This document shows positions 1 through 64,000 of a DNA stretch of 64,000 bases, one piece after another. This DNA is from Magnetospirillum gryphiswaldense MSR-1 v2 (GTDB lineage: Bacteria > Pseudomonadota > Alphaproteobacteria > Rhodospirillales > Magnetospirillaceae): the NCBI RefSeq assembly GCF_000513295.1, contig NC_023065.1, positions 620,001 through 684,000 of the forward strand, written 5' to 3'. Within the stretch, counting starts at the first letter, position 1; each line of letters begins with the position of its first letter. The notes under the pieces were generated by a model, which was given only the letters and a program-made list of their open reading frames with translations, was not told where the DNA came from and made no database searches. Made by a program: the position numbers and the translations under genes.

Positions 1-1
1 G

Positions 2-3000
2 GTTTCCGTAGCCTCGGGCAAGGGCACGCTGGCGGTGACCACCGGCGGTGGCGCCAACATCACCGGCGACGGCAGCAATTCGGTGACCATCGTCGGCACC
101 GTGGCGCAGGTGCAGAACGCCCTGTCCAGCGTGACCTATACCCCCACGGCCAATGCCAGCGGCACCGGCTATGCCACGCTGACCATCCAATCCACCGACA
201 ACGGCACCGGCACGCTGAGCGACACCGACACGGTGACCATCGACGTCACCGCGGTGGCCGACACGCCATCCGTCACCAACACCAGCACCACGCCCGGCAC
301 CCAGACCACGTCCGGGCTGGTGCTGTCGCGCAATGCCGCCGACAGCACCGAGGTGACCCATTTCAAGATCACCGGCATCACCAACGGCAATCTGTTCAAG
401 AACAACGGCACCACCGCCATCAACAACGGCGATTTCATCACCTTCGCCGAGGGTAATGCGGGGCTGAAATTCACCCCCACCGGCGGCGGCGATGGCAGTT
501 TCACCGCCCAGGCGTCGACCAGTGCCGCCGATGGCGGTCTGGGCGGCAGCACGGTCAGCGCCGCCATCGCCGTGGGCATGGCGGTAACCAGCCCGACGGT
601 GAATGAAGACACCGATTCGGGTGCCATCACCGTGACCAAGGGTGGGGCCGAGACTCATTTCAAGGTTACCGGCATCACTGGCGGCACGCTTTATTCCGAT
701 GCCGGGTTCACCTCCCAGGTGACCGATGGCAGCTTCATCGCCTATGGCGGCGCCACCGCCAGCCTGTATTTCCGGCCCACCGCCCAACGCAACACCACCA
801 CCGGCGGCAACGGCGCCTTTACCGTGCAGGCGTCGGACGGCACCACTGTCAGCGGCACGGCGGTGACCAGCACCATTACCCTGACCGCCATCGCCGACAC
901 GCCGACGATCAGCAGCCACACCGTCACCGAGGATGCGACATCGCAGGCGGTCACCATCACCCGCTCGGCCAATGACGGGACAGAGACCACCCATTACAAG
1001 GTGACCTCCATCACCGGCGGCACGCTTTATTCTGATGTCGGGCTGACCCAGCAGATCAGCAATAACGGTTTCGTCGCCAGCGGTGGGGCCACCACCACCG
1101 TCTATTTTGTGCCCACGGCCAACCGCAACAGCACCACCGGCGGCAACGCCAGTTTCGCGGTGCAGGCGTCGTCATCCAATGCCGATGGCGGTCTGGGCGG
1201 CAGCACCGCCACCAGCACCATCACCTTGACCCCAGTGGCCGATACGCCCAGCGTCACCAACGCCACTACCAACGAGGACACGCAAAGCAGCTCGGGTCTG
1301 GTGATCAGCCGCAATGCCGGCGACGGGGCGGAAACCACCCATTTCAAGATCACCGCCATCACCGGCGGCACGTTGTACAAGGCCGACGGCACCACCCAGA
1401 TCAGCAACGGCGACTTCATCACCTTCGCCGAGGGCAATGCCGGGCTGAAGTTCAGCCCCACCGCCAATTCCTCCAGCAATGGCAGCTTCGCGGTGGAGGC
1501 ATCCACCGACGGCAGTACGGTCGCCGGATCGTCGGCGATGGCGACGGTGACGGTGAACGCGGTGGCCGACACGCCCGCCATCACCAATACCAGCACCACG
1601 CCCGGCACCCAGACCACATCCGGTCTGGTGCTAAGCCGCGCGGCGGTGGACGGAGCCGAGATAACCCATTTCAAGGTCACCGGCATCACCAACGGTAATC
1701 TGTTCAAGAACAACGGCACCACCGCCATCAACAACGGCGATTTCATCACCTTCGCCGAGGGCAATGCCGGGCTGAAATTCACCCCCACCGGCGGCGGCGA
1801 TGGCAGTTTCACCGCCCAGGCGTCGACCAGTGCCGCCGATGGCGGTCTGGGCGGCAGCACGGTCAATGCCGCCATCGCCGTGGGTGCGGCGGTGGCCAGC
1901 CCGACCCTCAACGAAGACACCGATTCCGGCGCCATCGCCATTACCAAGGGCAATGCCGAGACCCATTACAAGATCACCGGCATCACCGGCGGCGCGCTTT
2001 ACTCCGATGCGGCCTTCACCCAACAGGTCAATAACGGCGATTTCATCGCCCAAGGCGGCGGTGGCGGCAACGCCACCACCACCAACCTGTATTTCCGTCC
2101 CACCGCCAATCGCAATTCCAGCAATGGCGGCGATGGCAGCTTCGTCGTCCAGGCATCGACCTCCAATGCCGATGGCGGGCTGACCGGTAGCCAGATCACC
2201 AGCGCCATCACCCTGACCGCCATCGCCGACACGCCATCGGTCACCAATGCCAGCACGGCGCCCGTCACTCAGACCACCAGCGGGCTGGTTCTCAGCCGTG
2301 CCGCCGGCGACGGGGCGGAAACCACCCATTTCAAGATCACCGGCATCACCGGCGGCACGCTGTACAAAGCCGACGGCACCACCCAGATCACCAACGGCAG
2401 CTTCATCACCTTCGCCGAGGGCAACGCCGGCCTGAAATTCACGCCGTCCAATGGCGCCACTTCGGGGGCCTTCACCGCCCAGGCGGCCAAGGCCGCCAAT
2501 GATGGTGGATTGGGTGGCAGCACGGTCAATGCCGCCATCACCGTCAACACCGCTCCGACGGCCTCTGAGACCGCCTTGACGCCGCCGGGCGGCGACGTCG
2601 GTTCGGCTTATACGTTCACCTTGCCGAACGGCGCCTTCACCGATGCCGATGAAGGCGACACCCTGACCTATAGCGCCAGCGGCCTGCCGCCAGGGCTGAG
2701 CATCAATGCCAATACCGGTGTTATTTCGGGCACCCCGACCAATGCCGGCACCAGCACCGTGACCATCACCGTCACCGATGCCGCCGGGGCGACGGCGACC
2801 AAGACCATGTCCATCACGGTGATGGCGGCCCCAGTGGCGGCACCGCCACCACCACCACCACCGCCGCCGCCGGCTCCGATTCCGGTGCCGCCGCCACCAC
2901 CACCACCGGAACCGCCGCCGCCACCGCCGCCGGCTCCGATTCCGGTGCCGACACCGCCCGCTCTGCCGCCGGTGGAAAGCACCCTGACCCGCCCGGCGAC

Positions 3001-3577
3001 CAATGCCTTCCAGGTGGTTGTCGCCGCCAAGCCGGCCGGGGGCGGCGATGCCCTGGTGATCAACGCGCCCATGCGTGACGCGATCGTGGCCGAGGGTGCG
3101 CGCATCTCGGTGACCATTCCCACCGACACCTTCGCCCATACCAAGGCCGACGCGGTGGTGTCGCTGACGGCGACCCGGGCCAATGGCGCGGCGCTGCCGG
3201 GCTGGATGGCGTTCAATCCCTCCACCGGCACTTTCGAGGGAACACCGCCACCCGGTTTCCGTGGCGAGGTGGTGGTGCGCGTCATCGCCCGCGACAACGA
3301 AGGCCGCCAAGTGGTTCAGACCTTCAAGATCGTCGTCGGCCAGGGCCAGGGCAATGCCGCGCCGGCAGAGGGCGGCCAAGGTGGTGGCGGTCGTGACGGG
3401 GGCCAGGGTGAAGGCCAGGGCCAGGGCGGTCCGCAAGCTCCCGGTCGCACCGGCGACGCATCCCCGGTTGGCCGTCCCGGCCTGACGGCGCAATTGCGGG
3501 CGCTGGGCCAGGATGGCCAGGCGACCAAGCAGGCGGTTTTGTTCAACGCATTGAAGACCAGCGGCAAGGCCGCGTAG
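2..3577 (+). CDS. giant repeat-domain secreted adhesin-like protein, C-terminal part (5' partial)
   Basis: The reading frame is open from the first codon of the window (base 2), so the N-terminus is missing; about 1191 residues are visible. It contains seven tandem modules of about 100 residues, each carrying a THFKITGITGGTL-like motif (near bases 358, 655, 990, 1340, 1667, 1965 and 2328) followed by a GDFITFAEGNAGLKF-like strand. A cadherin/Ig-like putative-Ig domain (bases 2550-2825), a proline-rich hinge (2841-2965), a second Ig-like domain (2970-3345) and a Gly/Gln-rich tail follow. This is the architecture of large surface adhesins exported by type I secretion. The next two genes encode a TolC-like outer membrane factor and a HlyD-like adaptor, which supports that route. 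No RTX nonapeptides are visible in this part. Substrate and binding partner cannot be read from the sequence. Confidence 0.8.
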   Translation, partial: VSVASGKGTLAVTTGGGANITGDGSNSVTIVGTVAQVQNALSSVTYTPTANASGTGYATLTIQSTDNGTGTLSDTDTVTIDVTAVADTPSVTNTSTTPGTQTTSGLVLSRNAADSTEVTHFKITGITNGNLFKNNGTTAINNGDFITFAEGNAGLKFTPTGGGDGSFTAQASTSAADGGLGGSTVSAAIAVGMAVTSPTVNEDTDSGAITVTKGGAETHFKVTGITGGTLYSDAGFTSQVTDGSFIAYGGATASLYFRPTAQRNTTTGGNGAFTVQASDGTTVSGTAVTSTITLTAIADTPTISSHTVTEDATSQAVTITRSANDGTETTHYKVTSITGGTLYSDVGLTQQISNNGFVASGGATTTVYFVPTANRNSTTGGNASFAVQASSSNADGGLGGSTATSTITLTPVADTPSVTNATTNEDTQSSSGLVISRNAGDGAETTHFKITAITGGTLYKADGTTQISNGDFITFAEGNAGLKFSPTANSSSNGSFAVEASTDGSTVAGSSAMATVTVNAVADTPAITNTSTTPGTQTTSGLVLSRAAVDGAEITHFKVTGITNGNLFKNNGTTAINNGDFITFAEGNAGLKFTPTGGGDGSFTAQASTSAADGGLGGSTVNAAIAVGAAVASPTLNEDTDSGAIAITKGNAETHYKITGITGGALYSDAAFTQQVNNGDFIAQGGGGGNATTTNLYFRPTANRNSSNGGDGSFVVQASTSNADGGLTGSQITSAITLTAIADTPSVTNASTAPVTQTTSGLVLSRAAGDGAETTHFKITGITGGTLYKADGTTQITNGSFITFAEGNAGLKFTPSNGATSGAFTAQAAKAANDGGLGGSTVNAAITVNTAPTASETALTPPGGDVGSAYTFTLPNGAFTDADEGDTLTYSASGLPPGLSINANTGVISGTPTNAGTSTVTITVTDAAGATATKTMSITVMAAPVAAPPPPPPPPPPAPIPVPPPPPPPEPPPPPPPAPIPVPTPPALPPVESTLTRPATNAFQVVVAAKPAGGGDALVINAPMRDAIVAEGARISVTIPTDTFAHTKADAVVSLTATRANGAALPGWMAFNPSTGTFEGTPPPGFRGEVVVRVIARDNEGRQVVQTFKIVVGQGQGNAAPAEGGQGGGGRDGGQGEGQGQGGPQAPGRTGDASPVGRPGLTAQLRALGQDGQATKQAVLFNALKTSGKAA
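251..576 (+). repeat. long direct repeat inside the adhesin gene, copy 1 (copy 2 at 1559-1884)
   Basis: Bases 251-576 and 1559-1884 align without gaps at a constant offset of 1308 bp and are nearly identical, far closer to each other than to the other modules of the same gene. This points to a recent duplication or gene conversion. It is a likely site for recombination that changes repeat number in frame. Confidence 0.8.
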
Positions 3578-3601
3578 GGATCATCAAAGGGGGTGTTTGC
3601 A

Positions 3602-5203
3602 ATGATCGGTTTTTCCCGTGCCACGCGTCTGCTGGCCTCCGCGTCCCTGGTCGCCCTGCTGGCCGCCTGCGCCATGACGCCCGAGCCGTTCAGCCCCGAG
3701 CAGCTGGCACAAGCGGCCCGCGACGACCGCGCCGACATGTTCAAGGGCGGTGCGCCGCTTTCCGGTCCGCTGACCGTGTCCGACGCCATCGCCCGGGCGC
3801 TCAAATACAATCTCGACCGTCGGGCCAAGGTGATGGAGGAAGGCCTGGCCCTGGGCCAGACCCAGGTCGACCGCTGGGACATGCTGCCCAAGCTGGCCGC
3901 CAATGCCGGCTTCACCTCGCGCTCGGAACCCAACGCCACGGTATCGCGCGACGTCAAGACCCAGACCACCGGCACCAGCCCCAGCTATTCCACCGACCGC
4001 GACAATTACACCGCTGATCTGGGCCTGTCGTGGAACGTGCTGGATTTCGGCCTCAGCTATTTCACCGCCAAGCAGAACGCCGACCGCGCCCTGATCGCGC
4101 AAGAGCGCAAGCGCAAGACCGTGCACAATCTGGTGCAGGAAGTGCGCTTCGCCTTTTGGCGCGCCGCCGCCCACCAGGAACTGAAGGGTGAGGTGGAAAA
4201 GGCGGTGGCCGAGGCCAAGGTGGCGCTGGACCGGGCCAAGATTGTCGAGCGCGAGAACCTGAAGGCGCCGGCGGAAAGCTTGCGCTATCAGAAATCCCTG
4301 CTGGAAACCCTGCGGCAGCTGACCGCCATCCAGCAGGAATTGTCCACCGCCGAGATCGAGCTGGCCGCCCTGATCAACGCCCCGCCGGGGACCAAACTGG
4401 TGCTGACGGTGCCGGGCGATCTGCAGGTTCCGGCCTGGGAGCTGGAACTGGAGCGCATGGAGGAACTGGCTTTCGCCAACAACGCCGACCTGCGCGAACA
4501 GGGCTATCTGGCCCGGATCAGCGTCAACGACACCCGCAAGGCGATCACCCGGCTGTTTCCCGGCATCACCTTTTCCGCCAGCCGCAATTACGACCACAAT
4601 TCGTTCCTGATGAGCAATCACTGGTACGAGGCCGGGGCCAAGCTCTCGTGGAACCTGATGAACCTGATCAGCGGTCCCGACGCCATCAGCTACGCCGAAA
4701 CCAACGAAGAGGTGGTCAAGTCCAAGCGGCTGGCCCTGCGCATGGCGGTACTGGCCCAGGTGCACGTGTCGGAACGGCAATACCGCAACGCCGTCAGCCA
4801 ATACCAGCAATCGGACGAATTGTGGCGGGTTGATCGGCGGCTTTATGAATTGTCGGCGGCCAAGACCGCCAACGACGCCCAGGGCATGCTGGAACGGGTG
4901 GCGGGCAGCGCCTCGGCCATCGCCTCGGCGCTGCGCCGTTTCCAGACCTATGCCCAGGTCGAGCAATCCTATGCCAAGATGCAGGCCAGCATCGGCCACG
5001 ATCTGATGCCCGACAGCGTCGCCAGCCACGATCTGTCCAGCCTGTCGGCGGTGATCGCCGCCCGCCTGGAGGAATGGGGCCGCCAAGCCCGGCAGGCCAG
5101 CGTCGCCGCCTTGCCCGACACCACGCCGTCCCTGCCGGACGAGCCCGGGCCGCTGGCCGGCCTGGGCCGCTGGTTCGCGGCGGGCAGCGACGGCGCCCGA
5201 TGA
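3602..5203 (+). CDS. TolC-like outer membrane efflux lipoprotein
   Basis: Predicted outer membrane channel of the type I export system that follows the adhesin gene. The ATG at 3602 is preferred over the GTG at 3593 because an AAGGGGG ribosome site lies 8 bases before it. The N-terminus is then a lipoprotein signal with an LLAAC lipobox (Cys near residue 20). The rest shows two long alpha-helical halves typical of the outer membrane efflux family, for example the conserved segment around LSWNVLDFGLSYFTAKQNAD and the matching second-half segment around KLSWNLMNLI. Length (533 aa) is normal for the family. The stop overlaps the start of the adaptor gene in an ATGA, so the two are translationally coupled. 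Confidence 0.85.
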   Translation: MIGFSRATRLLASASLVALLAACAMTPEPFSPEQLAQAARDDRADMFKGGAPLSGPLTVSDAIARALKYNLDRRAKVMEEGLALGQTQVDRWDMLPKLAANAGFTSRSEPNATVSRDVKTQTTGTSPSYSTDRDNYTADLGLSWNVLDFGLSYFTAKQNADRALIAQERKRKTVHNLVQEVRFAFWRAAAHQELKGEVEKAVAEAKVALDRAKIVERENLKAPAESLRYQKSLLETLRQLTAIQQELSTAEIELAALINAPPGTKLVLTVPGDLQVPAWELELERMEELAFANNADLREQGYLARISVNDTRKAITRLFPGITFSASRNYDHNSFLMSNHWYEAGAKLSWNLMNLISGPDAISYAETNEEVVKSKRLALRMAVLAQVHVSERQYRNAVSQYQQSDELWRVDRRLYELSAAKTANDAQGMLERVAGSASAIASALRRFQTYAQVEQSYAKMQASIGHDLMPDSVASHDLSSLSAVIAARLEEWGRQARQASVAALPDTTPSLPDEPGPLAGLGRWFAAGSDGAR

Positions 5204-5919
5204 CAGGCTGGTGGCGGATTCTGCCGCTGCTTTTCGGGCTGGCCGCCCCGGCGGCGGCGCAGGACTTGCGGGCGCAATTAAGCCCGCGCGACTTCACCAC
5301 CTTGGCCGCCGAGATCGGCGCCAAGGTGGAGAAGGTGGGGGCGCGCGAGGGCGAGCGGTTCAAGCGGGGCGACACCCTGATCGCCTTTGACTGTTCCATC
5401 CAGCGGGCGCAGATGGCCGAGGCGCGGGCGGCCTTGGGCGCCACCGAGAAGACGGTGGCGGTGAACACCCGGCTGCTGGAATTGCAGACCATCGGCAAGC
5501 TGGAAAGCGACGTGGCCCAGGCCGAGCGCGACAAGGCCCGCGCCAAGGTCGACGCCAGCGGCGCGGTGCTGGGCAAATGCACGGTGCCCGCCCCCTTCGA
5601 CGGTCGGGTGGTGGAACAGAAGGTCCGCGCCCAGCAATACGTCCAGCCCGGTCAGGCGCTGCTGGACATCCTCGACGACAGCGTGCTGGAGCTGGATTTC
5701 ATCGTGCCGTCCAAATGGCTGGTGTGGCTGAAACCCGGTCACCTCTTCCAGGTGGCCATGGACGAGACCGCCAGGACCTATCCGGTCAAGCTCACCCGCA
5801 TCGGCGCCCGCATCGATCCGGTCAGCCAGTCGGTCAAGGTCACCGGCGCCATCGGCGGCCATTTCCCCGAGCTTGCCGCCGGAATGTCGGGTAAAGTGCT
5901 GCTGTCGCCGCCGCCGTGA
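5200..5919 (+). CDS. HlyD/RND-type periplasmic adaptor (membrane fusion protein)
   Basis: A 239-aa protein with a cleavable signal peptide (AAPAAAQD near residue 20), a short biotinyl-lipoyl-like half (GAKVEKVGAREGERFKRGD), a coiled hairpin (residues about 65-120) and the returning PAPFDGRVV segment typical of efflux adaptors. It starts in an ATGA overlap with the TolC-like gene. It should bridge an inner membrane pump and the outer membrane channel. It is shorter than classical HlyD and lacks a transmembrane anchor, so it resembles RND-type or accessory adaptors. The inner membrane transporter is not adjacent on this side; an ABC transporter end is visible at the far right of the window. Confidence 0.8.
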   Translation: MTGWWRILPLLFGLAAPAAAQDLRAQLSPRDFTTLAAEIGAKVEKVGAREGERFKRGDTLIAFDCSIQRAQMAEARAALGATEKTVAVNTRLLELQTIGKLESDVAQAERDKARAKVDASGAVLGKCTVPAPFDGRVVEQKVRAQQYVQPGQALLDILDDSVLELDFIVPSKWLVWLKPGHLFQVAMDETARTYPVKLTRIGARIDPVSQSVKVTGAIGGHFPELAAGMSGKVLLSPPP

Positions 5920-6375
5920 CCGACATCATCCATGCCTGGCTTGGACAGGAACACCGCATCCTGAAGGCCAAGCGGGCAATTCGCCGCAATCAATCTGGCG
6001 CATACCCTGGTGTCCTATCGTCAGGCGGTGCTGGGATGATGGCGTGCGGGGGCTGCGTCGGTCGAGGCCAATGCGCCCTATGTGCTGTGGCTGGACAAAT
6101 TGGTCCGTCACCTGAAACCCGACCACGCAATCCTGGTGGACGCCAACGACCTGCCAGCCGAACTTCGCGATCAATGGGGCGAGTGGTTGCCCGCCCATGG
6201 GGTGCTGTTGCCATGTGGGCCCGGCTTTCTGCTGTTCGCCCGTGACGATCCCTTCGTCTGGGAAGAAGTCTCGCTGCTGGAACGTCTGGCCGATCTGGTC
6301 AGTCTGACTCGCATGGCGCTGTCCCCGCGCAAGCTTGCCTTCAAGATGTCGACGGGCCGCCTCGCCTGGGCCTGA
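5916..6375 (+). pseudogene. decayed third gene of the export operon
   Basis: A start codon at 5916 overlaps the adaptor stop (GTGA), as expected for a coupled third gene. The reading frame begins MTDIIHAWLGQEHRI, then breaks near 5975. The continuation is readable in another frame (NLAHTLVSYRQAVLG), reaches an in-frame TGA near 6033, and continues as APYVLWLDKLVRHLKPDHAI up to 6375. The segment resembles the accessory HlyD/GAF-type proteins found beside such adaptors, but this assignment is tentative. An IS3-type transposase remnant begins immediately after it, so insertion probably destroyed the 3' part. Confidence 0.55.
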
Positions 6376-6650
6376 AAGAAAGCCACCGACAGCGCTCACG
6401 CCGGCCCCGTCGCCCCCAACGTGCTGGGCCAGGACTTCGCCGCCGGACGGTCCGATCAGAAATGGGGCGCCGACATTTCCTGTATCTGGACGGTGGAGGG
6501 TTGGCTGTATCTGGCCGTCGTCATTGACCTGTTCTCGCGGCGCATCGTCGGCTGGGCCACCAGCGACCGCATGAAGAAGGATCTGGCACAGACCGCCTTG
6601 AACGGCGCCTTGGCCGTGCGGCAACCGACGGTGGGCATCCTCCGTCATTC
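6376..6650 (+). pseudogene. IS3-family OrfB transposase fragment
   Basis: Conceptual translation gives the rve-integrase core start (PVAPNVLGQDFAAG, KWGADISCIWT, WLYLAVVIDLFSRRIVGWA), with the first two catalytic aspartates of the DDE triad. The ends are lost on both sides, so this is a dead remnant. Confidence 0.75.
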
Positions 6651-6699
6651 CGCCCTAGGATATAAAAGCCCATACCGCTTCGAAGCCGAAGCTGCATAA

Positions 6700-6907
6700 A
6701 CGGAAAAACACTCTTCCCAGGAAAGTCCAACGGTACCACGGTGATGTTGTCGGGAACAGCCAGAGCGGCGGCGCCGTGCCATCCGGCGCCGCCGAGGACC
6801 ATGACGATGTGGTCGTCGAGGGTCAAGGTTCTGGCAAATTCGCCCAAGAACAGGTCCATGGCGATGGTGGACACCGTGGGTAAGACTAGGCCGCTCCTCC
6901 CACCCTT
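6700..6907 (-). pseudogene. IS630-family transposase fragment
   Basis: On the minus strand the segment translates as GLVLPTVSTIAMDLFLGEF followed by HIVMVLGGAGWHG and VPDNITVVPLDFPG, the DDE core of IS630 transposases. Where most relatives have a catalytic Asp in the LDQAGWH-type motif this copy has Gly. It abuts the 3' end of rpoH and is truncated on both sides. Confidence 0.65.
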
Positions 6908-6914
6908 GGTGTCG

Positions 6915-7781
6915 TCATCCGACGCTGGCACGGATGCTTTTTTGCAGCTTCTCGAAGGCGCGGACCTCGATCTGGCGCACCCGCTCGCGGCTGATGCCAT
7001 ATTGCTGCGACAGGTCTTCCAAGGTGGCCGGGTCTTCCGTCAGTCGCCGTTGGCTCAGGATCGAGCGTTCACGCTCGTTCAGGGTATCAAGGGCGGTGGA
7101 GAGCAGTTTGCTGCGGATGCCGCGTTCCTGGCGGTCGGCCAGTTCGGTTTCCTGATCGTCGCTTTCATCCACCAGCCAATCCTGCCACTCTCCCTCGCCA
7201 TCCATGCGCACCGGCGCGTTCAGCGAGTGATCGGGGCTGGCCAGACGACGGTTCATGTTAATGACGTCGTTTTCCGGTACGTTTAGCTTGGTGGCGATGG
7301 AGGTCACCGTTTCCTGCGGCAGATCGCCTTCGTCCATGGCCTGCATCTGGCCCTTCAGCTTGCGCAGGTTGAAGAACAGCTTTTTCTGCGCGGCGGTGGT
7401 GCCCATCTTCACCAGCGACCACGAATGCAGGATGTATTCCTGCACCGCCGCCCGAATCCACCACATGGCATAGGTGGCCAGACGGAAGCCGCGATCGGGG
7501 TCGAAGCGTTTGACCGCCTGCATCATCCCCACATTGCCTTCGGAAATCAGCTCGCCCAGCGGCAGGCCATAACCGCGATAGCCCATGGCGATCTTGGCGA
7601 CCAGACGCAAATGGCTGGTGATCAGGCGGTCGGCGGCCTCGAAGTCGCCGTGTTCACGGTAACGCTTGGCCAGCTGGTATTCCTCTGTCGGTTCCAGCAT
7701 GGGGAACTTGCGGATTTCCTGCAGGTAGCGCGAGAGGTTGCCCTCTGGGGCCAGCGACAGGGAGGTGGGGATTGCCGTCAT
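6915..7781 (-). CDS. rpoH: RNA polymerase heat-shock sigma factor (sigma-32)
   Basis: A 288-aa sigma factor that directs RNA polymerase to heat-shock promoters. Visible are region 2 (LISEGNVGMMQAVKRFDP and ATYAMWWIRAAVQEYIL, residues about 80-125), the RpoH-specific box QKKLFFNLRKLKG just after it, and a region 4 helix-turn-helix near the C-terminus (EDLSQQYGISRERVRQIEVRA). The RpoH box separates it from housekeeping and stationary-phase sigmas. The start is supported by a GAGGAGA ribosome site. It lies 137 bp downstream of rluD on the same strand, a common alphaproteobacterial order. IS debris sits directly at its 3' end but the gene is intact. Confidence 0.95.
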   Translation of the reverse strand: MTAIPTSLSLAPEGNLSRYLQEIRKFPMLEPTEEYQLAKRYREHGDFEAADRLITSHLRLVAKIAMGYRGYGLPLGELISEGNVGMMQAVKRFDPDRGFRLATYAMWWIRAAVQEYILHSWSLVKMGTTAAQKKLFFNLRKLKGQMQAMDEGDLPQETVTSIATKLNVPENDVINMNRRLASPDHSLNAPVRMDGEGEWQDWLVDESDDQETELADRQERGIRSKLLSTALDTLNERERSILSQRRLTEDPATLEDLSQQYGISRERVRQIEVRAFEKLQKSIRASVG

Positions 7782-7918
7782 CTCTCGTCTCCTCGTCCCG
7801 GGAAGCGTCGGCGGGGCCTCTCATCCCGCCGCCAACCTCCTGTACGTCATGCACAAGTGGTATCACATCTGCCTGAAAAGGAGAATGCCAGAGTTCAGCA
7901 CTCAAGTATAATTAAAAA

Positions 7919-8902
7919 TTATATAGCCTCTAAAAGTGATACTAGCTCATTGAAATCATCCGGAATCTGGCTTTCAAACTTTAGCATAACCCCACTATTT
8001 GGATGGATAAATCCGAGTACCGAGGCGTGCAAGGCTTGGCGTGGGAACTCCAGCAAGGCAAGGCGGGCTTGGTCGGGCAGGTGCTTGACCTTGGCCGATC
8101 GGGCACGGCCATAGGTCTGGTCGCCGACCAGGGGATGGCCGATCGAGGTCATGTGGACGCGAATCTGATGGGTCCGTCCGGTGGCCAAGCGGCATTCCAC
8201 CAGCGAGACGGCGCCGCCGGCGAAACTGCGCAGCACGCGATAGCGGGTCAGCGCCGGTTTGCCGCCATGGCTGACGATGGCCATTTTCTTGCGATCCTGG
8301 GGCGAGCGTCCGATATTGCCGTGGATTTCGCCCTGGGCCGGCATGGGGACGCCCCAGACCAGGGCGCGATAGGCCCGTTCCAGCGAGTGGACACTGAATT
8401 GCTCGGCCAGGCCGTGATGGGCACGGTCGTTCTTGGCCACCACCAACAGGCCGCTGGTGTCCTTGTCGATGCGGTGGACGATACCCGGACGCTTGACGCC
8501 GCCGATGCCCGACAGCGATTCGCCGCAATGGGCCAGCAGGGCATTGACCAGGGTGTGATCCGGGCTGCCGGGGGCAGGGTGGACCACCAATCCCGGCGGC
8601 TTATCGATGACGATCAGATCATCGTCTTCATAGGCGACGCTCAAATCCATGGCCTGGGGCAGGGGATCGGCGGGACGTTCGGGGGGGATGGCGACGACGA
8701 AACACTGACCGGGTTTGACCCTGGCGGATGCGTCCGTTATGGTCTGCCCGGCAGCCGAAACCCGGCTATCGTCGATCAACCCCTTGATGCGGGTGCGCGA
8801 CAGGTCGGGCAGGCGTGCCGACAGCCATTTATCCAGCCGGCTTCCTGCTTCATCGGTGGTGACGGCGTCGGGAGTAAGCAGGGTGTCGGCTGGGTCGGTC
8901 AA
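7919..8902 (-). CDS. rluD: 23S rRNA pseudouridine synthase, RluD/RluA family
   Basis: Catalyses uridine to pseudouridine conversion in 23S rRNA. An S4 RNA-binding domain at the N-terminus (SRLDKWLSARLPDLSRTRIK) is followed by the catalytic domain with the family signature HRIDKDTSGLLVVAKN carrying the catalytic Asp, and the RTHQIRVHM motif. The frame is open upstream to 9133, but that part runs under the divergent gene and has no homologous look. There is no in-frame ATG before the S4 domain, so I place the start at a TTG (8902) with a GAAAAG ribosome site; ATT or a later codon is possible. It is followed by rpoH on the same strand. Confidence 0.88.
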   Translation of the reverse strand: MTDPADTLLTPDAVTTDEAGSRLDKWLSARLPDLSRTRIKGLIDDSRVSAAGQTITDASARVKPGQCFVVAIPPERPADPLPQAMDLSVAYEDDDLIVIDKPPGLVVHPAPGSPDHTLVNALLAHCGESLSGIGGVKRPGIVHRIDKDTSGLLVVAKNDRAHHGLAEQFSVHSLERAYRALVWGVPMPAQGEIHGNIGRSPQDRKKMAIVSHGGKPALTRYRVLRSFAGGAVSLVECRLATGRTHQIRVHMTSIGHPLVGDQTYGRARSAKVKHLPDQARLALLEFPRQALHASVLGFIHPNSGVMLKFESQIPDDFNELVSLLEAI

Positions 8903-8950
8903 GGGATCGATCTTTTCATCAATGTATTTTGCGGGATTGAATCTTAAGCT

Positions 8951-9271
8951 ATGAAAGCGATCAAGGCCCTGGTGGCGTTCATGGGCGCGTTGCTGGTTGC
9001 GGGTTTGGCCCTGCTTGGCTGGGGGTTGTACTCCCAGTCGGGAAAAATGGCTACCAAGGCCAAGCCGCCCGCCATCGTCAGCGGTGATTTTGGCGCGGTG
9101 TCTGTGCCGTTGCCGGCAGGAGCGCAGGTGCAACAGGCGCTGGTGGCCGGTGACCGGGTGGTGTTGCGCATCACTGGCGGCGGCCCCGAGCGACTGATCG
9201 TGCTGGACCCGTCTTCTGGGGCCATCGCCGGCAGTTTTGTCCTTACCTTGGAGGCACCGGGGCCGCGATGA
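8951..9271 (+). CDS. small membrane-anchored protein next to rluD
   Basis: A 106-aa protein with one N-terminal transmembrane helix (residues about 8-28, LVAFMGALLVAGLALLGWGL) and a periplasmic domain with short beta-like repeats (GDRVVLRITGGGPERLIVLD). It is divergent from rluD, and its stop overlaps the JAMM-protease start (ATGA), so the two are co-translated. The position and look match a small uncharacterised alphaproteobacterial family found beside rluD (DUF6476-like, from memory). Function unknown. Confidence 0.7.
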   Translation: MKAIKALVAFMGALLVAGLALLGWGLYSQSGKMATKAKPPAIVSGDFGAVSVPLPAGAQVQQALVAGDRVVLRITGGGPERLIVLDPSSGAIAGSFVLTLEAPGPR

Positions 9272-9738
9272 TCCTGCAAATAGATGCCAAACTGACCAAG
9301 CAGATGGTCGACGCCGCCGAAACGGCCTATCCGGCGGAGGCTTGTGGCCTAGTGATCGGGCGCGGTAAGGGCCAGTTGATCCGGGTCACCCGGGTGGTGC
9401 CGGCTGGCAATCTGCGCGCCGATACGGGGAATTGCTTCGAGCTTGACCCGGCGGTGCGCATCGCCGTGGAAAAGGAGTTGCGTGAAACCGGTACCAAGGA
9501 TCGCATTGTCGGTCATTACCATTCCCACACCGATGGTACTGCCGACCCCTCCGGCACGGATCGGGCGATGACTTACGAGCCGGACTTGGCCTGGGTGATC
9601 GTTGGTGTGCTGGATGGTCAGGCCATCCAAACGCTGGCCCATCGGATGGATGAGAAAAAGGGGAATTTCCGCCCCGTTCCCATTCGCACGCCCAAGGGGA
9701 AAATAACCCTTGCGTCGACAGGGGATGATCAGGCATAA
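9268..9738 (+). CDS. JAMM/MPN-domain metalloprotease (Mov34/PAD-1 type)
   Basis: A 156-aa stand-alone JAB1/MPN domain. It shows the zinc motif of this family: an upstream catalytic Glu in YPAEACGLVIG and the HYHSHTDGTADPSGTD stretch (H-x-H-x10-D). Bacterial members act as isopeptidases, for instance on ubiquitin-like sulfur carriers or C-terminally extended ThiS/MoaD proteins; the substrate is not evident here. It is translationally coupled to the small membrane protein and ends 20 bp before tRNA-Glu. Confidence 0.85.
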   Translation: MILQIDAKLTKQMVDAAETAYPAEACGLVIGRGKGQLIRVTRVVPAGNLRADTGNCFELDPAVRIAVEKELRETGTKDRIVGHYHSHTDGTADPSGTDRAMTYEPDLAWVIVGVLDGQAIQTLAHRMDEKKGNFRPVPIRTPKGKITLASTGDDQA

Positions 9739-9758
9739 AACGCCCCTCGCGCCCAGAC

Positions 9759-9834
9759 GTCCCCATCGTCTAGAGGCCTAGGACATCGCCCTCTCACGGC
9801 GGTAACCGGGGTTCGAATCCCCGTGGGGACGCCA
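9759..9834 (+). tRNA. tRNA-Glu (anticodon CTC)
   Basis: A 76-nt cloverleaf. The acceptor GTCCCCA pairs with TGGGGAC, the anticodon loop CTCTCAC gives anticodon CTC, the T-loop is GGTTCGAATCC, the discriminator is G, and CCA is encoded. The 3' 44 bases are the integration target of the island: they recur at 60258-60301. The gene remains complete after integration. Confidence 0.95.
9791..9834 (+). other. attL core (3' end of tRNA-Glu)
   Basis: Matches 60258-60301 at 42 of 44 positions. The two differences (9807 C versus G, 9823 G versus C) are partners in the same T-stem base pair, so both versions fold. Confidence 0.85.
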
Positions 9835-9870
9835 GTCGAATCAATGGGTTATGATTCTTGACCTGGGTGC

Positions 9871-9889
9871 TTACCTAATTTTTACCCAA
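9871..9889 (+). other. putative integrase arm-binding site, left
   Basis: The sequence ttacctaatttttacccaa is identical to 60130-60148 and in the same orientation. It lies 37 bp inside the tRNA end. A short repeat just inside both island ends is what arm-type sites of tyrosine integrases look like. Confidence 0.6.
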
Positions 9890-10146
9890 TATGTGACGCG
9901 GATAATGCCCGTTTCCGAGACTGGCTGAAGCAGGTTCGTGGTTTGGGTGTACGAAACACCGTTCCACTGTGAGCTTGCTTAAGACAGGAGGATCTAAAAC
10001 AATCTGCCGTTTCGTGCTCGTTCTGGGATCTGCTGTGTGATTTGGTAGGGCTGTGGCAGTACGATAACAAGTGATCTCCCCCCCCCTGAATCCGGTCCAT
10101 GCGGAAGGTGAGTTTCCCGTAACCTGAAAGAAACAGGGGAACTCAG

Positions 10147-10404
10147 ATGAAGCGCCGCAGATTTTCCGAGGAACAGATTATCGGCGTCCTGAAGGAAGCC
10201 GAGGCAGGGGAGATGCCGGCGGTAGCGGTGTGCCGCAAGCACGGGATCTCGGAGCAGACCTTCTATCGCTGGAAATCCAAGTACGGGGGCATGGACGTAT
10301 CCGAGGCCAAGCGTCTGAAGGCGCTGGAAGAGGAGAATGCCCGGCTGAAGAAGTTGCTGGCCGAGGCCATGCTCGACAACGCCATCTTGAAGGATGTCGC
10401 TTCA
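10147..10404 (+). pseudogene. IS3-family OrfA, interrupted after its C-terminal coil
   Basis: MKRRRFSEEQIIGVLKEAEAG through the HTH (CRKHGISEQTFYRWKSKYGG) and leucine-zipper (ALEEENARLKKLLAEAM) to LKDVAS is a standard IS3 OrfA. The frame then runs into an inserted IS110-type end near 10410. The missing continuation (MVTPAA and the start of OrfB) resumes at 13217. The IS3 left end is probably near 10080 but its inverted repeat is not clear. Confidence 0.8.
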
Positions 10405-10454
10405 AAAAATGTATGGTCCGCCCCCTCCCTGTAAGGGTCTTGGGCGAATGGACG

Positions 10455-11895
10455 GGTCACGTCCCAACGAGTGGTGTAGCAGCGTTTGCCTGGGGATGAT
10501 GGCGCAGGGCGCGTAGCGCCCGGAGGCATCATCCCCAGGCTGGCCCGCGCGGTGCGGGTGGTCATCGTCGATCTTCGGTAGGGTTTGGTTGCGAACTCCA
10601 ACCGAACCAAGGAACCGACGATGACCGACGATATGATGAGCCTTCGTGGCCTGCTGGAAAAGAGCGCCGACGCCGATTTGCTGCGCGAGATGATCGGCTT
10701 CGCCGCCGAGCGGCTGATGGAGCTGGAGGTGGCGACGCTGACCGGCGCCGGGCATGGCGAGCGCAATCCCGATCAGCGCCTTGTCCACCGCAACGGCTAC
10801 CGCGAGCGTGACTGGGAAACCCGGGCCGGCACGGTGGAGCTGCGCATTCCCCGCCTGCGCAAGGGCAGCTATCTGCCGTGCTTCCTGGAGCCGCGCCGGA
10901 TGGCGGAAAAGGCGCTGACCGCCGTCATCCAGGAAGCCTATGTCCAGGGCATCTCGACCCGCTCGGTCGACGATCTGGTCAAGGCCATGGGCATGACCGG
11001 CATCTCCAAGAGCCAGGTCAGCCGGCTGTGCGCCGAGATCGACGGCAAGATCGCCACCTTCCTGGAGCGCCCGCTGGAGGGCGATTGGCCCTATGTCTGG
11101 CTCGACGCCACCTATGTGAAGGTCCGCCAGGACGGCCGCATCGTCTCGGTGGCGGTGACCATCGCGGTGGGCGCCAACACCGCCGGGCGGCGCGAGGTGC
11201 TGGGCCAGGCCATCGGCCCCAGCGAGGCCGAGACCTTCTGGACCGATTTCCTGCGCAAGCTGGCACGGCGCGGCCTGCGCGGCGTCAAGCTGGTGGTGTC
11301 CGACGCCCATGAAGGGCTGAAGGCCGCCATCGCCAAGGTGCTGAACGCCACCTGGCAGCGCTGCCGCGTCCACTTCATGCGCAACGTCCTGGCCCATGCC
11401 GGAAAGCAGGGCCGCCGCGTCGTCTCCGCCTTCATCGGCACCGCCTTCGCCCAGGATACCGCCATCGCCGCCCGCGCCCAGTGGCGCCAGGTCGCCGACC
11501 AGCTGCGGCCTCGGGCGCGCAAACTGGCCGATCTGATGGACGACGCCGAGGTGGACGTCCTTGCATACATGGACTTCCCCACCGCCCATCGCGCCAAGCT
11601 GCACTCGACCAATCCCATCGAGCGCCTCAACGGCGAGATCAAGCGCCGCACCGAGGTCGTCGGCATCTTTCCCAACGAGGCCGCCATCACCCGCCTCATC
11701 GGCGCTATTCTCTTGGAGCAGAACGACGAATGGGCCGTCCAGCGATCCCGCTACATGACCCTGGAATCCGTCGCCCCCTTGGGCGATGATCCGCTCACCA
11801 GCCTGCCGCCCGTCGCGGCAGCCTGATCAAACCGGCCAAGCCCGCCGGAGATCAAACGGCGATAGCGCTGTTACACCAATCCTCGGGACACGATC
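10455..11895 (+). mobile_element. IS256-family insertion sequence, complete, with 8-bp target duplication
   Basis: About 30-bp imperfect inverted repeats lie at 10455-10484 and 11866-11895 (shared cores gtcccnanga, ggtgta, cagcg). The flanking octamer aatggacg occurs at 10447-10454 and again at 11896-11903, the duplication size expected for this family. The element is 1441 bp and encodes one intact transposase. Confidence 0.85.
10621..11826 (+). CDS. IS256-family (mutator type) transposase
   Basis: About 400 aa of the mutator superfamily DDE type: the first catalytic Asp in [12 protein letters not shown], the second in [23 protein letters not shown] after it, and the C-terminal Glu region [24 protein letters not shown]. 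The ATG at 10621 ([12 protein letters not shown]) has an AAGGAACC ribosome site; the frame is open further upstream but without support. The gene is intact, so the element may still be active. A small fragment of a related transposase remains at 18016-18085. Confidence 0.92.
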
Positions 11896-12000
11896 AATGG
11901 ACGGGAACAGTCTGCGTAAATGTATCCGGCCTCTCGCGAGTGGGCTGCTGTTGCAGCTAGGCCATGATGAGATCGGCTCGTGCGTTCCCAAATAATGGTT

Positions 12001-12021
12001 CGGGCACAGGGCCCGATTTTT
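12001..12021 (+). terminator. possible intrinsic terminator
   Basis: Bases 12001-12015 form a 5-bp GC stem (cgggc / gcccg, loop acagg) followed by atttttt. It lies in the non-coding end of the IS110-type element and may insulate against read-through. The stem is short, so confidence is low. Confidence 0.35.
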
Positions 12022-12093
12022 TGACAGGGTTTACGGCACGGCGATCAACTGCCTCGTCATCACGTCCCTTGACCTCGCAGTCTGTTGGAGCCC

Positions 12094-13144
12094 CTACGTC
12101 ATAGCCGGATCGCGGCGTTCGTAGAGGGCTCCGGGTTTAGTCAGCACCACCACCCAGGCGATGCGGGCGATCTTGGCTGCCAGCGCCACCGTCACCTTGT
12201 TTGGGTGCATGCGCTGTTGTAACTGGTCGATCCACCGCCCCAGCCGATCCCGGGACCTGTCCAAATGCAGCACGCAGGATCTGGCGCCATGGATGAGTAG
12301 ACGCCGGATGTAGGGATTTCCGCGCTTGCTGATGCCGAGCAATGTCTGCTTGCCGCCGGAGGAATGCTGGCGAGGCACCAGTCCCAGCCATGCAGCCAGA
12401 TCCCTGGCCTTGGTGAATTGATGACCGGCGCCGACAGCGGCGAGCAATGCCGTAGCCCCCAAGGCACCGATTCCCGGAATCGTCTTCAGGCGTCGAGCCA
12501 CATCACTGCACGCGGCCAGGGCGTCGATCTCCCGGCTGATCACCGCAATGCGTGTTTCCAAATGGGTGAGGTCGTCAGCCAGATCGCCCAGCAGACGGCG
12601 CATGGTTGGCGTCAGGTCGTTGCCGTCATCGGCCAAAACCCTTTTGAAGATCCAGTTTGAAGACGCCCGCGCCTTGTCGCATCGCTACGTCGTATTCCAG
12701 GCAGAACGCCCGCATCTGGCAGATCAGCCGGGTCCTATTGCGCACCATCTGGTCGCGGATGCGATGCAGAGCCTGAAGGTCGACCTGCTCGGGCTTCTTA
12801 ACCTCGACAAAGCGCATCGTCGGCCGCGTCACCGCCTCGGCGATGGCGGCGTCGATGATGTCGTTCTTGTTGGATTTGACGTAAGGCTTCACGAATTGGG
12901 CCGGGATGATACGGACTTGGTGTCCGCGCTCCTGGAGCTTGCGTGCCAGCCATTGTGATCCAGGACATGCCTCCATGCCCACGGTTGCGGCCTCGGCCCG
13001 TTCGAAGAATTGCAGCACGGTGTCGCGGCGGAACTTCACCTTCTGGATCGGTTTGCCGTCGGCATCCACGCCGACGACGTGGAACAGGTTTTTGCCGATA
13101 TAGATGCCGTAGGTCACGGCCCCCTTGGGTTTATTGCGGATCAT
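12094..13144 (-). pseudogene. IS110-family DEDD transposase, frameshifted
   Basis: The N-terminal DEDD domain (MIRNKPKGAVTYGIYIGKN to VFKLDLQKG) and the C-terminal transposase_20 domain (RRLKTIPGIGALGATALLAA, RGNPYIRRLLIHGA) lie in different frames. The frame changes near 12648, where FKLDLQKGFGR-stop replaces the expected continuous FKLDL...VLADDGNDL. A one-base indel in the caaaaggg run explains it. The element is probably immobile. Confidence 0.8.
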
Positions 13145-13216
13145 CAGAGCGGTCTCCCCGAATTGGATTGCCGACGTCCAGTGTGCGGTTGGTTGGACGG
13201 GGCGGACCATCCCATT

Positions 13217-13321
13217 AATGGTGACGCCCGCCGCCTTGCTGGAAGCCGGGGTTTGGTTGATGTCCGAGAAGGGCATCAGCCAGCGCCGAGCCTGCAAGCT
13301 GGTGGGCCTCCATCGTCTAAA
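13217..13321 (+). pseudogene. IS3-family OrfB N-terminal fragment (continuation of the split IS3 copy)
   Basis: The segment translates as MVTPAALLEAGVWLMSEKGISQRRACKLVGLHR, the join and first residues of IS3 OrfB. This is exactly what is missing after the OrfA piece at 10404. It ends abruptly near 13321, so the rest of the IS3 element is lost. Confidence 0.75.
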
Positions 13322-13424
13322 TGGAAATGGCCCGCTTCCTGGTTTGGCATGACGGCGGCAACCGATGATGCCGCCTCGGGTTCATGGGTACAGAACTTGG
13401 TCCCGCGCAGCAGAGGCCGCGGGA

Positions 13425-14666
13425 TCACCTCGACCGAGGCAAGGGAGCAAAGCGGTCCAGCCATGCCAGGACCAGGGGCATCAGAGGCGATGCCGCCTTC
13501 TTGCTGCCATGCCAGAGATGAATGAAATTCCATGAAAGACCGGTATTCGCCTCGAGCACGACGGGGCCGCGGTCAGACAGCACCACATCCCATCCAATGA
13601 CCGGAAGATCCGGCAGCAAACGCGACCCCGCTTCCACCAAGTCGACGGCTCGGGCGAAGGAATGCAAGGCACGTCCTTTGATCGGGGCGTTATTCCACGG
13701 CACATAGGGAAAGCTCTCCCCAGGCGCACGCAGGTAAAATCCCGATCCCATCACGCCTGATTCCGGATCTACAGGGATCATCAGCCCGATATTCAATGTC
13801 GTTGCGGAATGATAGCCCGGCGGCTGTATTTTTGCCGAAGCGGCAATCACCCGCGCGGCACAACCAGGTGCCCGCGCCGTCGTCAGCCGTAGCTCGACTG
13901 GAGCGTCTGCGGAAAGATCCGACATCTCCGGCGAGGCATTGAGAAATTCCTGGACGACCAGGGTGTCGGTCTCGGCCAGCTTTGTCAGAGCTCCCTCGAC
14001 GGCTTCTCGAGGCATGATGCGGGTAGGAAACCGCCCCCGGCTGACCAGAACGACGTTGGGATCTGTGGTTTGCCTCAGCGAGAGGGTTCCTTGCGCCCGC
14101 GAGCCGTGTCGGGGCTTGATGAATACGCGGTCGCCGCCACTCCATGCCCCTAAGCGGACAGCCCCCCCGCGAGGCAATTCGGCCAGCAAACGGGGGGTCG
14201 GCACCCCCACTTTCCCAAGACTTTCCGCCATGGCCAGCTTGTCCTTGGCCAATGCCTGGTCTCCGCGCGAACCGAGAACACTCCACAGGCGGATCCAGTG
14301 ACGCTCGCCGAGCCCTTCGACCGCACAGGATGTCACCAGTTCGTTGGGAATTTCGGGATTGGCGCTGTCCATGGGGTGAAGACCACGGAACCACCCATCG
14401 GCGGTCAGCTTGCACCACGTACCCAGGCAAAAAGTCGACCGGCTGCGTCGCACCGCCTTTACCGCAAAAGCCGGGCAAGCGATCAGCCATGCCATCCGCA
14501 CGACAGGCACCAGAACGGGCAGCGCCCAACTCGGCACCCGATTGCGCCATAATCGACTGGCCGTCACGCTTCGAATTCGTGCGGCTGTGGAACGGCCCCA
14601 GGAGCCAAATATCCCGCTTCCGTCAACAGGCAGACGGATCCAGATACTTCTGAAGAATTCCCACAT
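13425..14666 (-). CDS. ATP-grasp protein of the sugar-transfer-associated type
   Basis: A 413-aa protein whose second half is an ATP-grasp fold: FIKPRHGSRAQGTLSL (nucleotide lid), LVVQEFLNASPE, and the metal-binding end VIGWDVVLSDRGPVVLEANTG (Asp/Glu/Asn ligands). It resembles the ATP-grasp family found in polysaccharide and sugar-transfer loci. The reaction should be ATP-dependent ligation of a carboxylate to an amine or similar nucleophile; the substrate is unknown. The N-terminal 100 residues have hydrophobic and basic stretches. The gene is isolated between IS debris, so its association with the exopolysaccharide locus is inferred from family habit. Confidence 0.65.
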   Translation of the reverse strand: MWEFFRSIWIRLPVDGSGIFGSWGRSTAARIRSVTASRLWRNRVPSWALPVLVPVVRMAWLIACPAFAVKAVRRSRSTFCLGTWCKLTADGWFRGLHPMDSANPEIPNELVTSCAVEGLGERHWIRLWSVLGSRGDQALAKDKLAMAESLGKVGVPTPRLLAELPRGGAVRLGAWSGGDRVFIKPRHGSRAQGTLSLRQTTDPNVVLVSRGRFPTRIMPREAVEGALTKLAETDTLVVQEFLNASPEMSDLSADAPVELRLTTARAPGCAARVIAASAKIQPPGYHSATTLNIGLMIPVDPESGVMGSGFYLRAPGESFPYVPWNNAPIKGRALHSFARAVDLVEAGSRLLPDLPVIGWDVVLSDRGPVVLEANTGLSWNFIHLWHGSKKAASPLMPLVLAWLDRFAPLPRSR

Positions 14667-14762
14667 CCTATCCTTCCTCGGAATTCGGACTGCACTTAGC
14701 CGACATTTCCCAGATAGGCAGCCTATCCGCCTCCGATTGACGCCAGAATAGCCAAATTCCGG

Positions 14763-14934
14763 TCCAACCGGAAGGCGGAATGGCGCGATGGTGTCGTCGA
14801 ACGGTTCTTCAATAAGCTCAAGTACTTCAGGCGGGTCGCCACGCGCTTTGACAAATCGGCCAGGAATTTCCTGGCCGCTGTCATGCTTGCCTCAACCCGC
14901 TTGTGGATGCGGGCTTATGAGTCCTCGCGGGCCG
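14763..14934 (+). pseudogene. IS5-family transposase C-terminal fragment
   Basis: The segment translates as SNRKAEWRDGVVERFFNKLK, then YFRRVATRFDKSARNFLAAV and MLASTRLWMRAYESS, the C-terminus of an IS5-type transposase with the catalytic Glu. The upstream part is missing. Its 3' end fuses to a phage-gene fragment. Confidence 0.7.
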
Positions 14935-15318
14935 AGGTCATGGTGCCGGCCTTGATCTCGCCGTGCTCACCCAGCTTTTCCAGCAAGGGCGCTTCGCCCA
15001 GCATGATCTTGTTGACGGCGCGGAAGTCGCGGGCCGAGGTCCGGCGGCCCAACTGGCGGATGCCCGAGGGGGCGGCCTGATAGGCGGCGCGCAGGGTGCG
15101 GCCCACGGTGTCGCCCAGGATGATGCCGAAATCGCTGGTGGTGTGGAGCGCACGGGTGACCATGGCAGCGGGCGACAGGCCGGTGACCGCGTGGCCGCGC
15201 TGGGTGAGCAGTTCTCGCGCCATCTCGGCGCAGGTGGAATAGGCTAAGCGCCTCGCCGGTTCCGACAGGGCATGGGCGGGATTGATGCGGGCATAGAGCG
15301 CCTCGCCCATCTGGCGGG
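14934..15318 (-). pseudogene. phage capsid / prohead-protease gene fragment
   Basis: The minus-strand frame (TRALHTTSDFGIILGDTVGR, TLRAAYQAAPSGIRQLGRRT, NKIMLGEAPLLEKLGEHGEI) resembles the major-capsid part of Mu-like protease-capsid fusions. Both ends are cut by IS remnants and no other phage gene is nearby, so it is a passenger fragment rather than a prophage. Confidence 0.55.
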
Positions 15319-15324
15319 CTCGCC

Positions 15325-15775
15325 CTGACCCTGCGTGCCGATCGCGGCTCGTCTATGACCGACAAGGCCACCGGCCATTTGCTGGCCGATCTCGGCATTA
15401 CCAAGACCCATTCGCGGCCCTACCAGTCCAACGACAATCCCTACTCGGAGAGCCAGTTCAAGACAATGAAATATCGCCCTGAGTTCCCCGACCGCTTCGG
15501 CTCCATTCAGGACGCCCGTGCCTTCTGCCGCCGCTTCTTCGACTGGTACAACAACCGCCACCACCACAGCGGCATCGGGTTGCTGCCCCCCAAAAAAACA
15601 GGTCCATTCCGGCCGGGCCGTGCAGATCCACCATCAGCGTCAGATCGTCCTCGACGCCGCCCACGCCCGTCACCCCAACCGCTTGGTCCGCGCTGCACCC
15701 CAGGCCCCCGACCATGCAGACGGCGGCCTGGATCAACCCGTCCGAAAACTCGCAAAGGGCGGCTACCTAAACTGA
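15325..15775 (+). pseudogene. IS3-family OrfB transposase C-terminal fragment, frameshifted
   Basis: The segment runs LTLRADRGSSMTDKATGHLLADLGITKTHS, then the region with the catalytic Glu (NPYSESQFKTMKYRPEFP) and DWYNNRHHHSGIGLLPP. A frameshift in the ccccccaaaaaaa run (about 15587-15599) follows, then RQIVLDAAHARHPNRLVRAA in another frame. The N-terminal half is lost. Its right terminus (15778-15804) is repeated in inverted orientation at 17521-17548. Confidence 0.75.
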
Positions 15776-15777
15776 TG

Positions 15778-15804
15778 AGGACAATGTCTCAATCGCGTTG
15801 ACCC
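15778..15804 (+). repeat. IS3-type right end, inverted partner at 17521-17548
   Basis: The shared tgtctcaatcgcgttgac in the right end of the IS3 remnant recurs as its reverse complement at 17524-17541. The two ends face inward around the radical SAM gene, as in a composite transposon remnant. Confidence 0.7.
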
Positions 15805-15937
15805 GTTCCGGGGCGCACTCCTTCCAACTAAATTGTCCATGAGCCCTTCCTCCTATGTGGAGTGGCCAGTTTCTAATGGCGCCCGACAAAATTGGCCGGC
15901 TGTTGATTCAGGTCGACCTCAATGACCCTGATGGGCC

Positions 15938-17446
15938 TTACATCCCGAAAGCCTTGCGGAATTCGTTAGCGATGCTGGATCGATAGCGCCAGACGAGGCT
16001 GGCGTTGTAGCGGAGGTCACGCCACGACGTCAGAGAACGCCACAGAAAGATGAGGATTTTCAGGCGCTGAAATCGCCGGAAGCGTTTCTGGATGTCTGCG
16101 GGGCTGAACTCGGAGGTGGTCAACTGGTTGGCTGCGTACGGAAGCGACGGATCGCGCAGGCCGTCTCGTTCGACGATGCGGCCAAGTTCGGTGCCGGGCA
16201 ATGCTACCGCCAGGTTCATCCCCGGCCACACACCGAAGCGGAAGTAGCGGGCCAAGGCGTATCGGAACGTGGCGTCGATATCCTCGAGCCGCTCGCCCGG
16301 AAGGCCCACCACGTAGAAGGCCATCAGGCGAAGTCCCTCCTGGTGGGTAAAGACCATCAGGTTATCCACCTGGGCCAAGTCGAGACGCTTTCGCACTACC
16401 TTGTCAAGAACGTTTTGGACAGCGGATTCGATGGCGACAGCTAAGTATTGGCATCCCGATTCCCGGGTGCGCCGGACCCGTTCCAGTGTCCAGCCGTCGC
16501 CCCGCACGCCATTGGGGGTGTCCCATGGAAGGCGCGGCAGCAGCTCGAGCAGAATGTTCAGCAGCCGATCATAACGCTCGCTATCATGGGTCAGGTTGTC
16601 ATCCTCAAAATGGATGAAGTCGATGGCGTAGCGCTCGCGGAGCAGGGCGATATGACGCCGGATGTAGTCGGGGGAATGGGCGCGCCAGCGATAGCCCATG
16701 GTGGCATGGATGGAACAAAAAGTGCAGCGGTGCGGACATCCCCGGCTGGTGATCATGGTCACCGCCCGTTGGCCCCACTCTCGTGTTCGCGGCGAGAAGC
16801 CGTTGGCCTGAAGCTCGAAATAACGCTCCACATCCACCATGTCGTAGGCCGGCAGCGGCAGATCGTCCACCTCCTTTATGAAATTCACCTTGACCAGGGG
16901 GTGGTCTCGTAGCAATCGGCGGTCCTCCGGGCGACCGAGTACACCGGGAATGGCAGGGGTCTCGCCAGCCTCAAGACAGCGCAGAAGGGCCAGCATGCGC
17001 TCTTCGCCCTCACCGACCACCACGTAATCGACGCAAGGCTGCTCCAACGTTTCCTCGGGAAAGACCGAAACATGGGGGCCGCCCATCACCACCACGGCGT
17101 TCGGACAGGCCTGTTTGGCGACTTCTGCCATGCGTAACGCCTGTGGAAACTGCGCAGAGAACATGTTGGAGATGCCGATCACGTCGGGCGCTATCTCCGC
17201 GATGCGCTTCCCCATGGTGGCCTCATCGTCTCCGAACAGGGTGACCCGGCCGCCCTTCTCCTGGGTGGTAGTGAAGCTGGCGCTGAGACGCGCGTCGTAA
17301 ACGCGGACATCCCCAGCCCAGCCGTTTTCGCGCAGGAATGCCACGATTGAAAGGATGCCAAGCGGAATGCTCACCTGTGGCCGGGCATTCATCCCGCGAT
17401 AGTGAACACTCTGATTGGGAATGCACAGAAGCAGCCGCTTCACCAT
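15938..17446 (-). CDS. B12-binding-domain radical SAM protein
   Basis: A 502-aa protein. The N-terminal part (residues about 1-170) looks like a B12-binding Rossmann domain (PDVIGISNMFSAQFPQAL, VVMGGPHVSVFPEETL). The radical SAM core carries the cluster motif SRGCPHRCTFCSIHA (CxxxCxxC, near residue 235) and FIHFEDDNLTHD, GCQYLAVAIESA and MAFYVVGLPGE strands. This is the BchE/class B methylase-like family, which performs radical methylations, oxidations or phosphonate and polyketide tailoring; the product is not predictable. The gene stands alone between two inward-facing IS3 ends. It could be part of a metabolite pathway carried by the island. Confidence 0.75.
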   Translation of the reverse strand: MVKRLLLCIPNQSVHYRGMNARPQVSIPLGILSIVAFLRENGWAGDVRVYDARLSASFTTTQEKGGRVTLFGDDEATMGKRIAEIAPDVIGISNMFSAQFPQALRMAEVAKQACPNAVVVMGGPHVSVFPEETLEQPCVDYVVVGEGEERMLALLRCLEAGETPAIPGVLGRPEDRRLLRDHPLVKVNFIKEVDDLPLPAYDMVDVERYFELQANGFSPRTREWGQRAVTMITSRGCPHRCTFCSIHATMGYRWRAHSPDYIRRHIALLRERYAIDFIHFEDDNLTHDSERYDRLLNILLELLPRLPWDTPNGVRGDGWTLERVRRTRESGCQYLAVAIESAVQNVLDKVVRKRLDLAQVDNLMVFTHQEGLRLMAFYVVGLPGERLEDIDATFRYALARYFRFGVWPGMNLAVALPGTELGRIVERDGLRDPSLPYAANQLTTSEFSPADIQKRFRRFQRLKILIFLWRSLTSWRDLRYNASLVWRYRSSIANEFRKAFGM

Positions 17447-17520
17447 AATCTCCTGTCGCCCTCTTTTGCTTTAGCAGCAAATCCTTCCTGGTGACCAACT
17501 CTATTCGATCGGGGCTGGAA

Positions 17521-17780
17521 CCTGTCAACGCGATTGAGACAGTGTCCTTCGTCAGCTTAAGCAGGGGCCTTTGGGAGTTTTCGGGTGGGTTCACCCAGGC
17601 TGCCGTTGGCGTGGCCGGGGCCTGGGGTGCGGTGAGGTGAGGACGAAGCGGTTGGGGTGGCGGGCGTGAGCGGCGTCGAGCACGATTTGTCGTTGATGGC
17701 GGAGTTGGCCGGTTGGGGCGTCAGCAAGCCGACGCCGCGCATGGCCTGCACGGCTTCGACCTCTTGAGCCATCGACAAGT
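17521..17780 (-). pseudogene. IS3-family OrfB extreme C-terminal remnant with right end
   Basis: The minus strand encodes RQIVLDAAHARHPNRF in one frame and the tail with TRKLPK in others, matching the tail of the remnant at 15600-15775. Its terminal repeat is at 17521-17548. It is multiply frameshifted and truncated near 17780. Confidence 0.6.
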
Positions 17781-17861
17781 TTGGTATCAGGTCTCGATCC
17801 GCTGGGTCAAGCGGGCGACCCGCCCCTTGGAATCGGTGACGGCTGGACGTAATCCTACAAC

Positions 17862-18015
17862 ACCACCTGCTGGGCGGGGTGATCGAAGCGCACCGTGGTC
17901 AGCCAGCGCTGGTAGCGGTAGGCCAAGGTCCAGCCCTTCTTGCCGGTGTAAACGCGGCCATGCCACCGGCGCCATTCGCGCCAAGCCGGCGATGTTTCCG
18001 TTGAATCTGGGCAAA
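17862..18015 (-). pseudogene. possible IS110-type transposase fragment
   Basis: The minus strand reads WREWRRWHGRVYTGKKGWTL, AYRYQRWLTTVRFDHPAQQVVL, then a stop. The pattern resembles the middle of IS110-type transposases, but the stretch is too short to be certain. It abuts other IS fragments. Confidence 0.4.
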
Positions 18016-18085
18016 GTTGGTGGGCTCCGACGCCCATGAAGGCATCAAGGCCGCCGTTGCCAAGGTGCTGTGCGCGTCGTGGTGT
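18016..18085 (+). pseudogene. IS256-family transposase fragment
   Basis: VGSDAHEGIKAAVAKVLCASW matches the second catalytic-Asp region of the intact IS256 transposase at 10621-11826 ([21 protein letters not shown]). Only about 23 codons remain. Confidence 0.7.
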
Positions 18086-18093
18086 GTTCGGGC

Positions 18094-18213
18094 CTACGGC
18101 CACCCCGCCTGTACGACTGCCGCTTTGACTGGACCAGCATCTTCGCCGCCGTCGAACCCGCCGCCGGCGCCGAGTTCGCCCTGGTCGCGGCTGTTGCCAG
18201 GGCTTTTAGCCAA
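18094..18213 (+). pseudogene. IS630-family transposase fragment
   Basis: RLYDCRFDWTSIFAAVEPAA followed by GAEFALVAAVARAFSQ resembles the beginning of the IS630 DDE domain. Its stop overlaps the 3' end of the ABC transporter gene. The block 17450-18213 is otherwise a graveyard of IS pieces without an intact gene. Confidence 0.5.
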
Positions 18214-20017
18214 TGATCAAATCCCCTTGCACATCAAGACGTGCAGCGGCGACAAAGCCGCCGGATGCGTTCAGTTCGTCCCAAGTGCCATATTCACGCA
18301 ACCGGCCATTATCGATGACGGCGATGGCATCGGCGTGGCGGATCGTGCCCAGGCGATGGGCGATGACCAACACGGTTATGCGACCGTGCAGGCGGTGCAG
18401 GGCTTCTTGAATCAGCTGTTCGTGTTCGTGGTCCAGGTGGCTGGTGGCTTCGTCCAGCACTAAAAAGACCGGTTGACGCAGCAAGGCGCGGGCCAGGGCC
18501 AACCGTTGGCGCTCCCCCCCTGACAAGCGGGTGCCACGATCGCCAAGGACGCTGTCCAGACCCTGGGGCAGGTTGCGTACCATGGTGTCAGCGGCGGCCA
18601 AGGTCAAAACCTGCCACAACTCGGCCTCGCTGGCATCGGGGTTGGCCCAGGACAAATTGCGTCGGACGGTGTCGTGGAACATCACCACATCTTGGGACAC
18701 GATGGCGACGCGCTGACGCCATGCCGGCGCGTGCGGACCGGTCAAGGCGATTCCGCCCACACTGACGCTTCCGTGCGAAGGGGACAGCAGCCCCAGGCAA
18801 AGATCGGCCAAAGTCGATTTTCCAGCCCCCGATGGGCCAATCAACGCCGTGGTGCGGTTGGTGGGAATGTCCAGATCAATCCCGGCCAAGGCTGGTTGGG
18901 TTCGTCCCGGCCAAGTATAGCTGACCCCTTGTAGGCGCAGCATGCCGGTCGGAATGGGTGTTCCAGCCATTGCCGGAGTGGCTGCGTTCTGGGCGCAATG
19001 GCGCAACAAGGTTTGGATTTCGCCATAGGCGGGCAGGGCTTCGACGACGCGCAAGGCTGCGTACAGGGTTTGGCCGATGGTCGGCAGCAGGCGGGCGAAC
19101 ACCGCGATCAACAGCAGTAAGGGGGCGCCGGTAATGTCAAATTTGGTGATCGCGATCCACACCACCAGTGCCAGGATCACCGCCGCCAAGATTTTTTGGC
19201 GAAACCGGACGTTAATTTGCTTGTTGGCGACGACCGCGATGGCGGTGGCCAAGGCATTAACTTCGAGACCAAAGGCTTTGGCGAAGGTGGCTTCGGCATT
19301 GTGGCTTTTCGCATGTTTCATCATGGTTAGATGTTCAGTGATGGTCGCGTGGATGTTGCGCAAATCTTTTTCCACACCGCGACCACGCCGCATCATGTGA
19401 CGCAGTTGTGGGGCTTGAACAGCAACGACGCCTATGCCGATGGCGGCGGCGAGCAAGGTGACGTTGAGGGACAGGAACGCGGCGACGGACACATGGACGA
19501 CGACCAATAGCGTCAGGGTGATCAATTGGATGATAAAGGTGGCGCCCTGGCCGACACGAACTGCCCCCCCGGTCAAGGTAGCGACGGCATCGGCAGAGCG
19601 TAATTGTTGAAAGGCGCTCCATTCCATGCCCAGCAATGCCAGGTGCAAGCGTTGGCGCAGATGGCCGATAAAATGCTGATTAAGTCGGTTCATGGTCATT
19701 TCGCGCCTGGCCGAGAATCCGGCCAGGGCCAGCACGACGAGTGTCCAAAGCACCAGCAAGCCGGTCAGGCCCAGATCATCCGACAATCGGGACAGCAATG
19801 GGGTGATGCTTTCAGATCCGGTGGCGCCGACGGCGGCCAACATAGGCAACAGTAAAACTAGGCCGACGCCTTCGAGGGTGGCGCTGATGACGGCCAGAAG
19901 AATGCCGATCCACAGGCGCCGCCCCCCGAACTCGGTCATTTCGACGAGCAGGGCGCGAAGAAGTGAAAATATCTGCTTGAAGCCAACATCAGGGTGGGAT
20001 GGTTCCGTTTCCATCAT
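18206..20017 (-). CDS. ABC exporter, fused permease-ATPase
   Basis: A 603-aa half transporter of the MsbA/McjD architecture. Six membrane helices fill the first ~320 residues. The ATPase domain has Walker A LIGPSGAGKSTL, Q-loop region VAIVSQDVVMFHD, signature LSGGERQRLALARALL, Walker B VFLVLDEATSHLD and H-loop VIAHRLGTIRHAD. It should form a homodimeric exporter in the inner membrane. The start at 20017 overlaps the stop of the phosphoesterase gene (ATGA), so the two form an operon. The substrate is not evident: an exopolysaccharide-related lipid or peptide is possible. It is the only complete ABC exporter in the island, so it is a candidate exporter for the lasso peptide encoded 24 kb away, though that link is speculative. 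Confidence 0.85.
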   Translation of the reverse strand: MMETEPSHPDVGFKQIFSLLRALLVEMTEFGGRRLWIGILLAVISATLEGVGLVLLLPMLAAVGATGSESITPLLSRLSDDLGLTGLLVLWTLVVLALAGFSARREMTMNRLNQHFIGHLRQRLHLALLGMEWSAFQQLRSADAVATLTGGAVRVGQGATFIIQLITLTLLVVVHVSVAAFLSLNVTLLAAAIGIGVVAVQAPQLRHMMRRGRGVEKDLRNIHATITEHLTMMKHAKSHNAEATFAKAFGLEVNALATAIAVVANKQINVRFRQKILAAVILALVVWIAITKFDITGAPLLLLIAVFARLLPTIGQTLYAALRVVEALPAYGEIQTLLRHCAQNAATPAMAGTPIPTGMLRLQGVSYTWPGRTQPALAGIDLDIPTNRTTALIGPSGAGKSTLADLCLGLLSPSHGSVSVGGIALTGPHAPAWRQRVAIVSQDVVMFHDTVRRNLSWANPDASEAELWQVLTLAAADTMVRNLPQGLDSVLGDRGTRLSGGERQRLALARALLRQPVFLVLDEATSHLDHEHEQLIQEALHRLHGRITVLVIAHRLGTIRHADAIAVIDNGRLREYGTWDELNASGGFVAAARLDVQGDLIIG

Positions 20018-20817
20018 GAGAATCCAATGACTTCCCGATGGTTGCCGGTTAGGACCAGGCAACTGAGCGGCCCACCGCAATAGGCGCCGCTATCGATGCC
20101 GATGCGCCATGGATGCAGTGCCGGCGCAGTCTCGATGGTGTGGCCATGGACCACGCATTTCCCGTACCAATGGGGCGTGTTCATGAACTCGTCGCGGATC
20201 CACAGCATATCTTCTGGTGCTTGGCGTTCCAGCGGTACGCCCGGACGCAAGCCGGCATGGACGAAAAGATAATCGCCGCATTGGTGGCTGTGACGTAGTT
20301 GCTGCAAGAAGCGTAAATGCGTATCGGGCAGGGCTTGGAGCAATTGGTCGCGGGTCTTTTGGATCGCCCGCCCGCCCACACCGACCGGGGGGCGGACGCC
20401 GTAATTGAGCAAGGTTTCAGCTCCGCCGAAACCGAGCCAGGCGATGTGCTCGAGCGGATTGTCAAGAAAGCCCAGCATGGCCGCTTCATGATTGCCGGCC
20501 AGGAATATCCATTGGATCGAGGGGAACTCGGCTTCTAGTCCGATTAGACAATTAAGCACGGCCCGGCTGTCCTCGCCGCGATCAACGTAATCGCCTAAAA
20601 ACACAACCTTTGGCTTCAGGTTTTGCTCGGTCTGGGCGGCGGCACGACCCACGATCCACGCGATTGCCTGACGCAACTGATCGATCTGGCCGTGAATGTC
20701 GCCAATTGCGTAAAGGGGGGTCTGGGCCGGCACGCCCAGCGTATCGATCCTGGGCATGGGGGAGTGCCGTTTCTCGCCGCGCCGAAACAATAACCGATGC
20801 CAAAATGGGGCGATCAT
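20014..20817 (-). CDS. metallophosphoesterase (PP1/ApaH-like serine/threonine phosphatase type)
   Basis: A calcineurin-like phosphoesterase with all metal motifs: GDIHG, GDYVDRG, GNHE and HGHT, followed by IGIDSGAYCGGPL at the C-terminus. The family includes protein phosphatases and diadenosine tetraphosphatases. It is translationally coupled to the ABC exporter and divergent from the polysaccharide-export lipoprotein gene, so a role in the exopolysaccharide or peptide locus is plausible. The start could be the ATG at 20817 or the internal ATG beginning MPRIDTLGVP. Confidence 0.8.
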   Translation of the reverse strand: MIAPFWHRLLFRRGEKRHSPMPRIDTLGVPAQTPLYAIGDIHGQIDQLRQAIAWIVGRAAAQTEQNLKPKVVFLGDYVDRGEDSRAVLNCLIGLEAEFPSIQWIFLAGNHEAAMLGFLDNPLEHIAWLGFGGAETLLNYGVRPPVGVGGRAIQKTRDQLLQALPDTHLRFLQQLRHSHQCGDYLFVHAGLRPGVPLERQAPEDMLWIRDEFMNTPHWYGKCVVHGHTIETAPALHPWRIGIDSGAYCGGPLSCLVLTGNHREVIGFS

Positions 20818-20847
20818 GGCGATGCCAGCCTGAACATATGGGGTGTC

Positions 20848-20876
20848 TTCTCAGCAAACATTGATGCGGCTATAGT
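20848..20876 (+). promoter_or_regulatory. candidate promoter of the exopolysaccharide export operon
   Basis: TATAGT at 20871-20876 with TTCTCA 17 bp upstream, about 47 bp before the export lipoprotein start. The related string ggctatctagt occurs upstream of the genes at 28792 (minus) and 29897. The -35 match is weak. Confidence 0.3.
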
Positions 20877-20922
20877 GCCATGTAAGCTGGAAACGGTGAA
20901 CCTTAAGGAATCAAGGCCTCCC

Positions 20923-21489
20923 ATGCGTTATTTTGCATCTATTGCGTTTGTGCTGATGGCTTTGGCCGGATGCGCCCGCCACCCATTGCCCGATGTCATG
21001 GCGCCGAGTTCCATCGGCGACTTCACCGAGGGATATGTGCTTGAACCGGGCAACCGGATCCGGGTCATTGTCTTCAACGAGCAGAACTTGTCCGGCGAGT
21101 TTCAGATCGATTCAGCCGGCAATCTTAGCATGCCGCTGATTGGCACGGTCCGCGCAACCGGGGTCACCGCGCATACTCTGGTGGGGCGGATCGAAGAGGT
21201 TCTGACCCGCAGCAGCTATATGCGCAATCCCAAGGTGGCGGTCGAGGTGCTGAGCTATCGTCCCTTTTATGTCTTGGGAGAGGTCAAGCTGCCGGGTGAG
21301 TTTTCGTATCTGGCTGGCATGACGGTGCTGTCTGCCGTGGCCCGCGCCGGCGGTTATGATTATCGCGCCCGCGAGAACGAGGTCATCCTGGTGCGCATCA
21401 TCGATGGCAAAGAACAGCAGTTCCGCGCCATCGAGCGCACGCCCATCCTGCCTGGGGATATCATTCGTGTCACCGAACGCTATTTCTGA
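20923..21489 (+). CDS. polysaccharide export lipoprotein (Wza/OPX type)
   Basis: A 188-aa lipoprotein (lipobox LAGC) with a polysaccharide-export domain (YVLEPGNRIRVIVFNEQNLS, IDSAGNLSMPLIGTVRATG) and a SLBB-like segment (FYVLGEVKLPGEFSYLAGMT). It builds the periplasmic part of the outer membrane export channel. At 188 aa it lacks the extra domains and C-terminal barrel helix of E. coli Wza; short OPX proteins like this work together with a separate outer membrane beta-barrel, which is present at 30825-32150. The ATG at 20923 is chosen because the signal peptide follows directly. Confidence 0.88.
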   Translation: MRYFASIAFVLMALAGCARHPLPDVMAPSSIGDFTEGYVLEPGNRIRVIVFNEQNLSGEFQIDSAGNLSMPLIGTVRATGVTAHTLVGRIEEVLTRSSYMRNPKVAVEVLSYRPFYVLGEVKLPGEFSYLAGMTVLSAVARAGGYDYRARENEVILVRIIDGKEQQFRAIERTPILPGDIIRVTERYF

Positions 21490-22423
21490 CGGGGAGGGGG
21501 GGGTCCTAGTTACCGGGGGGGCTGGTTTCGTCGGCACGGTGTTGGTCGGTTTGCTGCGTCAACACCAGCCGGTGGTGGTGGTTGACGATCTGTCGGTCGG
21601 GCGGCCGATGCCGGCTCAAACCGATGGTTTGATCTGTTATCAGGCAGATATCAGAGATCGCCAAGCGATGATCGCCATCATGGAGTGCCATCGTCCGGCA
21701 AGTCTGGTTCACCTGGCTGCGATCCACCACATCCCCACCTGCGAGCGCGATCCGTTTCACGCCACCGATGTCAATGTGATGGGATTCCAATCGGTTTTGG
21801 ACGCCTGCGCGAAGACGGGGTGCCGCCATGTCGTACTGGCTTCGAGCGGCGCGGTGTATGATTGGCATGACGGCCCATTGGCGGAAAATGCCGCCTTGGC
21901 GCCCCAGGATGTCTATGCCGCGTCAAAGGCGGCCAATGAACATCAATTGGCCGCTTGGGCAAAGGCCGGACGGGGGGCGGGAATTATCGCCCGCATGTTC
22001 AATGTCATCGGCCCCAATGACCCCAACGGTCACCTTATCCCCGATTTGTTGCGGCGGATGGATGCCGCCCCCGGCGGGCCTTTGACCTTGCGCATGGGCA
22101 ATCTGGATCGTCGGCGTGATTTCGTCGATGTGAACGATATGGCGGCGGGGCTTGCTTGCCTGGTGGGACGGCACAGCACGGACATCGACGTCTACAATTT
22201 GTGTAGTGGCCGTGAATATTCCGCCAGCGATATCGCCTTGCGGCTGGCCGCTCATCGGGGGGCGCAGGTCGAGTTGTTCAGCGATCCGGCTTTGTGTCGG
22301 GTGATGGATCGAACCAGCCAATTGGGTGATCCGGGGAAAAGTTTTCGCGACTTTGGGTGGCGTGCCGACCGTGATCTTGACGACAGCATTGCTGCGATCG
22401 TGCGGACATGGACAGCAAACTAG
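21467..22423 (+). CDS. NAD-dependent sugar epimerase/dehydratase (extended SDR)
   Basis: About 318 aa with the Rossmann motif TGGAGFVG, substrate-region SSGAVYDW and the catalytic YAASK (YxxxK). C-terminal features (RRDFVDVNDMAAGL, YNLCSGREYSASDIA) fit the UDP-glucose 4-epimerase/NDP-sugar epimerase group. I place the start at GTG 21467, overlapping the 3' end of the export lipoprotein gene, because the Rossmann fold begins 13 residues later. It presumably makes an NDP-sugar for the exopolysaccharide repeat unit. Confidence 0.82.
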   Translation: MSPNAISDGEGGVLVTGGAGFVGTVLVGLLRQHQPVVVVDDLSVGRPMPAQTDGLICYQADIRDRQAMIAIMECHRPASLVHLAAIHHIPTCERDPFHATDVNVMGFQSVLDACAKTGCRHVVLASSGAVYDWHDGPLAENAALAPQDVYAASKAANEHQLAAWAKAGRGAGIIARMFNVIGPNDPNGHLIPDLLRRMDAAPGGPLTLRMGNLDRRRDFVDVNDMAAGLACLVGRHSTDIDVYNLCSGREYSASDIALRLAAHRGAQVELFSDPALCRVMDRTSQLGDPGKSFRDFGWRADRDLDDSIAAIVRTWTAN

Positions 22424-23868
22424 CCCTCCTGAGCCGTCGCCGGATTGGTTTGGTCGCGCTGGGCGCGGCCCTGGGCGGCGGTGTGGTTCTGGCGGCGCAA
22501 CGTTTGCTTCAGCCGGTGAGTGGACAACGCGGTGTACGGGCTTTCGGCGCCAAGGGCGACGGCATTCACGATGACCGCGCCGCATTGCAGCAAGCCATTG
22601 ATTTTGGTGGCGACGAGTTATGGTTTCCCTCGGGCCAATACCGGCTGACTGGGCCGTTGCGGCCTCGGTCCGGGCAGGTCTGGCGGGGGGCGGGGCCGTC
22701 CCGTTCGGTTCTGGTCTATGGGGGGGCGCCGACGGAGGTGCCATTCAATCTGCTGCATTGTGACGGCAATGATGTGCTTGAAGACGTCACCATCCGCGAT
22801 TTGGGCTTTTTGGGTGGGCGCAGCCAGCAATTAAGCTCTTCTCCGCAAGGGCAGGAAGGTTTTGCCTTGTATCTGCGCTGCGCCTTGCGCGCGATCAGCA
22901 TCCTTAATTGCCGTTTTCAGCATTTCGGTGACGGTCGTAGCGGCGGCGGTGGCGTCATCCTTGGTCCACGTCCTGAAGCGGAAGGCCAAGGACTGGAAAG
23001 TCTGCGGATCGAGGACTGCGTTTTCGCCGATAACGGCAATGTGCCGGGCCTTTACATCGCCGCTTGCCAGGCACCGGGGTGCAATTGCAGGGGCATCTCG
23101 GTTAACAACAACAGCTTTGCCGGCAGTGTCGGCTCGACCAAGGTGCAAAACTGCATCTATATCCTGGGGGGCGGGGCGCAAAGCCTGCTCCGGCATGTTA
23201 TGATCAGTGGCAATCGCTTTGAACTCGACACCCGAATCGATGTCGCCATTGAGCTTAACTGGGTTGATACCTTCACCCTCTCCGGCAATATGCTGCACTT
23301 TCAGGCGGTGATGCCGGGGAGTTCGGGGATTTTGATCCGCGATGGCTGCGCCAATGGGGCGATTGTCGGCAACGTCATCGTCAGCGATCGTGCCGACAAT
23401 GATTTGCGCGGCATTCTGGTGCTGAACTTCCAGCATCCGGGTACCATCACTAATCTGGTCATCTCCGACAATGTGGTGTCCGGCGTGATCGGGGCCATCG
23501 GCGTGGATCGGGGCTCGACCGGTGTGGTGGTTGCCAACAACCGCATTTCCGGCAGCAATGCGCAGGCGAGCGTGGGCATCCGGATCGTCGATGCGTCGGG
23601 GGTTCTGGTCAACGGTAACATAATTTCGGCTATGACCCAGGCGATGGCGATGGGGATGGGCGATCGTCCGGCCTCGGGGCTGCGCAACATCGTGGTCGAA
23701 CACAATCGCTTTGACCGGTGCGGCGGTGACGGGCAGGCTTTGATTGCTGCCATTGTCCCGCTATCGGGTTGGGCTGCGAAGGAATTGCTGATCCGCGACA
23801 ACACGGCGGTGGACAGCGTCGCGGGCAGTCGACAGATCGATCCGGTTTTTTTTTGCCGGCGATGGTGA
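22408..23868 (+). CDS. right-handed beta-helix protein (pectate-lyase-3-like), likely exported
   Basis: A 486-aa protein. The N-terminus has SRRRIGL followed by a hydrophobic segment, a possible Tat signal. Residues 40-70 (RGVRAFGAKGDGIHDDRAAL) are the classic start of pectate-lyase-3/GH28-like beta-helices, followed by many short coils rich in Asn, Gly and Val (VISDNVVSG, VVVANNRISG, VLVNGNIIS). Such proteins in exopolysaccharide loci act as lyases, hydrolases or epimerases on the polymer. Its start overlaps the epimerase stop by 16 nt. The last residues lie over a run of ten T (23826-23835) where a slip would change the C-terminus. Confidence 0.75.
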   Translation: MDSKLALLSRRRIGLVALGAALGGGVVLAAQRLLQPVSGQRGVRAFGAKGDGIHDDRAALQQAIDFGGDELWFPSGQYRLTGPLRPRSGQVWRGAGPSRSVLVYGGAPTEVPFNLLHCDGNDVLEDVTIRDLGFLGGRSQQLSSSPQGQEGFALYLRCALRAISILNCRFQHFGDGRSGGGGVILGPRPEAEGQGLESLRIEDCVFADNGNVPGLYIAACQAPGCNCRGISVNNNSFAGSVGSTKVQNCIYILGGGAQSLLRHVMISGNRFELDTRIDVAIELNWVDTFTLSGNMLHFQAVMPGSSGILIRDGCANGAIVGNVIVSDRADNDLRGILVLNFQHPGTITNLVISDNVVSGVIGAIGVDRGSTGVVVANNRISGSNAQASVGIRIVDASGVLVNGNIISAMTQAMAMGMGDRPASGLRNIVVEHNRFDRCGGDGQALIAAIVPLSGWAAKELLIRDNTAVDSVAGSRQIDPVFFCRRW

Positions 23869-23871
23869 ACG

Positions 23872-25584
23872 ATGACGCGTATATGGTTGTCGTTGGCCCG
23901 TTCCGGGGCCATTTGCCGCCTGTGCGCGGTCACTGATCGGCAAAACCGGGTGGCGCGCGAGGAAAAGGTCGGTCAAGGCCAGTGGCTGATGCAATGTGGT
24001 CATTGTGGCGGTCTTTATCTTGATCCGGACATGAGCGCTGCGGGGATGCGCCGCTTTTACGCAAAGGACTATCGTCGGCTTTATCCATTTGAGAACTGCA
24101 CTCGTCCGGATGAAGCGTTTCTTCACGCCATCCGTTGCCGGGAAATCGGGCTTCGCCGGGCTCGGGCGCTGGCATTAGCCGTGACGCAAGGCGGTCAGGT
24201 GCTGGAAATCGGCAGTGGGCATGGCGGCTTTCTCGGGCGATTGCATGCTTTGCGCCCAGACTTGGCGTTGACCGCGGTCGAGCCAGATGGCGAGCATCGC
24301 CATCTGGCCGTGGATGGTGCGCCGGTCAGGTTCCTGAATTGGGGCGATTTGCCTGATTGCGCATCCTTTGATCTGATCGTTTTGTTCCACACCCTGGAAC
24401 ATATGCTTGATCCGGTTGCCGATCTCGGGTTCTTGGCCCAATTGCTGTCCCCGGCGGGGCGATTGGTGATTGAAGTTCCCGAAACCCGTGTCGATGCCGT
24501 GAGTGCCGCCGACATTCATCCAGCCCATGTCACCTGCTTTACCGTGAACAGTCTGCGTCGGGCCGTCCTGGCGGCGGGGTTGAAGCCGTTTGCGCTCCCC
24601 CTGGCCAAAGCGGCTGCGTTGCCGGCCTGTCTGTGGGTGGAAGCGGGGCGGCAGGGAGTGGAAAAGTGGGACACGGTTCCCCCCGACGGGCCGGCTGTGG
24701 CGCCGCCGCGGCAAAGTTGGCTGCGACGGGGATTGGGGCAAGGTGCCAGGGTGCTGCTGCCGGAGGCGTGGCGGGGCCGGCTGTCGCGCTGGCGTCATGG
24801 CCCGGTGCTGGACAGAAGCTTGAGCGAACCCGGCGGGCGGGTGTTTTGCTGGGGGATCGCGTTCGATCTCGACTGGACCATGGGGGCTTTGCTGCGGCAG
24901 GCGGTGAAGGCAATGGCCGAGCGAAAGCCGTTTCGGGTGGCGGACATCAATGTGGCCAAGCTGATCGGGTTACGGGCCGATCCGGCATTCCGCTTGGCCG
25001 TGCTCGGCGCCGATGCCGCCGTTGTCGATGGCATGGGGGTCCTGTGGGGCTTGCGATATCTGGGGCTGCCGGCCAGGCAGCGGATTTCAGGTGTGGATTT
25101 GTTGGATCAGGTGGCTGCGTTGTGCGCCGAACGGGGGTGGCGCCCCTATATCGTCGGGGCCAGGGCCGATGTCCTGGCGCGGGCGGTGGAACGCTTGCAT
25201 CGGCGCCATCCGGGTTTGCATCTGGCGGGCTGGCGCGACGGCTATTTCCCCCCCGCCCAAGACGAGCAGGTGGCGGCGGATTTGGCCTCGTTCGGGGCGG
25301 ATTGCCTGATCGCCGCCTTGCCCTATCCGCGTCAGGATTTATTTCTGGCCAAGGTGCACGCCGCAAGCGCCATCCCCTTTGCCTTCGGTGTCGGAGGCTC
25401 TTTGGACGTTTTGGCGGGTGACCGCCGTCGGGCTCCGGCCTGGATGCAAGCCGCCGGGCTGGAATGGTTGTTTCGCTTGATACAAGAGCCGCTGCGGCTG
25501 GGGCCGCGTTATGTGTCTTGCAACAGCCGCTTTTTAGTCGCGGTGCTGTCCCAATGGGTCGTCCAGCGACTGGCTGGGCGGTGA
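23872..25584 (+). CDS. fusion of a SAM methyltransferase and a WecG/TagA-type glycosyltransferase
   Basis: A 570-aa two-domain protein. The first part has a zinc-ribbon-like pair (CRLC, CGHC), then a class I methyltransferase core: VLEIGSGHGGFLGRL (SAM loop), FDLIVLFHTLEHMLDPV and AGRLVIEVPE. The second part (about residue 315 on) is a WecG/TagA/CpsF glycosyltransferase: ADINVAKLIGLRADPAFRLA, ADAAVVDGMGVLWGLR, RPYIVGARADVL and FGVGGSLDVLAGDRRRAPAWM. The second domain would transfer a sugar to the growing lipid-linked repeat unit; the first may methylate that sugar or a nearby residue. The two activities are usually separate genes. It begins 4 bp after the beta-helix gene and converges on the glycosylphosphotransferase gene, overlapping it by 51 bp. 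Confidence 0.8.
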   Translation: MTRIWLSLARSGAICRLCAVTDRQNRVAREEKVGQGQWLMQCGHCGGLYLDPDMSAAGMRRFYAKDYRRLYPFENCTRPDEAFLHAIRCREIGLRRARALALAVTQGGQVLEIGSGHGGFLGRLHALRPDLALTAVEPDGEHRHLAVDGAPVRFLNWGDLPDCASFDLIVLFHTLEHMLDPVADLGFLAQLLSPAGRLVIEVPETRVDAVSAADIHPAHVTCFTVNSLRRAVLAAGLKPFALPLAKAAALPACLWVEAGRQGVEKWDTVPPDGPAVAPPRQSWLRRGLGQGARVLLPEAWRGRLSRWRHGPVLDRSLSEPGGRVFCWGIAFDLDWTMGALLRQAVKAMAERKPFRVADINVAKLIGLRADPAFRLAVLGADAAVVDGMGVLWGLRYLGLPARQRISGVDLLDQVAALCAERGWRPYIVGARADVLARAVERLHRRHPGLHLAGWRDGYFPPAQDEQVAADLASFGADCLIAALPYPRQDLFLAKVHAASAIPFAFGVGGSLDVLAGDRRRAPAWMQAAGLEWLFRLIQEPLRLGPRYVSCNSRFLVAVLSQWVVQRLAGR

Positions 25585-26856
25585 AGCCGATGGCGGGGCG
25601 TTGCGGATAAGCGACGGAATGGTCTCGGCCAGAATGCGCAAATCCAGGCCGAGCGACCATGTGCGGATGTACTGGATATCCAGTTCCAATCGCGTGGCGA
25701 TGGCGACGTCGCTTTCGACGTGACCGCGCCAGCCGCGAATCTGGGCCAAACCGGTGATGCCCGGGCGCATGCGGAAGCGTTGCGCGTATTGCGGCAGCTT
25801 TGATCCCCATGTCATGTCATGGGGAAAAGCATGTGGACGGGGCCCGACAAGCGACATGTCGCCGCGCAAGACGTTCAACAATTGCGGCAATTCGTCCAGG
25901 CCCCAATGGCGCAGGACTCGGCCGATACCGGTGACGCGGGCATCGTGGTTTTCCACCTGCGGGGCCTCGGCCTGGTCTGACGCCATTGGCACCATGGTGC
26001 GGAATTTGTAGATGGTGAAGGCGCGTCCGCCCAAACCCAGGCGGCGCTGGTGAAACAAGATTGGCCCCGGCCCGGAGCGCCAGACCAGAAGGGCGATGAT
26101 TCCCATCAGCGGAGCGCAGAGCATCAGGGCCAAGGAGGTGAAAAAAATGTCCTCCAGGCGCTTGATCAAGTCTTGCGCCGGTCCCGGTGCCGGCACTAAA
26201 GGCAGCGTCCCGCGCCCCCCCCCGGCCAGGAAATCGTCGAGGTCGGGGCAATAGCGCAAGGCGACGGGGCTACCATGCAGGGCCAGGATCAGGGCTGTAC
26301 GCTGCGCCGGTTCGGGCACATGCCCGATCAGCAAGATTTTTTCGCCGTCCAGGGGGACGCCGGTCGCATTGCGCCGGTCCAGCCAGTCGAGTAGCTCGGA
26401 CGGATGCAGGCACAATATGTCCATGCCCGATTGGGTGGCGTAATCCGCCTGCGCTTGTTCGGTCACCTTGGGCTCGCCCACCAGGATCAGGCGGCGCGGC
26501 ATTTGCGAATGGCGGATGGCAGCAAGGGCAAGGCCGAAAAGCGTCACCCAGCTCGACAGCGCCCAATAGATCGCCCACAGGCGAGAATATTGGTCCGATA
26601 TTTTCAAGGCAAAGGCAGTGGTGCTTAGAATCAGGGCGATTAGTCCCAAGCGCAGGCCAGCATCCATCCCGCGCCGAATCGGCAGCCAGCCCTTGGGGCT
26701 GGGAACAAGCAGCTCGCTCAGGCCATAGAGGCCGACGGCTGCCAACAGCGTGTGCCAATAAGGTTCGGGCATGAGCAGCGTTTGGTGGCGGATGGAAAAT
26801 GCGCCATAGCCGCAGGCCACGATGAGGCCCAGTCGCGTCGCCAAGAGGTCAAGCAC
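25534..26856 (-). CDS. polyprenyl glycosylphosphotransferase starting exopolysaccharide repeat units (WcaJ type)
   Basis: A 440-aa membrane protein: N-terminal helices, a CoA-binding-like middle, and the C-terminal bacterial sugar transferase domain with a membrane hairpin (FFTSLALMLCAPLMGIIALL) and catalytic motifs (YKFRTMVPMA, LRHWGLDELPQLLNVLRGDM, SLVGPRP, RPGITGLAQIRG). It transfers a sugar-1-phosphate to undecaprenyl phosphate, the committed step of Wzy-dependent polymer synthesis. It overlaps the flippase gene start by 8 nt, so the two are co-translated. Confidence 0.9.
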   Translation of the reverse strand: MLDLLATRLGLIVACGYGAFSIRHQTLLMPEPYWHTLLAAVGLYGLSELLVPSPKGWLPIRRGMDAGLRLGLIALILSTTAFALKISDQYSRLWAIYWALSSWVTLFGLALAAIRHSQMPRRLILVGEPKVTEQAQADYATQSGMDILCLHPSELLDWLDRRNATGVPLDGEKILLIGHVPEPAQRTALILALHGSPVALRYCPDLDDFLAGGGRGTLPLVPAPGPAQDLIKRLEDIFFTSLALMLCAPLMGIIALLVWRSGPGPILFHQRRLGLGGRAFTIYKFRTMVPMASDQAEAPQVENHDARVTGIGRVLRHWGLDELPQLLNVLRGDMSLVGPRPHAFPHDMTWGSKLPQYAQRFRMRPGITGLAQIRGWRGHVESDVAIATRLELDIQYIRTWSLGLDLRILAETIPSLIRNAPPSASPPSQSLDDPLGQHRD

Positions 26857-28048
26857 GGGCGGTGTCGTTCACCAGTGCGGCGACACAGCAGCTGGCCAGC
26901 CAACCGACGAATGCCGCGACAATCAACCGCAAAGCCAAGATCAGTTCCAGGGGGACCCGCCCGCCCAAGAACACCTGCGCGACTGTGGAGAGTGGCACCG
27001 CGACCAGCATGAAGTAAGCCACCCGCTTTTCCCCTCCTCGTGCAAAGGCCAGAGCAAAGGCCAGGGTGCCGATAACCACCGAAGCCCATTCCAAGGCAAA
27101 GATAAAGGCGGCCAATTCCCATCCCGGCATGAAGAATGTCGATGCGACAGGGGTGGCGGCAATGACGGGCAAAATCAACAACAGCAGCGGCATGTGCAGC
27201 CGGCGCCATGTGGCTTGCGCATCCTGCGACCTTTCCCCCCGGGCGACCGCTGGGATCAGCAGGCGATCCATCTGCGTGCCAATGCCGACCAGAGTTTGCA
27301 GGATTTGCAGTCCGATCAGCGCCGCGGACAGAATTTCCGGGTGGGCGTTGCCGATGACGAAGGGCAAGGCGCGATCATTGATCGTGCCTACCAGCGATAA
27401 CCCCCACAAGCGCAAGGCGGCTTTCGGCGGCACTGTCCTGGGCCTGCGCGGGGCCAGCGCCAAGATCGGCAGCCCGGCCATTTGTCCGACCAGAACCTGC
27501 GCGACGATGCCGGCGGAGAAGGCCAGCCCGACCCCGATTTCGGCATGGTGCGGCCATGCCAAGGCGATGGCAACGCCGCCCGCGCTTTGGATGGCAAAGC
27601 GCAGCAGAATTCCGCCAGAGGCGGTCCGAACCTTATCCAGGCCAAACAACAGAGGCGTCGGGTTGGCGGCGGAAATAAGTACCCCGGGAATTGCGGCCAG
27701 CAAAACCAGCCGTGCCGTGCCCGGGTTGGGTGCCCCCCAGGCCAAAGCGGCCCAAGCCAGGGCCGCCGCCGTCGCCGCCACGATCAAACGGCTGCCGACC
27801 GATTGACGCCACGAATCCAGCCATTGCTCTGAGCGCGCGCTCTCGCGCAGGAAATAGGTGCCCAGGCCGATTTCGCTTATAAAACAGATTGTCGCAGCCG
27901 TCATCAAGCCCAGGCCAAGATCGGCGAACCGGGTCTTGCCCATAAAGGCGATCAACGCTAACTGGGCGGCCAGATTGGCGGCTTGGGAAAGCCCTTGCGC
28001 GCCAACGGGCCCCAGCGGATGCAGGGCTCGTTGCCAAATGGTTGTCAT
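26849..28048 (-). CDS. Wzx-type oligosaccharide flippase
   Basis: About 399 aa with some 12 hydrophobic segments spread over the whole length and the early NLAAQLALIAFMGKTRFADL region typical of polysaccharide transporters of the MOP superfamily. It should flip lipid-linked repeat units across the inner membrane. I use the ATG at 28048 (MTTIWQRALHPLG), although the frame is open nine codons further. Sequence conservation in this family is low, so the call rests on topology and position beside the glycosylphosphotransferase gene. Confidence 0.7.
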   Translation of the reverse strand: MTTIWQRALHPLGPVGAQGLSQAANLAAQLALIAFMGKTRFADLGLGLMTAATICFISEIGLGTYFLRESARSEQWLDSWRQSVGSRLIVAATAAALAWAALAWGAPNPGTARLVLLAAIPGVLISAANPTPLLFGLDKVRTASGGILLRFAIQSAGGVAIALAWPHHAEIGVGLAFSAGIVAQVLVGQMAGLPILALAPRRPRTVPPKAALRLWGLSLVGTINDRALPFVIGNAHPEILSAALIGLQILQTLVGIGTQMDRLLIPAVARGERSQDAQATWRRLHMPLLLLILPVIAATPVASTFFMPGWELAAFIFALEWASVVIGTLAFALAFARGGEKRVAYFMLVAVPLSTVAQVFLGGRVPLELILALRLIVAAFVGWLASCCVAALVNDTARA

Positions 28049-28078
28049 ATCGTCGTGTTTGCGTCGGGGCCGCAAATT

Positions 28079-28792
28079 TTACGATGCGGTGGCCGCACCA
28101 TCATCCCTGACTTTGAGAAAATCAGGAACGCTCGTCCCGGTCATGATGTCGATGATGATCGCACCCGATTGAGCCAGGGCTGCGGCCAATCGCGGATCGG
28201 CCGAGGCGGCGGTCAACAATTGGGTCACGTCGCGCAGGGCGCCGGCCGCCGAAGCTGCGACATTCGGTGATTTAAGGGACGTGAAGGAATCCGACATCAC
28301 CTGCAAGGCGGCGGTGGGCGATATGGCGAAAACCGCCGGCGACGTGGCCACCCCGACGGCATTGACCGAAATGGCCGCACTGATGGCGGGAGCGGCGGCC
28401 TGCACACTGGGGGAGGTGGCGATGCGCGAGGTGGAGACGGCCAGCGACAAAGCCGCTTGCGGCGCGGCGGCGATGACCGCCGGTTGGCGGGCGACGGCAC
28501 TGGCGGCATTGGCGGCATTGGCGGCGGCGAGCGGATTGCTGGCGATCAAGCGCTCGGCGGCTGTGCTCACCATCTGGGCCAAGGCGGCCAACCGCTGCGG
28601 ATTGCCGCCGCTCAAGGTGTTCATGGCCTGCTGGATGGCCTGGCCGTTGCCGCTGGCGACGGCGGCCTGCAGAGCAGGGGGCATCGTCGCCTGGGGGGCA
28701 GCCGCCTGGGCGTAGACTTGCGGGGCGATGGCGACGGAGCCAAAGACCCCCAAACAACAGACGCACAGCAGACTTGGGATCAGCCTTCGCAT
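28079..28792 (-). CDS. secreted alanine-rich protein of unknown function
   Basis: A 237-aa protein with a signal peptide (cleavage after VYAQA near residue 30) and a body very rich in Ala and Ser with quasi-repeats (AANAANAASAVARQPAVIAA, SAAISVNAVGVATSPAVFA). No catalytic motif is visible. It lies 31 bp upstream of the flippase gene on the same strand, so it probably heads that operon. A structural or periplasmic scaffold role is a guess. Confidence 0.6.
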   Translation of the reverse strand: MRRLIPSLLCVCCLGVFGSVAIAPQVYAQAAAPQATMPPALQAAVASGNGQAIQQAMNTLSGGNPQRLAALAQMVSTAAERLIASNPLAAANAANAASAVARQPAVIAAAPQAALSLAVSTSRIATSPSVQAAAPAISAAISVNAVGVATSPAVFAISPTAALQVMSDSFTSLKSPNVAASAAGALRDVTQLLTAASADPRLAAALAQSGAIIIDIMTGTSVPDFLKVRDDGAATAS

Positions 28793-28875
28793 AAAACCTC
28801 CGCGCTCATAACTCGCAAGCTCATCCTATACACTAGATAGCCGAATCCAAGCAAGGACACGCACTCGTCCACTGG

Positions 28876-29616
28876 TTATGACACAACGTGATGGCAGATA
28901 AAGGCCTGAGAAGCGGGGCCGTAAGCGAACCAGGGTTCGACCGTGATGTCATGAGTGCGGAGAAATTCAGCCAAAGCCCGCCTTTCGCCCTGACAATTAT
29001 CGGCGCGAAACAGGTTGTAATCATCAAAAAGCAAAATCGTTCCTTGCGTCAGTCGCGGCGCAATGGCGCTCAAGGCGTCAGCCGCCGAGGCGAACAAGTC
29101 GCAATCGACGTGGACGATGGCTGCCGGGTGGGGGCCGATATTGTGGCTGGTCTGGGAAAACAGGCCGGGGAAAAGCTGCAATGCCGGCGGGCCCAGGCCG
29201 ACATGGCGGCAGCGGCGCAGCACGGCGTCAAAATCGGCCTTGAAGGAACCGGGGGCCAGGCTGTCCTCACCCTCGGCATTATCGGGCATGCCGGCGAAGG
29301 TATCAAAGCCGTAAAAGGTCGGGCTGTGTTCGAGAAACAGGGTGACCGTGCCCTGACGCAGAAATGGCAAGTCGCGGGAGCGTTCCAGATGGCGGCGGAA
29401 ATGTTGTTGCGACAATCGGCTGTTTATCAAGGATGCACCGCGGTACACCCCGAATTCGTAATAATCGCCCACCATTTGAGTGGCGTGAACATAGCCCCAG
29501 GCCCGGTGCAGGGCGCCGAGCGCGTCGTTGCGATGCATGCTGGCGCCAATACGCAGGCGCCGGTACTGCAATTTAAGGAAGTCGAGAAAATGGCCCATGC
29601 TGAACAATCTATACAT
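28876..29616 (-). CDS. TylF/MycF-like SAM-dependent O-methyltransferase
   Basis: A 246-aa methyltransferase with YYEFGVYRGASLINSRL (SAM site), FYGFDTFAGMPD, IVHVDCDLFASAADAL and LLFDDYN, the order of motifs in the macrocin O-methyltransferase family, which needs a divalent metal bound by the Asp residues of the last two motifs. It most likely methylates a sugar hydroxyl of the exopolysaccharide. It sits upstream of the Ala-rich gene on the same strand, 83 bp away. Confidence 0.8.
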   Translation of the reverse strand: MYRLFSMGHFLDFLKLQYRRLRIGASMHRNDALGALHRAWGYVHATQMVGDYYEFGVYRGASLINSRLSQQHFRRHLERSRDLPFLRQGTVTLFLEHSPTFYGFDTFAGMPDNAEGEDSLAPGSFKADFDAVLRRCRHVGLGPPALQLFPGLFSQTSHNIGPHPAAIVHVDCDLFASAADALSAIAPRLTQGTILLFDDYNLFRADNCQGERRALAEFLRTHDITVEPWFAYGPASQAFICHHVVS

Positions 29617-29816
29617 CGGGTTTGGTAAGGAAAGTAGGGGCGTGATGTGGCGGTTATTTGGCGTGTGTATGCGAATAGATGATAAAATTCAATTTTTATG
29701 CAAGTGATTATTGCTGACTTTTCCTACGATCTGATAGTCGAGATATACTCAATAAATCATGGTCGATGCAATTTCTGATTTTATGTCTGTCCGTGGAGGT
29801 GCCGGGAAGGGTCGCT

Positions 29817-29846
29817 TCCAGTGCGGCTGAAATTAGGCTATCTAGT
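29817..29846 (+). promoter_or_regulatory. candidate promoter-like motif ggctatctagt
   Basis: The string ggctatctagt near 29834 recurs on the other strand upstream of the secreted Ala-rich gene (about 28832-28842), and a shorter ggctatagt lies upstream of the export lipoprotein gene. All are within about 75 bp of a start codon. It may be a shared -10 region; no good -35 box is visible. The surrounding gap (29617-29896) is AT-rich and holds no gene I can support. Confidence 0.3.
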
Positions 29847-29896
29847 CATCATACCAAATCCAGACAAAGCAAGTGCATCCATATGGGAAACGTCGG

Positions 29897-30565
29897 ATGA
29901 ATCCCCCCACTTCCTACAATCAGGGCTATTACAATGATGCCTTTGGCTGTTTCGACGATCTCGTTTTTCGTCGGCGCTGGGCTCGTGCCTGTGCTTTGAT
30001 GGGCGGCTATAGCGGTTTGTCCTGTGATGCGGCGCTGGAGTTCGGTGCTGGACTTGGGCAAAATCTGGCGGAGATACAGGCCGCCGAGAAGTGGGCCGTT
30101 GACATCAACCATACCTCGGCACAAGCCTGCCGATCCCAGGGCTTCGAATGGCGTGACTCCCTTGACGGAATCCCTGCCGATCATTTCGACGTGATCCTGG
30201 CGCATCACAGCCTGGAGCACGTCCCTGATCCCCATGCAATCTTACTTCAGCTTCGCGATAAGACGAAGGCCGATGGGCGTCTGTTTATTGCGGTCCCCGT
30301 CGAAGACGGCGCCGTCCCTAAGGATGTGGATGGGTTCGATTTGCAGCGCCACCTTTATTCGTGGACACCAAACACCCTGAAAAATCTTTGCTTGATCAGT
30401 GGCTGGCGGCCGCTGTGGATCAGGCGCCGATGTGGACGCGGATTGCACCGGACTCTTGTTCTGGCGGAGCGCGCTCCCCGGCTGTTCTTGGCCTTACGGG
30501 ATGGAGCGGATCGTTATCTCCCCCGGTCGACGGGCGAGATTGTCGTTTGTTGTCGACCCGAATAG
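29897..30565 (+). CDS. class I SAM-dependent methyltransferase
   Basis: About 222 aa with AALEFGAGLGQNLAEIQAA (SAM loop), EKWAVDINHTSAQAC, the post-I acidic region, FDVILAHHSLEHVPDPHAIL and DGRLFIAVPVED. The fold is the methyltransferase-11/23 type; the substrate is unknown and probably a sugar of the polymer. ATG 29897 has GGGAAA 8 bp upstream; GTG 29873 is an alternative. Confidence 0.75.
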   Translation: MNPPTSYNQGYYNDAFGCFDDLVFRRRWARACALMGGYSGLSCDAALEFGAGLGQNLAEIQAAEKWAVDINHTSAQACRSQGFEWRDSLDGIPADHFDVILAHHSLEHVPDPHAILLQLRDKTKADGRLFIAVPVEDGAVPKDVDGFDLQRHLYSWTPNTLKNLCLISGWRPLWIRRRCGRGLHRTLVLAERAPRLFLALRDGADRYLPRSTGEIVVCCRPE

Positions 30566-30675
30566 GCGCGGATCACGCCCCATCGTCTTGGGAAGGGGGG
30601 GCTCTTTCGACCGTGTGCGCAAAAGATCGGAGGAGCATTTTGGGGCGTTATTATTGCGCCAAAGTTGTCGTGATC

Positions 30676-30702
30676 TTGACAGGAAGGCGAAAGGGATATA
30701 AC
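30676..30702 (+). promoter_or_regulatory. candidate promoter before the export beta-barrel gene
   Basis: TTGACA (30676-30681) and TATAAC (30697-30702) with a 15-bp spacer, about 120 bp before the gene. The spacer is shorter than optimal. A 17-mer shared with the asnB upstream region lies just downstream (30720-30736). Confidence 0.35.
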
Positions 30703-30824
30703 CAGAAATGATGGTGCTTTGCAATTTCTGGTTTGCCTCTTTAGCCTTTGGGATTTCCCAAGTGGCGCATGGTTGTCGGATGATGTTGTTGCCAAGTGGT
30801 CGTGGGCTAGAAGGGTTAGAAGTG

Positions 30825-32150
30825 ATGAAGTCCGCACGTGGTATGGCTGTCGGTGTGTTGGTCTTGGTTGGGGGCTTGAGTGGCCCAGCATTGGGACAAA
30901 GCGCGTCCGAGGCGGATCAAAAGGCTGTCGGCCAGAAAAGTGAAAGCGTGCGTAAGCAAAAGGAAGGCTTGCTGCCGCCCAAAGAGGCGTTGGAGCAAAA
31001 GGACACCGATATCGCCCCCGATGCCTATCAGCCGAAGGGTGTCGATCTCGGCGCTTTCCTGCTGATGCCGAAGATGGAGCTGGATGTCGCCCGCAACAGC
31101 AATATCTACGCGACCAATTACGACGCCAAGCACGACATCATCAGCACCTACCGGCCCGAATTAGCCCTGAACTCGCGCTTTGATCGCCACGCAATCAACG
31201 CCCTTGCTCGCGTCGAGCGCAAGGAATTCGTCACCTTCGACAAGGAAAGCGTGACCAACGGGTTGGCCCAATTGTCGGGGCGCTACGACGTTACCGACCG
31301 CGATGCCCTAAATGCGTCGCTGACTTACACTCATGATCACGAAGATCGCGGCAGCTTCGATGATGCCGGTGGCTTGCGTCCCACAGAATTTCATTATTTG
31401 ACGCTCAATGGCTCAGGCGCGTTCTCCATCGGAAATCTGACATCCAGTCTGGGCGTCACGGCGGTGAAGCGCGACTGGGAAGATACGCGGACGAGTACGG
31501 GGATTACGCCGTCTCATTTTCGAAATCGCAACGAGCTCGATGTGACGTTGCGGGAATCGTATGAATTCATTCCCGGCTATTCCTGGGTCAATGAAGGGAC
31601 TTTGCTGTGGCGTGCCTATCAGCATGATGCAGATCAGTTCGGCATTGGCCGCGACAGCTCGGGCCTTCGTCTGGGCACCGGTATCGGCCTTGATATATCC
31701 GAGTTGGTTCGCGGTGATTTCCTGGCTGGCTATATGAGGCAAAACTACAAGGACGAGAGATTGAGCGATCCTTCGGGCTATTACGTCAAGGCCCGGCTGA
31801 ATTGGTCTCCGTCGAAGTTGACCACGATCATTCCGACGCTTGAGCGTTCGATCGAGGAAACCACTGCGAACAATGTCTCCGCTTTGATCCGTACCGCGGT
31901 GTCGGTCACCGTGCGCCACGAATTGCAGCGAAACCTCATTTTGGGCTCGACCCTCAGCTACAGCCGGGATGAGCAAAAAGGTGGGAATCTGGAGGCTGAT
32001 ACCTATGAAGGTGTCGTCCGTGCCACTTATTTATTCAATCGTAATCTCTATTCCAGCCTTGAGTTGGGTGAAAAGCATAAGTTGACCAACGTGGACGGCA
32101 GCGGCTTTAATCAAACCACCGCGATGCTGCGCCTTGGGCTCCAATATTGA
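30825..32150 (+). CDS. outer membrane beta-barrel protein of exopolysaccharide export
   Basis: A 441-aa protein with a signal peptide (MKSARGMAVGVLVLVGGLSG, cleaved near ALGQS) and a C-terminal half of alternating amphipathic strands ending in an aromatic residue (MLRLGLQY), the mark of an outer membrane barrel. It resembles the beta-barrel-2 family found beside short OPX proteins, where it supplies the outer membrane pore. ATG 30825 is chosen for the signal peptide; the open frame extends to 30708 without coding look. The kinase/copolymerase gene follows 14 bp later. Confidence 0.78.
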   Translation: MKSARGMAVGVLVLVGGLSGPALGQSASEADQKAVGQKSESVRKQKEGLLPPKEALEQKDTDIAPDAYQPKGVDLGAFLLMPKMELDVARNSNIYATNYDAKHDIISTYRPELALNSRFDRHAINALARVERKEFVTFDKESVTNGLAQLSGRYDVTDRDALNASLTYTHDHEDRGSFDDAGGLRPTEFHYLTLNGSGAFSIGNLTSSLGVTAVKRDWEDTRTSTGITPSHFRNRNELDVTLRESYEFIPGYSWVNEGTLLWRAYQHDADQFGIGRDSSGLRLGTGIGLDISELVRGDFLAGYMRQNYKDERLSDPSGYYVKARLNWSPSKLTTIIPTLERSIEETTANNVSALIRTAVSVTVRHELQRNLILGSTLSYSRDEQKGGNLEADTYEGVVRATYLFNRNLYSSLELGEKHKLTNVDGSGFNQTTAMLRLGLQY

Positions 32151-32164
32151 CGGATTAAACGGAT

Positions 32165-34399
32165 TTGAAATTGTATGACAGTAAGTCTGCGCAGGATTCC
32201 CCCGATCTTTTTCGGCGTCAGGCGCGTAGGGCTTTGGGGGTGGTCGGTCGCGGCAAATGGGTCGTTCTCGGCTGGATCCTGATAGTCACCGTCCCCACGG
32301 TGTTTTATCTTTATAAAGCCGAGCGTCGCTATACCGCCCAGGTCGAGGTGCTGATCGAGGCCCCCGATATCGGTGACAACCTACTGGAGCGGTCCTATGG
32401 CAAAAGCCGTTTGACCGAGGCCTCGGTTCAGACCGAAGCCGACATCCTGAGTTCGTCGGTACTGGTGGAAAAGGTCATCGACAAGCTTGGTCTTGAGCGT
32501 GATCCGGAATTCAACACGGCCTTGCGCCCGGTCTCGATGTGGGCGAAAGCAATCGGCTATATCAATCCGCTGCCCGTCTTGACCGGCCAACGAGCCGGCG
32601 AACAGCAATTGTCCGCCGAGGGCAGGGTGAAAGTCGAGCGCGCGCGTATTCAAGGTATGTTTCTGTCCCGACTATCAGTGAAAAGTCACCGGCGATCGTT
32701 TGTCATCACCGCTGAATTTGTCGCTGACAATGGCGAAAAAGCTGCACGAATCGCCAACACTTTGGCCAATCTATACGTCCTTGAGCGTTTGGAAGCCAGC
32801 TTGCAAGACTCCAAGCGGGCCAATGAATGGCTGGCACAGCGCTTGGATGAGTTGCGCCGTGACGTGGCGACGGCGGAACAGGCGGCGGAACAGTTTCGCA
32901 GCAAGTACAACCTGGCGCAGCGGCGCAGGGGCGAACGCCAGATGACTGTTAACGATCAGCAATTGGTCGAACTGAACAGCCGCCTGGTCGTCGCTCGCTC
33001 GGAATTGGCGCAAAAGCAGGCGCGCTATGATCAGTTGCGTGGGCTGTTGCGCAATGGCGGGTCGATGGAAACCGCCTATGACGTGTTGCAATCTCAGTTA
33101 ATCCAGCGCCTGAGAGAGCAACAGGTGGGTAAAGAGCGTGAATTGTCCGAAGCCATGAAGACCTATGGTGACCGACACCCGCGGATCATCGGCCTGCGGG
33201 CGGATTTGCATGAATCGCAGGCCAGGATCGCTCAGGAAATCAGTAAGGTCGCCGCCTCGCTCGCGACCGAAACCGAGGCCGCCCGCGTCGGCGTGTCGTC
33301 GCTGGAACGCCAGATCGGACAACTGCAGCAAGGAACCAACGAATCCGGCGTGCATGAAGTCGAACTGCGCGAGCTGGAACGCCAAGCCGAGACCAGCCGC
33401 ACGCTCTATGAAGCTTTTCTCAGCCGCTACAAGCGCGATTCAGAGCAGGAAAGCATTCAGCGCGCCAATGCCCGCGTGCTGTCGCCTGCCGCCATCCCGA
33501 TCCAGCCTTCCTCGCCCCGTCGGGTCCGGATTTTTCTGGCTTCACTGCTGCTTTCGGTATTCGGCGGTATCGGCTTGGTGTTCCTGCTCGACCGGTTGAA
33601 CGGCCGCATTCGTTCGGCCGAGGAAGTCGAACAGATCACCTATCTGCCTTTGCTAGCGGTGATCCCCAAGCAGGGCGGCAAGAAGCGGGATGCCGAAGCC
33701 CTGGCCTTTGGCATCTTGAACGCGCCCCGTTCGCCCCTGGCCAATGCCTTTCGCTCGTTGAAGGCGGTCTTGGCGGCGTCGGCGGTCGATCGTGGCGACA
33801 AAGTCACGCTGATCACCTCTTCCATTCCGTCCGAAGGCAAAAGTTTCATCACCCGCAATCTGGCCATGGCGGTGGCGGTGACGGGCAGTCGGGTTTTGGT
33901 CATTGACGGCGATCTGATGCGCCCGACACAGCATGTAGCACTGCAACGAGAGCCATCGCAGGGCCTGACCCAGTTGCTGTCGGATGCCAGTCTGTCGCCC
34001 GAGCAATTGATCCTGCGCGACGAGCGGGGCGGCTTTGATATCTTACCGGCCGGACCGGTTGATGCTTTTTCCGGCAACGCTCTGTCCAATGGGCGCCTGA
34101 CCGAGGTGCTGCAATCCTTGTCGGCGCGTTATGACCGTATTTTCATTGATGCGCCGCCCAGCTTGGCGACCACCGATGTTCAGGTGCTGACACAGGTTGC
34201 CGACCAGATCGTTTTCGTCGTCAAATGGAATGACACGCCCCGCGACGCCATCATGGCGGCACTGTCGTATCTGGCCAAGGTCGGTGCCGAAGTTAGCGGC
34301 GTGGTGTTGTCGCAGACCAGCCCCGCGCATCACCGCAAGGGAGCATATGGAGCCTATGGCTATTATGGCGCCTATGAGGGCTATGGCAAAAACACCTGA
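32165..34399 (+). CDS. polysaccharide copolymerase with tyrosine autokinase (Wzc type)
   Basis: A 744-aa two-part protein. A Wzz domain has membrane helices near residues 32-52 and 455-475 and a long periplasmic coiled coil. The cytoplasmic BY-kinase follows: Walker A SSIPSEGKSFITRNLA, Walker A' VLVIDGDLMRP and Walker B RIFIDAPPS. The C-terminus ends in a tyrosine cluster (AYGAYGYYGAYEGYGKNT), the usual autophosphorylation tail. It controls chain length and export of the polymer. The start is a TTG at 32165 preceded by a weak site; no better in-frame ATG precedes the first helix. Confidence 0.92.
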   Translation: MKLYDSKSAQDSPDLFRRQARRALGVVGRGKWVVLGWILIVTVPTVFYLYKAERRYTAQVEVLIEAPDIGDNLLERSYGKSRLTEASVQTEADILSSSVLVEKVIDKLGLERDPEFNTALRPVSMWAKAIGYINPLPVLTGQRAGEQQLSAEGRVKVERARIQGMFLSRLSVKSHRRSFVITAEFVADNGEKAARIANTLANLYVLERLEASLQDSKRANEWLAQRLDELRRDVATAEQAAEQFRSKYNLAQRRRGERQMTVNDQQLVELNSRLVVARSELAQKQARYDQLRGLLRNGGSMETAYDVLQSQLIQRLREQQVGKERELSEAMKTYGDRHPRIIGLRADLHESQARIAQEISKVAASLATETEAARVGVSSLERQIGQLQQGTNESGVHEVELRELERQAETSRTLYEAFLSRYKRDSEQESIQRANARVLSPAAIPIQPSSPRRVRIFLASLLLSVFGGIGLVFLLDRLNGRIRSAEEVEQITYLPLLAVIPKQGGKKRDAEALAFGILNAPRSPLANAFRSLKAVLAASAVDRGDKVTLITSSIPSEGKSFITRNLAMAVAVTGSRVLVIDGDLMRPTQHVALQREPSQGLTQLLSDASLSPEQLILRDERGGFDILPAGPVDAFSGNALSNGRLTEVLQSLSARYDRIFIDAPPSLATTDVQVLTQVADQIVFVVKWNDTPRDAIMAALSYLAKVGAEVSGVVLSQTSPAHHRKGAYGAYGYYGAYEGYGKNT

Positions 34400-35039
34400 G
34401 CTGCGCCGTGGCGAGCGCCGCGCCTTGTTGGTGCTGGCCGTGCTGGCCGTCGTGCTTGCGTTTGCGGCCATCCCGCGCCTGATTGCCGGCACCTTGCTGG
34501 CCTTGGCTCCGGGCGTGCATTCCGACGGGCTTTACCCACAACCAGAGGAATGGGCGGCGACCGAGGAGTTTCTCGCCCGGGCCGAGGCATGGCAGGCATC
34601 GACCGAAATCGGTCGCTATAGGGCTTTGGTCCGACATTTGGCCAAGGCGCCGGACGAGCGGGCGGGATTGGAAAAGCTGTTGGCGCAAGCGCCGCTGCTC
34701 CCTGAACAATGGTTGTGGTTGGGCCAGATTCTGGCACGGACCGATCCGGCCCAGGCCATCGCTGCGTGGCGGATGTCGGTTTATAATGCCCGGGTCTATC
34801 CGTCGATCATGGAATCCCGCCTTGATCTCGGCTTGGAGTTAAAACCCGAGATGGGGGCCGAGGATCAAGGCTTGCTCGATGATCAGTTTCGGCTGTCTTA
34901 TGTGGTGCGTCCGGCCCAGGTTCAGCAAATTTTGGCGCAACAGCGCAATCTCATCCACCGGGGCTATTTTGCTCGTGTCGTCAAGAACCTGAGTGACGCC
35001 GACATGGACGCTATCATGCGCATCCATGTTCTTCACTGA
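34374..35039 (+). CDS. membrane-anchored protein of unknown function, coupled to the Wzc gene
   Basis: About 221 aa with one N-terminal transmembrane helix (ALLVLAVLAVVLAFAAIPRL) and a periplasmic helical domain containing LAQAPLLPEQWLWLGQILA and QAIAAWRMSVYNARVYPS, which looks like TPR-type helices. It overlaps the 3' end of the Wzc gene by about 25 nt (start 34374 or 34383). Position suggests a helper of polymer assembly; no family assignment is offered. Confidence 0.6.
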   Translation: MRAMAKTPELRRGERRALLVLAVLAVVLAFAAIPRLIAGTLLALAPGVHSDGLYPQPEEWAATEEFLARAEAWQASTEIGRYRALVRHLAKAPDERAGLEKLLAQAPLLPEQWLWLGQILARTDPAQAIAAWRMSVYNARVYPSIMESRLDLGLELKPEMGAEDQGLLDDQFRLSYVVRPAQVQQILAQQRNLIHRGYFARVVKNLSDADMDAIMRIHVLH

Positions 35040-36403
35040 TATGCTTTTGCGGACCACGACTGGCTATAGCCAATCCCGAGAAGATAGGCGAATAAGGCCG
35101 CCAGGGCGGGTATTTGCACGGTGAAATCGATCATGGCCTGTAAACCCAGCAACGTCGCCGCCGCCACGGCCAGGGCCGGGTAGATCTGGTCCTGGCGGCG
35201 ACGGACAAGACCGGCGCAACAGCCGGCTATGGGGATAATCACGGCGGAAAGCAGGCACAAACCGGCGGGCCAGCCCAGATCCATAATCACTTCTTCCCAC
35301 GAATTATGCGCATGATTGTAAAGGACCGGGCGTGGCAGGCTGGTATCGCGATAGGGCATGATGGCGCTGGTGAAAGTGCCCAATCCATGTCCAGTCAGCG
35401 GGGCGTCGCCAATGGCGATCCAGGTCAGGCGCATCAGATTGGGGCGGTCGCCGGTCAGGTCGCCTTCGCCGCTCATGCGGGCCAGGGTGATGTCGCCATC
35501 GGCCAGCACTGCGGCTCCGGCTAGGCCGATCAGGACCAGCAGCAAGGCCAGGGTCTGGCGCAGGCGCACCAGGCGCCCGATGGTGGCGGCAATCAACAAT
35601 GCCAAGCAGCCTGCCCCGGTAACGAGAAAGGCGCCGCGTGAATGACTGGCCAGGACCGCCAGCCACAGGAATCCCGAAGCGATCAGCCAAGGCACGGTGC
35701 GGGCCAGCAAGCGTTCAATCCGTTCGCTGGTGCCGATGGAGGGGCGTTGTGCAGCCGAGCGGTGGATGGCCAGGGCAAGACAGGCGAGGACGCCGATCCC
35801 GGCAAAGGCGCCAAAGGCGGCGCGACCGACAAAGGTGCCGGTAGCATCACCCTGATAGGCCCATTTTTTCATCCACAAAATGTAGTCAAGTTCGATTAAC
35901 TGGCAAAACAAGGCATAAGCACCATAAACCAGCACGGCGACGGCCACGCTTTTCAGGCCCCAGGCGGCGCGATGGCGTTGGCGCCCTAACTGGGTTGCCA
36001 AGACAAAAATCAGACCATAGGCGCCCAGGCGCATCACAGCGTGACCGGACATTTCCGGGTTGGCGGAAATGGTGGCGCCAAGCGGTCGGGACAAAGCGGC
36101 TGCCGTCTCGGTCCAAACCGGGTGCGTCCAAGACAATGGCATGATCGGCAGGGTCTGCAACACCCCCCAAGCCAAGGCCATCAGGAACAAGGTGGCGGGA
36201 AGCGCCAGCTTGGTCGCCGGCAGGCCCGGATGGCATCTGCCCCGCAGGCGGCCTACCACCCATATCAGGGTCAAGAGGGCGCTGGCCAGGGTCAGCAGGC
36301 TCCACGACCATGCCCGGTTGGCGGCCAGCGGTAAGGGCGCTAGCACAATAAGGGCGGTCAGAGCAATGAATATGCGGTCGTTGGCCGAGCGGCGATGGCT
36401 CAT
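35033..36403 (-). CDS. O-antigen ligase/polymerase-like membrane protein (Wzy/WaaL superfamily), first copy
   Basis: A 456-aa protein with about 12 membrane helices and a large late periplasmic loop containing GHGLGTFTSAIMPYR and YNHAHNSWEEVIMDLGWPAG, the H-x-x-H/N-type signature of the ligase/polymerase superfamily. It likely polymerises the repeat units. Its start overlaps the wecB stop (ATGA on the minus strand), so wecB and this gene are one operon, convergent with the Wzc operon (7-bp overlap). Confidence 0.8.
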   Translation of the reverse strand: MSHRRSANDRIFIALTALIVLAPLPLAANRAWSWSLLTLASALLTLIWVVGRLRGRCHPGLPATKLALPATLFLMALAWGVLQTLPIMPLSWTHPVWTETAAALSRPLGATISANPEMSGHAVMRLGAYGLIFVLATQLGRQRHRAAWGLKSVAVAVLVYGAYALFCQLIELDYILWMKKWAYQGDATGTFVGRAAFGAFAGIGVLACLALAIHRSAAQRPSIGTSERIERLLARTVPWLIASGFLWLAVLASHSRGAFLVTGAGCLALLIAATIGRLVRLRQTLALLLVLIGLAGAAVLADGDITLARMSGEGDLTGDRPNLMRLTWIAIGDAPLTGHGLGTFTSAIMPYRDTSLPRPVLYNHAHNSWEEVIMDLGWPAGLCLLSAVIIPIAGCCAGLVRRRQDQIYPALAVAAATLLGLQAMIDFTVQIPALAALFAYLLGIGYSQSWSAKAYQ

Positions 36404-37533
36404 GTCGGAGCACTTTCTTCCGCCATCAGGCGTTGGACGATCAAGGACGCCGCCCCACCGGTGCCGAGGGTGTCAAAGGTTCCAGTGGGCCGATGGATGG
36501 GGTGGGGGGATTGCAAAATCTTGGTAACGGCGGTGATGATGGCCTTTTCGTCGGTGCCGACCAGAATTGCGTCGCCCTCCAGCACTTCCGGGCGTTCAGT
36601 GCTGGTCCGCATGATCAGGACCGGCTTGCCGAGATAGGCCGCTTCTTCCTGGATGCCGCCGGAATCGGTCAGGATCAGACTGGCTTGCATCATCAGCCTG
36701 ACGAAGGGAACGTAACTGAGCGGCGCGATCATGCGCAACCGGGGGTGAAAGTCGCGCAGCCGGGCGACGGTGTCGGCCAGGGCCGGGTTGGGATGGAATG
36801 GAAAAACGATGTGGCAGTCGTGTTCGGCAACCAGAACTTTCAGTGCGGTCTCGACTTGGCTCAAGCGCTCGGGGGTCAGGTTCTCGCGGCGATGCAAGGT
36901 GCATAATATCAGCTTTTGATGCGGGTCCGCGGCGGTCGGAGCGATATTTTCATCGCCAAGATTTTGCGCCAGCAATAAGGCGTCAATGACTGTATTGCCG
37001 CACACCTCGATGGCTGACGGGGCGATGCCTTCGCGTTCCAGATTGTGTTTGGCGCTCGGGGTCGGTGCAAAATGCAAATGGGCTAATTGGGCGATCAGGC
37101 GCCGGTTGATTTCCTCGGGCCATGGTTGGTTGGGGTCACCGGTGCGCAGGCCAGCTTCCACATGGGCGACGCGCACGCCGTGGTGAAACGCGGCCAGGGC
37201 GGCGGCGATAGCCGAGGAGGTGTCGCCCTGGACCACCACCCAATCGGGCCTTTCCTGGTTCAGCACCGTCGACATGGCGGCAAGGACGCGGGCAACCATG
37301 TCGTTGACCGATTGGCCGTCTTGCATCAGATCCAGATTGTGATCGGCATGCAGGTGGAAGTCAGCTAGCCCTTGTGAAAGTAATTCGCGATGCTGTCCGG
37401 TCAGGCAGACCCTGACGGCAACGTCGGCGTGGCACTGCAATCGGCGGATGACCGGAGCCAGCTTGATGGCCTCGGGCCTTGTGCCGATGATGACAAGGAT
37501 ACGCACTACCCTTTTTCCGTCCCCATGCTTCAT
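36400..37533 (-). CDS. wecB: UDP-N-acetylglucosamine 2-epimerase (non-hydrolysing)
   Basis: Interconverts UDP-GlcNAc and UDP-ManNAc. Family motifs are complete: ILVIIGTRPEAIKLAPVI at the N-terminus, VVQGDTSSAIAAALAA, VAHVEAGLRTGD, CGNTVIDAL and LILTDSGGIQEEAAYLGKP. UDP-ManNAc is the donor of WecG-type transferases, and a WecG domain is encoded at 23872-25584, so the two fit one pathway. Start: ATG 37533, or GTG 37506 with an AAAGGG ribosome site. Confidence 0.92.
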   Translation of the reverse strand: MKHGDGKRVVRILVIIGTRPEAIKLAPVIRRLQCHADVAVRVCLTGQHRELLSQGLADFHLHADHNLDLMQDGQSVNDMVARVLAAMSTVLNQERPDWVVVQGDTSSAIAAALAAFHHGVRVAHVEAGLRTGDPNQPWPEEINRRLIAQLAHLHFAPTPSAKHNLEREGIAPSAIEVCGNTVIDALLLAQNLGDENIAPTAADPHQKLILCTLHRRENLTPERLSQVETALKVLVAEHDCHIVFPFHPNPALADTVARLRDFHPRLRMIAPLSYVPFVRLMMQASLILTDSGGIQEEAAYLGKPVLIMRTSTERPEVLEGDAILVGTDEKAIITAVTKILQSPHPIHRPTGTFDTLGTGGAASLIVQRLMAEESAPT

Positions 37534-37571
37534 GCCCCATATTTGGACGCCTTTTACGCAAAAGGCAAATA

Positions 37572-37588
37572 TGCAATTCTTGGTTTGC
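37572..37588 (+). promoter_or_regulatory. 17-mer shared with the beta-barrel gene upstream region
   Basis: tgcaattcttggtttgc here and tgcaatttctggtttgc at 30720-30736 differ at two adjacent positions. Both lie 55-90 bp upstream of the start of a plus-strand operon of the same locus. It may be a shared regulator site; this rests only on the repeat. Confidence 0.3.
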
Positions 37589-37642
37589 GATGGTGGGGTG
37601 ACTATTGTTGGCTCACCGGTTACTGACAGGGCTTGTGGCTAA

Positions 37643-39484
37643 ATGTGTGGAATAGTGGTCGCGTCCCTGAACAGCTCGCCGATGGAACCGCATCGCCTGG
37701 ACTTGGCCATGGCTTGTGTCGCTCATCGCGGCCCCGATGGCGAGGGGCGGGTATCGCGTCGCCACGGACGTCTGATCATGGGCCATCGCCGCCTGTCCAT
37801 CTTTGACCCGGGCGCCGGCGGTCACCAGCCGATGCTCGGTCCTAGTGGCGATTGTCTGGTCTTTAACGGTTGCATCTACAATTACCTGGAACTCCGGAGC
37901 GAGCTGATCGCTCTGGGCCATGGCTTTCGCACCGGCAGCGACACCGAGGTTGTCTTGGCGGCGTGGCGGGAATGGGGTGAAGCGGCGTTCTCGCGTTTCA
38001 ACGGCACATGGGCGCTGGCCTTGCATGACGCCGCCAGTGATCGCTTGGTGATCAGCCGCGACCGGCTGGGGGTGCGACCGCTTTACATGTTTCGCCAGCC
38101 CGGACGGATGATCCTGGCCAGTGAAATCCGCGCCGTGGTTGCCGCCTCGGGTCAGCCGGTCCGGGTCGATGCCGTTCAGGCCTTTGACTTCTTGTCCTTG
38201 GGGCTGTCCGATCACCAGGATCGGACCATGGTTGATGGCATCACTCAGGTGCCGGCAGGGGCTTTGTGGGTGGAAGATAGCCAGGGCGCCTTGACGCGGC
38301 GGCGCTATCACGATTGGCCCGAGCCTTTACCCGCGCCCGAGGCGGCGCAGGCAATCAAACACTTGCCGCGATTGCTGACCAGCGCGACCGGATTGCGATT
38401 GCGTGCCCATGTACCGGTGGCGGCGCAATTGTCGGGGGGCATGGATTCCGGCGCCGTCGCCTGGGCTATCGGCAGTCAGGCCCAGTCCATGACTGCGCCG
38501 TTCTTGGGATTTTTCTCGTATGGCTATGATCGCGGGGGCGAGGAATACAACGAGATTCAGGCGGCCCGACAGACCAGGGATCACGTGGCTGCTGCGGCTT
38601 CCTTTCACGAAGTGCGTGTCGATCCCACTCCATCGCTTGACGATATCGAGGCATTTTTGGCGGCGCAAGAAGTGCCGGTCAGCACGCCCAGCCCGGTAGC
38701 CGGTCTGCGGCTTTATCGTGCCATGCGCAAGGCCGGGGCGGTCGTCGCCTTGACTGGCGATGGCAGCGACGAATTGTTCGCGGGCTATACCCGACGCTAT
38801 TTGCCGGTGGCGTGGCGCGATGCGGTGCGTAGCGGCGCGCTGGCAGAGGGCTGGGATTATTGGTCCTCGCCCGAGTTGCATTGGCGCGACGGCTTGGCCC
38901 GTCTGGTCTGGAGCTTGCCCTTTCCGGCTCTGTCGGCGTTGATGGCGAGACGGACGCATATGGCGGTGCTGACGGATGATTTTCGCCTGTCTCATGACGA
39001 CAGGTTGCGTGATCTGGCGGTGCGTCAGAGCTTGCCTCTGGCCGAACTGGGGCGAGTTGACGCCCAAGGCGGGGCGCTGTCGCAAATCCTGCGTTACGCC
39101 GATCGCAACGCCATGGCCGTGGGCATGGAATCGCGCTCGCCGTTCCTGGATTATCGGGTGGCCGAATTGGCCATGCGCTTGCCCATGACGCTGAAAGTGT
39201 CCGGGCGCGGCGGCAAATTGCCGTTGCGTGACGCCATGGCCCCCTTCTTGCCGCCAAGGGTGATCGGAGGGGCGAAAAATCGCGGGCTGGGCCACGCCGA
39301 GCAGTTTCGTGTTGGCAGTCTGGATCTTGGTGATTTGCTGGCCGAACCGCCGAAAGCGGCGTCGGAGATGATCAATGCCGGCCGTCTGGCCAGAGCTTTG
39401 CGCCAACACCCCAGCGATCCGCGCCTATGGTGGCCGGTCTGCTTCCTGTTGTGGCTGCGTCAGGTGGAACGGCAATGGCCCTAA
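37643..39484 (+). CDS. asnB: glutamine-hydrolysing asparagine synthetase-like amidotransferase
   Basis: A 613-aa class II amidotransferase. Cys2 (MCGIVVAS) is the glutaminase nucleophile, followed by AHRGPDGEG and FNGCIYNYLELR. The synthetase domain has the PP-loop VAAQLSGGMDSGAVAWAIG and VVALTGDGSDELFAGY. In exopolysaccharide loci such proteins probably amidate uronic acids rather than make free asparagine. It is distinct from the lasso cyclase at 44521, which lacks Cys2. It starts a plus-strand run of overlapping genes that leads into the lasso locus. Confidence 0.85.
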   Translation: MCGIVVASLNSSPMEPHRLDLAMACVAHRGPDGEGRVSRRHGRLIMGHRRLSIFDPGAGGHQPMLGPSGDCLVFNGCIYNYLELRSELIALGHGFRTGSDTEVVLAAWREWGEAAFSRFNGTWALALHDAASDRLVISRDRLGVRPLYMFRQPGRMILASEIRAVVAASGQPVRVDAVQAFDFLSLGLSDHQDRTMVDGITQVPAGALWVEDSQGALTRRRYHDWPEPLPAPEAAQAIKHLPRLLTSATGLRLRAHVPVAAQLSGGMDSGAVAWAIGSQAQSMTAPFLGFFSYGYDRGGEEYNEIQAARQTRDHVAAAASFHEVRVDPTPSLDDIEAFLAAQEVPVSTPSPVAGLRLYRAMRKAGAVVALTGDGSDELFAGYTRRYLPVAWRDAVRSGALAEGWDYWSSPELHWRDGLARLVWSLPFPALSALMARRTHMAVLTDDFRLSHDDRLRDLAVRQSLPLAELGRVDAQGGALSQILRYADRNAMAVGMESRSPFLDYRVAELAMRLPMTLKVSGRGGKLPLRDAMAPFLPPRVIGGAKNRGLGHAEQFRVGSLDLGDLLAEPPKAASEMINAGRLARALRQHPSDPRLWWPVCFLLWLRQVERQWP

Positions 39485-40704
39485 GCCCTTTTGCCGCCTT
39501 TGTTGCTGAGTTGCAACAGCGCCATGGTCCCGAGGTGGACCTAGTTCGCCACGAGTTGTTTTTCCAGGGCCAAAAACGCTTTCCCGGTGGCCGGGGGGCA
39601 CTGGCCTTGGCACGCGACGCCCTGCTGTTGGCCCGACCATCCCGCCGCCAACCGCTCCCGACCGGGCTGCTGGCGGTGTTGGTCGCCACCTTGGCCGGCA
39701 GCAGTGGCTGGTCCAGCTTGGCCCGCGCCCTACCCGCCATCGCCACGGCAGGATTGACGCCGGTCGTCTTGGCCCATCCCCGGTTGGACCCGTCGTTGTT
39801 TCCAGCCGATGTGCCGGTTCTGCGTCCGGGCGGGTTGGGCTTGGCCGGGCTCGATCCGGCTGGATGGCTGGGTGGCTGGGTGGCGCAGGCCCAGGCCCGG
39901 CAAAAGCTATGGATTCGGGCCGTGGCAGGTTTGTTGGCCGACCGTCGCGGCGTGTTGGTTTTGCATAATGATTTCGACATGATGAGCACGGCCAGCCTGC
40001 ACAGCGGCTGGCCCAGCGTCTGCCTGTTGCACGGAATTCCCACTGACGAGTTCTTTCCCTGTCGGGCCGATTATCAAATTGTGTGGGGACCATCCTCAAG
40101 GCAGGCCTTTGCCGATTGCGGCGTCGCCTCTGCGCGGCTGGTGGTCGATAGTCTGGGGCGCGGTGCAGGCGATGGGGCCGGCCCGGACGGCCCACCGCAG
40201 GTTTTGGCCGTCGCGTCGCAGACCCAGGCGGTCATTTTCGGTCCGCATCTGGCAGCGCATCTGAAGGCCTTCGTGGCGGGGCTGCACCAGCTTGATCGGC
40301 GAATGGTGGTGCTTTTACATCCGCGAGAGGGCGGTCGCCATCCTTATGGAGCAGTGCCGACCAGCTTGCCTCCCCATGTCGTGTTGCAGGCGCCGCAACC
40401 TGCATTGGTTCTGGCCCATTGCTCGACCTTGGCCATCGATGCCGCCCTGGCCGGTCATTGGGTCGCTGCCGTGGAGTTCCCCCATACGGCCAATCAGGCG
40501 GCTTACGCTGTTGCAACGCCGCCATTGCGGGTGAAAAGTGCAGGAGAAGCATTTGCGCTATATGGTCGTCTGTCCGATGATGAAGCGTTTCGCAGGCAGG
40601 CAGCCATTCGGCAAAAAGCTTGGCTGAACAACACGTTTTCGCCCGAAACCGGGGGGCTTTCCCGCTTGCTTGGTAAGATTGTTCCGTCATGTCCTTTGCC
40701 TTGA
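39475..40704 (+). CDS. possible GT-B-like glycosyltransferase of the exopolysaccharide locus
   Basis: A 409-aa protein that I do not confidently recognise. The start at 39475 overlaps the asnB stop. Two Rossmann-like halves are suggested by GVLVLHNDFDMMSTASLHSG, SVCLLHGIPTDEFFPC, QIVWGPSSRQAFADCGV in the first half and VVLLHPREGGRHPYG, ALVLAHCSTLAIDAALAGH in the second; the last resembles the donor-site pattern of capsule or CDP-glycerol type transferases. Context favours a transferase acting on the repeat unit. Confidence 0.5.
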   Translation: MALSPFAAFVAELQQRHGPEVDLVRHELFFQGQKRFPGGRGALALARDALLLARPSRRQPLPTGLLAVLVATLAGSSGWSSLARALPAIATAGLTPVVLAHPRLDPSLFPADVPVLRPGGLGLAGLDPAGWLGGWVAQAQARQKLWIRAVAGLLADRRGVLVLHNDFDMMSTASLHSGWPSVCLLHGIPTDEFFPCRADYQIVWGPSSRQAFADCGVASARLVVDSLGRGAGDGAGPDGPPQVLAVASQTQAVIFGPHLAAHLKAFVAGLHQLDRRMVVLLHPREGGRHPYGAVPTSLPPHVVLQAPQPALVLAHCSTLAIDAALAGHWVAAVEFPHTANQAAYAVATPPLRVKSAGEAFALYGRLSDDEAFRRQAAIRQKAWLNNTFSPETGGLSRLLGKIVPSCPLP

Positions 40705-41957
40705 TCGTGTTGTTAACCCTGTTGATTTCCCTGGCCGATCTGACTTCGGCTTGGCTGTTTTCGTCCGATCCCGATCATTTGGGCATCGAGCTGATCCGTT
40801 TTAGTCGCGAAGGCTTGATGGTCGTGCTGGCGGCATGGGGATTGCGGGCCGCCCATCGCAGCGGGGCGTCCTTCATGTTCGCCGTGCTTTATGCGGGGGT
40901 GATCGGCGGTTACGCCGTGCTCGCTTCCGATGATCTCGAGCTCAGGGTTGTCATCGCCTCAGCCGCGAAGCTGTCCTTGCCGATTGTGTTGGTCGCGGCG
41001 GGCTATGGCAGTCTTGAAACACCCCGGCGTTTGGGCCTCTATACCTTGATCCTGGCGGCGATCGCCGGGGCCTCCACCGCTTTTGGCGCCTGGGATGTCG
41101 GGCAGACCCAGTTCTGGACCGAAACACTGCAATATGGTCACTATCTCAATGGTGTCAAAGGCATCATTTCCGGCTTCGACAGCTATTATGTCTTGCCCTT
41201 CAACTTCTTCGGCTATGAGGGAGAGCGTCGCGCCGGCGGTCTGGTGGCGGCGCCCCTGGCCCAAGGCAGCATGGTCGCCATTGGCGCCATGCTTGGTTTC
41301 GCTGTGTTGCAACGCAAGGCTTTTTGGCTGGCCCTTGGGGTCTTGCTGGTGGGCATGATCGGGGTGTGGCAAAGCGGCACCCGTGGCGCCATGCTGATCT
41401 TGCTGATCGCCGTGCCGGTATTTTTGGTCCTGAGCGGACGCGGTGGCACGATGGCCCGCAATCTGGTCATGCTGGCGGCCTTGATAGCGGGGACTTATCA
41501 GACGCTGCAATTTGTCTATTCATATTCCGCTAACTTTGAGGATGGCTCAACCATTGGTCATTTCGAGGCGTTGCAGCGGAATTTGGAGGAATTGGGCGAT
41601 GTGGCCATCGTTGGGCCGGGAATCGGCGCCTCGGGATCGGTGGCGGCCGATGAAGGCTTGGAGATGGCCGGTGGCGGTGAAGGTTCAATTTTCGCCATCG
41701 CCTATCAGATCGGTGTTCCCGGCGCGGTGATATTCCTGTGTTATTACGCGGCCATCCTGCGCAAGACCCTGCAGGCCCGGCGCTTGGGCGGGGCGACGGG
41801 CGATATCGCCTCGGCCGTCTTCGCCCTTGGGATTGGCATCATCACCACCCTGATCAGTTCCGACCATATTTTCAGCCTGTCGGGCATGGGGATATTTTGG
41901 ATTGTTCTGGGGGGGATTGTGGCCCAGGCGGATAGGGCCAAGGCTGTGCGCCCATGA
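40689..41957 (+). CDS. O-antigen ligase/polymerase-like membrane protein, second copy
   Basis: A 422-aa polytopic protein (about 10-12 helices) with GVWQSGTRGAMLILLIAVPV and a late periplasmic loop with VAIVGPGIGASGSVAADEG, typical of the Wzy/ligase superfamily. It overlaps the preceding gene by 16 nt and the next by 4 nt. Two such proteins in one locus suggest a polymerase plus a ligase, or two polymers. Confidence 0.7.
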   Translation: MSFALIVLLTLLISLADLTSAWLFSSDPDHLGIELIRFSREGLMVVLAAWGLRAAHRSGASFMFAVLYAGVIGGYAVLASDDLELRVVIASAAKLSLPIVLVAAGYGSLETPRRLGLYTLILAAIAGASTAFGAWDVGQTQFWTETLQYGHYLNGVKGIISGFDSYYVLPFNFFGYEGERRAGGLVAAPLAQGSMVAIGAMLGFAVLQRKAFWLALGVLLVGMIGVWQSGTRGAMLILLIAVPVFLVLSGRGGTMARNLVMLAALIAGTYQTLQFVYSYSANFEDGSTIGHFEALQRNLEELGDVAIVGPGIGASGSVAADEGLEMAGGGEGSIFAIAYQIGVPGAVIFLCYYAAILRKTLQARRLGGATGDIASAVFALGIGIITTLISSDHIFSLSGMGIFWIVLGGIVAQADRAKAVRP

Positions 41958-44212
41958 TCCGCGTCTTGATGGTCCATTGCGAGTTCAGGCCGCAATCGAG
42001 TGGCGTTGCCCGCCACATGGAAGGCTTGGCCCGGGCTTTGAGCGATCGTGGCGACATTGTCCTGACCATCCTGGTCCAGCGTTTAACGGAAGGTCCGGCG
42101 CGGGGCTACGAGGTGGATGGGGCCGGGTTCAAAACCTTGTTCGCGCAGATGCGACGCTGCGATGTCGTCCATGTCCATGGGGCGCGAACAGTGATTTCCA
42201 CACTGGCCTTGCGTCTGGCCCGATTGCTGGGCAAGCCGGCGGTGTTCACGCCGCATTGCTATTATCAAGGCGGCGATTGGCTAAACCGGATGAGCAAGCG
42301 CTTGTGGGATTGGGGGGTTGAACGTTCATCGCTTCATCACGCCGATGCCGTCATCTTGCTGCATTCCGGTTGGCGCCAAAGCCTGACCGAACTGGGGTTT
42401 CGTCCGCGTCGGACCGAGGTGATCCCCAATTGCATCGACGCGTCTGCGGTGCGGGATAGGCAGGTCGCCAATCCGGCGCGGCGTCTGTCGGGGCAGCCGG
42501 CCGTGTTGTCGGTGGGGCGGATCGACAAGGTCAAGCGCCTTGACGACGTCATCGGCGCTTTGCTTGAACCGGGATTGGAAGAGGCTGAGTTGCACATCGT
42601 CGGCCAAGGTGATGATCTGGTCCGTTTGCAGGCCCAGGTCATCGGTCTGGGTCTGGGCGCGCGGGTTCATTTCCTCGGCTGGCGCGACGATGACGAAACG
42701 GCGGCCATGGTCGGCGGCTGCGACGCCATGGTTCTGGCCTCGGAACGCGAAGGTTTGCCGACCGTCTTCCTGGAATCCCTGTTGGCCCGAACCCCCATAG
42801 CGGTCAGTGATATCGACGGTAACCGCGCCATAGCCGACGCGGTGGGGTGGCATCATGTTTTCACTTTGGGGGATCGTCGGGCGCTGGCGGCCTGCGTGTT
42901 GGAATGCGCCGCCGCTTCAGTGTTGCCAGCGATTGCCGATACGGTGGAGCGGCTGTTTAGCTGGCAAAGCCGGGGCGACGACGTGGCCGCCCTTTATGAC
43001 GATATCCTGCGGCAAAGACAGGCGGCGAGTTTGACCGCATTGCCGGCGCTGGCGCCTGAATTCGAAGCATTGCGGCACTGCGTCGCGCTGGCCTTGGACC
43101 CGTCGGGAAATGGCCATGCCTTGGGCCACGCTTTGGCGCGGGTGGCGGCGTGGGATGATTTCATCGGCGGGGCCGAGCGCCACAGGGTTGCGCCTCTGGT
43201 GCTTGCGGCGTTGAAGAAAATGCCCGCCGACGCTATCGCTCCTGCACGGTTGCGGGCGTTGCAGCGGCGCAATCGGCGCAACGCCTTGCGCGGTATGGCC
43301 CAGATCGCCGAGCTGGCCCGGTTGATGCGCGCGTTTCAGGACCAAGGCATCAAGGTCTTGGTGCTGAAAGGTGTGGCGCTGTCACAGCGTTTGTATGCCG
43401 ATCCGTTTCGCCGTGGCGTCGGCGACATGGATCTGTTGATCGGGAGGGCTGATTTCTTTCCCGCCCACGCCCTTTTGGTCGCAAATGGCTATGTGCGCCA
43501 AGACAGCTTGGCCACCCATCCGCCGCTTGGTGATCTGGTCGCCCTGATGAAGGATTGCGCCTATGTCCACGACGGCGGGCATGTGGTCGAGCTGCATTTG
43601 CAACTGAGCGAAAGGGACGATTGTCCCGAATGGGATTTTCCCGTGCTGTGGCGGGATCGGGCGGAAATCCGCGTGCAGAATCTGGTTCTGCCCACTTTGT
43701 CCGATCGCGTCTTGGTCCCCTATCTGCTCGCCCATGGCGCCCGCCATTGCTGGGACCGGTTGTGCTGGCTGGCTGATATAGCAATGTTGTTCAAAGACGA
43801 GGCCCTGCGATTACAGTCCCTGGACGATTGTGCGCGTTTGGGCTGGAAGAACGAAGCCGCCCACGCCGACGCGCTGATCGGATTATGGCTGGGGGAGGGG
43901 GCGACTTTAGCGCAGGTGTCGGTGCCGATGCGTTGGTTCATGCAGGCGTTCTTTTCCGACCGGCGCTGGCTTGAGCGGCCACGACGGGGGACGGCGGCCT
44001 GGATAAGCTTGGAGTTTCGGCGCCGCTTGTGGGGGATACGCCTCAGCGGCGATTGGCGCTGCAATCTCGCGGCAGTCAAACGGGCATTGCGCAATCCGGT
44101 GGATGAATCACTGATCCCCTTGCCCGCGCCCCTGACCTTCTTGTACCCGCTCTTACGACCGGTGGGCTGGGTGTTGCGCAATTTCATTTACCGCGCTCGC
44201 AGGAGGGAATGA
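41954..44212 (+). CDS. fusion of a GT4 glycosyltransferase and an NTP_transf_5-type nucleotidyltransferase
   Basis: A 752-aa two-domain protein. Residues 1-350 are a GT4 glycosyltransferase: CEFRPQSSGVARHMEGLARA, IPNCIDASAV, VLSVGRIDKVKRLDDVI and the donor-site pair in ASEREGLPTVFLESLLA (E-x7-E type). Residues about 390-700 match the uncharacterised nucleotidyltransferase family: QDQGIKVLVLKGVALSQRLY and FRRGVGDMDLLIGRADFF, with the G-D-x-D metal motif near residue 490. Stand-alone members of the latter family occur in kinase-type lasso clusters; in pseudomycoidin (Bacillus) such a protein modifies the phosphorylated peptide, as far as I recall. Here it lies 147 bp before the lasso precursor and overlaps the upstream polymerase gene in an ATGA, so it could serve either locus. 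Confidence 0.75.
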   Translation: MIRVLMVHCEFRPQSSGVARHMEGLARALSDRGDIVLTILVQRLTEGPARGYEVDGAGFKTLFAQMRRCDVVHVHGARTVISTLALRLARLLGKPAVFTPHCYYQGGDWLNRMSKRLWDWGVERSSLHHADAVILLHSGWRQSLTELGFRPRRTEVIPNCIDASAVRDRQVANPARRLSGQPAVLSVGRIDKVKRLDDVIGALLEPGLEEAELHIVGQGDDLVRLQAQVIGLGLGARVHFLGWRDDDETAAMVGGCDAMVLASEREGLPTVFLESLLARTPIAVSDIDGNRAIADAVGWHHVFTLGDRRALAACVLECAAASVLPAIADTVERLFSWQSRGDDVAALYDDILRQRQAASLTALPALAPEFEALRHCVALALDPSGNGHALGHALARVAAWDDFIGGAERHRVAPLVLAALKKMPADAIAPARLRALQRRNRRNALRGMAQIAELARLMRAFQDQGIKVLVLKGVALSQRLYADPFRRGVGDMDLLIGRADFFPAHALLVANGYVRQDSLATHPPLGDLVALMKDCAYVHDGGHVVELHLQLSERDDCPEWDFPVLWRDRAEIRVQNLVLPTLSDRVLVPYLLAHGARHCWDRLCWLADIAMLFKDEALRLQSLDDCARLGWKNEAAHADALIGLWLGEGATLAQVSVPMRWFMQAFFSDRRWLERPRRGTAAWISLEFRRRLWGIRLSGDWRCNLAAVKRALRNPVDESLIPLPAPLTFLYPLLRPVGWVLRNFIYRARRRE

Positions 44213-44250
44213 GGCCGCAGAGAACCTCGAATAGAGATGTGCTCGTCCTG

Positions 44251-44271
44251 TTGGCCGACATGCTCTATAGT
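44251..44271 (+). promoter_or_regulatory. weak candidate promoter of the lasso operon
   Basis: TATAGT at 44266-44271 lies about 90 bp before the precursor start in the only real gap (147 bp) of the region. No convincing -35 box stands at 16-18 bp. The operon could also be read from upstream. Confidence 0.25.
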
Positions 44272-44359
44272 TGTTGCTGGCTTCGGTCAGTGGGCATCGG
44301 CTGGATGATCTGCACCGTCGTTTAAGAAGTTTGTGGAACCCTTCCCTTTGGAGACAAAG

Positions 44360-44524
44360 ATGCACGATGACAAGGCGGTATCCGTGGAACAGGAATGTCG
44401 GACGGCCGTCAAGAAGCCGTGGCGAACGCCGGTTTTATCCGTTGTTGATATCGCCAGCGGTACGCAAGGTTGGATCAATCAACACCCCGCTGACGACACG
44501 ACAACGGCTTCCGGGCATTCATGA
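44360..44524 (+). CDS. lasso peptide precursor (A)
   Basis: A 54-aa peptide starting at ATG 44360 with a GGAGA ribosome site; an upstream GTG at 44333 is less likely. The leader (residues 1-36) contains WRTPVL (21-26), the position and spacing of the YxxPxL motif bound by lasso B1 proteins, with Trp for Tyr. Thr35 is the conserved penultimate leader residue, so cleavage is predicted after Gln36. The predicted core is GWINQHPADDTTTASGHS (37-54). Gly1 and Asp9 give a 9-residue macrolactam ring, leaving a 9-residue tail; Asp10 is a less usual alternative. The last residue is Ser, the known phospho-acceptor in paeninodin-type peptides, and a kinase of that type is encoded downstream. The stop overlaps the cyclase start (ATGA). 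Confidence 0.85.
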   Translation: MHDDKAVSVEQECRTAVKKPWRTPVLSVVDIASGTQGWINQHPADDTTTASGHS

Positions 44525-46437
44525 GTCTGTTTGCGGGCGTTGTTGGGTGTCCGACCATAAAGACGGTCGGAGTTCATCTTGAGAAATTTGCCGCGACATT
44601 GGATGGTGTTGGGGCAGTTTCTCCGCGGTACTGGCGGTCAAGTTCGGCGGCGCTCGTTCATCGGCAACGAATCTATACCGCGGAGGATCGATCCGAGCGG
44701 CAGCCGCTGGCCGGGGCGCGATCGGTCCTGATGTTCGATGGTCGGCTGGATAATCGCGACGACCTCATTGAGGCGTTGGGGATAGGCGGTGCTGGCATCC
44801 CAGATAGCGCTTTGGTGTTGGCGGCGCTGGAACGCTGGGGTGACGGGGCTATCGCCCGTCTGGTTGGTCCGTTCGCTCTGGCATGGTGGGACGATGGAGA
44901 TCGTCGGTTGCTATTGGCGCGGGACTCGCTGGGACATCGTGCCCTCTATCATGCCGACACTCCCGACGGCTTCGCCTTCGCCACCACGCCGCGCGCGTTG
45001 CTGGCACTGCCCGAGGTTCAGCGTCGGATCGACGAAGCCGCGATGGCGGCCTTCCTGGTTGACCTGCCGTTGCCGCCGGGAAGCACCTATTATAAGCACA
45101 TTCGGCAGATACCGGCCGCGCATGTGGCGGTCTGGCAGCCAAATAAATTTGAGTTGCGGCGGTATTGGCAACCCGATTATTCGAAGAAACTTCAATATCG
45201 GCGCGATGACGATTATGTCGAGGCTGCACGAGAGCACTTGACCCGTGCCGTGCGCAGCTGTTTGCGGACGGATCGGCCAATCGCCTCCACGCTTAGCGGA
45301 GGCCTGGATTCGACCTTGGTGGCGACGACAGCGGCTCGGCTGATGGCCCCAACGCGGCTGATGGCGCTCACCGCAATCCCGGCCGAAGGCTTGTCCTTGC
45401 CAAAGTTTGGCAAAAACCGGTTTGTCGACGAAGGTCGCTATGCCCGCTCCACCGCTGACCTTCACAATAATATCGACTTGCATCTGGTGGTGGGAACTGG
45501 CGTCCAGCGCATCGAAACGGAACCGGAGCGCATGTTCCTGTCGACGGGCTGGCCCGTGCGCAATACCTTGAACATCGGGTGGTTCACGCCGATGCGGGAG
45601 TTGGCCGAGGCCCAGGGAATAGGCGTTCTGCTTCAAGGCAGCGGCGGCAACCATACTTTGAGTTGGGATGGTATTGTGGGCCTCCGCGATGCGGCACGGT
45701 CGGGCAGGCTGGTGAGGTTGTGGCGTGAAATTTCCCATCTGGCCCGGTCCCGCGATTTATCCTTTGCACAGACCATGTGGTCTCTGGCGCTGCGTCCTCT
45801 GCTGCCGATAGCGACCCCGCAATGGTTCGACCAATTGCGCCGCCGCCCGGCGCCACCGTTAATGAATACTTTTTCAATTCATCCGAACTTTGCGACAGCC
45901 CATCAGGTTGATAGCGGTAAACGCAGTCACATGATGGGGGCAAAATTTGGGGGGGAAGAAACGGCCCGTCGCGAGGCATTGGAGCTATATCAATCTCACG
46001 CACAGGTCCGGTCCGGCTTGCGCGCGATTTACGGCTTCGATCTGCGTGAACCGCTGCGTGACTTGCGGTTACTGGAATTTTGTTTCGCTGTCCCCAGCGA
46101 CCAATATCTCCGCAATGGTGTGACGCGCTGGCTGGCGCGGCGTGTTCTGGCTGGTCAGGCACCGCCGGAAGTGGTGAGCAATCCCCAGCGCGGGGTTCAA
46201 TGCCCAGAATTCCTGAATCGCCTGTTGCCGCGTCGCGCCGAGTTTCTCGCCACCATCGAGGAATTGGAGCGCTCGCCCATGGCACGAAATTGCCTCGATC
46301 TGCCGCGGCTTAAAAGTTTAGCCCACAGCCTACCGACCGAGCCGGCCGCCGCGCATTATATTCCCTATGCCGCTGTGCTGGAGCGCGGCTTGCACGCTGG
46401 TCGATTCATCCGCTGGGTCGAGGGCGGCAACGGCTAG
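44521..46437 (+). CDS. lasso macrolactam synthetase (C; asparagine-synthetase fold)
   Basis: A 638-aa asparagine-synthetase homologue. The N-terminus is MSLFAGVVG with no Cys2, so glutaminase activity is absent, as is typical of lasso cyclases, which use the precursor amine instead of ammonia. The ATP-binding PP-loop is TLSGGLDSTLVATTA (near residue 260) and GVLLQGSGGNHTLSW lies further on. It should adenylate the Asp side chain and close the ring with Gly1. Translation is coupled to the precursor by ATGA overlap. Confidence 0.88.
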   Translation: MSLFAGVVGCPTIKTVGVHLEKFAATLDGVGAVSPRYWRSSSAALVHRQRIYTAEDRSERQPLAGARSVLMFDGRLDNRDDLIEALGIGGAGIPDSALVLAALERWGDGAIARLVGPFALAWWDDGDRRLLLARDSLGHRALYHADTPDGFAFATTPRALLALPEVQRRIDEAAMAAFLVDLPLPPGSTYYKHIRQIPAAHVAVWQPNKFELRRYWQPDYSKKLQYRRDDDYVEAAREHLTRAVRSCLRTDRPIASTLSGGLDSTLVATTAARLMAPTRLMALTAIPAEGLSLPKFGKNRFVDEGRYARSTADLHNNIDLHLVVGTGVQRIETEPERMFLSTGWPVRNTLNIGWFTPMRELAEAQGIGVLLQGSGGNHTLSWDGIVGLRDAARSGRLVRLWREISHLARSRDLSFAQTMWSLALRPLLPIATPQWFDQLRRRPAPPLMNTFSIHPNFATAHQVDSGKRSHMMGAKFGGEETARREALELYQSHAQVRSGLRAIYGFDLREPLRDLRLLEFCFAVPSDQYLRNGVTRWLARRVLAGQAPPEVVSNPQRGVQCPEFLNRLLPRRAEFLATIEELERSPMARNCLDLPRLKSLAHSLPTEPAAAHYIPYAAVLERGLHAGRFIRWVEGGNG

Positions 46438-46475
46438 GCCTAAGTCTGCGGCCTGTCCCTTTTCCCCGTCTTGGC

Positions 46476-46498
46476 GTCGGGCTTGTTGGAAGCCCGAC
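46476..46498 (+). other. perfect 9-bp hairpin between cyclase and B1 genes
   Basis: gtcgggctt and aagcccgac flank a 5-nt loop in the 174-bp gap. It lacks a T-run, so it may be an mRNA processing, stability or attenuation element rather than a full terminator. It may separate expression of precursor plus cyclase from the rest. Confidence 0.5.
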
Positions 46499-46611
46499 AC
46501 TTTGCTATCTTCTGGTCATTCATTCCTGTTCGGCCTAGGGCCGGCGTTCGCGCGGCCATCCGCGTCGTGCCGGTGCTCTTCCTGCCTAGCCAAACTCCCC
46601 GGGATTATGTC

Positions 46612-46911
46612 ATGCCAACCGTTACGCCGCACTCAATCGTCGATCAAGCCACCGGGCCATTGGCTGTCGAGGTTAGCGGCGAGGTCGTCCTGATGAGTCT
46701 CGAGCGCGGCCATTATTATGGACTGGATGACATCGGTAGCCATATCTGGTCGCAGGTCGCCCAGCCGGTGCGCGTTGCGGATTTGGTGGCGCGGCTGGCA
46801 GCCGACTACGATGGTGATCCGGCGGTGATCGAAAGCGACGTGCTCGACCTGCTGAACAGGCTGCTCGATCACGGCCTGCTCGAGCTGCGCACTCCGCCGC
46901 CCGCCGGGTAA
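46612..46911 (+). CDS. lasso leader-recognition protein (B1; PqqD/RRE fold)
   Basis: A 99-aa PqqD-like RiPP recognition element: VVLMSLERGHYYGLDDIGSH then IWSQVAQPVRVADLVARLAA and DVLDLLNRLLDHGLLEL, the beta-hairpin plus winged helix layout. It should bind the leader (WRTPVL) and present the precursor to the B2 peptidase. The ATG at 46612 follows the 174-bp gap; the frame is open further upstream but without family similarity. Confidence 0.88.
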   Translation: MPTVTPHSIVDQATGPLAVEVSGEVVLMSLERGHYYGLDDIGSHIWSQVAQPVRVADLVARLAADYDGDPAVIESDVLDLLNRLLDHGLLELRTPPPAG

Positions 46912-46913
46912 GG

Positions 46914-47834
46914 ATGGTGTTCACCGATCGCCTGTTGTGCGGCTGGCGGGTGCGCAGCGATCTGCCTCTGCCTGATCTGCTGTCCTGGAATGGTGACGAC
47001 CGCGACCCGGATCTGCACATCCGCTTTGCCAATGTGCCTGAGACGCTGGCGGACGCGGTGCCGGCAGGACCGCTGCTGCAGATCGCCAAGGACGGCACCT
47101 GCCGCTTCGCTCTGCCGCGGGTCGCTGCCTATCTGGTGCGGCAGGGCCGCGAGATTTTGGTTCAACCTGCCCCCGGCGCGACCGACACTGCGGTGCGGAC
47201 CTTTCTGTTCGGAACGGTGTTTGGACTGCTGGCCCATCAGCGCGGCTTGGTGCCGCTGCACGCTTCCAGCGTGCGCATTGGCGATACCGCGGTGGCCTTC
47301 ACAGGCCGCTCGGGGACCGGCAAGTCGACCCTTGCCGCCGCCTTTCTGCATCACGGCTACGAGGTCCTCGCCGACGACGTGACGGTCGTCGATGTGACGC
47401 GGCCCGGCTGTCCGATGGTGCTGCCGGCCTTTCCGCGCCTGAAGCTGTGGCAGGACGCCTTGGCGGCGCTGGAGATAGACACCGCCCGGCTGGAAGCCGT
47501 GCGGCCCGAGCTGCAGAAATTCGCCTTGCCGATTGAACAGGGATTTCACTCCGCGCCGCTGCCTCTGGCGGCGGTCTATCACCTGGAAACGGTTCTCGAC
47601 CCGCGTCACGCCGCGCTGGAACGGTTACGCGGCCTCAAGGCGGTGATGGCCCTGCAGGGCCATGTCTACCGTATGACCATGCTGAGCCGCATCAGTGCGC
47701 CTATCGCCGTGCACGTCGCGGCAACGCAGTTGGCGACAAGGTTGGGGGCGCATTGGCGGCTGGCTCGCTGTCACGACCACGGCGATACCGAAGCGATCAT
47801 TGCCGGCATCGTCGCCCGCCAGGCCGCGTCATGA
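46914..47834 (+). CDS. lasso peptide kinase (HPr kinase-like)
   Basis: A 306-aa P-loop kinase: VPLHASSVRIG, the Walker A TGRSGTGKSTLAAAFL (Lys137) and the acidic YEVLADDVTVVD region, the pattern of HPr-kinase-like enzymes. In paeninodin clusters such a kinase phosphorylates the C-terminal Ser of the precursor; here the precursor ends in Ser54. It begins 2 bp after the B1 stop and its own stop overlaps the sulfotransferase start. Confidence 0.82.
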   Translation: MVFTDRLLCGWRVRSDLPLPDLLSWNGDDRDPDLHIRFANVPETLADAVPAGPLLQIAKDGTCRFALPRVAAYLVRQGREILVQPAPGATDTAVRTFLFGTVFGLLAHQRGLVPLHASSVRIGDTAVAFTGRSGTGKSTLAAAFLHHGYEVLADDVTVVDVTRPGCPMVLPAFPRLKLWQDALAALEIDTARLEAVRPELQKFALPIEQGFHSAPLPLAAVYHLETVLDPRHAALERLRGLKAVMALQGHVYRMTMLSRISAPIAVHVAATQLATRLGAHWRLARCHDHGDTEAIIAGIVARQAAS

Positions 47835-48667
47835 GTGGCATCGTTTGGCTGGCCTCGTATCCCAAGTCCGGCAACACTTGGCTACGTTTGATGCTGAGCA
47901 GCCTCGAACGGGGCGGGGCGGCGCCGGATTTCAGCGCGTCCGCCGGGTTTGCGCCCATTGCTAGCGGCCGCCATGCCTTCGACGAGGCGCTTGGCGTGGC
48001 CTCTGCGGACCTGACCGAGGATGAGATCACCTGTCTGCGCCCGCGCTTGTATGAGATTCAGGCGGCGGAAACGGTCCAGCCGCTATTGCGCAAGGTGCAT
48101 GATGCGTGGACCCTGACGCCCGCCGGCGAACCGCTGTTTCCGCCGGCCGCAACCCTGGGGGCTGTCTATCTCGTGCGTGATCCGCGCGACATCGCGGCGT
48201 CGCTGGCCAATCACAGTAATCTGGATCTCGACGGGGCGATCGCCATCTTGGGCAATCCCGAGTTGACCTTCGCGCGCAGCCGGCACCGCCTCGACGCACA
48301 ATTGCCCCAACGTCTGCTGAACTGGAGCGGCCATGTGGAAAGCTGGCTGCTGGCGCCCATTCCGCCACCGCTGCTGTTGCGCTACGAGGATATGCTAGAT
48401 GATCCGTTGGCTGCCCTGCGCCGGGTGATCGCCCATCTTGGCTGGAGCGCCGAAGATGCCGTGCTGCGGCGCGCCGTGGCGGCGACCCGCTTCGACGCCT
48501 TGCGGCAGGCCGAGGAACACAATGGTTTCCGTGGGCGGCCGCGCCAGTCCAAGCGTTTCTTTCGCCGAGGCCAAGCCGGCGGCTGGCGTGATGAACTGTC
48601 GGCCGATCAAGCGGCACGCATCAACGCGGATCACGCAGTGGTCATGCGCCAGCTGGGATATCTTTAG
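47831..48667 (+). CDS. PAPS-dependent sulfotransferase
   Basis: A 278-aa cytosolic sulfotransferase. The 5'-phosphosulfate loop is LASYPKSGNTWLRLML (residues 8-23), the 3'-phosphate region is YLVRDPRDIAASLANHSN, and the C-terminal FRRGQAGGWRDEL matches the RxGxxGxWK-type loop. It is coupled by ATGA to the kinase gene. The core has no Tyr, so Thr11-13, Ser15, a hydroxylated residue or an added sugar would be the acceptor. Sulfation of the exopolysaccharide is the alternative. Confidence 0.82.
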   Translation: MSGIVWLASYPKSGNTWLRLMLSSLERGGAAPDFSASAGFAPIASGRHAFDEALGVASADLTEDEITCLRPRLYEIQAAETVQPLLRKVHDAWTLTPAGEPLFPPAATLGAVYLVRDPRDIAASLANHSNLDLDGAIAILGNPELTFARSRHRLDAQLPQRLLNWSGHVESWLLAPIPPPLLLRYEDMLDDPLAALRRVIAHLGWSAEDAVLRRAVAATRFDALRQAEEHNGFRGRPRQSKRFFRRGQAGGWRDELSADQAARINADHAVVMRQLGYL

Positions 48668-48790
48668 CCGCCCAATTGCGCACATCGATGCTCGGTGAAG
48701 GTCTAGGATCTGGGGAATCAGCATCAGGTTGGCCGGGATTGAAGCCAAATGCAGCGGACCTTGACTCCTATTCTACGAGTAATAAGAATA

Positions 48791-48806
48791 TGGACTGATC
48801 AGTCCA
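48791..48806. promoter_or_regulatory. 16-bp perfect palindrome upstream of the B2 part of the operon
   Basis: tggactgatcagtcca is a perfect palindrome in the 156-bp gap after the sulfotransferase gene, next to AT-rich aataagaata. It may be an operator for an internal promoter. No T-run follows, so it is not a standard terminator. Confidence 0.45.
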
Positions 48807-48823
48807 GCGCCGGAAAAACCCCC

Positions 48824-48958
48824 ATGTTGACCATCGCCCTGCGGGACAGCCTCCGCCGCAAGTCCGACGCGCTTTGTGCCGACATAGCGACCATCGAGGG
48901 TTGCGTGCTGGCGCCGTTCGTTCAACTGGTCGATCGTGGGTTGGCGGGGGTTGCATGA
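48824..48958 (+). CDS. 44-aa small ORF coupled to the B2 gene
   Basis: MLTIALRDSLRRKSDALCAD and the following 24 residues form a short, mostly helical peptide with a possible GGAAAAA ribosome site. Its stop overlaps the B2 start in ATGA, which argues for real translation (at least as a coupling leader). It does not look like a second lasso precursor: it has no YxxP motif and no Gly-x(6-8)-Asp/Glu core. Function unknown. Confidence 0.45.
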   Translation: MLTIALRDSLRRKSDALCADIATIEGCVLAPFVQLVDRGLAGVA

Positions 48959-49389
48959 TCGGTCGTGCCCGCCGCTTTTTCGCCCTGCCGCGCAACGAAA
49001 GGTTCGCTACGGCGGAAGCCATTGCAACCCTGACGATTGTTTTCCTTGTGTTAAAGACGTTGCCCTTCGCCGCGGCGATGCGGGTTTTCCGTTTGCGTGC
49101 AGGGGATGATTTGGCGCCGTTTCCCATCGACGCGACACGGGCGCGGATCGTCGCCCGGGCGGTGGGGCGGGCGGCGAGAAATTTGCCGTTCAGGGCGGTT
49201 TGCCTGCCCCAGGCGGCGGCGGCGGCGATGATGCTGCGCCGGCGCGGCCTGCCGGCGGAGGTGCGCTTCGGCGTTGCCAAGCGGGACGGCGAGGTGACGG
49301 CACATGCCTGGAGCCGCAGCGGCACCGTACCGGTGACAGGGATGGAAGGCGCCGGGGAATTCATTCAGGTGGCGAGATACGCCATATGA
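48955..49389 (+). CDS. lasso leader peptidase (B2; transglutaminase-like)
   Basis: A 144-aa B2 protein. The catalytic Cys83 lies in FRAVCLPQAAAAAMMLRRRG and His117 in GEVTAHAWSRSG. An Asp is usually found about 12 residues after the His in this family, but here that stretch (GTVPVTGM) has none, so the third triad member is missing or moved. It should cut the leader after Gln36. ATGA overlaps couple it to the small ORF before and the oxygenase after. Confidence 0.85.
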   Translation: MIGRARRFFALPRNERFATAEAIATLTIVFLVLKTLPFAAAMRVFRLRAGDDLAPFPIDATRARIVARAVGRAARNLPFRAVCLPQAAAAAMMLRRRGLPAEVRFGVAKRDGEVTAHAWSRSGTVPVTGMEGAGEFIQVARYAI

Positions 49390-49988
49390 CAGCGCCCGCC
49401 TTCATCAGCCAATTTCTGCCCCATCGCCGCCATGCTCATTGGTTAGACGCGGCGACGACGAATGCGCTGCTGGCCTACGCCGTCGACCGTCAGGCGCATT
49501 TCAAACCGTCGAAAGTGAGGGGGGAAGACGGGGACAGGGAGGTTATTTCCGATCAGCGCTCTTCGTTGCGGTTAACCGATCTGGGGGAGTTCGGACCCTT
49601 GCTGCAAGAGCGGGCGCTGAACTCGTTGGCGGAGATCTGCGCCGCCTTCAGTATGCCGCCGTTCGTGCCGAAGGGGGTGCAGGTCGAATTGGTCGCCCAT
49701 GGCGACGGCGCGCATTTCGTCCGGCACCGGGACACTTATGCAACCCCGGACGGCGCGCCGCGGCGCGTCACCATGGTGTGCTACCTGCACCGCCTCCCCA
49801 AGGCGTTTTCCGGCGGCGTCTTGCGCTATTACACCCTGGCCGGTGACGATTTCATCGACATTGAGCCGGATTGCGGCGAGATGGTCGCCTTTCCGTCCTG
49901 GGCTTGGCATTCGGTGGAACGGGTGTCAGTTCCCGGCGACGCCTTCGCCGACCATCGCTTCGCCGTCAATATGTGGGTCAGGGGCTGA
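49386..49988 (+). CDS. 2-oxoglutarate/Fe(II)-dependent oxygenase (prolyl-hydroxylase-like)
   Basis: A 200-aa double-stranded beta-helix oxygenase. Iron ligands are H114-x-D116 (HFVRHRDTYAT) and His175 (FPSWAWHSVERVS), with an Arg near residue 191 (HRFAVNMWV) for 2-oxoglutarate. The family hydroxylates Pro, Asp or Asn side chains. Candidate sites in the core are Pro7, Asn4, Asp9 and Asp10. It is the last gene of the coupled lasso operon (ATGA with B2). Confidence 0.82.
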   Translation: MTAPAFISQFLPHRRHAHWLDAATTNALLAYAVDRQAHFKPSKVRGEDGDREVISDQRSSLRLTDLGEFGPLLQERALNSLAEICAAFSMPPFVPKGVQVELVAHGDGAHFVRHRDTYATPDGAPRRVTMVCYLHRLPKAFSGGVLRYYTLAGDDFIDIEPDCGEMVAFPSWAWHSVERVSVPGDAFADHRFAVNMWVRG

Positions 49989-50220
49989 GCGGCGTCACAG
50001 TTTATCGCCTTCGATCGAGCACAGGAAACAGGCCGCAGTGCAGCGCCGTATTCGTTGAAGCTGAAGGCTGCGGGATAGCCAGCATCCGTCCGGTGCAGGC
50101 CGTAGAAATCAGCCCTTGCGATTAGCGTAGGCGGCCCTTCCGACGCGGTGGCGTTTGTTCAACGCTAGCGGCGTGAACGCTGGAGCGGCCTGAGGGTGTG
50201 CAAAAAAGACCATTCACCTA
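49989..50220 (+). other. intergenic end of the lasso operon
   Basis: I see no gene or clear terminator in these 232 bp. They separate the last lasso gene from the first IS5-type element. Confidence 0.5.
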
Positions 50221-51063
50221 GGGGGCGTTGACATTCATTTGGTCCAGATGAATGCGCTGACGAGGCAGAGAATGGACAAGAAGGCCCTCGGTGTCTGGTC
50301 GTAGCGAGTGGCGGATCCGCCTGAAGTGTTTGATCTTGAGGAAGAAGCGCTCGACGAGATTGCGCTCGCAATAGAGGGCGAAATCGCACGGCACTTGGGG
50401 TGATGTTCTTCTCGGAGGGATGACCGGGACGGCACCCTGGTCGCGGATGGCGTCGCGGAATGCCCCGGAATCGTAACCCTTGTCGCCAAGAACGTGCTCT
50501 GCCGGGATGTCGGCGATGAGGACTTCTGCCTGGGTGTAGTCGCTCGCCTGTCCTGGCGTCAGGATAAAGCGTAGCGGGTTGCCCAAGGCATCGACGATGG
50601 CGTGGATCTTGGTGGTCAGCCCGCCGCGTGAACGCCCGATCGCACGAGCTTCAGGCCCCCCTTTTTGCCCGCCGCATGTTGGTGCGCCCGGACAATAGTC
50701 GAGTCGATCATGACGTATTCGAAGTCGGGGTCGTCAGCCATCATGGCGAAAAGCCGATCCCATACACCGTCCTTGGACCAGCGGGAAAAACGGATGAATG
50801 CGCTGTTCCAATTGCCGAAAAAATCCGGCAGATCACGCCAAGGAGAACCCGTTCTGGCCAGCCATAGCACAGCTTCCAGGAAAAGGCGGTTATCCGCACC
50901 AGTCCTGCCGGGATCGCTGCGCTTGCCCGGCAAATGTGGCGCCATCCGATCCCACTGATGATCCTTTAAGATCAAACGGACCCCGCTCATTCAAGCCTCC
51001 TTCTCGAAAAGGAGTTTGAATCAGATTTTGGGGTCCGTGGGAATCCTGAATGTCAACGCCCTC
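50221..51063 (-). mobile_element. IS5-family (IS427-like) element, left of a tandem pair
   Basis: Inverted repeats ggggcgttgacattca (left) and agggcgttgacattca (reverse complement of the right end) bound an 843-bp element flanked by TA (50219-50220 and 51064-51065); a 4-bp CTAG duplication fits equally well. The right end directly touches the next IS element. Confidence 0.75.
50235..50990 (-). pseudogene. IS5-family transposase in two overlapping frames, with an extra frameshift
   Basis: OrfA (50616-50990) holds the helix-turn-helix and first Asp (YVMIDSTIVRAHQHAAG). OrfB carries LGDKGYDSGAFRDAI and the Glu region ERNLVERFFLKIKHFRRI. The change at the aaaaagggggg run (about 50655-50665) is the usual programmed slip of this group. 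A second one-base insertion near 50310 makes RRIRHSLRPDTEG out of the expected RRIATRYDQTP, which probably inactivates it. Confidence 0.75.
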
Positions 51064-51065
51064 TA

Positions 51066-51920
51066 GGTTGTAGTGACAATTTAGGGGATTCCCCTTTGGC
51101 CTAATTTCTGATTCAACACTGGCTTTTGGAGGCTGGTGTGGACGGCGAAATTCTCCGGGACGATCAGTGGGACCGCTTGCGTGAGTTTGTGCCCGGTGGG
51201 CGCAAGGGTAAGCGCGGTCCGCGCAGTGATGCGCGGCGGTTTCTCGATGCAATTTTGTGGCTGGCGCGATCAGGGGCGCGTTGGCGCGATTTGCCCGAGG
51301 ATCGTTTTGGCCCGTACCAGACCGTCAAGCGGCGCTATTACCGCTGGATCGAGCAAGGGGTGTTCGATCGGATCTTCGCGGCGGTGTCGAGTGATCCCGA
51401 CATGGAATGGATCGCCATCGACGCGACCGTCATCCGCGCTCAGGTCCAAGCTGCCGGGGCGCGACAAAAAAGGGGGGGCAGGAAGCCCAGGCTCTCGGAC
51501 GTTCACGCGGCGGCTTCGGAACCAAAATCCACGCTGTAGTCGATGCATTGGGGCTGCCGGTGCGCTTCGAACTGGGACCGGGCCAGCAGAACGACATGGC
51601 TCCGGCACACGAACTGATTGACGGCCTCAAGGCGGAACAGGTGCTTGCCGACAAGGCCTATGACGCGGATAGCTTTTGCGAGAAAATCGAAGATCAGGGC
51701 GCTCGTGTCGTCATCCCGCCGCGCCGCCACCGCAAGCTGCCTCGTGACTATGATTGCATCGCCTATAAGAACCGTTGGGGCATCGAAGGCTTCTTTGCCA
51801 AGCTCAAGCAATGGCGCCGAATCGCTACGCGTTATGACAAACTTGCTGTCAACTTTCTGGGCTTCATCAAACTCGCAAGCATCATGCTCTGGCTGAAGTG
51901 ATTAAATTGTCACTACAACC
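51066..51920 (+). mobile_element. IS5-family element, right of a tandem pair
   Basis: Terminal repeats ggttgtagtgacaattta (51066) and its exact reverse complement (ending at 51920) bound an 855-bp element, with TA on both sides (51064-51065 and 51921-51922). It shares the TA with the previous element, so one inserted next to the other's end. Confidence 0.8.
51126..51901 (+). CDS. IS5-family transposase made by programmed frameshift (OrfA/OrfB)
   Basis: OrfA (51126-51539, or from GTG 51138) holds DDQWDRLREFVPGGRKGKRG and MEWIAIDATVIRAQ with the first catalytic Asp. OrfB holds VLADKAYDADSFCEKI with the second Asp and NRWGIEGFFAKLKQWRRIAT with the Glu. The frames meet at caaaaaaggggggg (51467-51480), a typical slippery run. 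No other defect is visible, so the element may be active. Confidence 0.8.
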
Positions 51921-51935
51921 TAGTGCACAGATTCA

Positions 51936-52055
51936 TTCAGAAGGTGCAGGCAGTCGCTTGAGTTTGGCGAGTATCCTGTCGGCGGGCTTGGTCCAGACGA
52001 AAGGTTCGGAGAAGCGGTTGTGCTCCTTGATGTAGCGGCGGATGGGGGCGCTGGT
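51936..52055 (-). pseudogene. IS630-family transposase C-terminal fragment
   Basis: RRYIKEHNRFSEPFVWTKPA then DRILAKLKRLPAPSE matches the C-terminus of IS630 transposases. It is joined in frame to the broken imuB gene and marks the insertion that removed the imuB 3' end. Confidence 0.6.
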
Positions 52056-52883
52056 GCCCGCCTCGATGCGGACCAGACTGCCACCGATGCGGAACAAGGT
52101 GAAGGTCAGGCCGCGCACGCCCAGATCTTCCGTGGCCAGCAGGCCGCATCATTGGTCGAGCAGACGGTGCAGGCACCGGGTGACGTCCTCGGTGCGGGCG
52201 ATGGGCTCGGGCTCGTTTCCCAAGACCTGGTCCAATCGCCACAGCACCTGGCGGCCGAAGCGCAGTGACACCTGGGCGCGGGGCAGGTCGAGCAGGTCGC
52301 CGACCCGGCGCAATCCCAAAGCGGACAATTCCGCCACAGTGTCGGGCGGCAGGCGCAATGCGGCCAAGGGCAGGGGCGTCAATTGCCCTGGATCGCCCAG
52401 GATGGGGGTATCGGCATTGCCGAAGCGGGCCCAGGCCCAGGCAGCACCAGGCGTGGTCGCCAGGGCGACGCGCACGGCGAAGCCCTGGGCCGCCAGTTTG
52501 TCGCGCAAAAGCGCCAGCATGGCCGCCTCGCCGCTGAACAGATGGGCGCAGCCGCCGGCATCGATCCAGATGCCGTCGGGGATGTCGGGGGCGGTCCACG
52601 GCGAGACCATGCCGTAGCGTTCCGCCAACACCCGCAACAATGCCTGATCGGCTGCGTCATCCGGAGGGACGACGCGCAGGGTTGGCTCTTGCGCCAGGGC
52701 GTCGGCCAGACGCAGGCCGATGCGCAGGCCGGCCACATGGGCGGTGCGGTTGATGGCGGTCACGCGGCGGCTGAAATCGGTGCCGGCCACCGTCAGCGGC
52801 GCCTCACGCCACCCGGGATTGGCCCGACACAGCCGGTCGGTCGGCAGCCGTGGCAGCCAAATGCAAACCACCCGTCGGTCCAT
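52056..52883 (-). pseudogene. imuB: imuB, Y-family polymerase-like mutasome protein, truncated
   Basis: MDRRVVCIWLPRLPTDRLCR to LGLRRVGDLLDLPRAQVSLR is the N-terminal half of ImuB, an inactive Y-family polymerase relative that recruits DnaE2 in damage-induced mutagenesis. An in-frame TGA (52149-52151) stops it after RLLDQ. The frame continues with recognisable ImuB sequence (CGLLATEDLGVRGLTFTLFR) and then runs into an IS630 remnant near 52055. Normal length is about 500 aa, so roughly half is lost. No dnaE2 is present. Confidence 0.75.
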
Positions 52884-53330
52884 GCCACTCCACCTCTCAG
52901 CAACAGACCAGTGTCGTCGGCGGCGCGGCCCCGGCAGCGCACCAGCTCCAGCCGCCAGCGAGCATCGGCACCGGGCCGGCCGGATACCCGCCAGCGGCTG
53001 TATGCCGTGCCGATAGCGGCGGCGCTGTTGAACAGCAACAAGGTGACGCCGCTGGCCCGTACCGCCAGATGCTGGCGCCGCGCCGCGGTGAAATCCAGGC
53101 CGCGCACTTCCGCCAGCACCCCGGCCAGGGCGCGGGAGCGCGCCGCTTCACAACAGGGCCGCCGAGCTGCTCGGCCGCACCAGGATCAACCGGGCGGGGG
53201 ACAGGCCGAAGGCCAGCAGACCGGGGGTATGGGCGGTGGCGGCGGCGATTTCGTGCACGCTGCCAAGGGCCAGACCGCCGCCCGGCAACATGCGGTCGAT
53301 GGCGGGCGAGGACATAGCGGCACACATAAA
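52793..53330 (-). pseudogene. imuA: imuA, RecA-like SOS mutasome protein, broken
   Basis: The N-terminal piece (PGGGLALGSVHEIAAATAHT, ARLILVRPSSSAALL) and the C-terminal piece (LAEVRGLDFTAARRQHLAVR, VTLLLFNSAAAIG, RWRLELVRCRGR) are in different frames, joined near 53150. The middle of the protein is deleted. A LexA box stands just before the start. The 3' end overlaps imuB. Confidence 0.7.
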
Positions 53331-53332
53331 AT

Positions 53333-53347
53333 GTTCTACATATGTTC
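53333..53347 (-). promoter_or_regulatory. LexA (SOS) box of imuA-imuB
   Basis: GTTC-tacatat-GTTC fits the alphaproteobacterial LexA consensus GTTCN7GTTC exactly. It lies 3-15 bp before the imuA start, so LexA would block the promoter. The box survives although both genes are broken. Confidence 0.8.
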
Positions 53348-53392
53348 CCATTGTGACGGCAAGAGCCAAGCCGGTCATGTCGATGGCGCGGA

Positions 53393-53602
53393 TCATCGAT
53401 CGTGGATTGGAATCCCCCAACGCTGGAATGTCGGCTCTTCCAGATCGCTGTCATTGGGGTGATAGCGGTTGCGCAGCAGCTTGTGCCCCTCGGCGATGCA
53501 GGCCAGCAGGTATTCCTCCATGGATAGCCCCATGGACTGGGCGACCGTGTTGGCGCGGTCGAAGGCGGGGCCATTGTCTTTGAAGCTGAGGACGATGCTC
53601 AT
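53393..53602 (-). CDS. small protein of unknown function
   Basis: A 69-aa protein (MSIVLSFKDNGPAFDRANTV to FQRWGIPIHDR), using the internal ATG at 53602. It is acidic and mostly helical, with no recognised domain. It is upstream of the SOS cassette on the same strand. Confidence 0.5.
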   Translation of the reverse strand: MSIVLSFKDNGPAFDRANTVAQSMGLSMEEYLLACIAEGHKLLRNRYHPNDSDLEEPTFQRWGIPIHDR

Positions 53603-53865
53603 GGGGGATTTCCTCACTGACACGGGAAATATGGTCTTTGTCGCAAGCTCTCGCCGACCAGTCACCGGGGATTGGCGGGCTGTCGCAGCATATTTGGACG
53701 CAGTCGCAATCCGGCGAGGGCGGATTGGGCAAAAGTCGCAAGGCCCTTGCCTGAGGTGATGCGATATCTGCGCAATCCCACGACTTATGAATTCAGCAGG
53801 TATAGCAATTTGTCCGACAAAATTCGGGCGAACTTTCTCGGTTCGGACCGAGTGGGCGACCTTCT

Positions 53866-54085
53866 TTAGGCGAAGCCCAGGAAAAGGGCCAACGAGCGAT
53901 TTACGGCGATCATGGCGGCCTCATCCAGGTGCCCGAACGGTTCCCCCAGCTTGTCCCGCTTCACGGTCATGGCCTTATCGACCATGACTTGGGATCGCTT
54001 GCGCAGACCGTTTTCCGGGCTCGGCTCCACATCCACGCGGATCAAGGGAGCTTCGACCAGCGTTCCCGACAGCAGCAGTAAGCCC
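53866..54085 (-). pseudogene. MazF/PemK-type toxin C-terminal fragment
   Basis: LLLLSGTLVEAPLIRVDVEP, SQVMVDKAMTVKRDKLGEPF and LDEAAMIAVNRSLALFLGFA match the end of MazF/PemK endoribonuclease toxins. The N-terminal half, start codon and antitoxin are missing; a stop lies upstream in frame (near 54140). It is fused to the tail of the unknown operon. The remaining stretch 53603-53865 holds no gene I can support. Confidence 0.6.
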
Positions 54086-54313
54086 TTCCTGATTTGCCGG
54101 GGTCCGACCCAACAAGAGATCGGCTTCTTCCTCCGTCAATGGGGTGATCGGTCCGGAAGAGGTGGGAAGATCCTCCACCTTCCAGCCGCGCCGGTAGGTG
54201 CCGGGAATGATCAGGCCACCTCCCGGCATGGGGTTCTCCGGCCAGGGGGGCCGATTCCAGTTCTTCGGGCCAGATTCCTCCGGCATAACCCCGCGGTGTT
54301 TATCGCCGCCCAT
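53975..54313 (-). CDS. last gene of an unknown operon, 3' end replaced
   Basis: A 112-aa frame starting MGGDKHRGVMPEES two bases after the previous stop (TGAGATG). Roughly residues 1-70 (PENPMPGGGLIIPGTYRRGW, ITPLTEEEADLLL) look genuine. The rest is an out-of-frame reading of the MazF fragment, so the natural C-terminus is lost. Function unknown. Confidence 0.45.
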   Translation of the reverse strand: MGGDKHRGVMPEESGPKNWNRPPWPENPMPGGGLIIPGTYRRGWKVEDLPTSSGPITPLTEEEADLLLGRTPANQEGLTAAVGNAGRSSLDPRGCGAEPGKRSAQAIPSHGR

Positions 54314-54314
54314 C

Positions 54315-54479
54315 TCAGAGCGTCTCGGGTGCAGAGGGTTTCGGGACCTTGGGAGGATGTGCCGTAAAGTTTCTCAACTTCACGGTCGAGGAAGCGCCCT
54401 GCGCGATCGCATGCCGGAGCAAGAGGTCTTTCAGGCGGTTCCATTTCGCCAAAGCTGGGGATTCGGCTGCGTCGCTCAT
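54315..54479 (-). CDS. 54-aa protein in an unknown operon
   Basis: MSDAAESPALAKWNRLKDLL and 34 further residues, too short for simple ORF lists. Its start overlaps the preceding stop in ATGA and its stop is followed at once by the next start, which supports translation. No domain is recognised. Confidence 0.5.
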   Translation of the reverse strand: MSDAAESPALAKWNRLKDLLLRHAIAQGASSTVKLRNFTAHPPKVPKPSAPETL

Positions 54480-54982
54480 GGCATGGCCGTCGCAAAAATC
54501 TTGGCCTCGCCGATCCGGATGCCCTTGCTCAGCTGGGTCCAGGTCACGCCTTTGACGGTGCCGTGATAATAGGTTTCGATCATTGCATAGCGGTTGTCGC
54601 GCTCATGCAGGCGGAAGATGACGCGGGCGTCCATCCCGCCGACCCCGCCCAGTTGCTTGGGATCGTAAAAAGGAATCAGCCGGCATTCGCCATTGGCCTT
54701 GATGGTGATGTCGCAGATTTCGCCCAGATGCCCGAAGATTTTCTCTTCGATGATACTCCTCCGGGCGCTGCTCCACTCGCCATGAGTGTTGATCTGCCCG
54801 CTGTAGTGCAGGATGAAGCGGGCGGGATATTGGCCCTGCTCGTCCTGGATTGCCGGCTTGGGCGGGGTATCCGCCGGCTGCGGCGGCAGCACATAGACAT
54901 AGACGAGCACCGATCCGGCGGCGGTGGCGCCGACAGCGGCGGCGGCGCTGGCCGCAGCATGCTGCTTGATCCAATCCATCAT
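54476..54982 (-). CDS. membrane-anchored protein of unknown function
   Basis: A 168-aa protein with an N-terminal transmembrane segment (ASAAAAVGATAAGSVLVYVYV) and a periplasmic domain (ARFILHYSGQINTHGEWSSA, CDITIKANGECRLIPFY, RLHERDNRYAMIETYYHGTV). It is the second gene of a four-gene minus-strand operon near the mobility module. No family recognised; no conjugation motif visible. Confidence 0.6.
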   Translation of the reverse strand: MMDWIKQHAAASAAAAVGATAAGSVLVYVYVLPPQPADTPPKPAIQDEQGQYPARFILHYSGQINTHGEWSSARRSIIEEKIFGHLGEICDITIKANGECRLIPFYDPKQLGGVGGMDARVIFRLHERDNRYAMIETYYHGTVKGVTWTQLSKGIRIGEAKIFATAMP

Positions 54983-55027
54983 GATTTCCGAATCCCCTGT
55001 TGGTGAATCAATGAGTGAACCCGCCGA

Positions 55028-55570
55028 TCAGGCGCCGACGGCGTCATGGGGGAGGCGACGCGCCAGGGTGTGGCAGGCCTCCTTGATTTTCCGGACCGCG
55101 TCCTCGTTGCCGGAGCGATAGCTCATGCGGACCAGATAGATCACCGCCAGGACCGGCAAGGCATAGAGTGCCACCATGGCCATGGCCCCCAGGGTCATGA
55201 TGATTGCGGCGAGGGCGACCAGACCAAGAACGGCGCTGAAGATGCCGAAAACCGACATGGCGGCGAAAACGCGCCCGATGCCGCGCAAGACGGCGAAGAT
55301 CATGTCGATCAGCAGCAGGATTGGCGTCGCCACGGCAAAGAACAGACGATAGCCGGTGGAATTGCGCTGACGGATGACATCGACCGTGCTGCCGATGACC
55401 GCGTCGTTGAATTGCACCAGCCCGTCATAGGGACGGATCAGAGCCAGATCGGCGACGCTCTGGCCGTTGGTGAAAAAGCCATTGATCGGCACCCCCGCCC
55501 CCATGAGCAGGGAGGTGCGCAGTTCCAATGTTTCGCCGAACAGGGTCAGCGAGGTTTTGCTGTCGGTCAT
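55028..55570 (-). CDS. multi-pass membrane protein of unknown function
   Basis: A 180-aa protein. A soluble N-terminal part (LELRTSLLMGAGVPINGFFT, SVADLALIRPYDGLVQFNDA) precedes three or four hydrophobic helices (LFFAVATPILLLIDMIFAVL, ALAAIIMTLGAMAMVALYAL). It is the first gene of the unknown operon, divergent from the XRE regulator. The ATG at 55570 (MTDSKTS) is preferred to the longer frame. Confidence 0.6.
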   Translation of the reverse strand: MTDSKTSLTLFGETLELRTSLLMGAGVPINGFFTNGQSVADLALIRPYDGLVQFNDAVIGSTVDVIRQRNSTGYRLFFAVATPILLLIDMIFAVLRGIGRVFAAMSVFGIFSAVLGLVALAAIIMTLGAMAMVALYALPVLAVIYLVRMSYRSGNEDAVRKIKEACHTLARRLPHDAVGA

Positions 55571-55757
55571 GACTGGCTCTCCGGTGGGAGTGAAACAGCG
55601 CGAGGCAATCCCCCGGTGCTTTTGCCGATCCGGCAACCGGGGCTGAGCGCTGTTACCGCCAGCGTCGGGATCAAGAATTTATGGTGCCTCATATCCGTAT
55701 TCCATCGCGGCTGACTTGAAGGAAGAAACTGCTCGTGTCCCGTGTGTGCATTTCAAT

Positions 55758-55773
55758 ATCGGATATATCCGAT
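55758..55773. promoter_or_regulatory. 16-bp palindrome, probable XRE operator
   Basis: atcggatatatccgat is a perfect palindrome 36 bp before the first XRE gene, preceded by tttcaat. A related ttttcaatatccgat block stands before the second XRE gene (56201-56233), so the two regulators may share operators. Confidence 0.55.
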
Positions 55774-55808
55774 GGTCAAGCGTTTGGTGTGTACGTCGTC
55801 ATGTGTCC

Positions 55809-56066
55809 ATGGATATCCGGCGCCAGTTTGGACAGATTCTGCGAGATGCCCGGACCTCAAGCGGCTTGACGCAAGAGGAGTTGGCCTTCCGTGCCGGTAT
55901 GAATGTGACCTATCTCAGCGACATCGAGCGGGGGCGTTGGAACCCTTCTTTGGCGATGATCGTGGATTTGGCGGTGGGTTTGGGCGTGCATCCCTCGGAT
56001 TTGTTGAAAGGTTTGGTGGTTGATGCCGCCACGCCCGAGCGGGTTCGGAAAAAGCCTAAGGATTGA
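55809..56066 (+). CDS. XRE-family transcriptional regulator
   Basis: An 85-aa single HTH_3 domain: RRQFGQILRDARTSSGLTQE, ELAFRAGMNVTYLSDIERGR, NPSLAMIVDLAVGLGVHPSD. It starts 36 bp after the palindrome, so autoregulation is likely. It may control the divergent membrane operon or the mobility genes. Confidence 0.85.
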   Translation: MDIRRQFGQILRDARTSSGLTQEELAFRAGMNVTYLSDIERGRWNPSLAMIVDLAVGLGVHPSDLLKGLVVDAATPERVRKKPKD

Positions 56067-56200
56067 GGTTAGCGGGGTTCTCCATAGCGCCTCATTCGGT
56101 GATCGTCGCAGGATTGGCATCGCCTGATCCGACCGTCGAAATTCTTCCCCGACATTGCATGCGCTCCCCAACGAGGATGAGGGCACAGCATGAAAGAGGT

Positions 56201-56233
56201 TATCGGATTTTTCAATATCCGATTTTCCGATTT
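56201..56233. promoter_or_regulatory. second XRE-type operator region
   Basis: tatcggatttttcaatatcc followed by gattttccgat contains an inverted pair tcgga...tccga and repeats of tccgat. It shares the tttcaatatc block of the first operator region and lies about 32 bp before the second XRE gene. Confidence 0.4.
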
Positions 56234-56264
56234 ATGGTCGGAGGAGGTATAAGGAGAAGGCGAC

Positions 56265-56507
56265 GTGTGGGCTGACCCGGATCAGTACAAGCGGATCGGT
56301 GCCCGTTTGGCGACGGAACGCAAGCGCCTGGGCATCACCCAGGTTGATCTGGCGACCCGCCTGGGCAAACCGCAATCCTTCGTTTCGGCCTATGAATCCG
56401 GGCAGCGTCGGCTGGATCTGGTGGAGTTCCTGCGGGTGGCCAAAGCGCTGGGGCTCGACCCGCAAACGCTGTTCGCCGATGTCGTCGGGGCGCTTCATTT
56501 TTCCTGA
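56265..56507 (+). CDS. XRE-family transcriptional regulator, second copy
   Basis: An 80-aa HTH_3 protein: RIGARLATERKRLGITQVDL, ATRLGKPQSFVSAYESGQRR, LVEFLRVAKALGLDPQTLF. It has a GTG start with AAGGAGA upstream. It precedes the relaxase gene by 44 bp and may set the level of mobilization. Confidence 0.82.
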   Translation: MWADPDQYKRIGARLATERKRLGITQVDLATRLGKPQSFVSAYESGQRRLDLVEFLRVAKALGLDPQTLFADVVGALHFS

Positions 56508-56551
56508 TTTGTCGGACAGACTTTGGTGTGCTCAGTCGTTAAACTGAAGAC

Positions 56552-58174
56552 ATGAGAGAGGTGCAAAATATCGTAGATACAGAAGAGTGGTGGCGTCATC
56601 GCCTAGGCCGGGTTCTGGCCAGCGACGACGAGGAAGTGGTCCGCGCGTTGCTTCGCTGTCGGCGGCGGCAGCCCAGTGGGGCCTGGATGTCCAACACCTG
56701 GCGGGCTTGGAGCGTCGAGAAAAGCTGGCGGCGGAACGATGGGCCACAGGTGGTGGTCAAGGTCGCCGGGCGGCGGAAAAGCGCTGCGGGGGTCAAGGCT
56801 TGTCTGCGTTATGTTGTCCGCTTGCGTCCCGCCGATCTGTCTCCGGTGCCGCTGTTCAATGAATTCGGGGCGGAAGTCGATCCCTTGGCTGGACTCACCA
56901 CGTGGGATCTGTTGGCGGATACGGAAAACCTGTCGCGCAAGGCGCGTGGACTTCCCGATCAGGGTGAAACGTTGCCAGAGCCCGAGCGCCTGTATCACAC
57001 TCAACTGCATCATTTCATCGTCTCGGCCCGTGTGCCAGTGGGCGACGAGTCTTTACGGTCGGCATTCTGGCGCGGTGTGCAGGCGGGGGTGGATGAGCTT
57101 TTCGCCGCTAAAGGATTTCAGGTGCTGTGGGCCGTGCACGACGATGCCGCCTTTCTGCACGCCCATGTGCTGGTCAAGGCGCAATCCCGTTTTGGTCCAC
57201 GCCTGAGATTGGACATTCATGGTGAGACCTTGGACCAACTGCGCCAAGTGTTCGCCGAGGTGTTGACCCAGGCTGGTGTCTCAGTTCAGGCGGTCAGGCG
57301 GGAAGATCGGGGCGAGCTTCGGGAAGAGATGATGTCGGGCCGGACCTTTGTCCGCTGGCCAAGGCGACCGGGCAATGGTGACTTGTCGTGCCGTGCTCCG
57401 GCTTGGTTCGCCCGTCACGGAGGAGGCCTGGTTCAGCGCCGACAGCCACGGGAACCTGAGCCCGATAGGCCGCGAAAATCATCTTGGTGGCGTCAATGGC
57501 TGCCCTGGTGTCGTGATGGCTCTGTTCCATCTGCCATGGGTGTCCCCGTGGACCCGTTGCTTTCCGATTTTTCCGTCCTCTATCATGAACCGCTTGCCGC
57601 TCAGCGGTGCTGGCGTGAACTGGCGGCGGGGGAGGGTGGTCGCGGTAAACTGGCCTTGGCCAGTTGGTATCTGCGTCGACAGCCAGAAATATTCGGGGCG
57701 ACCAAGCCCCATGCACCGGAAGCCAGGGAAAACGCCCTGACAGAAGTGCGTAAGTTGCCGCTATTGTCGCCTTTGCCGCCTGTTTCCAATGCCACCGTCA
57801 TTGCCTGGGGGACGGAATATGGGCAGTTGCGTCAGAAACGTCGTTTACGCCGCAACCGCGTGACCGTGGTGAAAAGCTTGTGGCATCTGGCGCGGCGGTG
57901 CGCCGAGGTGGACGATCTCCGCAGTGTACAGGTTATTTTGGGACGGGTACTCTCCGGCTTACACTGGCCTTTCGCGGAAATGGTGGTGCCGTGGGAACCG
58001 GGGATGAACGAGGACGCGCCACCACAGGCAGCGCCCCCTATACCTCTGTCAGAGGAGCGGGAAAGGATTCGTCCTGTGTCGTCCTTGAATCGCGTACCAC
58101 CTGTCCTGGACGTGCCGAAGTCCGCCGCCATACTTCCCCCAAGCGGGAGAGCGTCAGGTTCCATGGGGCGATAA
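56552..58174 (+). CDS. HUH relaxase / mobilization protein
   Basis: A 540-aa protein. The relaxase core is visible at HTQLHHFIVSARVPVGDESL and VLWAVHDDAAFLHAHVLVKA (near residue 200), the H-x-n-H-x-H metal motif of relaxases that nick oriT. The catalytic Tyr is not obvious from the N-terminus (possible YVV near residue 90). The C-terminal half is basic and unassigned. Together with the MobC-like gene this makes the island mobilizable. An oriT sequence was not identified. Confidence 0.7.
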   Translation: MREVQNIVDTEEWWRHRLGRVLASDDEEVVRALLRCRRRQPSGAWMSNTWRAWSVEKSWRRNDGPQVVVKVAGRRKSAAGVKACLRYVVRLRPADLSPVPLFNEFGAEVDPLAGLTTWDLLADTENLSRKARGLPDQGETLPEPERLYHTQLHHFIVSARVPVGDESLRSAFWRGVQAGVDELFAAKGFQVLWAVHDDAAFLHAHVLVKAQSRFGPRLRLDIHGETLDQLRQVFAEVLTQAGVSVQAVRREDRGELREEMMSGRTFVRWPRRPGNGDLSCRAPAWFARHGGGLVQRRQPREPEPDRPRKSSWWRQWLPWCRDGSVPSAMGVPVDPLLSDFSVLYHEPLAAQRCWRELAAGEGGRGKLALASWYLRRQPEIFGATKPHAPEARENALTEVRKLPLLSPLPPVSNATVIAWGTEYGQLRQKRRLRRNRVTVVKSLWHLARRCAEVDDLRSVQVILGRVLSGLHWPFAEMVVPWEPGMNEDAPPQAAPPIPLSEERERIRPVSSLNRVPPVLDVPKSAAILPPSGRASGSMGR

Positions 58175-58182
58175 GGACGGTG

Positions 58183-58488
58183 TCATACCGTCTTGTCCAG
58201 TCGGGCCAGCAATGGTTGCAACTGGGTCAATACCTCTGTGAGTCGCCCCTGATCGGCCTCCGGCACCCGGGAAAGCATGGCGGCAACGCGGTGCAAGTCG
58301 ATTCTGATGTGGAGCAACTCGCTCCGGTGTAGCATCGATGGGCGATCCAAGAGCGCCTCCAGACCGGCCCGGAGCGTTTGGCGGGCTGAAGAGCTAAGGG
58401 TTGGTAGCGCCAGGGTTTTGCGCAGCTTGTGCAGGTCATCCGTCATTTGGGGGGTGATACGGACGTAGATACGATTGCTCTTGCGCAT
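58183..58488 (-). CDS. MobC-like relaxosome accessory protein
   Basis: A 101-aa protein. An N-terminal beta-strand/RHH-like region (MRKSNRIYVRITPQMTDDLH) is followed by helices (SARQTLRAGLEALLDRPSML, RIDLHRVAAMLSRV) and a C-terminal coil, as in plasmid MobC proteins. It is convergent with the relaxase gene 8 bp away, and its start overlaps the AlpA-like stop (ATGA). Confidence 0.55.
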   Translation of the reverse strand: MRKSNRIYVRITPQMTDDLHKLRKTLALPTLSSSARQTLRAGLEALLDRPSMLHRSELLHIRIDLHRVAAMLSRVPEADQGRLTEVLTQLQPLLARLDKTV

Positions 58489-58733
58489 CACGCCGACTCC
58501 GGCGGTTGCCGAAATGGGCATCCATCACATTTTGCGCCGCTACGCCCCAATACACTAGCAATCCAAATGCAATCACGGACGATTCGGACGGCTCCGCATT
58601 TGTGCAATTTTACCCGCTGGGGACCTTGGCTTTTATCCCCTAGGCGATACAACGTTGCGCGGCTGATCCGCATCGCAGAAGTGAACTCACGGATTGTCAT
58701 CAGTGGGGGGAGTGTGCACGTCATGTCCATCAC
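58488..58733 (-). CDS. AlpA/MerR-type HTH protein, candidate excisionase
   Basis: An 81-aa protein (start may be one of several Met codons within the first four residues). The helix-turn-helix MTIREFTSAMRISRATLYRL then DKSQGPQRVKLHKCGAVRIV is the AlpA/excisionase type, with a Cys pair (CDGC) at the end. Such proteins steer integrase toward excision. It is next to the integrase gene and operonic with the MobC-like gene. Confidence 0.65.
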   Translation of the reverse strand: MMDMTCTLPPLMTIREFTSAMRISRATLYRLGDKSQGPQRVKLHKCGAVRIVRDCIWIASVLGRSGAKCDGCPFRQPPESA

Positions 58734-58826
58734 CTGTATGTTTTTATGAGTGATGGTTTTTATTTTTATTGATCTGGTGTCAATAGTTTATGTGTTTGAT
58801 ATTTCTATTTGTATAGATTGTCTCGT

Positions 58827-58854
58827 GAAATCGGCAATAAAACTTGCCGATTTC
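58827..58854. terminator. 10-bp hairpin downstream of the integrase gene
   Basis: gaaatcggca and tgccgatttc flank an 8-nt loop, 6 bp from the integrase stop. T-rich sequence follows on the plus side (tttcttcattt). A transcription terminator for the integrase or the leftward operon is likely; a small origin or regulatory hairpin is possible. Confidence 0.5.
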
Positions 58855-58860
58855 TTCATT

Positions 58861-60114
58861 TCACTCGAATCCGATATGCGGGAAGCCTTTTCTGATCGTT
58901 TCCGCAATGTAGTTCGGTGCGAGGTGAGCATAGTGTTTTTCCACCATTCTGGTATCGCTATGGCCCAGTTGGGCGGCGATTACGGGCAGCGGGGCTCCGC
59001 GCATTGCCAAGTGTGAGGCGTGAGTATGGCGCAATGTGTGGAATGATATCTGAGGGCGAATTTCAGCCTTGTCACAGGCTTCCGCCAGTGGTCGGCTTTG
59101 ATGAGATTTTCCCCATTCATTTCCATCGTCACGCTGGAAAATGAGCTGTTCGACTGCAATTCCATTTAGGGCGCGCTTGAAAAAGACTTGCCCCTCTTCG
59201 GTCAGGACGACGTGACGACTTTGTCCTGATTTTGAATCCGTGATCAACACTGTGCCGGAATCGAAGTTGACATCATTGGCCTTCAACTTGATCAGTTCAC
59301 CGTAACGGCATCCTGTGAGAATGGCGGCCTGAACGAGGTCGGCAAAGGCGCCAGTACAATGACTAACGAGAGCTTTGCATTCAGATTCGTTTAAATAGCG
59401 GACTCTGGCAGAATCGACGTTGCGGAAAGGTTTTACGCGCCTCCAAGCCTCATCACTTGAAATGCGCCCTTCTGTATAAGCGTGATTCAATGCGGCTTTC
59501 AGTGTTGTCAAAACTCGGTTGGCGGTGCTGCGTCTTTGCCGCTTTTGCTCAAGGGACATGGGTGTTGTCGTTTGTTGGGTCTTTTGCTTGTCCCACCCTC
59601 TTCGGCGGGGAGGTGCCTGGGCAATTTGCTCATGGAATGTACGGACTTTCTGGGGAGTGAGTGCCGATATCTCGATGTTGCCCAGGGCGGGTCTGACGTG
59701 GGCTTCGACGGCGTTTTTCAGTGTGACGTAGCTTTTTCGGTGCTGCAGGAACCAAGCAAGATAAAGGTCCAGAACGTCTGAAACCGTGAAACCTTTGCTT
59801 TCCGTCACCGGCAATCCGGCTTGCTTTCGGACTTGCAGGGAGAACCATGACCGGGCAGCTTCCTGTGCTTGGCTGAAAGATAGGATTTCAAGTCCATCTG
59901 CATCCTGGACGTCATCTGCCTTTCCCAAAACTGTTTCCGCGTATTTACCTTGGGTGACGAGGTAGCGGGCTCGCCATACCCCGCCGCGAATACCTTTTCG
60001 ATATCCAAGATGGCATCCCTGGTCGATTACCCGCCAAAAGGGCTTGTGCTGGATCGGCAGCTTGGATCGAGCGTTGCGGCTGTCCAGCTTGGCATCGCGA
60101 ACAGTTATGGCCAT
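58861..60114 (-). CDS. tyrosine site-specific integrase of the island
   Basis: A 417-aa integrase with an N-terminal arm-binding region, a SAM-like core-binding domain (TVSDVLDLYLAWFLQHRKSY) and the catalytic set: Arg in LTGCRYGELIKL, HTLRHTHAS (H-x-x-R), LGHSD and the nucleophile in MVEKHYAHL. ATG 60114 has AAGGAGG upstream. The 19-bp repeat at 60130-60148 sits in its promoter, so integrase binding could repress its own gene. It lies beside attR. Confidence 0.92.
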   Translation of the reverse strand: MAITVRDAKLDSRNARSKLPIQHKPFWRVIDQGCHLGYRKGIRGGVWRARYLVTQGKYAETVLGKADDVQDADGLEILSFSQAQEAARSWFSLQVRKQAGLPVTESKGFTVSDVLDLYLAWFLQHRKSYVTLKNAVEAHVRPALGNIEISALTPQKVRTFHEQIAQAPPRRRGWDKQKTQQTTTPMSLEQKRQRRSTANRVLTTLKAALNHAYTEGRISSDEAWRRVKPFRNVDSARVRYLNESECKALVSHCTGAFADLVQAAILTGCRYGELIKLKANDVNFDSGTVLITDSKSGQSRHVVLTEEGQVFFKRALNGIAVEQLIFQRDDGNEWGKSHQSRPLAEACDKAEIRPQISFHTLRHTHASHLAMRGAPLPVIAAQLGHSDTRMVEKHYAHLAPNYIAETIRKGFPHIGFE

Positions 60115-60129
60115 CACAGCCTCCTTGTT

Positions 60130-60148
60130 TACCTAATTTTTACCCAAA
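60130..60148 (+). other. putative integrase arm-binding site, right
   Basis: Identical to 9871-9889. It lies 110 bp before the attR core and directly upstream of the integrase ribosome site. Confidence 0.6.
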
Positions 60149-60257
60149 ATATGCCCTGAAACAGGATGATGCAAGCTGAATGTGGAATCAAAAAGTTATA
60201 TTAAAATCAGTTTGTTATAAGTGTCTCATGCTGTCTCTAGTGGCTTCAGATACCCCT

Positions 60258-60301
60258 CTCTCACGGCGGTAACGGGGGTTCGAATCCCCCTGGGGACGCC
60301 A
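60258..60301 (+). other. attR core (duplicate of the tRNA-Glu 3' end)
   Basis: 42 of 44 bases match the tRNA-Glu 3' end including CCA. The 5' half of the tRNA is absent, so it is an attachment-site remnant and not a gene. The two differences form a compensatory T-stem pair. Confidence 0.85.
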
Positions 60302-60767
60302 TTCTCTAAAAAAAACTGGCTCTACAGGGCCGACGCGACTTTGGGTATCCCAAGGTTCTGCGCGGTGTTCGCATGTCTTCCTGCTGACATGCCCCTGCCG
60401 GAAACTGGCACAACTCTCTCTTTGTAGCGGTTTATTCTCCAGACCTGTTGACACGCCCGTCCGTATCAGCAGGTCCGCAAGTCGTTGTATCTATAGCCAT
60501 GCAAGGAGAATGTTACGGCGTGTTGTTTTTGGTAAGTTGATGGGGGATGGATGGACTCTGGACAGGGGATTTGTTGGACCCGAAGCAGTTGGCAAAATGG
60601 TGCGGTCACGCAGAATTACCGCTTCGGGCCGATGAACGAACCCGCTGCGCGGGATGGATGTTCTTTGTTGATGCGCCTGTCAGGTTCGGATAGTTGCGCC
60701 ATGGTTGAGTGTGGGCCGGCATAGTCCGAGCATTTTGGCTCCTTCACTGGATTTGAGGAGCCATGCC
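60302..60767 (+). other. junction region between island end and IS91-type element
   Basis: No gene supported here. The stretch holds the chromosome side of attR and, near 60690-60760, the left end of the IS91-type element. Its start is not marked by an inverted repeat, as expected for this rolling-circle family. Confidence 0.4.
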
Positions 60768-61679
60768 ATGACCATTCTCATTCCCCCCTCCGCCCCGGTC
60801 AGCCCATTGCGTCAGCGGTTGATCGAGGACATGACCATGCGCCGGTTCTCACGCGAGACGCAGCGCAACTATATCCGTGACGTCGGGCGCTTCGCCGCAT
60901 TCCTGGGGCGCTCGCCCGACACGGCCACGGCGGAGGATATTCGCCAGTTCCAGTTGGAGCAGCGTGAGTCCGGCGTGCCGGTGCCGACGATGAACAGCAT
61001 CGTTTCGGCACTGCGGTTCTTCTTTACTCATACGATCGACCGGCCCGAACTGGCGCGCAAGCTGATGCGGATCTCCCATCCACGCCAGTTGCCGATGGTG
61101 CTGAGCCGGGAAGAGGTCGCCCGCCTGTTGAATGCGACGACGTGCCTCAAGCACCAGGCGGCCTTGTCGGTCGCCTATGGCGCGGGTCTGCGCGTCGCCG
61201 AGGTCTCCGCGCTCAAAGTCCGCGATATCGACAGCGAACGCATGCTGATAAGGGTCGAACGCGGCAAAGGCGGCCGGTCTCGCAACGCGATGCTGTCGCC
61301 TGATCTGCTCACTTTGTTGCGCCAGTGGTGGACGTTCGGACGTCAGCAGGGCGTCATGCATCGCGATGGCTGGTTGTTCCCTGGCCAGCACGCGATGAAG
61401 CCGATCAGCACCCGGCAACTGCATCGTGTTGTGGTCGAGGCGGCCCAGGCGGCGGAGATCACCAAGCGGGTCGGCCCGCACACGCTCCGCCACAGCTTCG
61501 CCACCCATCTGTTGGAAGACGGAGTCGACATCCGGATCATCCAGGTCCTGCTCGGCCACAGCAAGCTGGAGAACACCGCCCTCTACACCAAGGTGGCGAC
61601 GCGGACGGTGCGCACCGTGGTCAGCCCGCTCGACAGGCTGGCTCTGTTCAAGGCCGAAGAGATCGAGCCCAACGGCTAA
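60768..61679 (+). CDS. tyrosine recombinase associated with an IS91-type element
   Basis: A 303-aa phage-type integrase: N-terminal SAM-like domain (LIEDMTMRRFSRETQRNYIR), catalytic Arg in VAYGAGLRVAEVSALKV, Lys region RVERGKGGRSRNAM, HTLRHSFATHLLEDG, LLGHSKLENTALYTKV with the nucleophile. IS91-family elements often carry such a recombinase directly before the transposase. The transposase starts 4 bp later. Confidence 0.85.
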   Translation: MTILIPPSAPVSPLRQRLIEDMTMRRFSRETQRNYIRDVGRFAAFLGRSPDTATAEDIRQFQLEQRESGVPVPTMNSIVSALRFFFTHTIDRPELARKLMRISHPRQLPMVLSREEVARLLNATTCLKHQAALSVAYGAGLRVAEVSALKVRDIDSERMLIRVERGKGGRSRNAMLSPDLLTLLRQWWTFGRQQGVMHRDGWLFPGQHAMKPISTRQLHRVVVEAAQAAEITKRVGPHTLRHSFATHLLEDGVDIRIIQVLLGHSKLENTALYTKVATRTVRTVVSPLDRLALFKAEEIEPNG

Positions 61680-61683
61680 GCCG

Positions 61684-62874
61684 TTGCGGGCCTCGCTCGA
61701 GGTCGCCGATATCTTCCGAGTTGCCGGACCGGCCTACCGGGCTGCCCATGCCGGCCATCTGAGCCTGCATCAGCTCAAGGTCATGTCGGCGATCGAGCAT
61801 TGCCGTACCGCCGCGCTGGGTGGTCACGTCGAAGCCTGCAAGGAGTGCGGGCATTGGCGGATCGCCTATAACAGCTGCCGCAATCGACATTGCCCCAAAT
61901 GTCAGGGAGCCGCCGCGCGGACATGGTTAGCGGAACGGGAAGCCGATTTGCTCCCCGTGGGCTATTTCCATGTCGTCTTCACGCTGCCGGACGAGGTCGC
62001 CGGCATTGCCTTTCACAACAAGGCGGTGCTCTACGATCTGCTGTTCCGCGCCGCGTCGGAGACGATGCTGAGGATCGCGGCGGATCCGAAGCATCTGGGC
62101 GCCCGCATCGGCATCACCGCCGTTCTCCACACCTGGGGCTCGGCCCTGACGCATCATCCCCACGTGCACATGATCGTCCCCGGCGGCGGCATTGCGCCCG
62201 ACGGGCGATGGGTGTCGTCCCGTCCGGCATTCCTTCTTCCCGTCAGGGTGCTGGGCGCGCTGTTCCGTCGTCTGTTTCTCACGCGTCTGATTGCGCTTCA
62301 CGATTCCGGCCAACTCGCCTTCTTTGGCGCCACGGCCCATCTGGCCGAGAGGCGAGCATTCCTGCGCCATCTCTCTCCGGTCCGGAAGAAGCGTTGGGTC
62401 GTCTATGCCAAGCCCCCCTTCGGCGGCCCCGAGGCCGTGCTCGCCTACCTGGCGCGCTACACCCACCGCGTCGCCATCTCAAACCGCCGCCTGATCGACT
62501 TCGACGAGGCCGGCGTTACGTTCCGCTACAAGGACTACCGACGCGAGGGGGCCGACCGGCAACGCGTCATGACCGTTTCCGCCGACGAGTTCATCCGCCG
62601 CTTCCTGCTGCACATCCTGCCGCGTGGATTCCATCGCATCCGGCATTACGGCCTGCTTGCCGCGTCCTGCCGAAAGGCAAGCCTCGAACGCATCCGCGCG
62701 CTTCTCGCTGTCGCCCCGCCGGCCGAAGCCGAGGTCTCGGAGGAACCCGCCGATGAATCCCGGCCATGTCCCTGCTGTGGCGGGCGCATGGTAGTTATCG
62801 AGGTTTTCGAACGGGGACACCAGCCTCGTGCGCCGCCTGTCGCGGCACTGCCGAACCGGGAGAGTCCTCCATGA
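61684..62874 (+). CDS. IS91-family HUH transposase
   Basis: About 396 aa, starting at a TTG with no in-frame ATG before the zinc domain. It has the zinc-binding CKECGHW and CRNRHCPKCQ, the HUH motif HHPHVHMIVPGGG, and the Tyr region VLAYLARYTHRVAISN. A second cysteine set (CPCCGG) is at the end. It moves by rolling-circle transposition with no target duplication. Both genes are intact, so the element may be active. Confidence 0.88.
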   Translation: MRASLEVADIFRVAGPAYRAAHAGHLSLHQLKVMSAIEHCRTAALGGHVEACKECGHWRIAYNSCRNRHCPKCQGAAARTWLAEREADLLPVGYFHVVFTLPDEVAGIAFHNKAVLYDLLFRAASETMLRIAADPKHLGARIGITAVLHTWGSALTHHPHVHMIVPGGGIAPDGRWVSSRPAFLLPVRVLGALFRRLFLTRLIALHDSGQLAFFGATAHLAERRAFLRHLSPVRKKRWVVYAKPPFGGPEAVLAYLARYTHRVAISNRRLIDFDEAGVTFRYKDYRREGADRQRVMTVSADEFIRRFLLHILPRGFHRIRHYGLLAASCRKASLERIRALLAVAPPAEAEVSEEPADESRPCPCCGGRMVVIEVFERGHQPRAPPVAALPNRESPP

Positions 62875-63303
62875 TCCGGCATGGCCTGACCACACCAGGC
62901 ACCCGAACCGCCACGCGTCGGGTGACGATCCCATATGCGCTTTTCTCCGAAACCCTCGACGCCACGCGGGTTCGCGGCCATCCTGGCTCACCGAAAAGCG
63001 GCTCGACAGGTCAACGTGACGACCTCTCCGCGTCAAGTTGGCACCTTTCGACGAGCCGTCACGCCGACACCAGGATCAGCCGAAAAACGAAATCCCCATA
63101 GGCCTGTGTCTGCACCCCGCGGGTTCGTTCCTCGGAGACTTTCGTACGCCTCCCGGCGCCCGAAACTCTTCACGGGAGCGGACTGCCTGCATTCAGGCGC
63201 GGAACAGGAAAGGCGGACGCTTCCATCGAGCATCCGCTAGGTTGGATTACCCTGGTACTCCGCCAATTCCTTCTCGATATGCCTGGGCAACGGGACGGAG
63301 CTG
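62875..63303 (+). other. 3' part of the IS91-type element and spacer
   Basis: No gene supported. The right terminus of the element should lie here, but it cannot be fixed without a reference copy. The last 60 bp precede the convergent cNMP-binding gene. Confidence 0.4.
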
Positions 63304-63846
63304 TCAGCCCTTGCCCATCAACGTCTTCAACATGCGCTCGAACCGGGCTCCGGCAAGGTGGACGCTGTCGAGCACGTTGAGGTCGAGTTCGCCCTCCAAT
63401 TCCACGTCCTCGTCCAGCGACGCCCCGGAATCGCCATAGCCGAGGCGGCGGACGGTGCCGCGCAGACGGTCCGACAGGAAGGTGGCGATGGCCTTGTAGA
63501 AGCGGGAGGCGAAGCCGACGTCGGCTTCCAATTGGCGCTGCAGCGCGTCCTTGGAAATGGCCAGTACTAGGCAATCAGTCTTGGCTGTGATGGAGGCCGA
63601 GGGCGGGCGCGAATCGACCATGGACATCTCGCCCATGATCTCGCCCGAGGCCAGGGTGGCGACGGTGCCGATCCCTTTGAGCGACACCTCCATATGGCCG
63701 TCGAGCAGGATGTACATCGACGAGATCGGTCGGCCCTCCTCGATCAGCACACGGCCGACGGCGATCTTCTCGCGGCTGCCGGCACTTGCCAACCATTCCA
63801 CATCGGAATCCGACAGCTGCCCCAGGATGACGAGGACTTTTCTCAT
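63304..63846 (-). CDS. cyclic-nucleotide-binding (Crp-like effector) domain protein
   Basis: A 180-aa protein with a cNMP-binding fold: VLIEEGRPISSMYILLDGHM, GEIMGEMSMVDSRPPSASIT (phosphate-binding cassette) and a following helix (RQLEADVGFASRFYKAIATF). No DNA-binding helix-turn-helix follows, so it is a sensor module rather than a transcription factor. It starts 12 bp after an ABC transporter gene and may gate it; transporter-cNMP pairs occur in alphaproteobacterial type I export loci. Confidence 0.8.
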   Translation of the reverse strand: MRKVLVILGQLSDSDVEWLASAGSREKIAVGRVLIEEGRPISSMYILLDGHMEVSLKGIGTVATLASGEIMGEMSMVDSRPPSASITAKTDCLVLAISKDALQRQLEADVGFASRFYKAIATFLSDRLRGTVRRLGYGDSGASLDEDVELEGELDLNVLDSVHLAGARFERMLKTLMGKG

Positions 63847-63858
63847 GCTTTCCCCCTT

Positions 63859-64000
63859 AGGTCAGCTGGCGCCGAGCCAGCTCGGTGAACAGGCCATTCC
63901 TGGCCATTAATTCCGTGTAAGTGCCTGATTCCGCCACCCGGCCTTCCTGCAAAACATAGATGCGGTCGGCGTCGCGGACCGTGCTGAGGCGGTGGGCGAT
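63859..64000 (-). CDS. ABC transporter ATPase C-terminus (partial)
   Basis: The minus strand reads [20 protein letters not shown], then [20 protein letters not shown] to a TAA stop: the H-loop and end of an exporter-type ABC ATPase. The rest lies beyond the window. It is followed by the cNMP-binding protein. Confidence 0.85.

Follow-up and report, generated by a model that had tools for sequence, protein, structure and literature searches.

A predicted paeninodin-type lasso peptide locus in Magnetospirillum gryphiswaldense with a kinase-coupled sulfotransferase and a likely prolyl hydroxylase

Lasso peptide genes accompanied by genes for an HprK-like kinase (K), a sulfotransferase (ST) and a 2OG-Fe(II) oxygenase (OX) were identified at 41954-49988 of the window, the whole 64,000-nucleotide stretch analyzed here (G000:C1:620001-684000), which is part of a genome assembled as a single contig of 4.37 Mb. 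The reading that we prefer, at a probability of about 60%, is a proteobacterial, paeninodin-type lasso pathway in which OX would act on Pro7 and K on Ser18 of the core peptide, ST would modify the tail, and the peptidase B2 and the cyclase C would carry out the maturation. The K-ST pair recurred in related loci, and relatives of OX were linked to lasso genes and associated with proline in the core. The most valuable point is that OX is likely a prolyl hydroxylase, followed by the recurrent K-ST pair, while a fused glycosyltransferase-nucleotidyltransferase (GT-NT) at the upstream border is suggestive only. The locus widens the kinase-type lasso pathways by another variant.

Gene content and order of the lasso locus

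The genes named in the sequence-only reading were all recovered where it had placed them, with intact frames, by ORF calling and searches against Pfam and NCBIfam, and its identification of a lasso locus was supported by the linkage of B1, B2 and cyclase genes to a precursor gene. All genes described here between 41954 and 49988 are encoded on the forward strand. The precursor A (44360-44524, 54 amino acids) had no family match and was read from the sequence as leader MHDDKAVSVEQECRTAVKKPWRTPVLSVVDIASGTQ and an 18-residue core GWINQHPADDTTTASGHS; translation could alternatively begin with a GTG at 44333. The leader carries KPWRTP, a WxxP motif and a Thr at -2, and the core begins with Gly1, has an Asp at position 9 (predicted ring G1-D9) and ends in Ser18. 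The Thr at -2 combined with an Asp or Glu at core positions 7-9 is characteristic of lasso precursors, and the C-terminal Ser of the paeninodin type. Across the whole 4.37-Mb genome, A and the lasso B2 model had one match apiece.

The Asn-synthetase-like cyclase C (44521-46437; Asn_synthase 7.5e-29) displayed SGGLDS at residue 259. Its best NCBIfam model was the lasso cyclase NF033535 (1.8e-78) at 264.7 bits, below the cut-off of 525, and its identity therefore derives from this model (kind "exception") ranking best among the NCBIfam models together with the gene context. The PqqD-like leader-binding protein B1 (46612-46911; PqqD 3e-19, NF033536 1e-18) and the transglutaminase-like leader peptidase B2 (48955-49389; NF033537, above cut-off) complete the lasso genes. 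Motif inspection and alignments indicated that the catalytic motifs were preserved in C, K, ST, OX and NT.

The proposal that the genes from precursor to oxygenase are largely ATGA-coupled is a fair description. Four of the seven junctions (A/C, K/ST, o44/B2 and B2/OX) overlap by 4 bases and B1/K are 2 bases apart, but with gaps of 174 bases between C and B1 and 156 bases between ST and o44, more than one transcript is possible. The 44-residue ORF o44 (48824-48958), located between ST and B2 and absent from the list of the sequence-only reading, had no Pfam or NCBIfam family match. It was rejected as a second precursor, having neither a Thr with an acceptor at core positions 7-9 nor a relative among the first-round loci. 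Antisense ORFs with weak matches, such as 46869-47609 on the minus strand, were ignored as shadows of the coding strands.

In the order of steps that we infer, and provided that the locus is expressed, B1 would bind the leader and present the linear precursor, OX would hydroxylate the ring proline Pro7, K would phosphorylate the C-terminal Ser18 and ST would sulfate one hydroxyl of the same tail. B2 would then cut off the leader after ...TQ, C would close the G1-D9 ring round the tail, and GT-NT, if it takes part, may add a sugar to the phosphate as the pseudomycoidin nucleotidyltransferase does. The threaded and phosphorylated product is a prediction from the genes, and the chemistry of the locus as a whole is likewise proposed. 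The computed [M+H]+ is 1876.821 for the predicted lasso, 1956.787 with phosphate, 1956.778 with sulfate (a difference of 4.9 ppm), 1892.816 with a hydroxyl and 2038.874 with a hexose.

Kinase and sulfotransferase in related loci

Relatives were collected by searches with four proteins. ST was positive in 36 of 297 genomes of the order (1e-20), C in 20 of 297 genomes (1e-50), K in 16 of 55 genomes of the family (1e-25) and 20 of 385 of the class (1e-15), and OX in 10 of 385 genomes of the class (1e-12), the own genome being included in each count. Eight gene-family profiles were applied to 80 fetched regions, the window and five named contigs. Among the 57 loci encoding both K and C (window included), ST was detected in 45, NT in 18 and OX in 12, and all three together only in the window and L079; the loci were found via the proteins of the window and several may come from one genome, so these counts are not unbiased rates. 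The tailoring set had been regarded as unusual, a view that does not stand gene by gene, with K plus ST in 45 and OX in 12 of the 57 loci. Its proposed linkage to lasso genes was borne out, since kinase, sulfotransferase and oxygenase genes are neighbors of lasso genes in numerous relatives and a lack of linkage in all relatives does not occur.

The kinase K (46914-47834) has a Walker A motif GRSGTGKS at residue 131 and is HprK-like by E-value, both Hpr_kinase_C (7.4e-6) and TIGR04352 (2.9e-11) scoring below their curated cut-offs. ST (47831-48667; Sulfotransfer_1 3.5e-22) displayed the features of a PAPS sulfotransferase, with YPKSGNTW, RDPRD and GQAGGW, which we take to be the motifs binding the 5'-phosphosulfate and the 3'-phosphate. 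Teg12, Teg14 and StaL, which sulfate glycopeptide antibiotics, were among the nearest solved chains and have the N-terminal motif in common with ST.

In the fetched loci, K was located directly upstream and on the same strand in 55 of 66 ST, and ST directly downstream in 55 of 92 K, with fewer than 450 bases between the matched parts. A profile search detected 75 precursor-like ORFs near these genes, of which 74 were retained; L122 7409-7573 ends in Trp, is an unlikely precursor and was dropped. A C-terminal Ser was present in 64 of the 74 precursors, the one in the window included, although the profile covers the C-terminal end and is biased toward precursors ending in Ser. The share was higher where ST was present, with 54 of 58 precursors having K and ST within 6 kb against 6 of 12 with K only (Fisher 0.001), and all four with neither in reach ended in Ser; the four exceptions beside K and ST were from L059, L064 and L085 (twice). 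The frequent position of ST behind K, together with this higher share of terminal Ser, suggests that ST acts on the same tail as K. Kinase-coupled ST is frequent in the fetched alphaproteobacterial lasso loci, and no product is assigned to it in the accessible parts of the literature covered.

Several related loci showed further arrangements. Tandem kinases with a sulfotransferase and precursors without terminal Ser were observed at L064 8288-9987 and L085 11248-12986. Six loci (L117, L118, L120, L122, L123 and L124, from G329, G457 and G554) encoded K-ST pairs with one to three precursors and had no cyclase match within the 20-kb stretch, which may mean that these genomes share the machinery in trans. 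Phage tail-collar type genes (PF07484, one cluster member scanned), often in tandem, were located near lasso clusters in 11 loci, for example L052 13655-16004, L060 15475-17447, L074 4668-8496, L093 14307-16558 and L097 3396-5116. They were accompanied by a GNAT-type cluster (one member scanned) in five of the 11, and neither cluster had a member in window 28000-62000.

The glycosyltransferase-nucleotidyltransferase fusion and the exopolysaccharide island

The GT-NT gene (41954-44212) fuses a GT4 glycosyltransferase (about residues 1-355; Glycos_transf_1 8.3e-21) to an NTP_transf_5 nucleotidyltransferase (residues 356-752; 6.6e-48). In the NT part, K117, G118, R132, D136 and D138 (KG...DxD) were invariant among 21 sequences, and a sequence profile search of the PDB gave no match up to E 0.1. 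A sequencing error was rejected as the origin of the fusion, as the other two frames contain stops where GT meets NT, through which the fused frame stays open; judged from one genome, a one-base indel at this junction is possible.

Upstream lies an exopolysaccharide (EPS) island (20014-41957) recognized by family matches and by synteny with the sibling genome G083. It includes genes for a beta-barrel porin-like protein (30708-32150), a Wzc-like protein (32165-34399), an O-antigen-ligase-like protein (35033-36403), WecB (36400-37533) and an Asn-synthase-like protein (37643-39484), followed by two genes (39427-40704 and 40689-41957) with no family in Pfam or NCBIfam. Gene 40689-41957 could accordingly not be retained as a ligase gene, and L105, whose sole island marker was a relative of it, was dropped as an EPS neighbor. 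The island setting had also been considered unusual, which is not upheld. Paeninodin-like lasso loci of Bacilli sit in capsule or polysaccharide regions according to the accessible part of PMC13381572, and the setting recurs in the fetched loci.

It is a substantial possibility, though short of even odds, that GT-NT is an EPS gene pair neighboring the precursor by chance and that the lasso pathway comprises A, C, B1, K, ST, B2 and OX. The fusion overlaps the island gene 40689-41957 by 4 bases, while 147 bases separate it from the precursor. In G083 the island is conserved, and its counterpart of 40689-41957 precedes GT (59% identical over 352 residues) and NT (45% over 354) in that order, here as two unfused genes with a 4-base overlap. 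The G083 lasso genes (A, C, B1, K, ST and B2) are located at the opposite end of the island, about 15 kb away; no OX was seen there, on a contig that stops 0.25 kb past ST. In the window, by comparison, the two are fused and adjoin the precursor. Against a chance neighborhood, NT was present in 10 of 16 kinase-positive and none of 39 kinase-negative genomes of the family (Fisher 2.7e-7, kinship uncorrected), was collinear with lasso genes at L085 and L005, and leads to a hexose on the phosphate in pseudomycoidin in the accessible parts of two sources (PMC8498205, PMC9266682). The family association is answered in turn by NT genes without a clear lasso gene within 13-20 kb in G209, G234 (one weak 24-bit kinase match) and one contig of G261. 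As to the suggestion that GT-NT is a lasso tailoring enzyme, NTP_transf_5 adjoins the precursor in the window, but in the sibling GT and NT are two genes located among the EPS genes, at a distance from the lasso set. Membership of GT-NT in the lasso pathway is uncertain.

The oxygenase and known lasso pathways

OX (49386-49988) matched 2OG-FeII_Oxy_3 (4.7e-17) and has a prolyl-4-hydroxylase fold. H114, D116, H175 and R191 were invariant among 23 sequences; we take the first three to be the HxD...H iron site and R191 to be the Arg that binds 2OG. Prolyl hydroxylases were at the top of the structural comparison. In a scan of all 20 residues, meant as a guard against choosing proline post hoc, proline ranked first in ring, tail and core for association with OX, with p-values that are optimistic because the sequences are related. 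Ring proline was absent from 2 of 17 OX-linked core families (3 of 18 when L075 is counted) and was also present in 15 of 43 families without OX. The prediction of proline held in the new OX loci where precursors were found; three of the seven gave no precursor, and the L155 precursor was found by eye only. The rounds with G554 (three genomes) and G390 (two genomes) added no new OX loci.

Several ring borders in the tested families were uncertain. Rings were set by hand in L075, L079, the second precursor of L086, L099 and four new precursors. For L154 and L070, a Thr at -2 would give a ring of 10 residues, with proline inside either way. Both precursors of L094, which contains at least two sub-clusters, were counted as OX-linked. 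The test at family level covered loci of at least 12 kb and so omitted L028, L049, L073 and L075 (a 3.4-kb contig whose core has PPP in the tail), and the residue tests omitted L103 and two L128 precursors, in which no ring was recognizable. Relatives of OX were also observed without a lasso gene in the stretch covered (L127, L129 and L130), and L131 had just a weak kinase fragment and NT beside one.

These data indicate that OX is likely a prolyl hydroxylase, and proline is its putative target. It is rather unlikely that OX targets another residue, such as the Asp hydroxylated by CanE, and that the association with proline is an effect of lineage. Tail Asp reached p 0.035 in the scan and was lost after correction, while the first rank of proline in all three regions, the structural comparison and the prediction upheld in the new loci with precursors all argue for proline. 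The literature covered, largely outside subscription journals and including the hydroxylation sections of two reviews in their accessible parts, gave no description of prolyl hydroxylation in lasso peptides; it would be an unusual decoration for them and allows a specific and cheap test. A separate JmjC-type cluster (PF08007, L070 member scanned) was observed near four lasso loci (L070 13773-14678, L074 12740-13741, L002 4603-5547 and L100 5375-6550) and could represent another oxygenase tailoring enzyme.

Three broader readings appear improbable. In one, the mature peptide would be a surface glycoconjugate, attached by its phosphoserine to the exopolysaccharide of the island, instead of being a free secreted peptide. 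It is favored by the fused GT-NT between EPS and lasso genes, by relatives of the Wzc-like gene beside lasso genes in L056, L057, L061, L066 and L076 (three of them with an O-antigen-ligase-like relative), by the finding that the 2 of 13 genus genomes with gene 40689-41957 are also the two with the kinase, and by the capsule loci of Bacilli (PMC13381572, accessible part). However, an ABC-transporter-type cluster (one member scanned) was present in 18 fetched loci, the accessible literature covered offered no example of a peptide-polysaccharide linkage, and neighborhood is weak evidence. About as small is the chance of all four decorations, a ring hydroxyproline and phosphate, sulfate and sugar on the tail, in which case GT-NT would link the phosphoserine to the EPS glycan; if true, a knotted peptide would be a component of the cell surface or matrix. 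The third reading, that these genes are silent or a remnant in decay, has little probability, as IS4/5-type transposase ORFs on both strands directly 3' of OX (50218-51901; DUF4096, DDE_Tnp_1), the orphan o44 and the restriction of the kinase to 2 of 13 genus genomes are opposed by intact frames and retained catalytic motifs throughout.

The preferred paeninodin-type pathway resembles paeninodin of Paenibacillus and proteobacterial kinase lasso clusters, among them that of Sphingobium yanoikuyae (SyanK), in combining an HprK-like kinase and a C-terminal Ser with lasso genes (PMC8498205, accessible part). The window adds a kinase-coupled ST and a prolyl-hydroxylase-like OX, and gave no match to the ABC transporter cluster at 28000-62000 (among ORFs of about 100 residues or more); PadeK and SyanK were likened by description. 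In Gram-positive lasso clusters, sulfotransferase genes also occur, some with a kinase and with no known role in the accessible parts of PMC8498205 and PMC4289311, whereas the K-ST pair is frequent here in alphaproteobacterial loci; the accessible parts of PMC13352647, PMC8776678 and PMC11705953 held nothing on sulfotransferases in lasso clusters. Canucin A likewise has a 2OG oxygenase inside its cluster, and CanE hydroxylates the C-terminal Asp (PMC9266682, accessible part). The OX of the window differs in its prolyl-4-hydroxylase fold and in tracking core proline, a distinction drawn from the description of CanE. Pseudomycoidin of Bacillus pseudomycoides shares a kinase (PsmK) and an annotated nucleotidyltransferase (PsmN) with the window, where the NT is fused to a GT4 domain at the end of the EPS block. 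According to the accessible part of a review (PMC9266682), the phosphorylated Ser comes to carry one or two hexoses through PsmN, and a host glycosyltransferase could not be excluded. This leaves PsmN with a separate glycosyltransferase undecided, which makes the GT-NT fusion a natural lead, bearing on whether the pseudomycoidin nucleotidyltransferase glycosylates alone or together with a glycosyltransferase.
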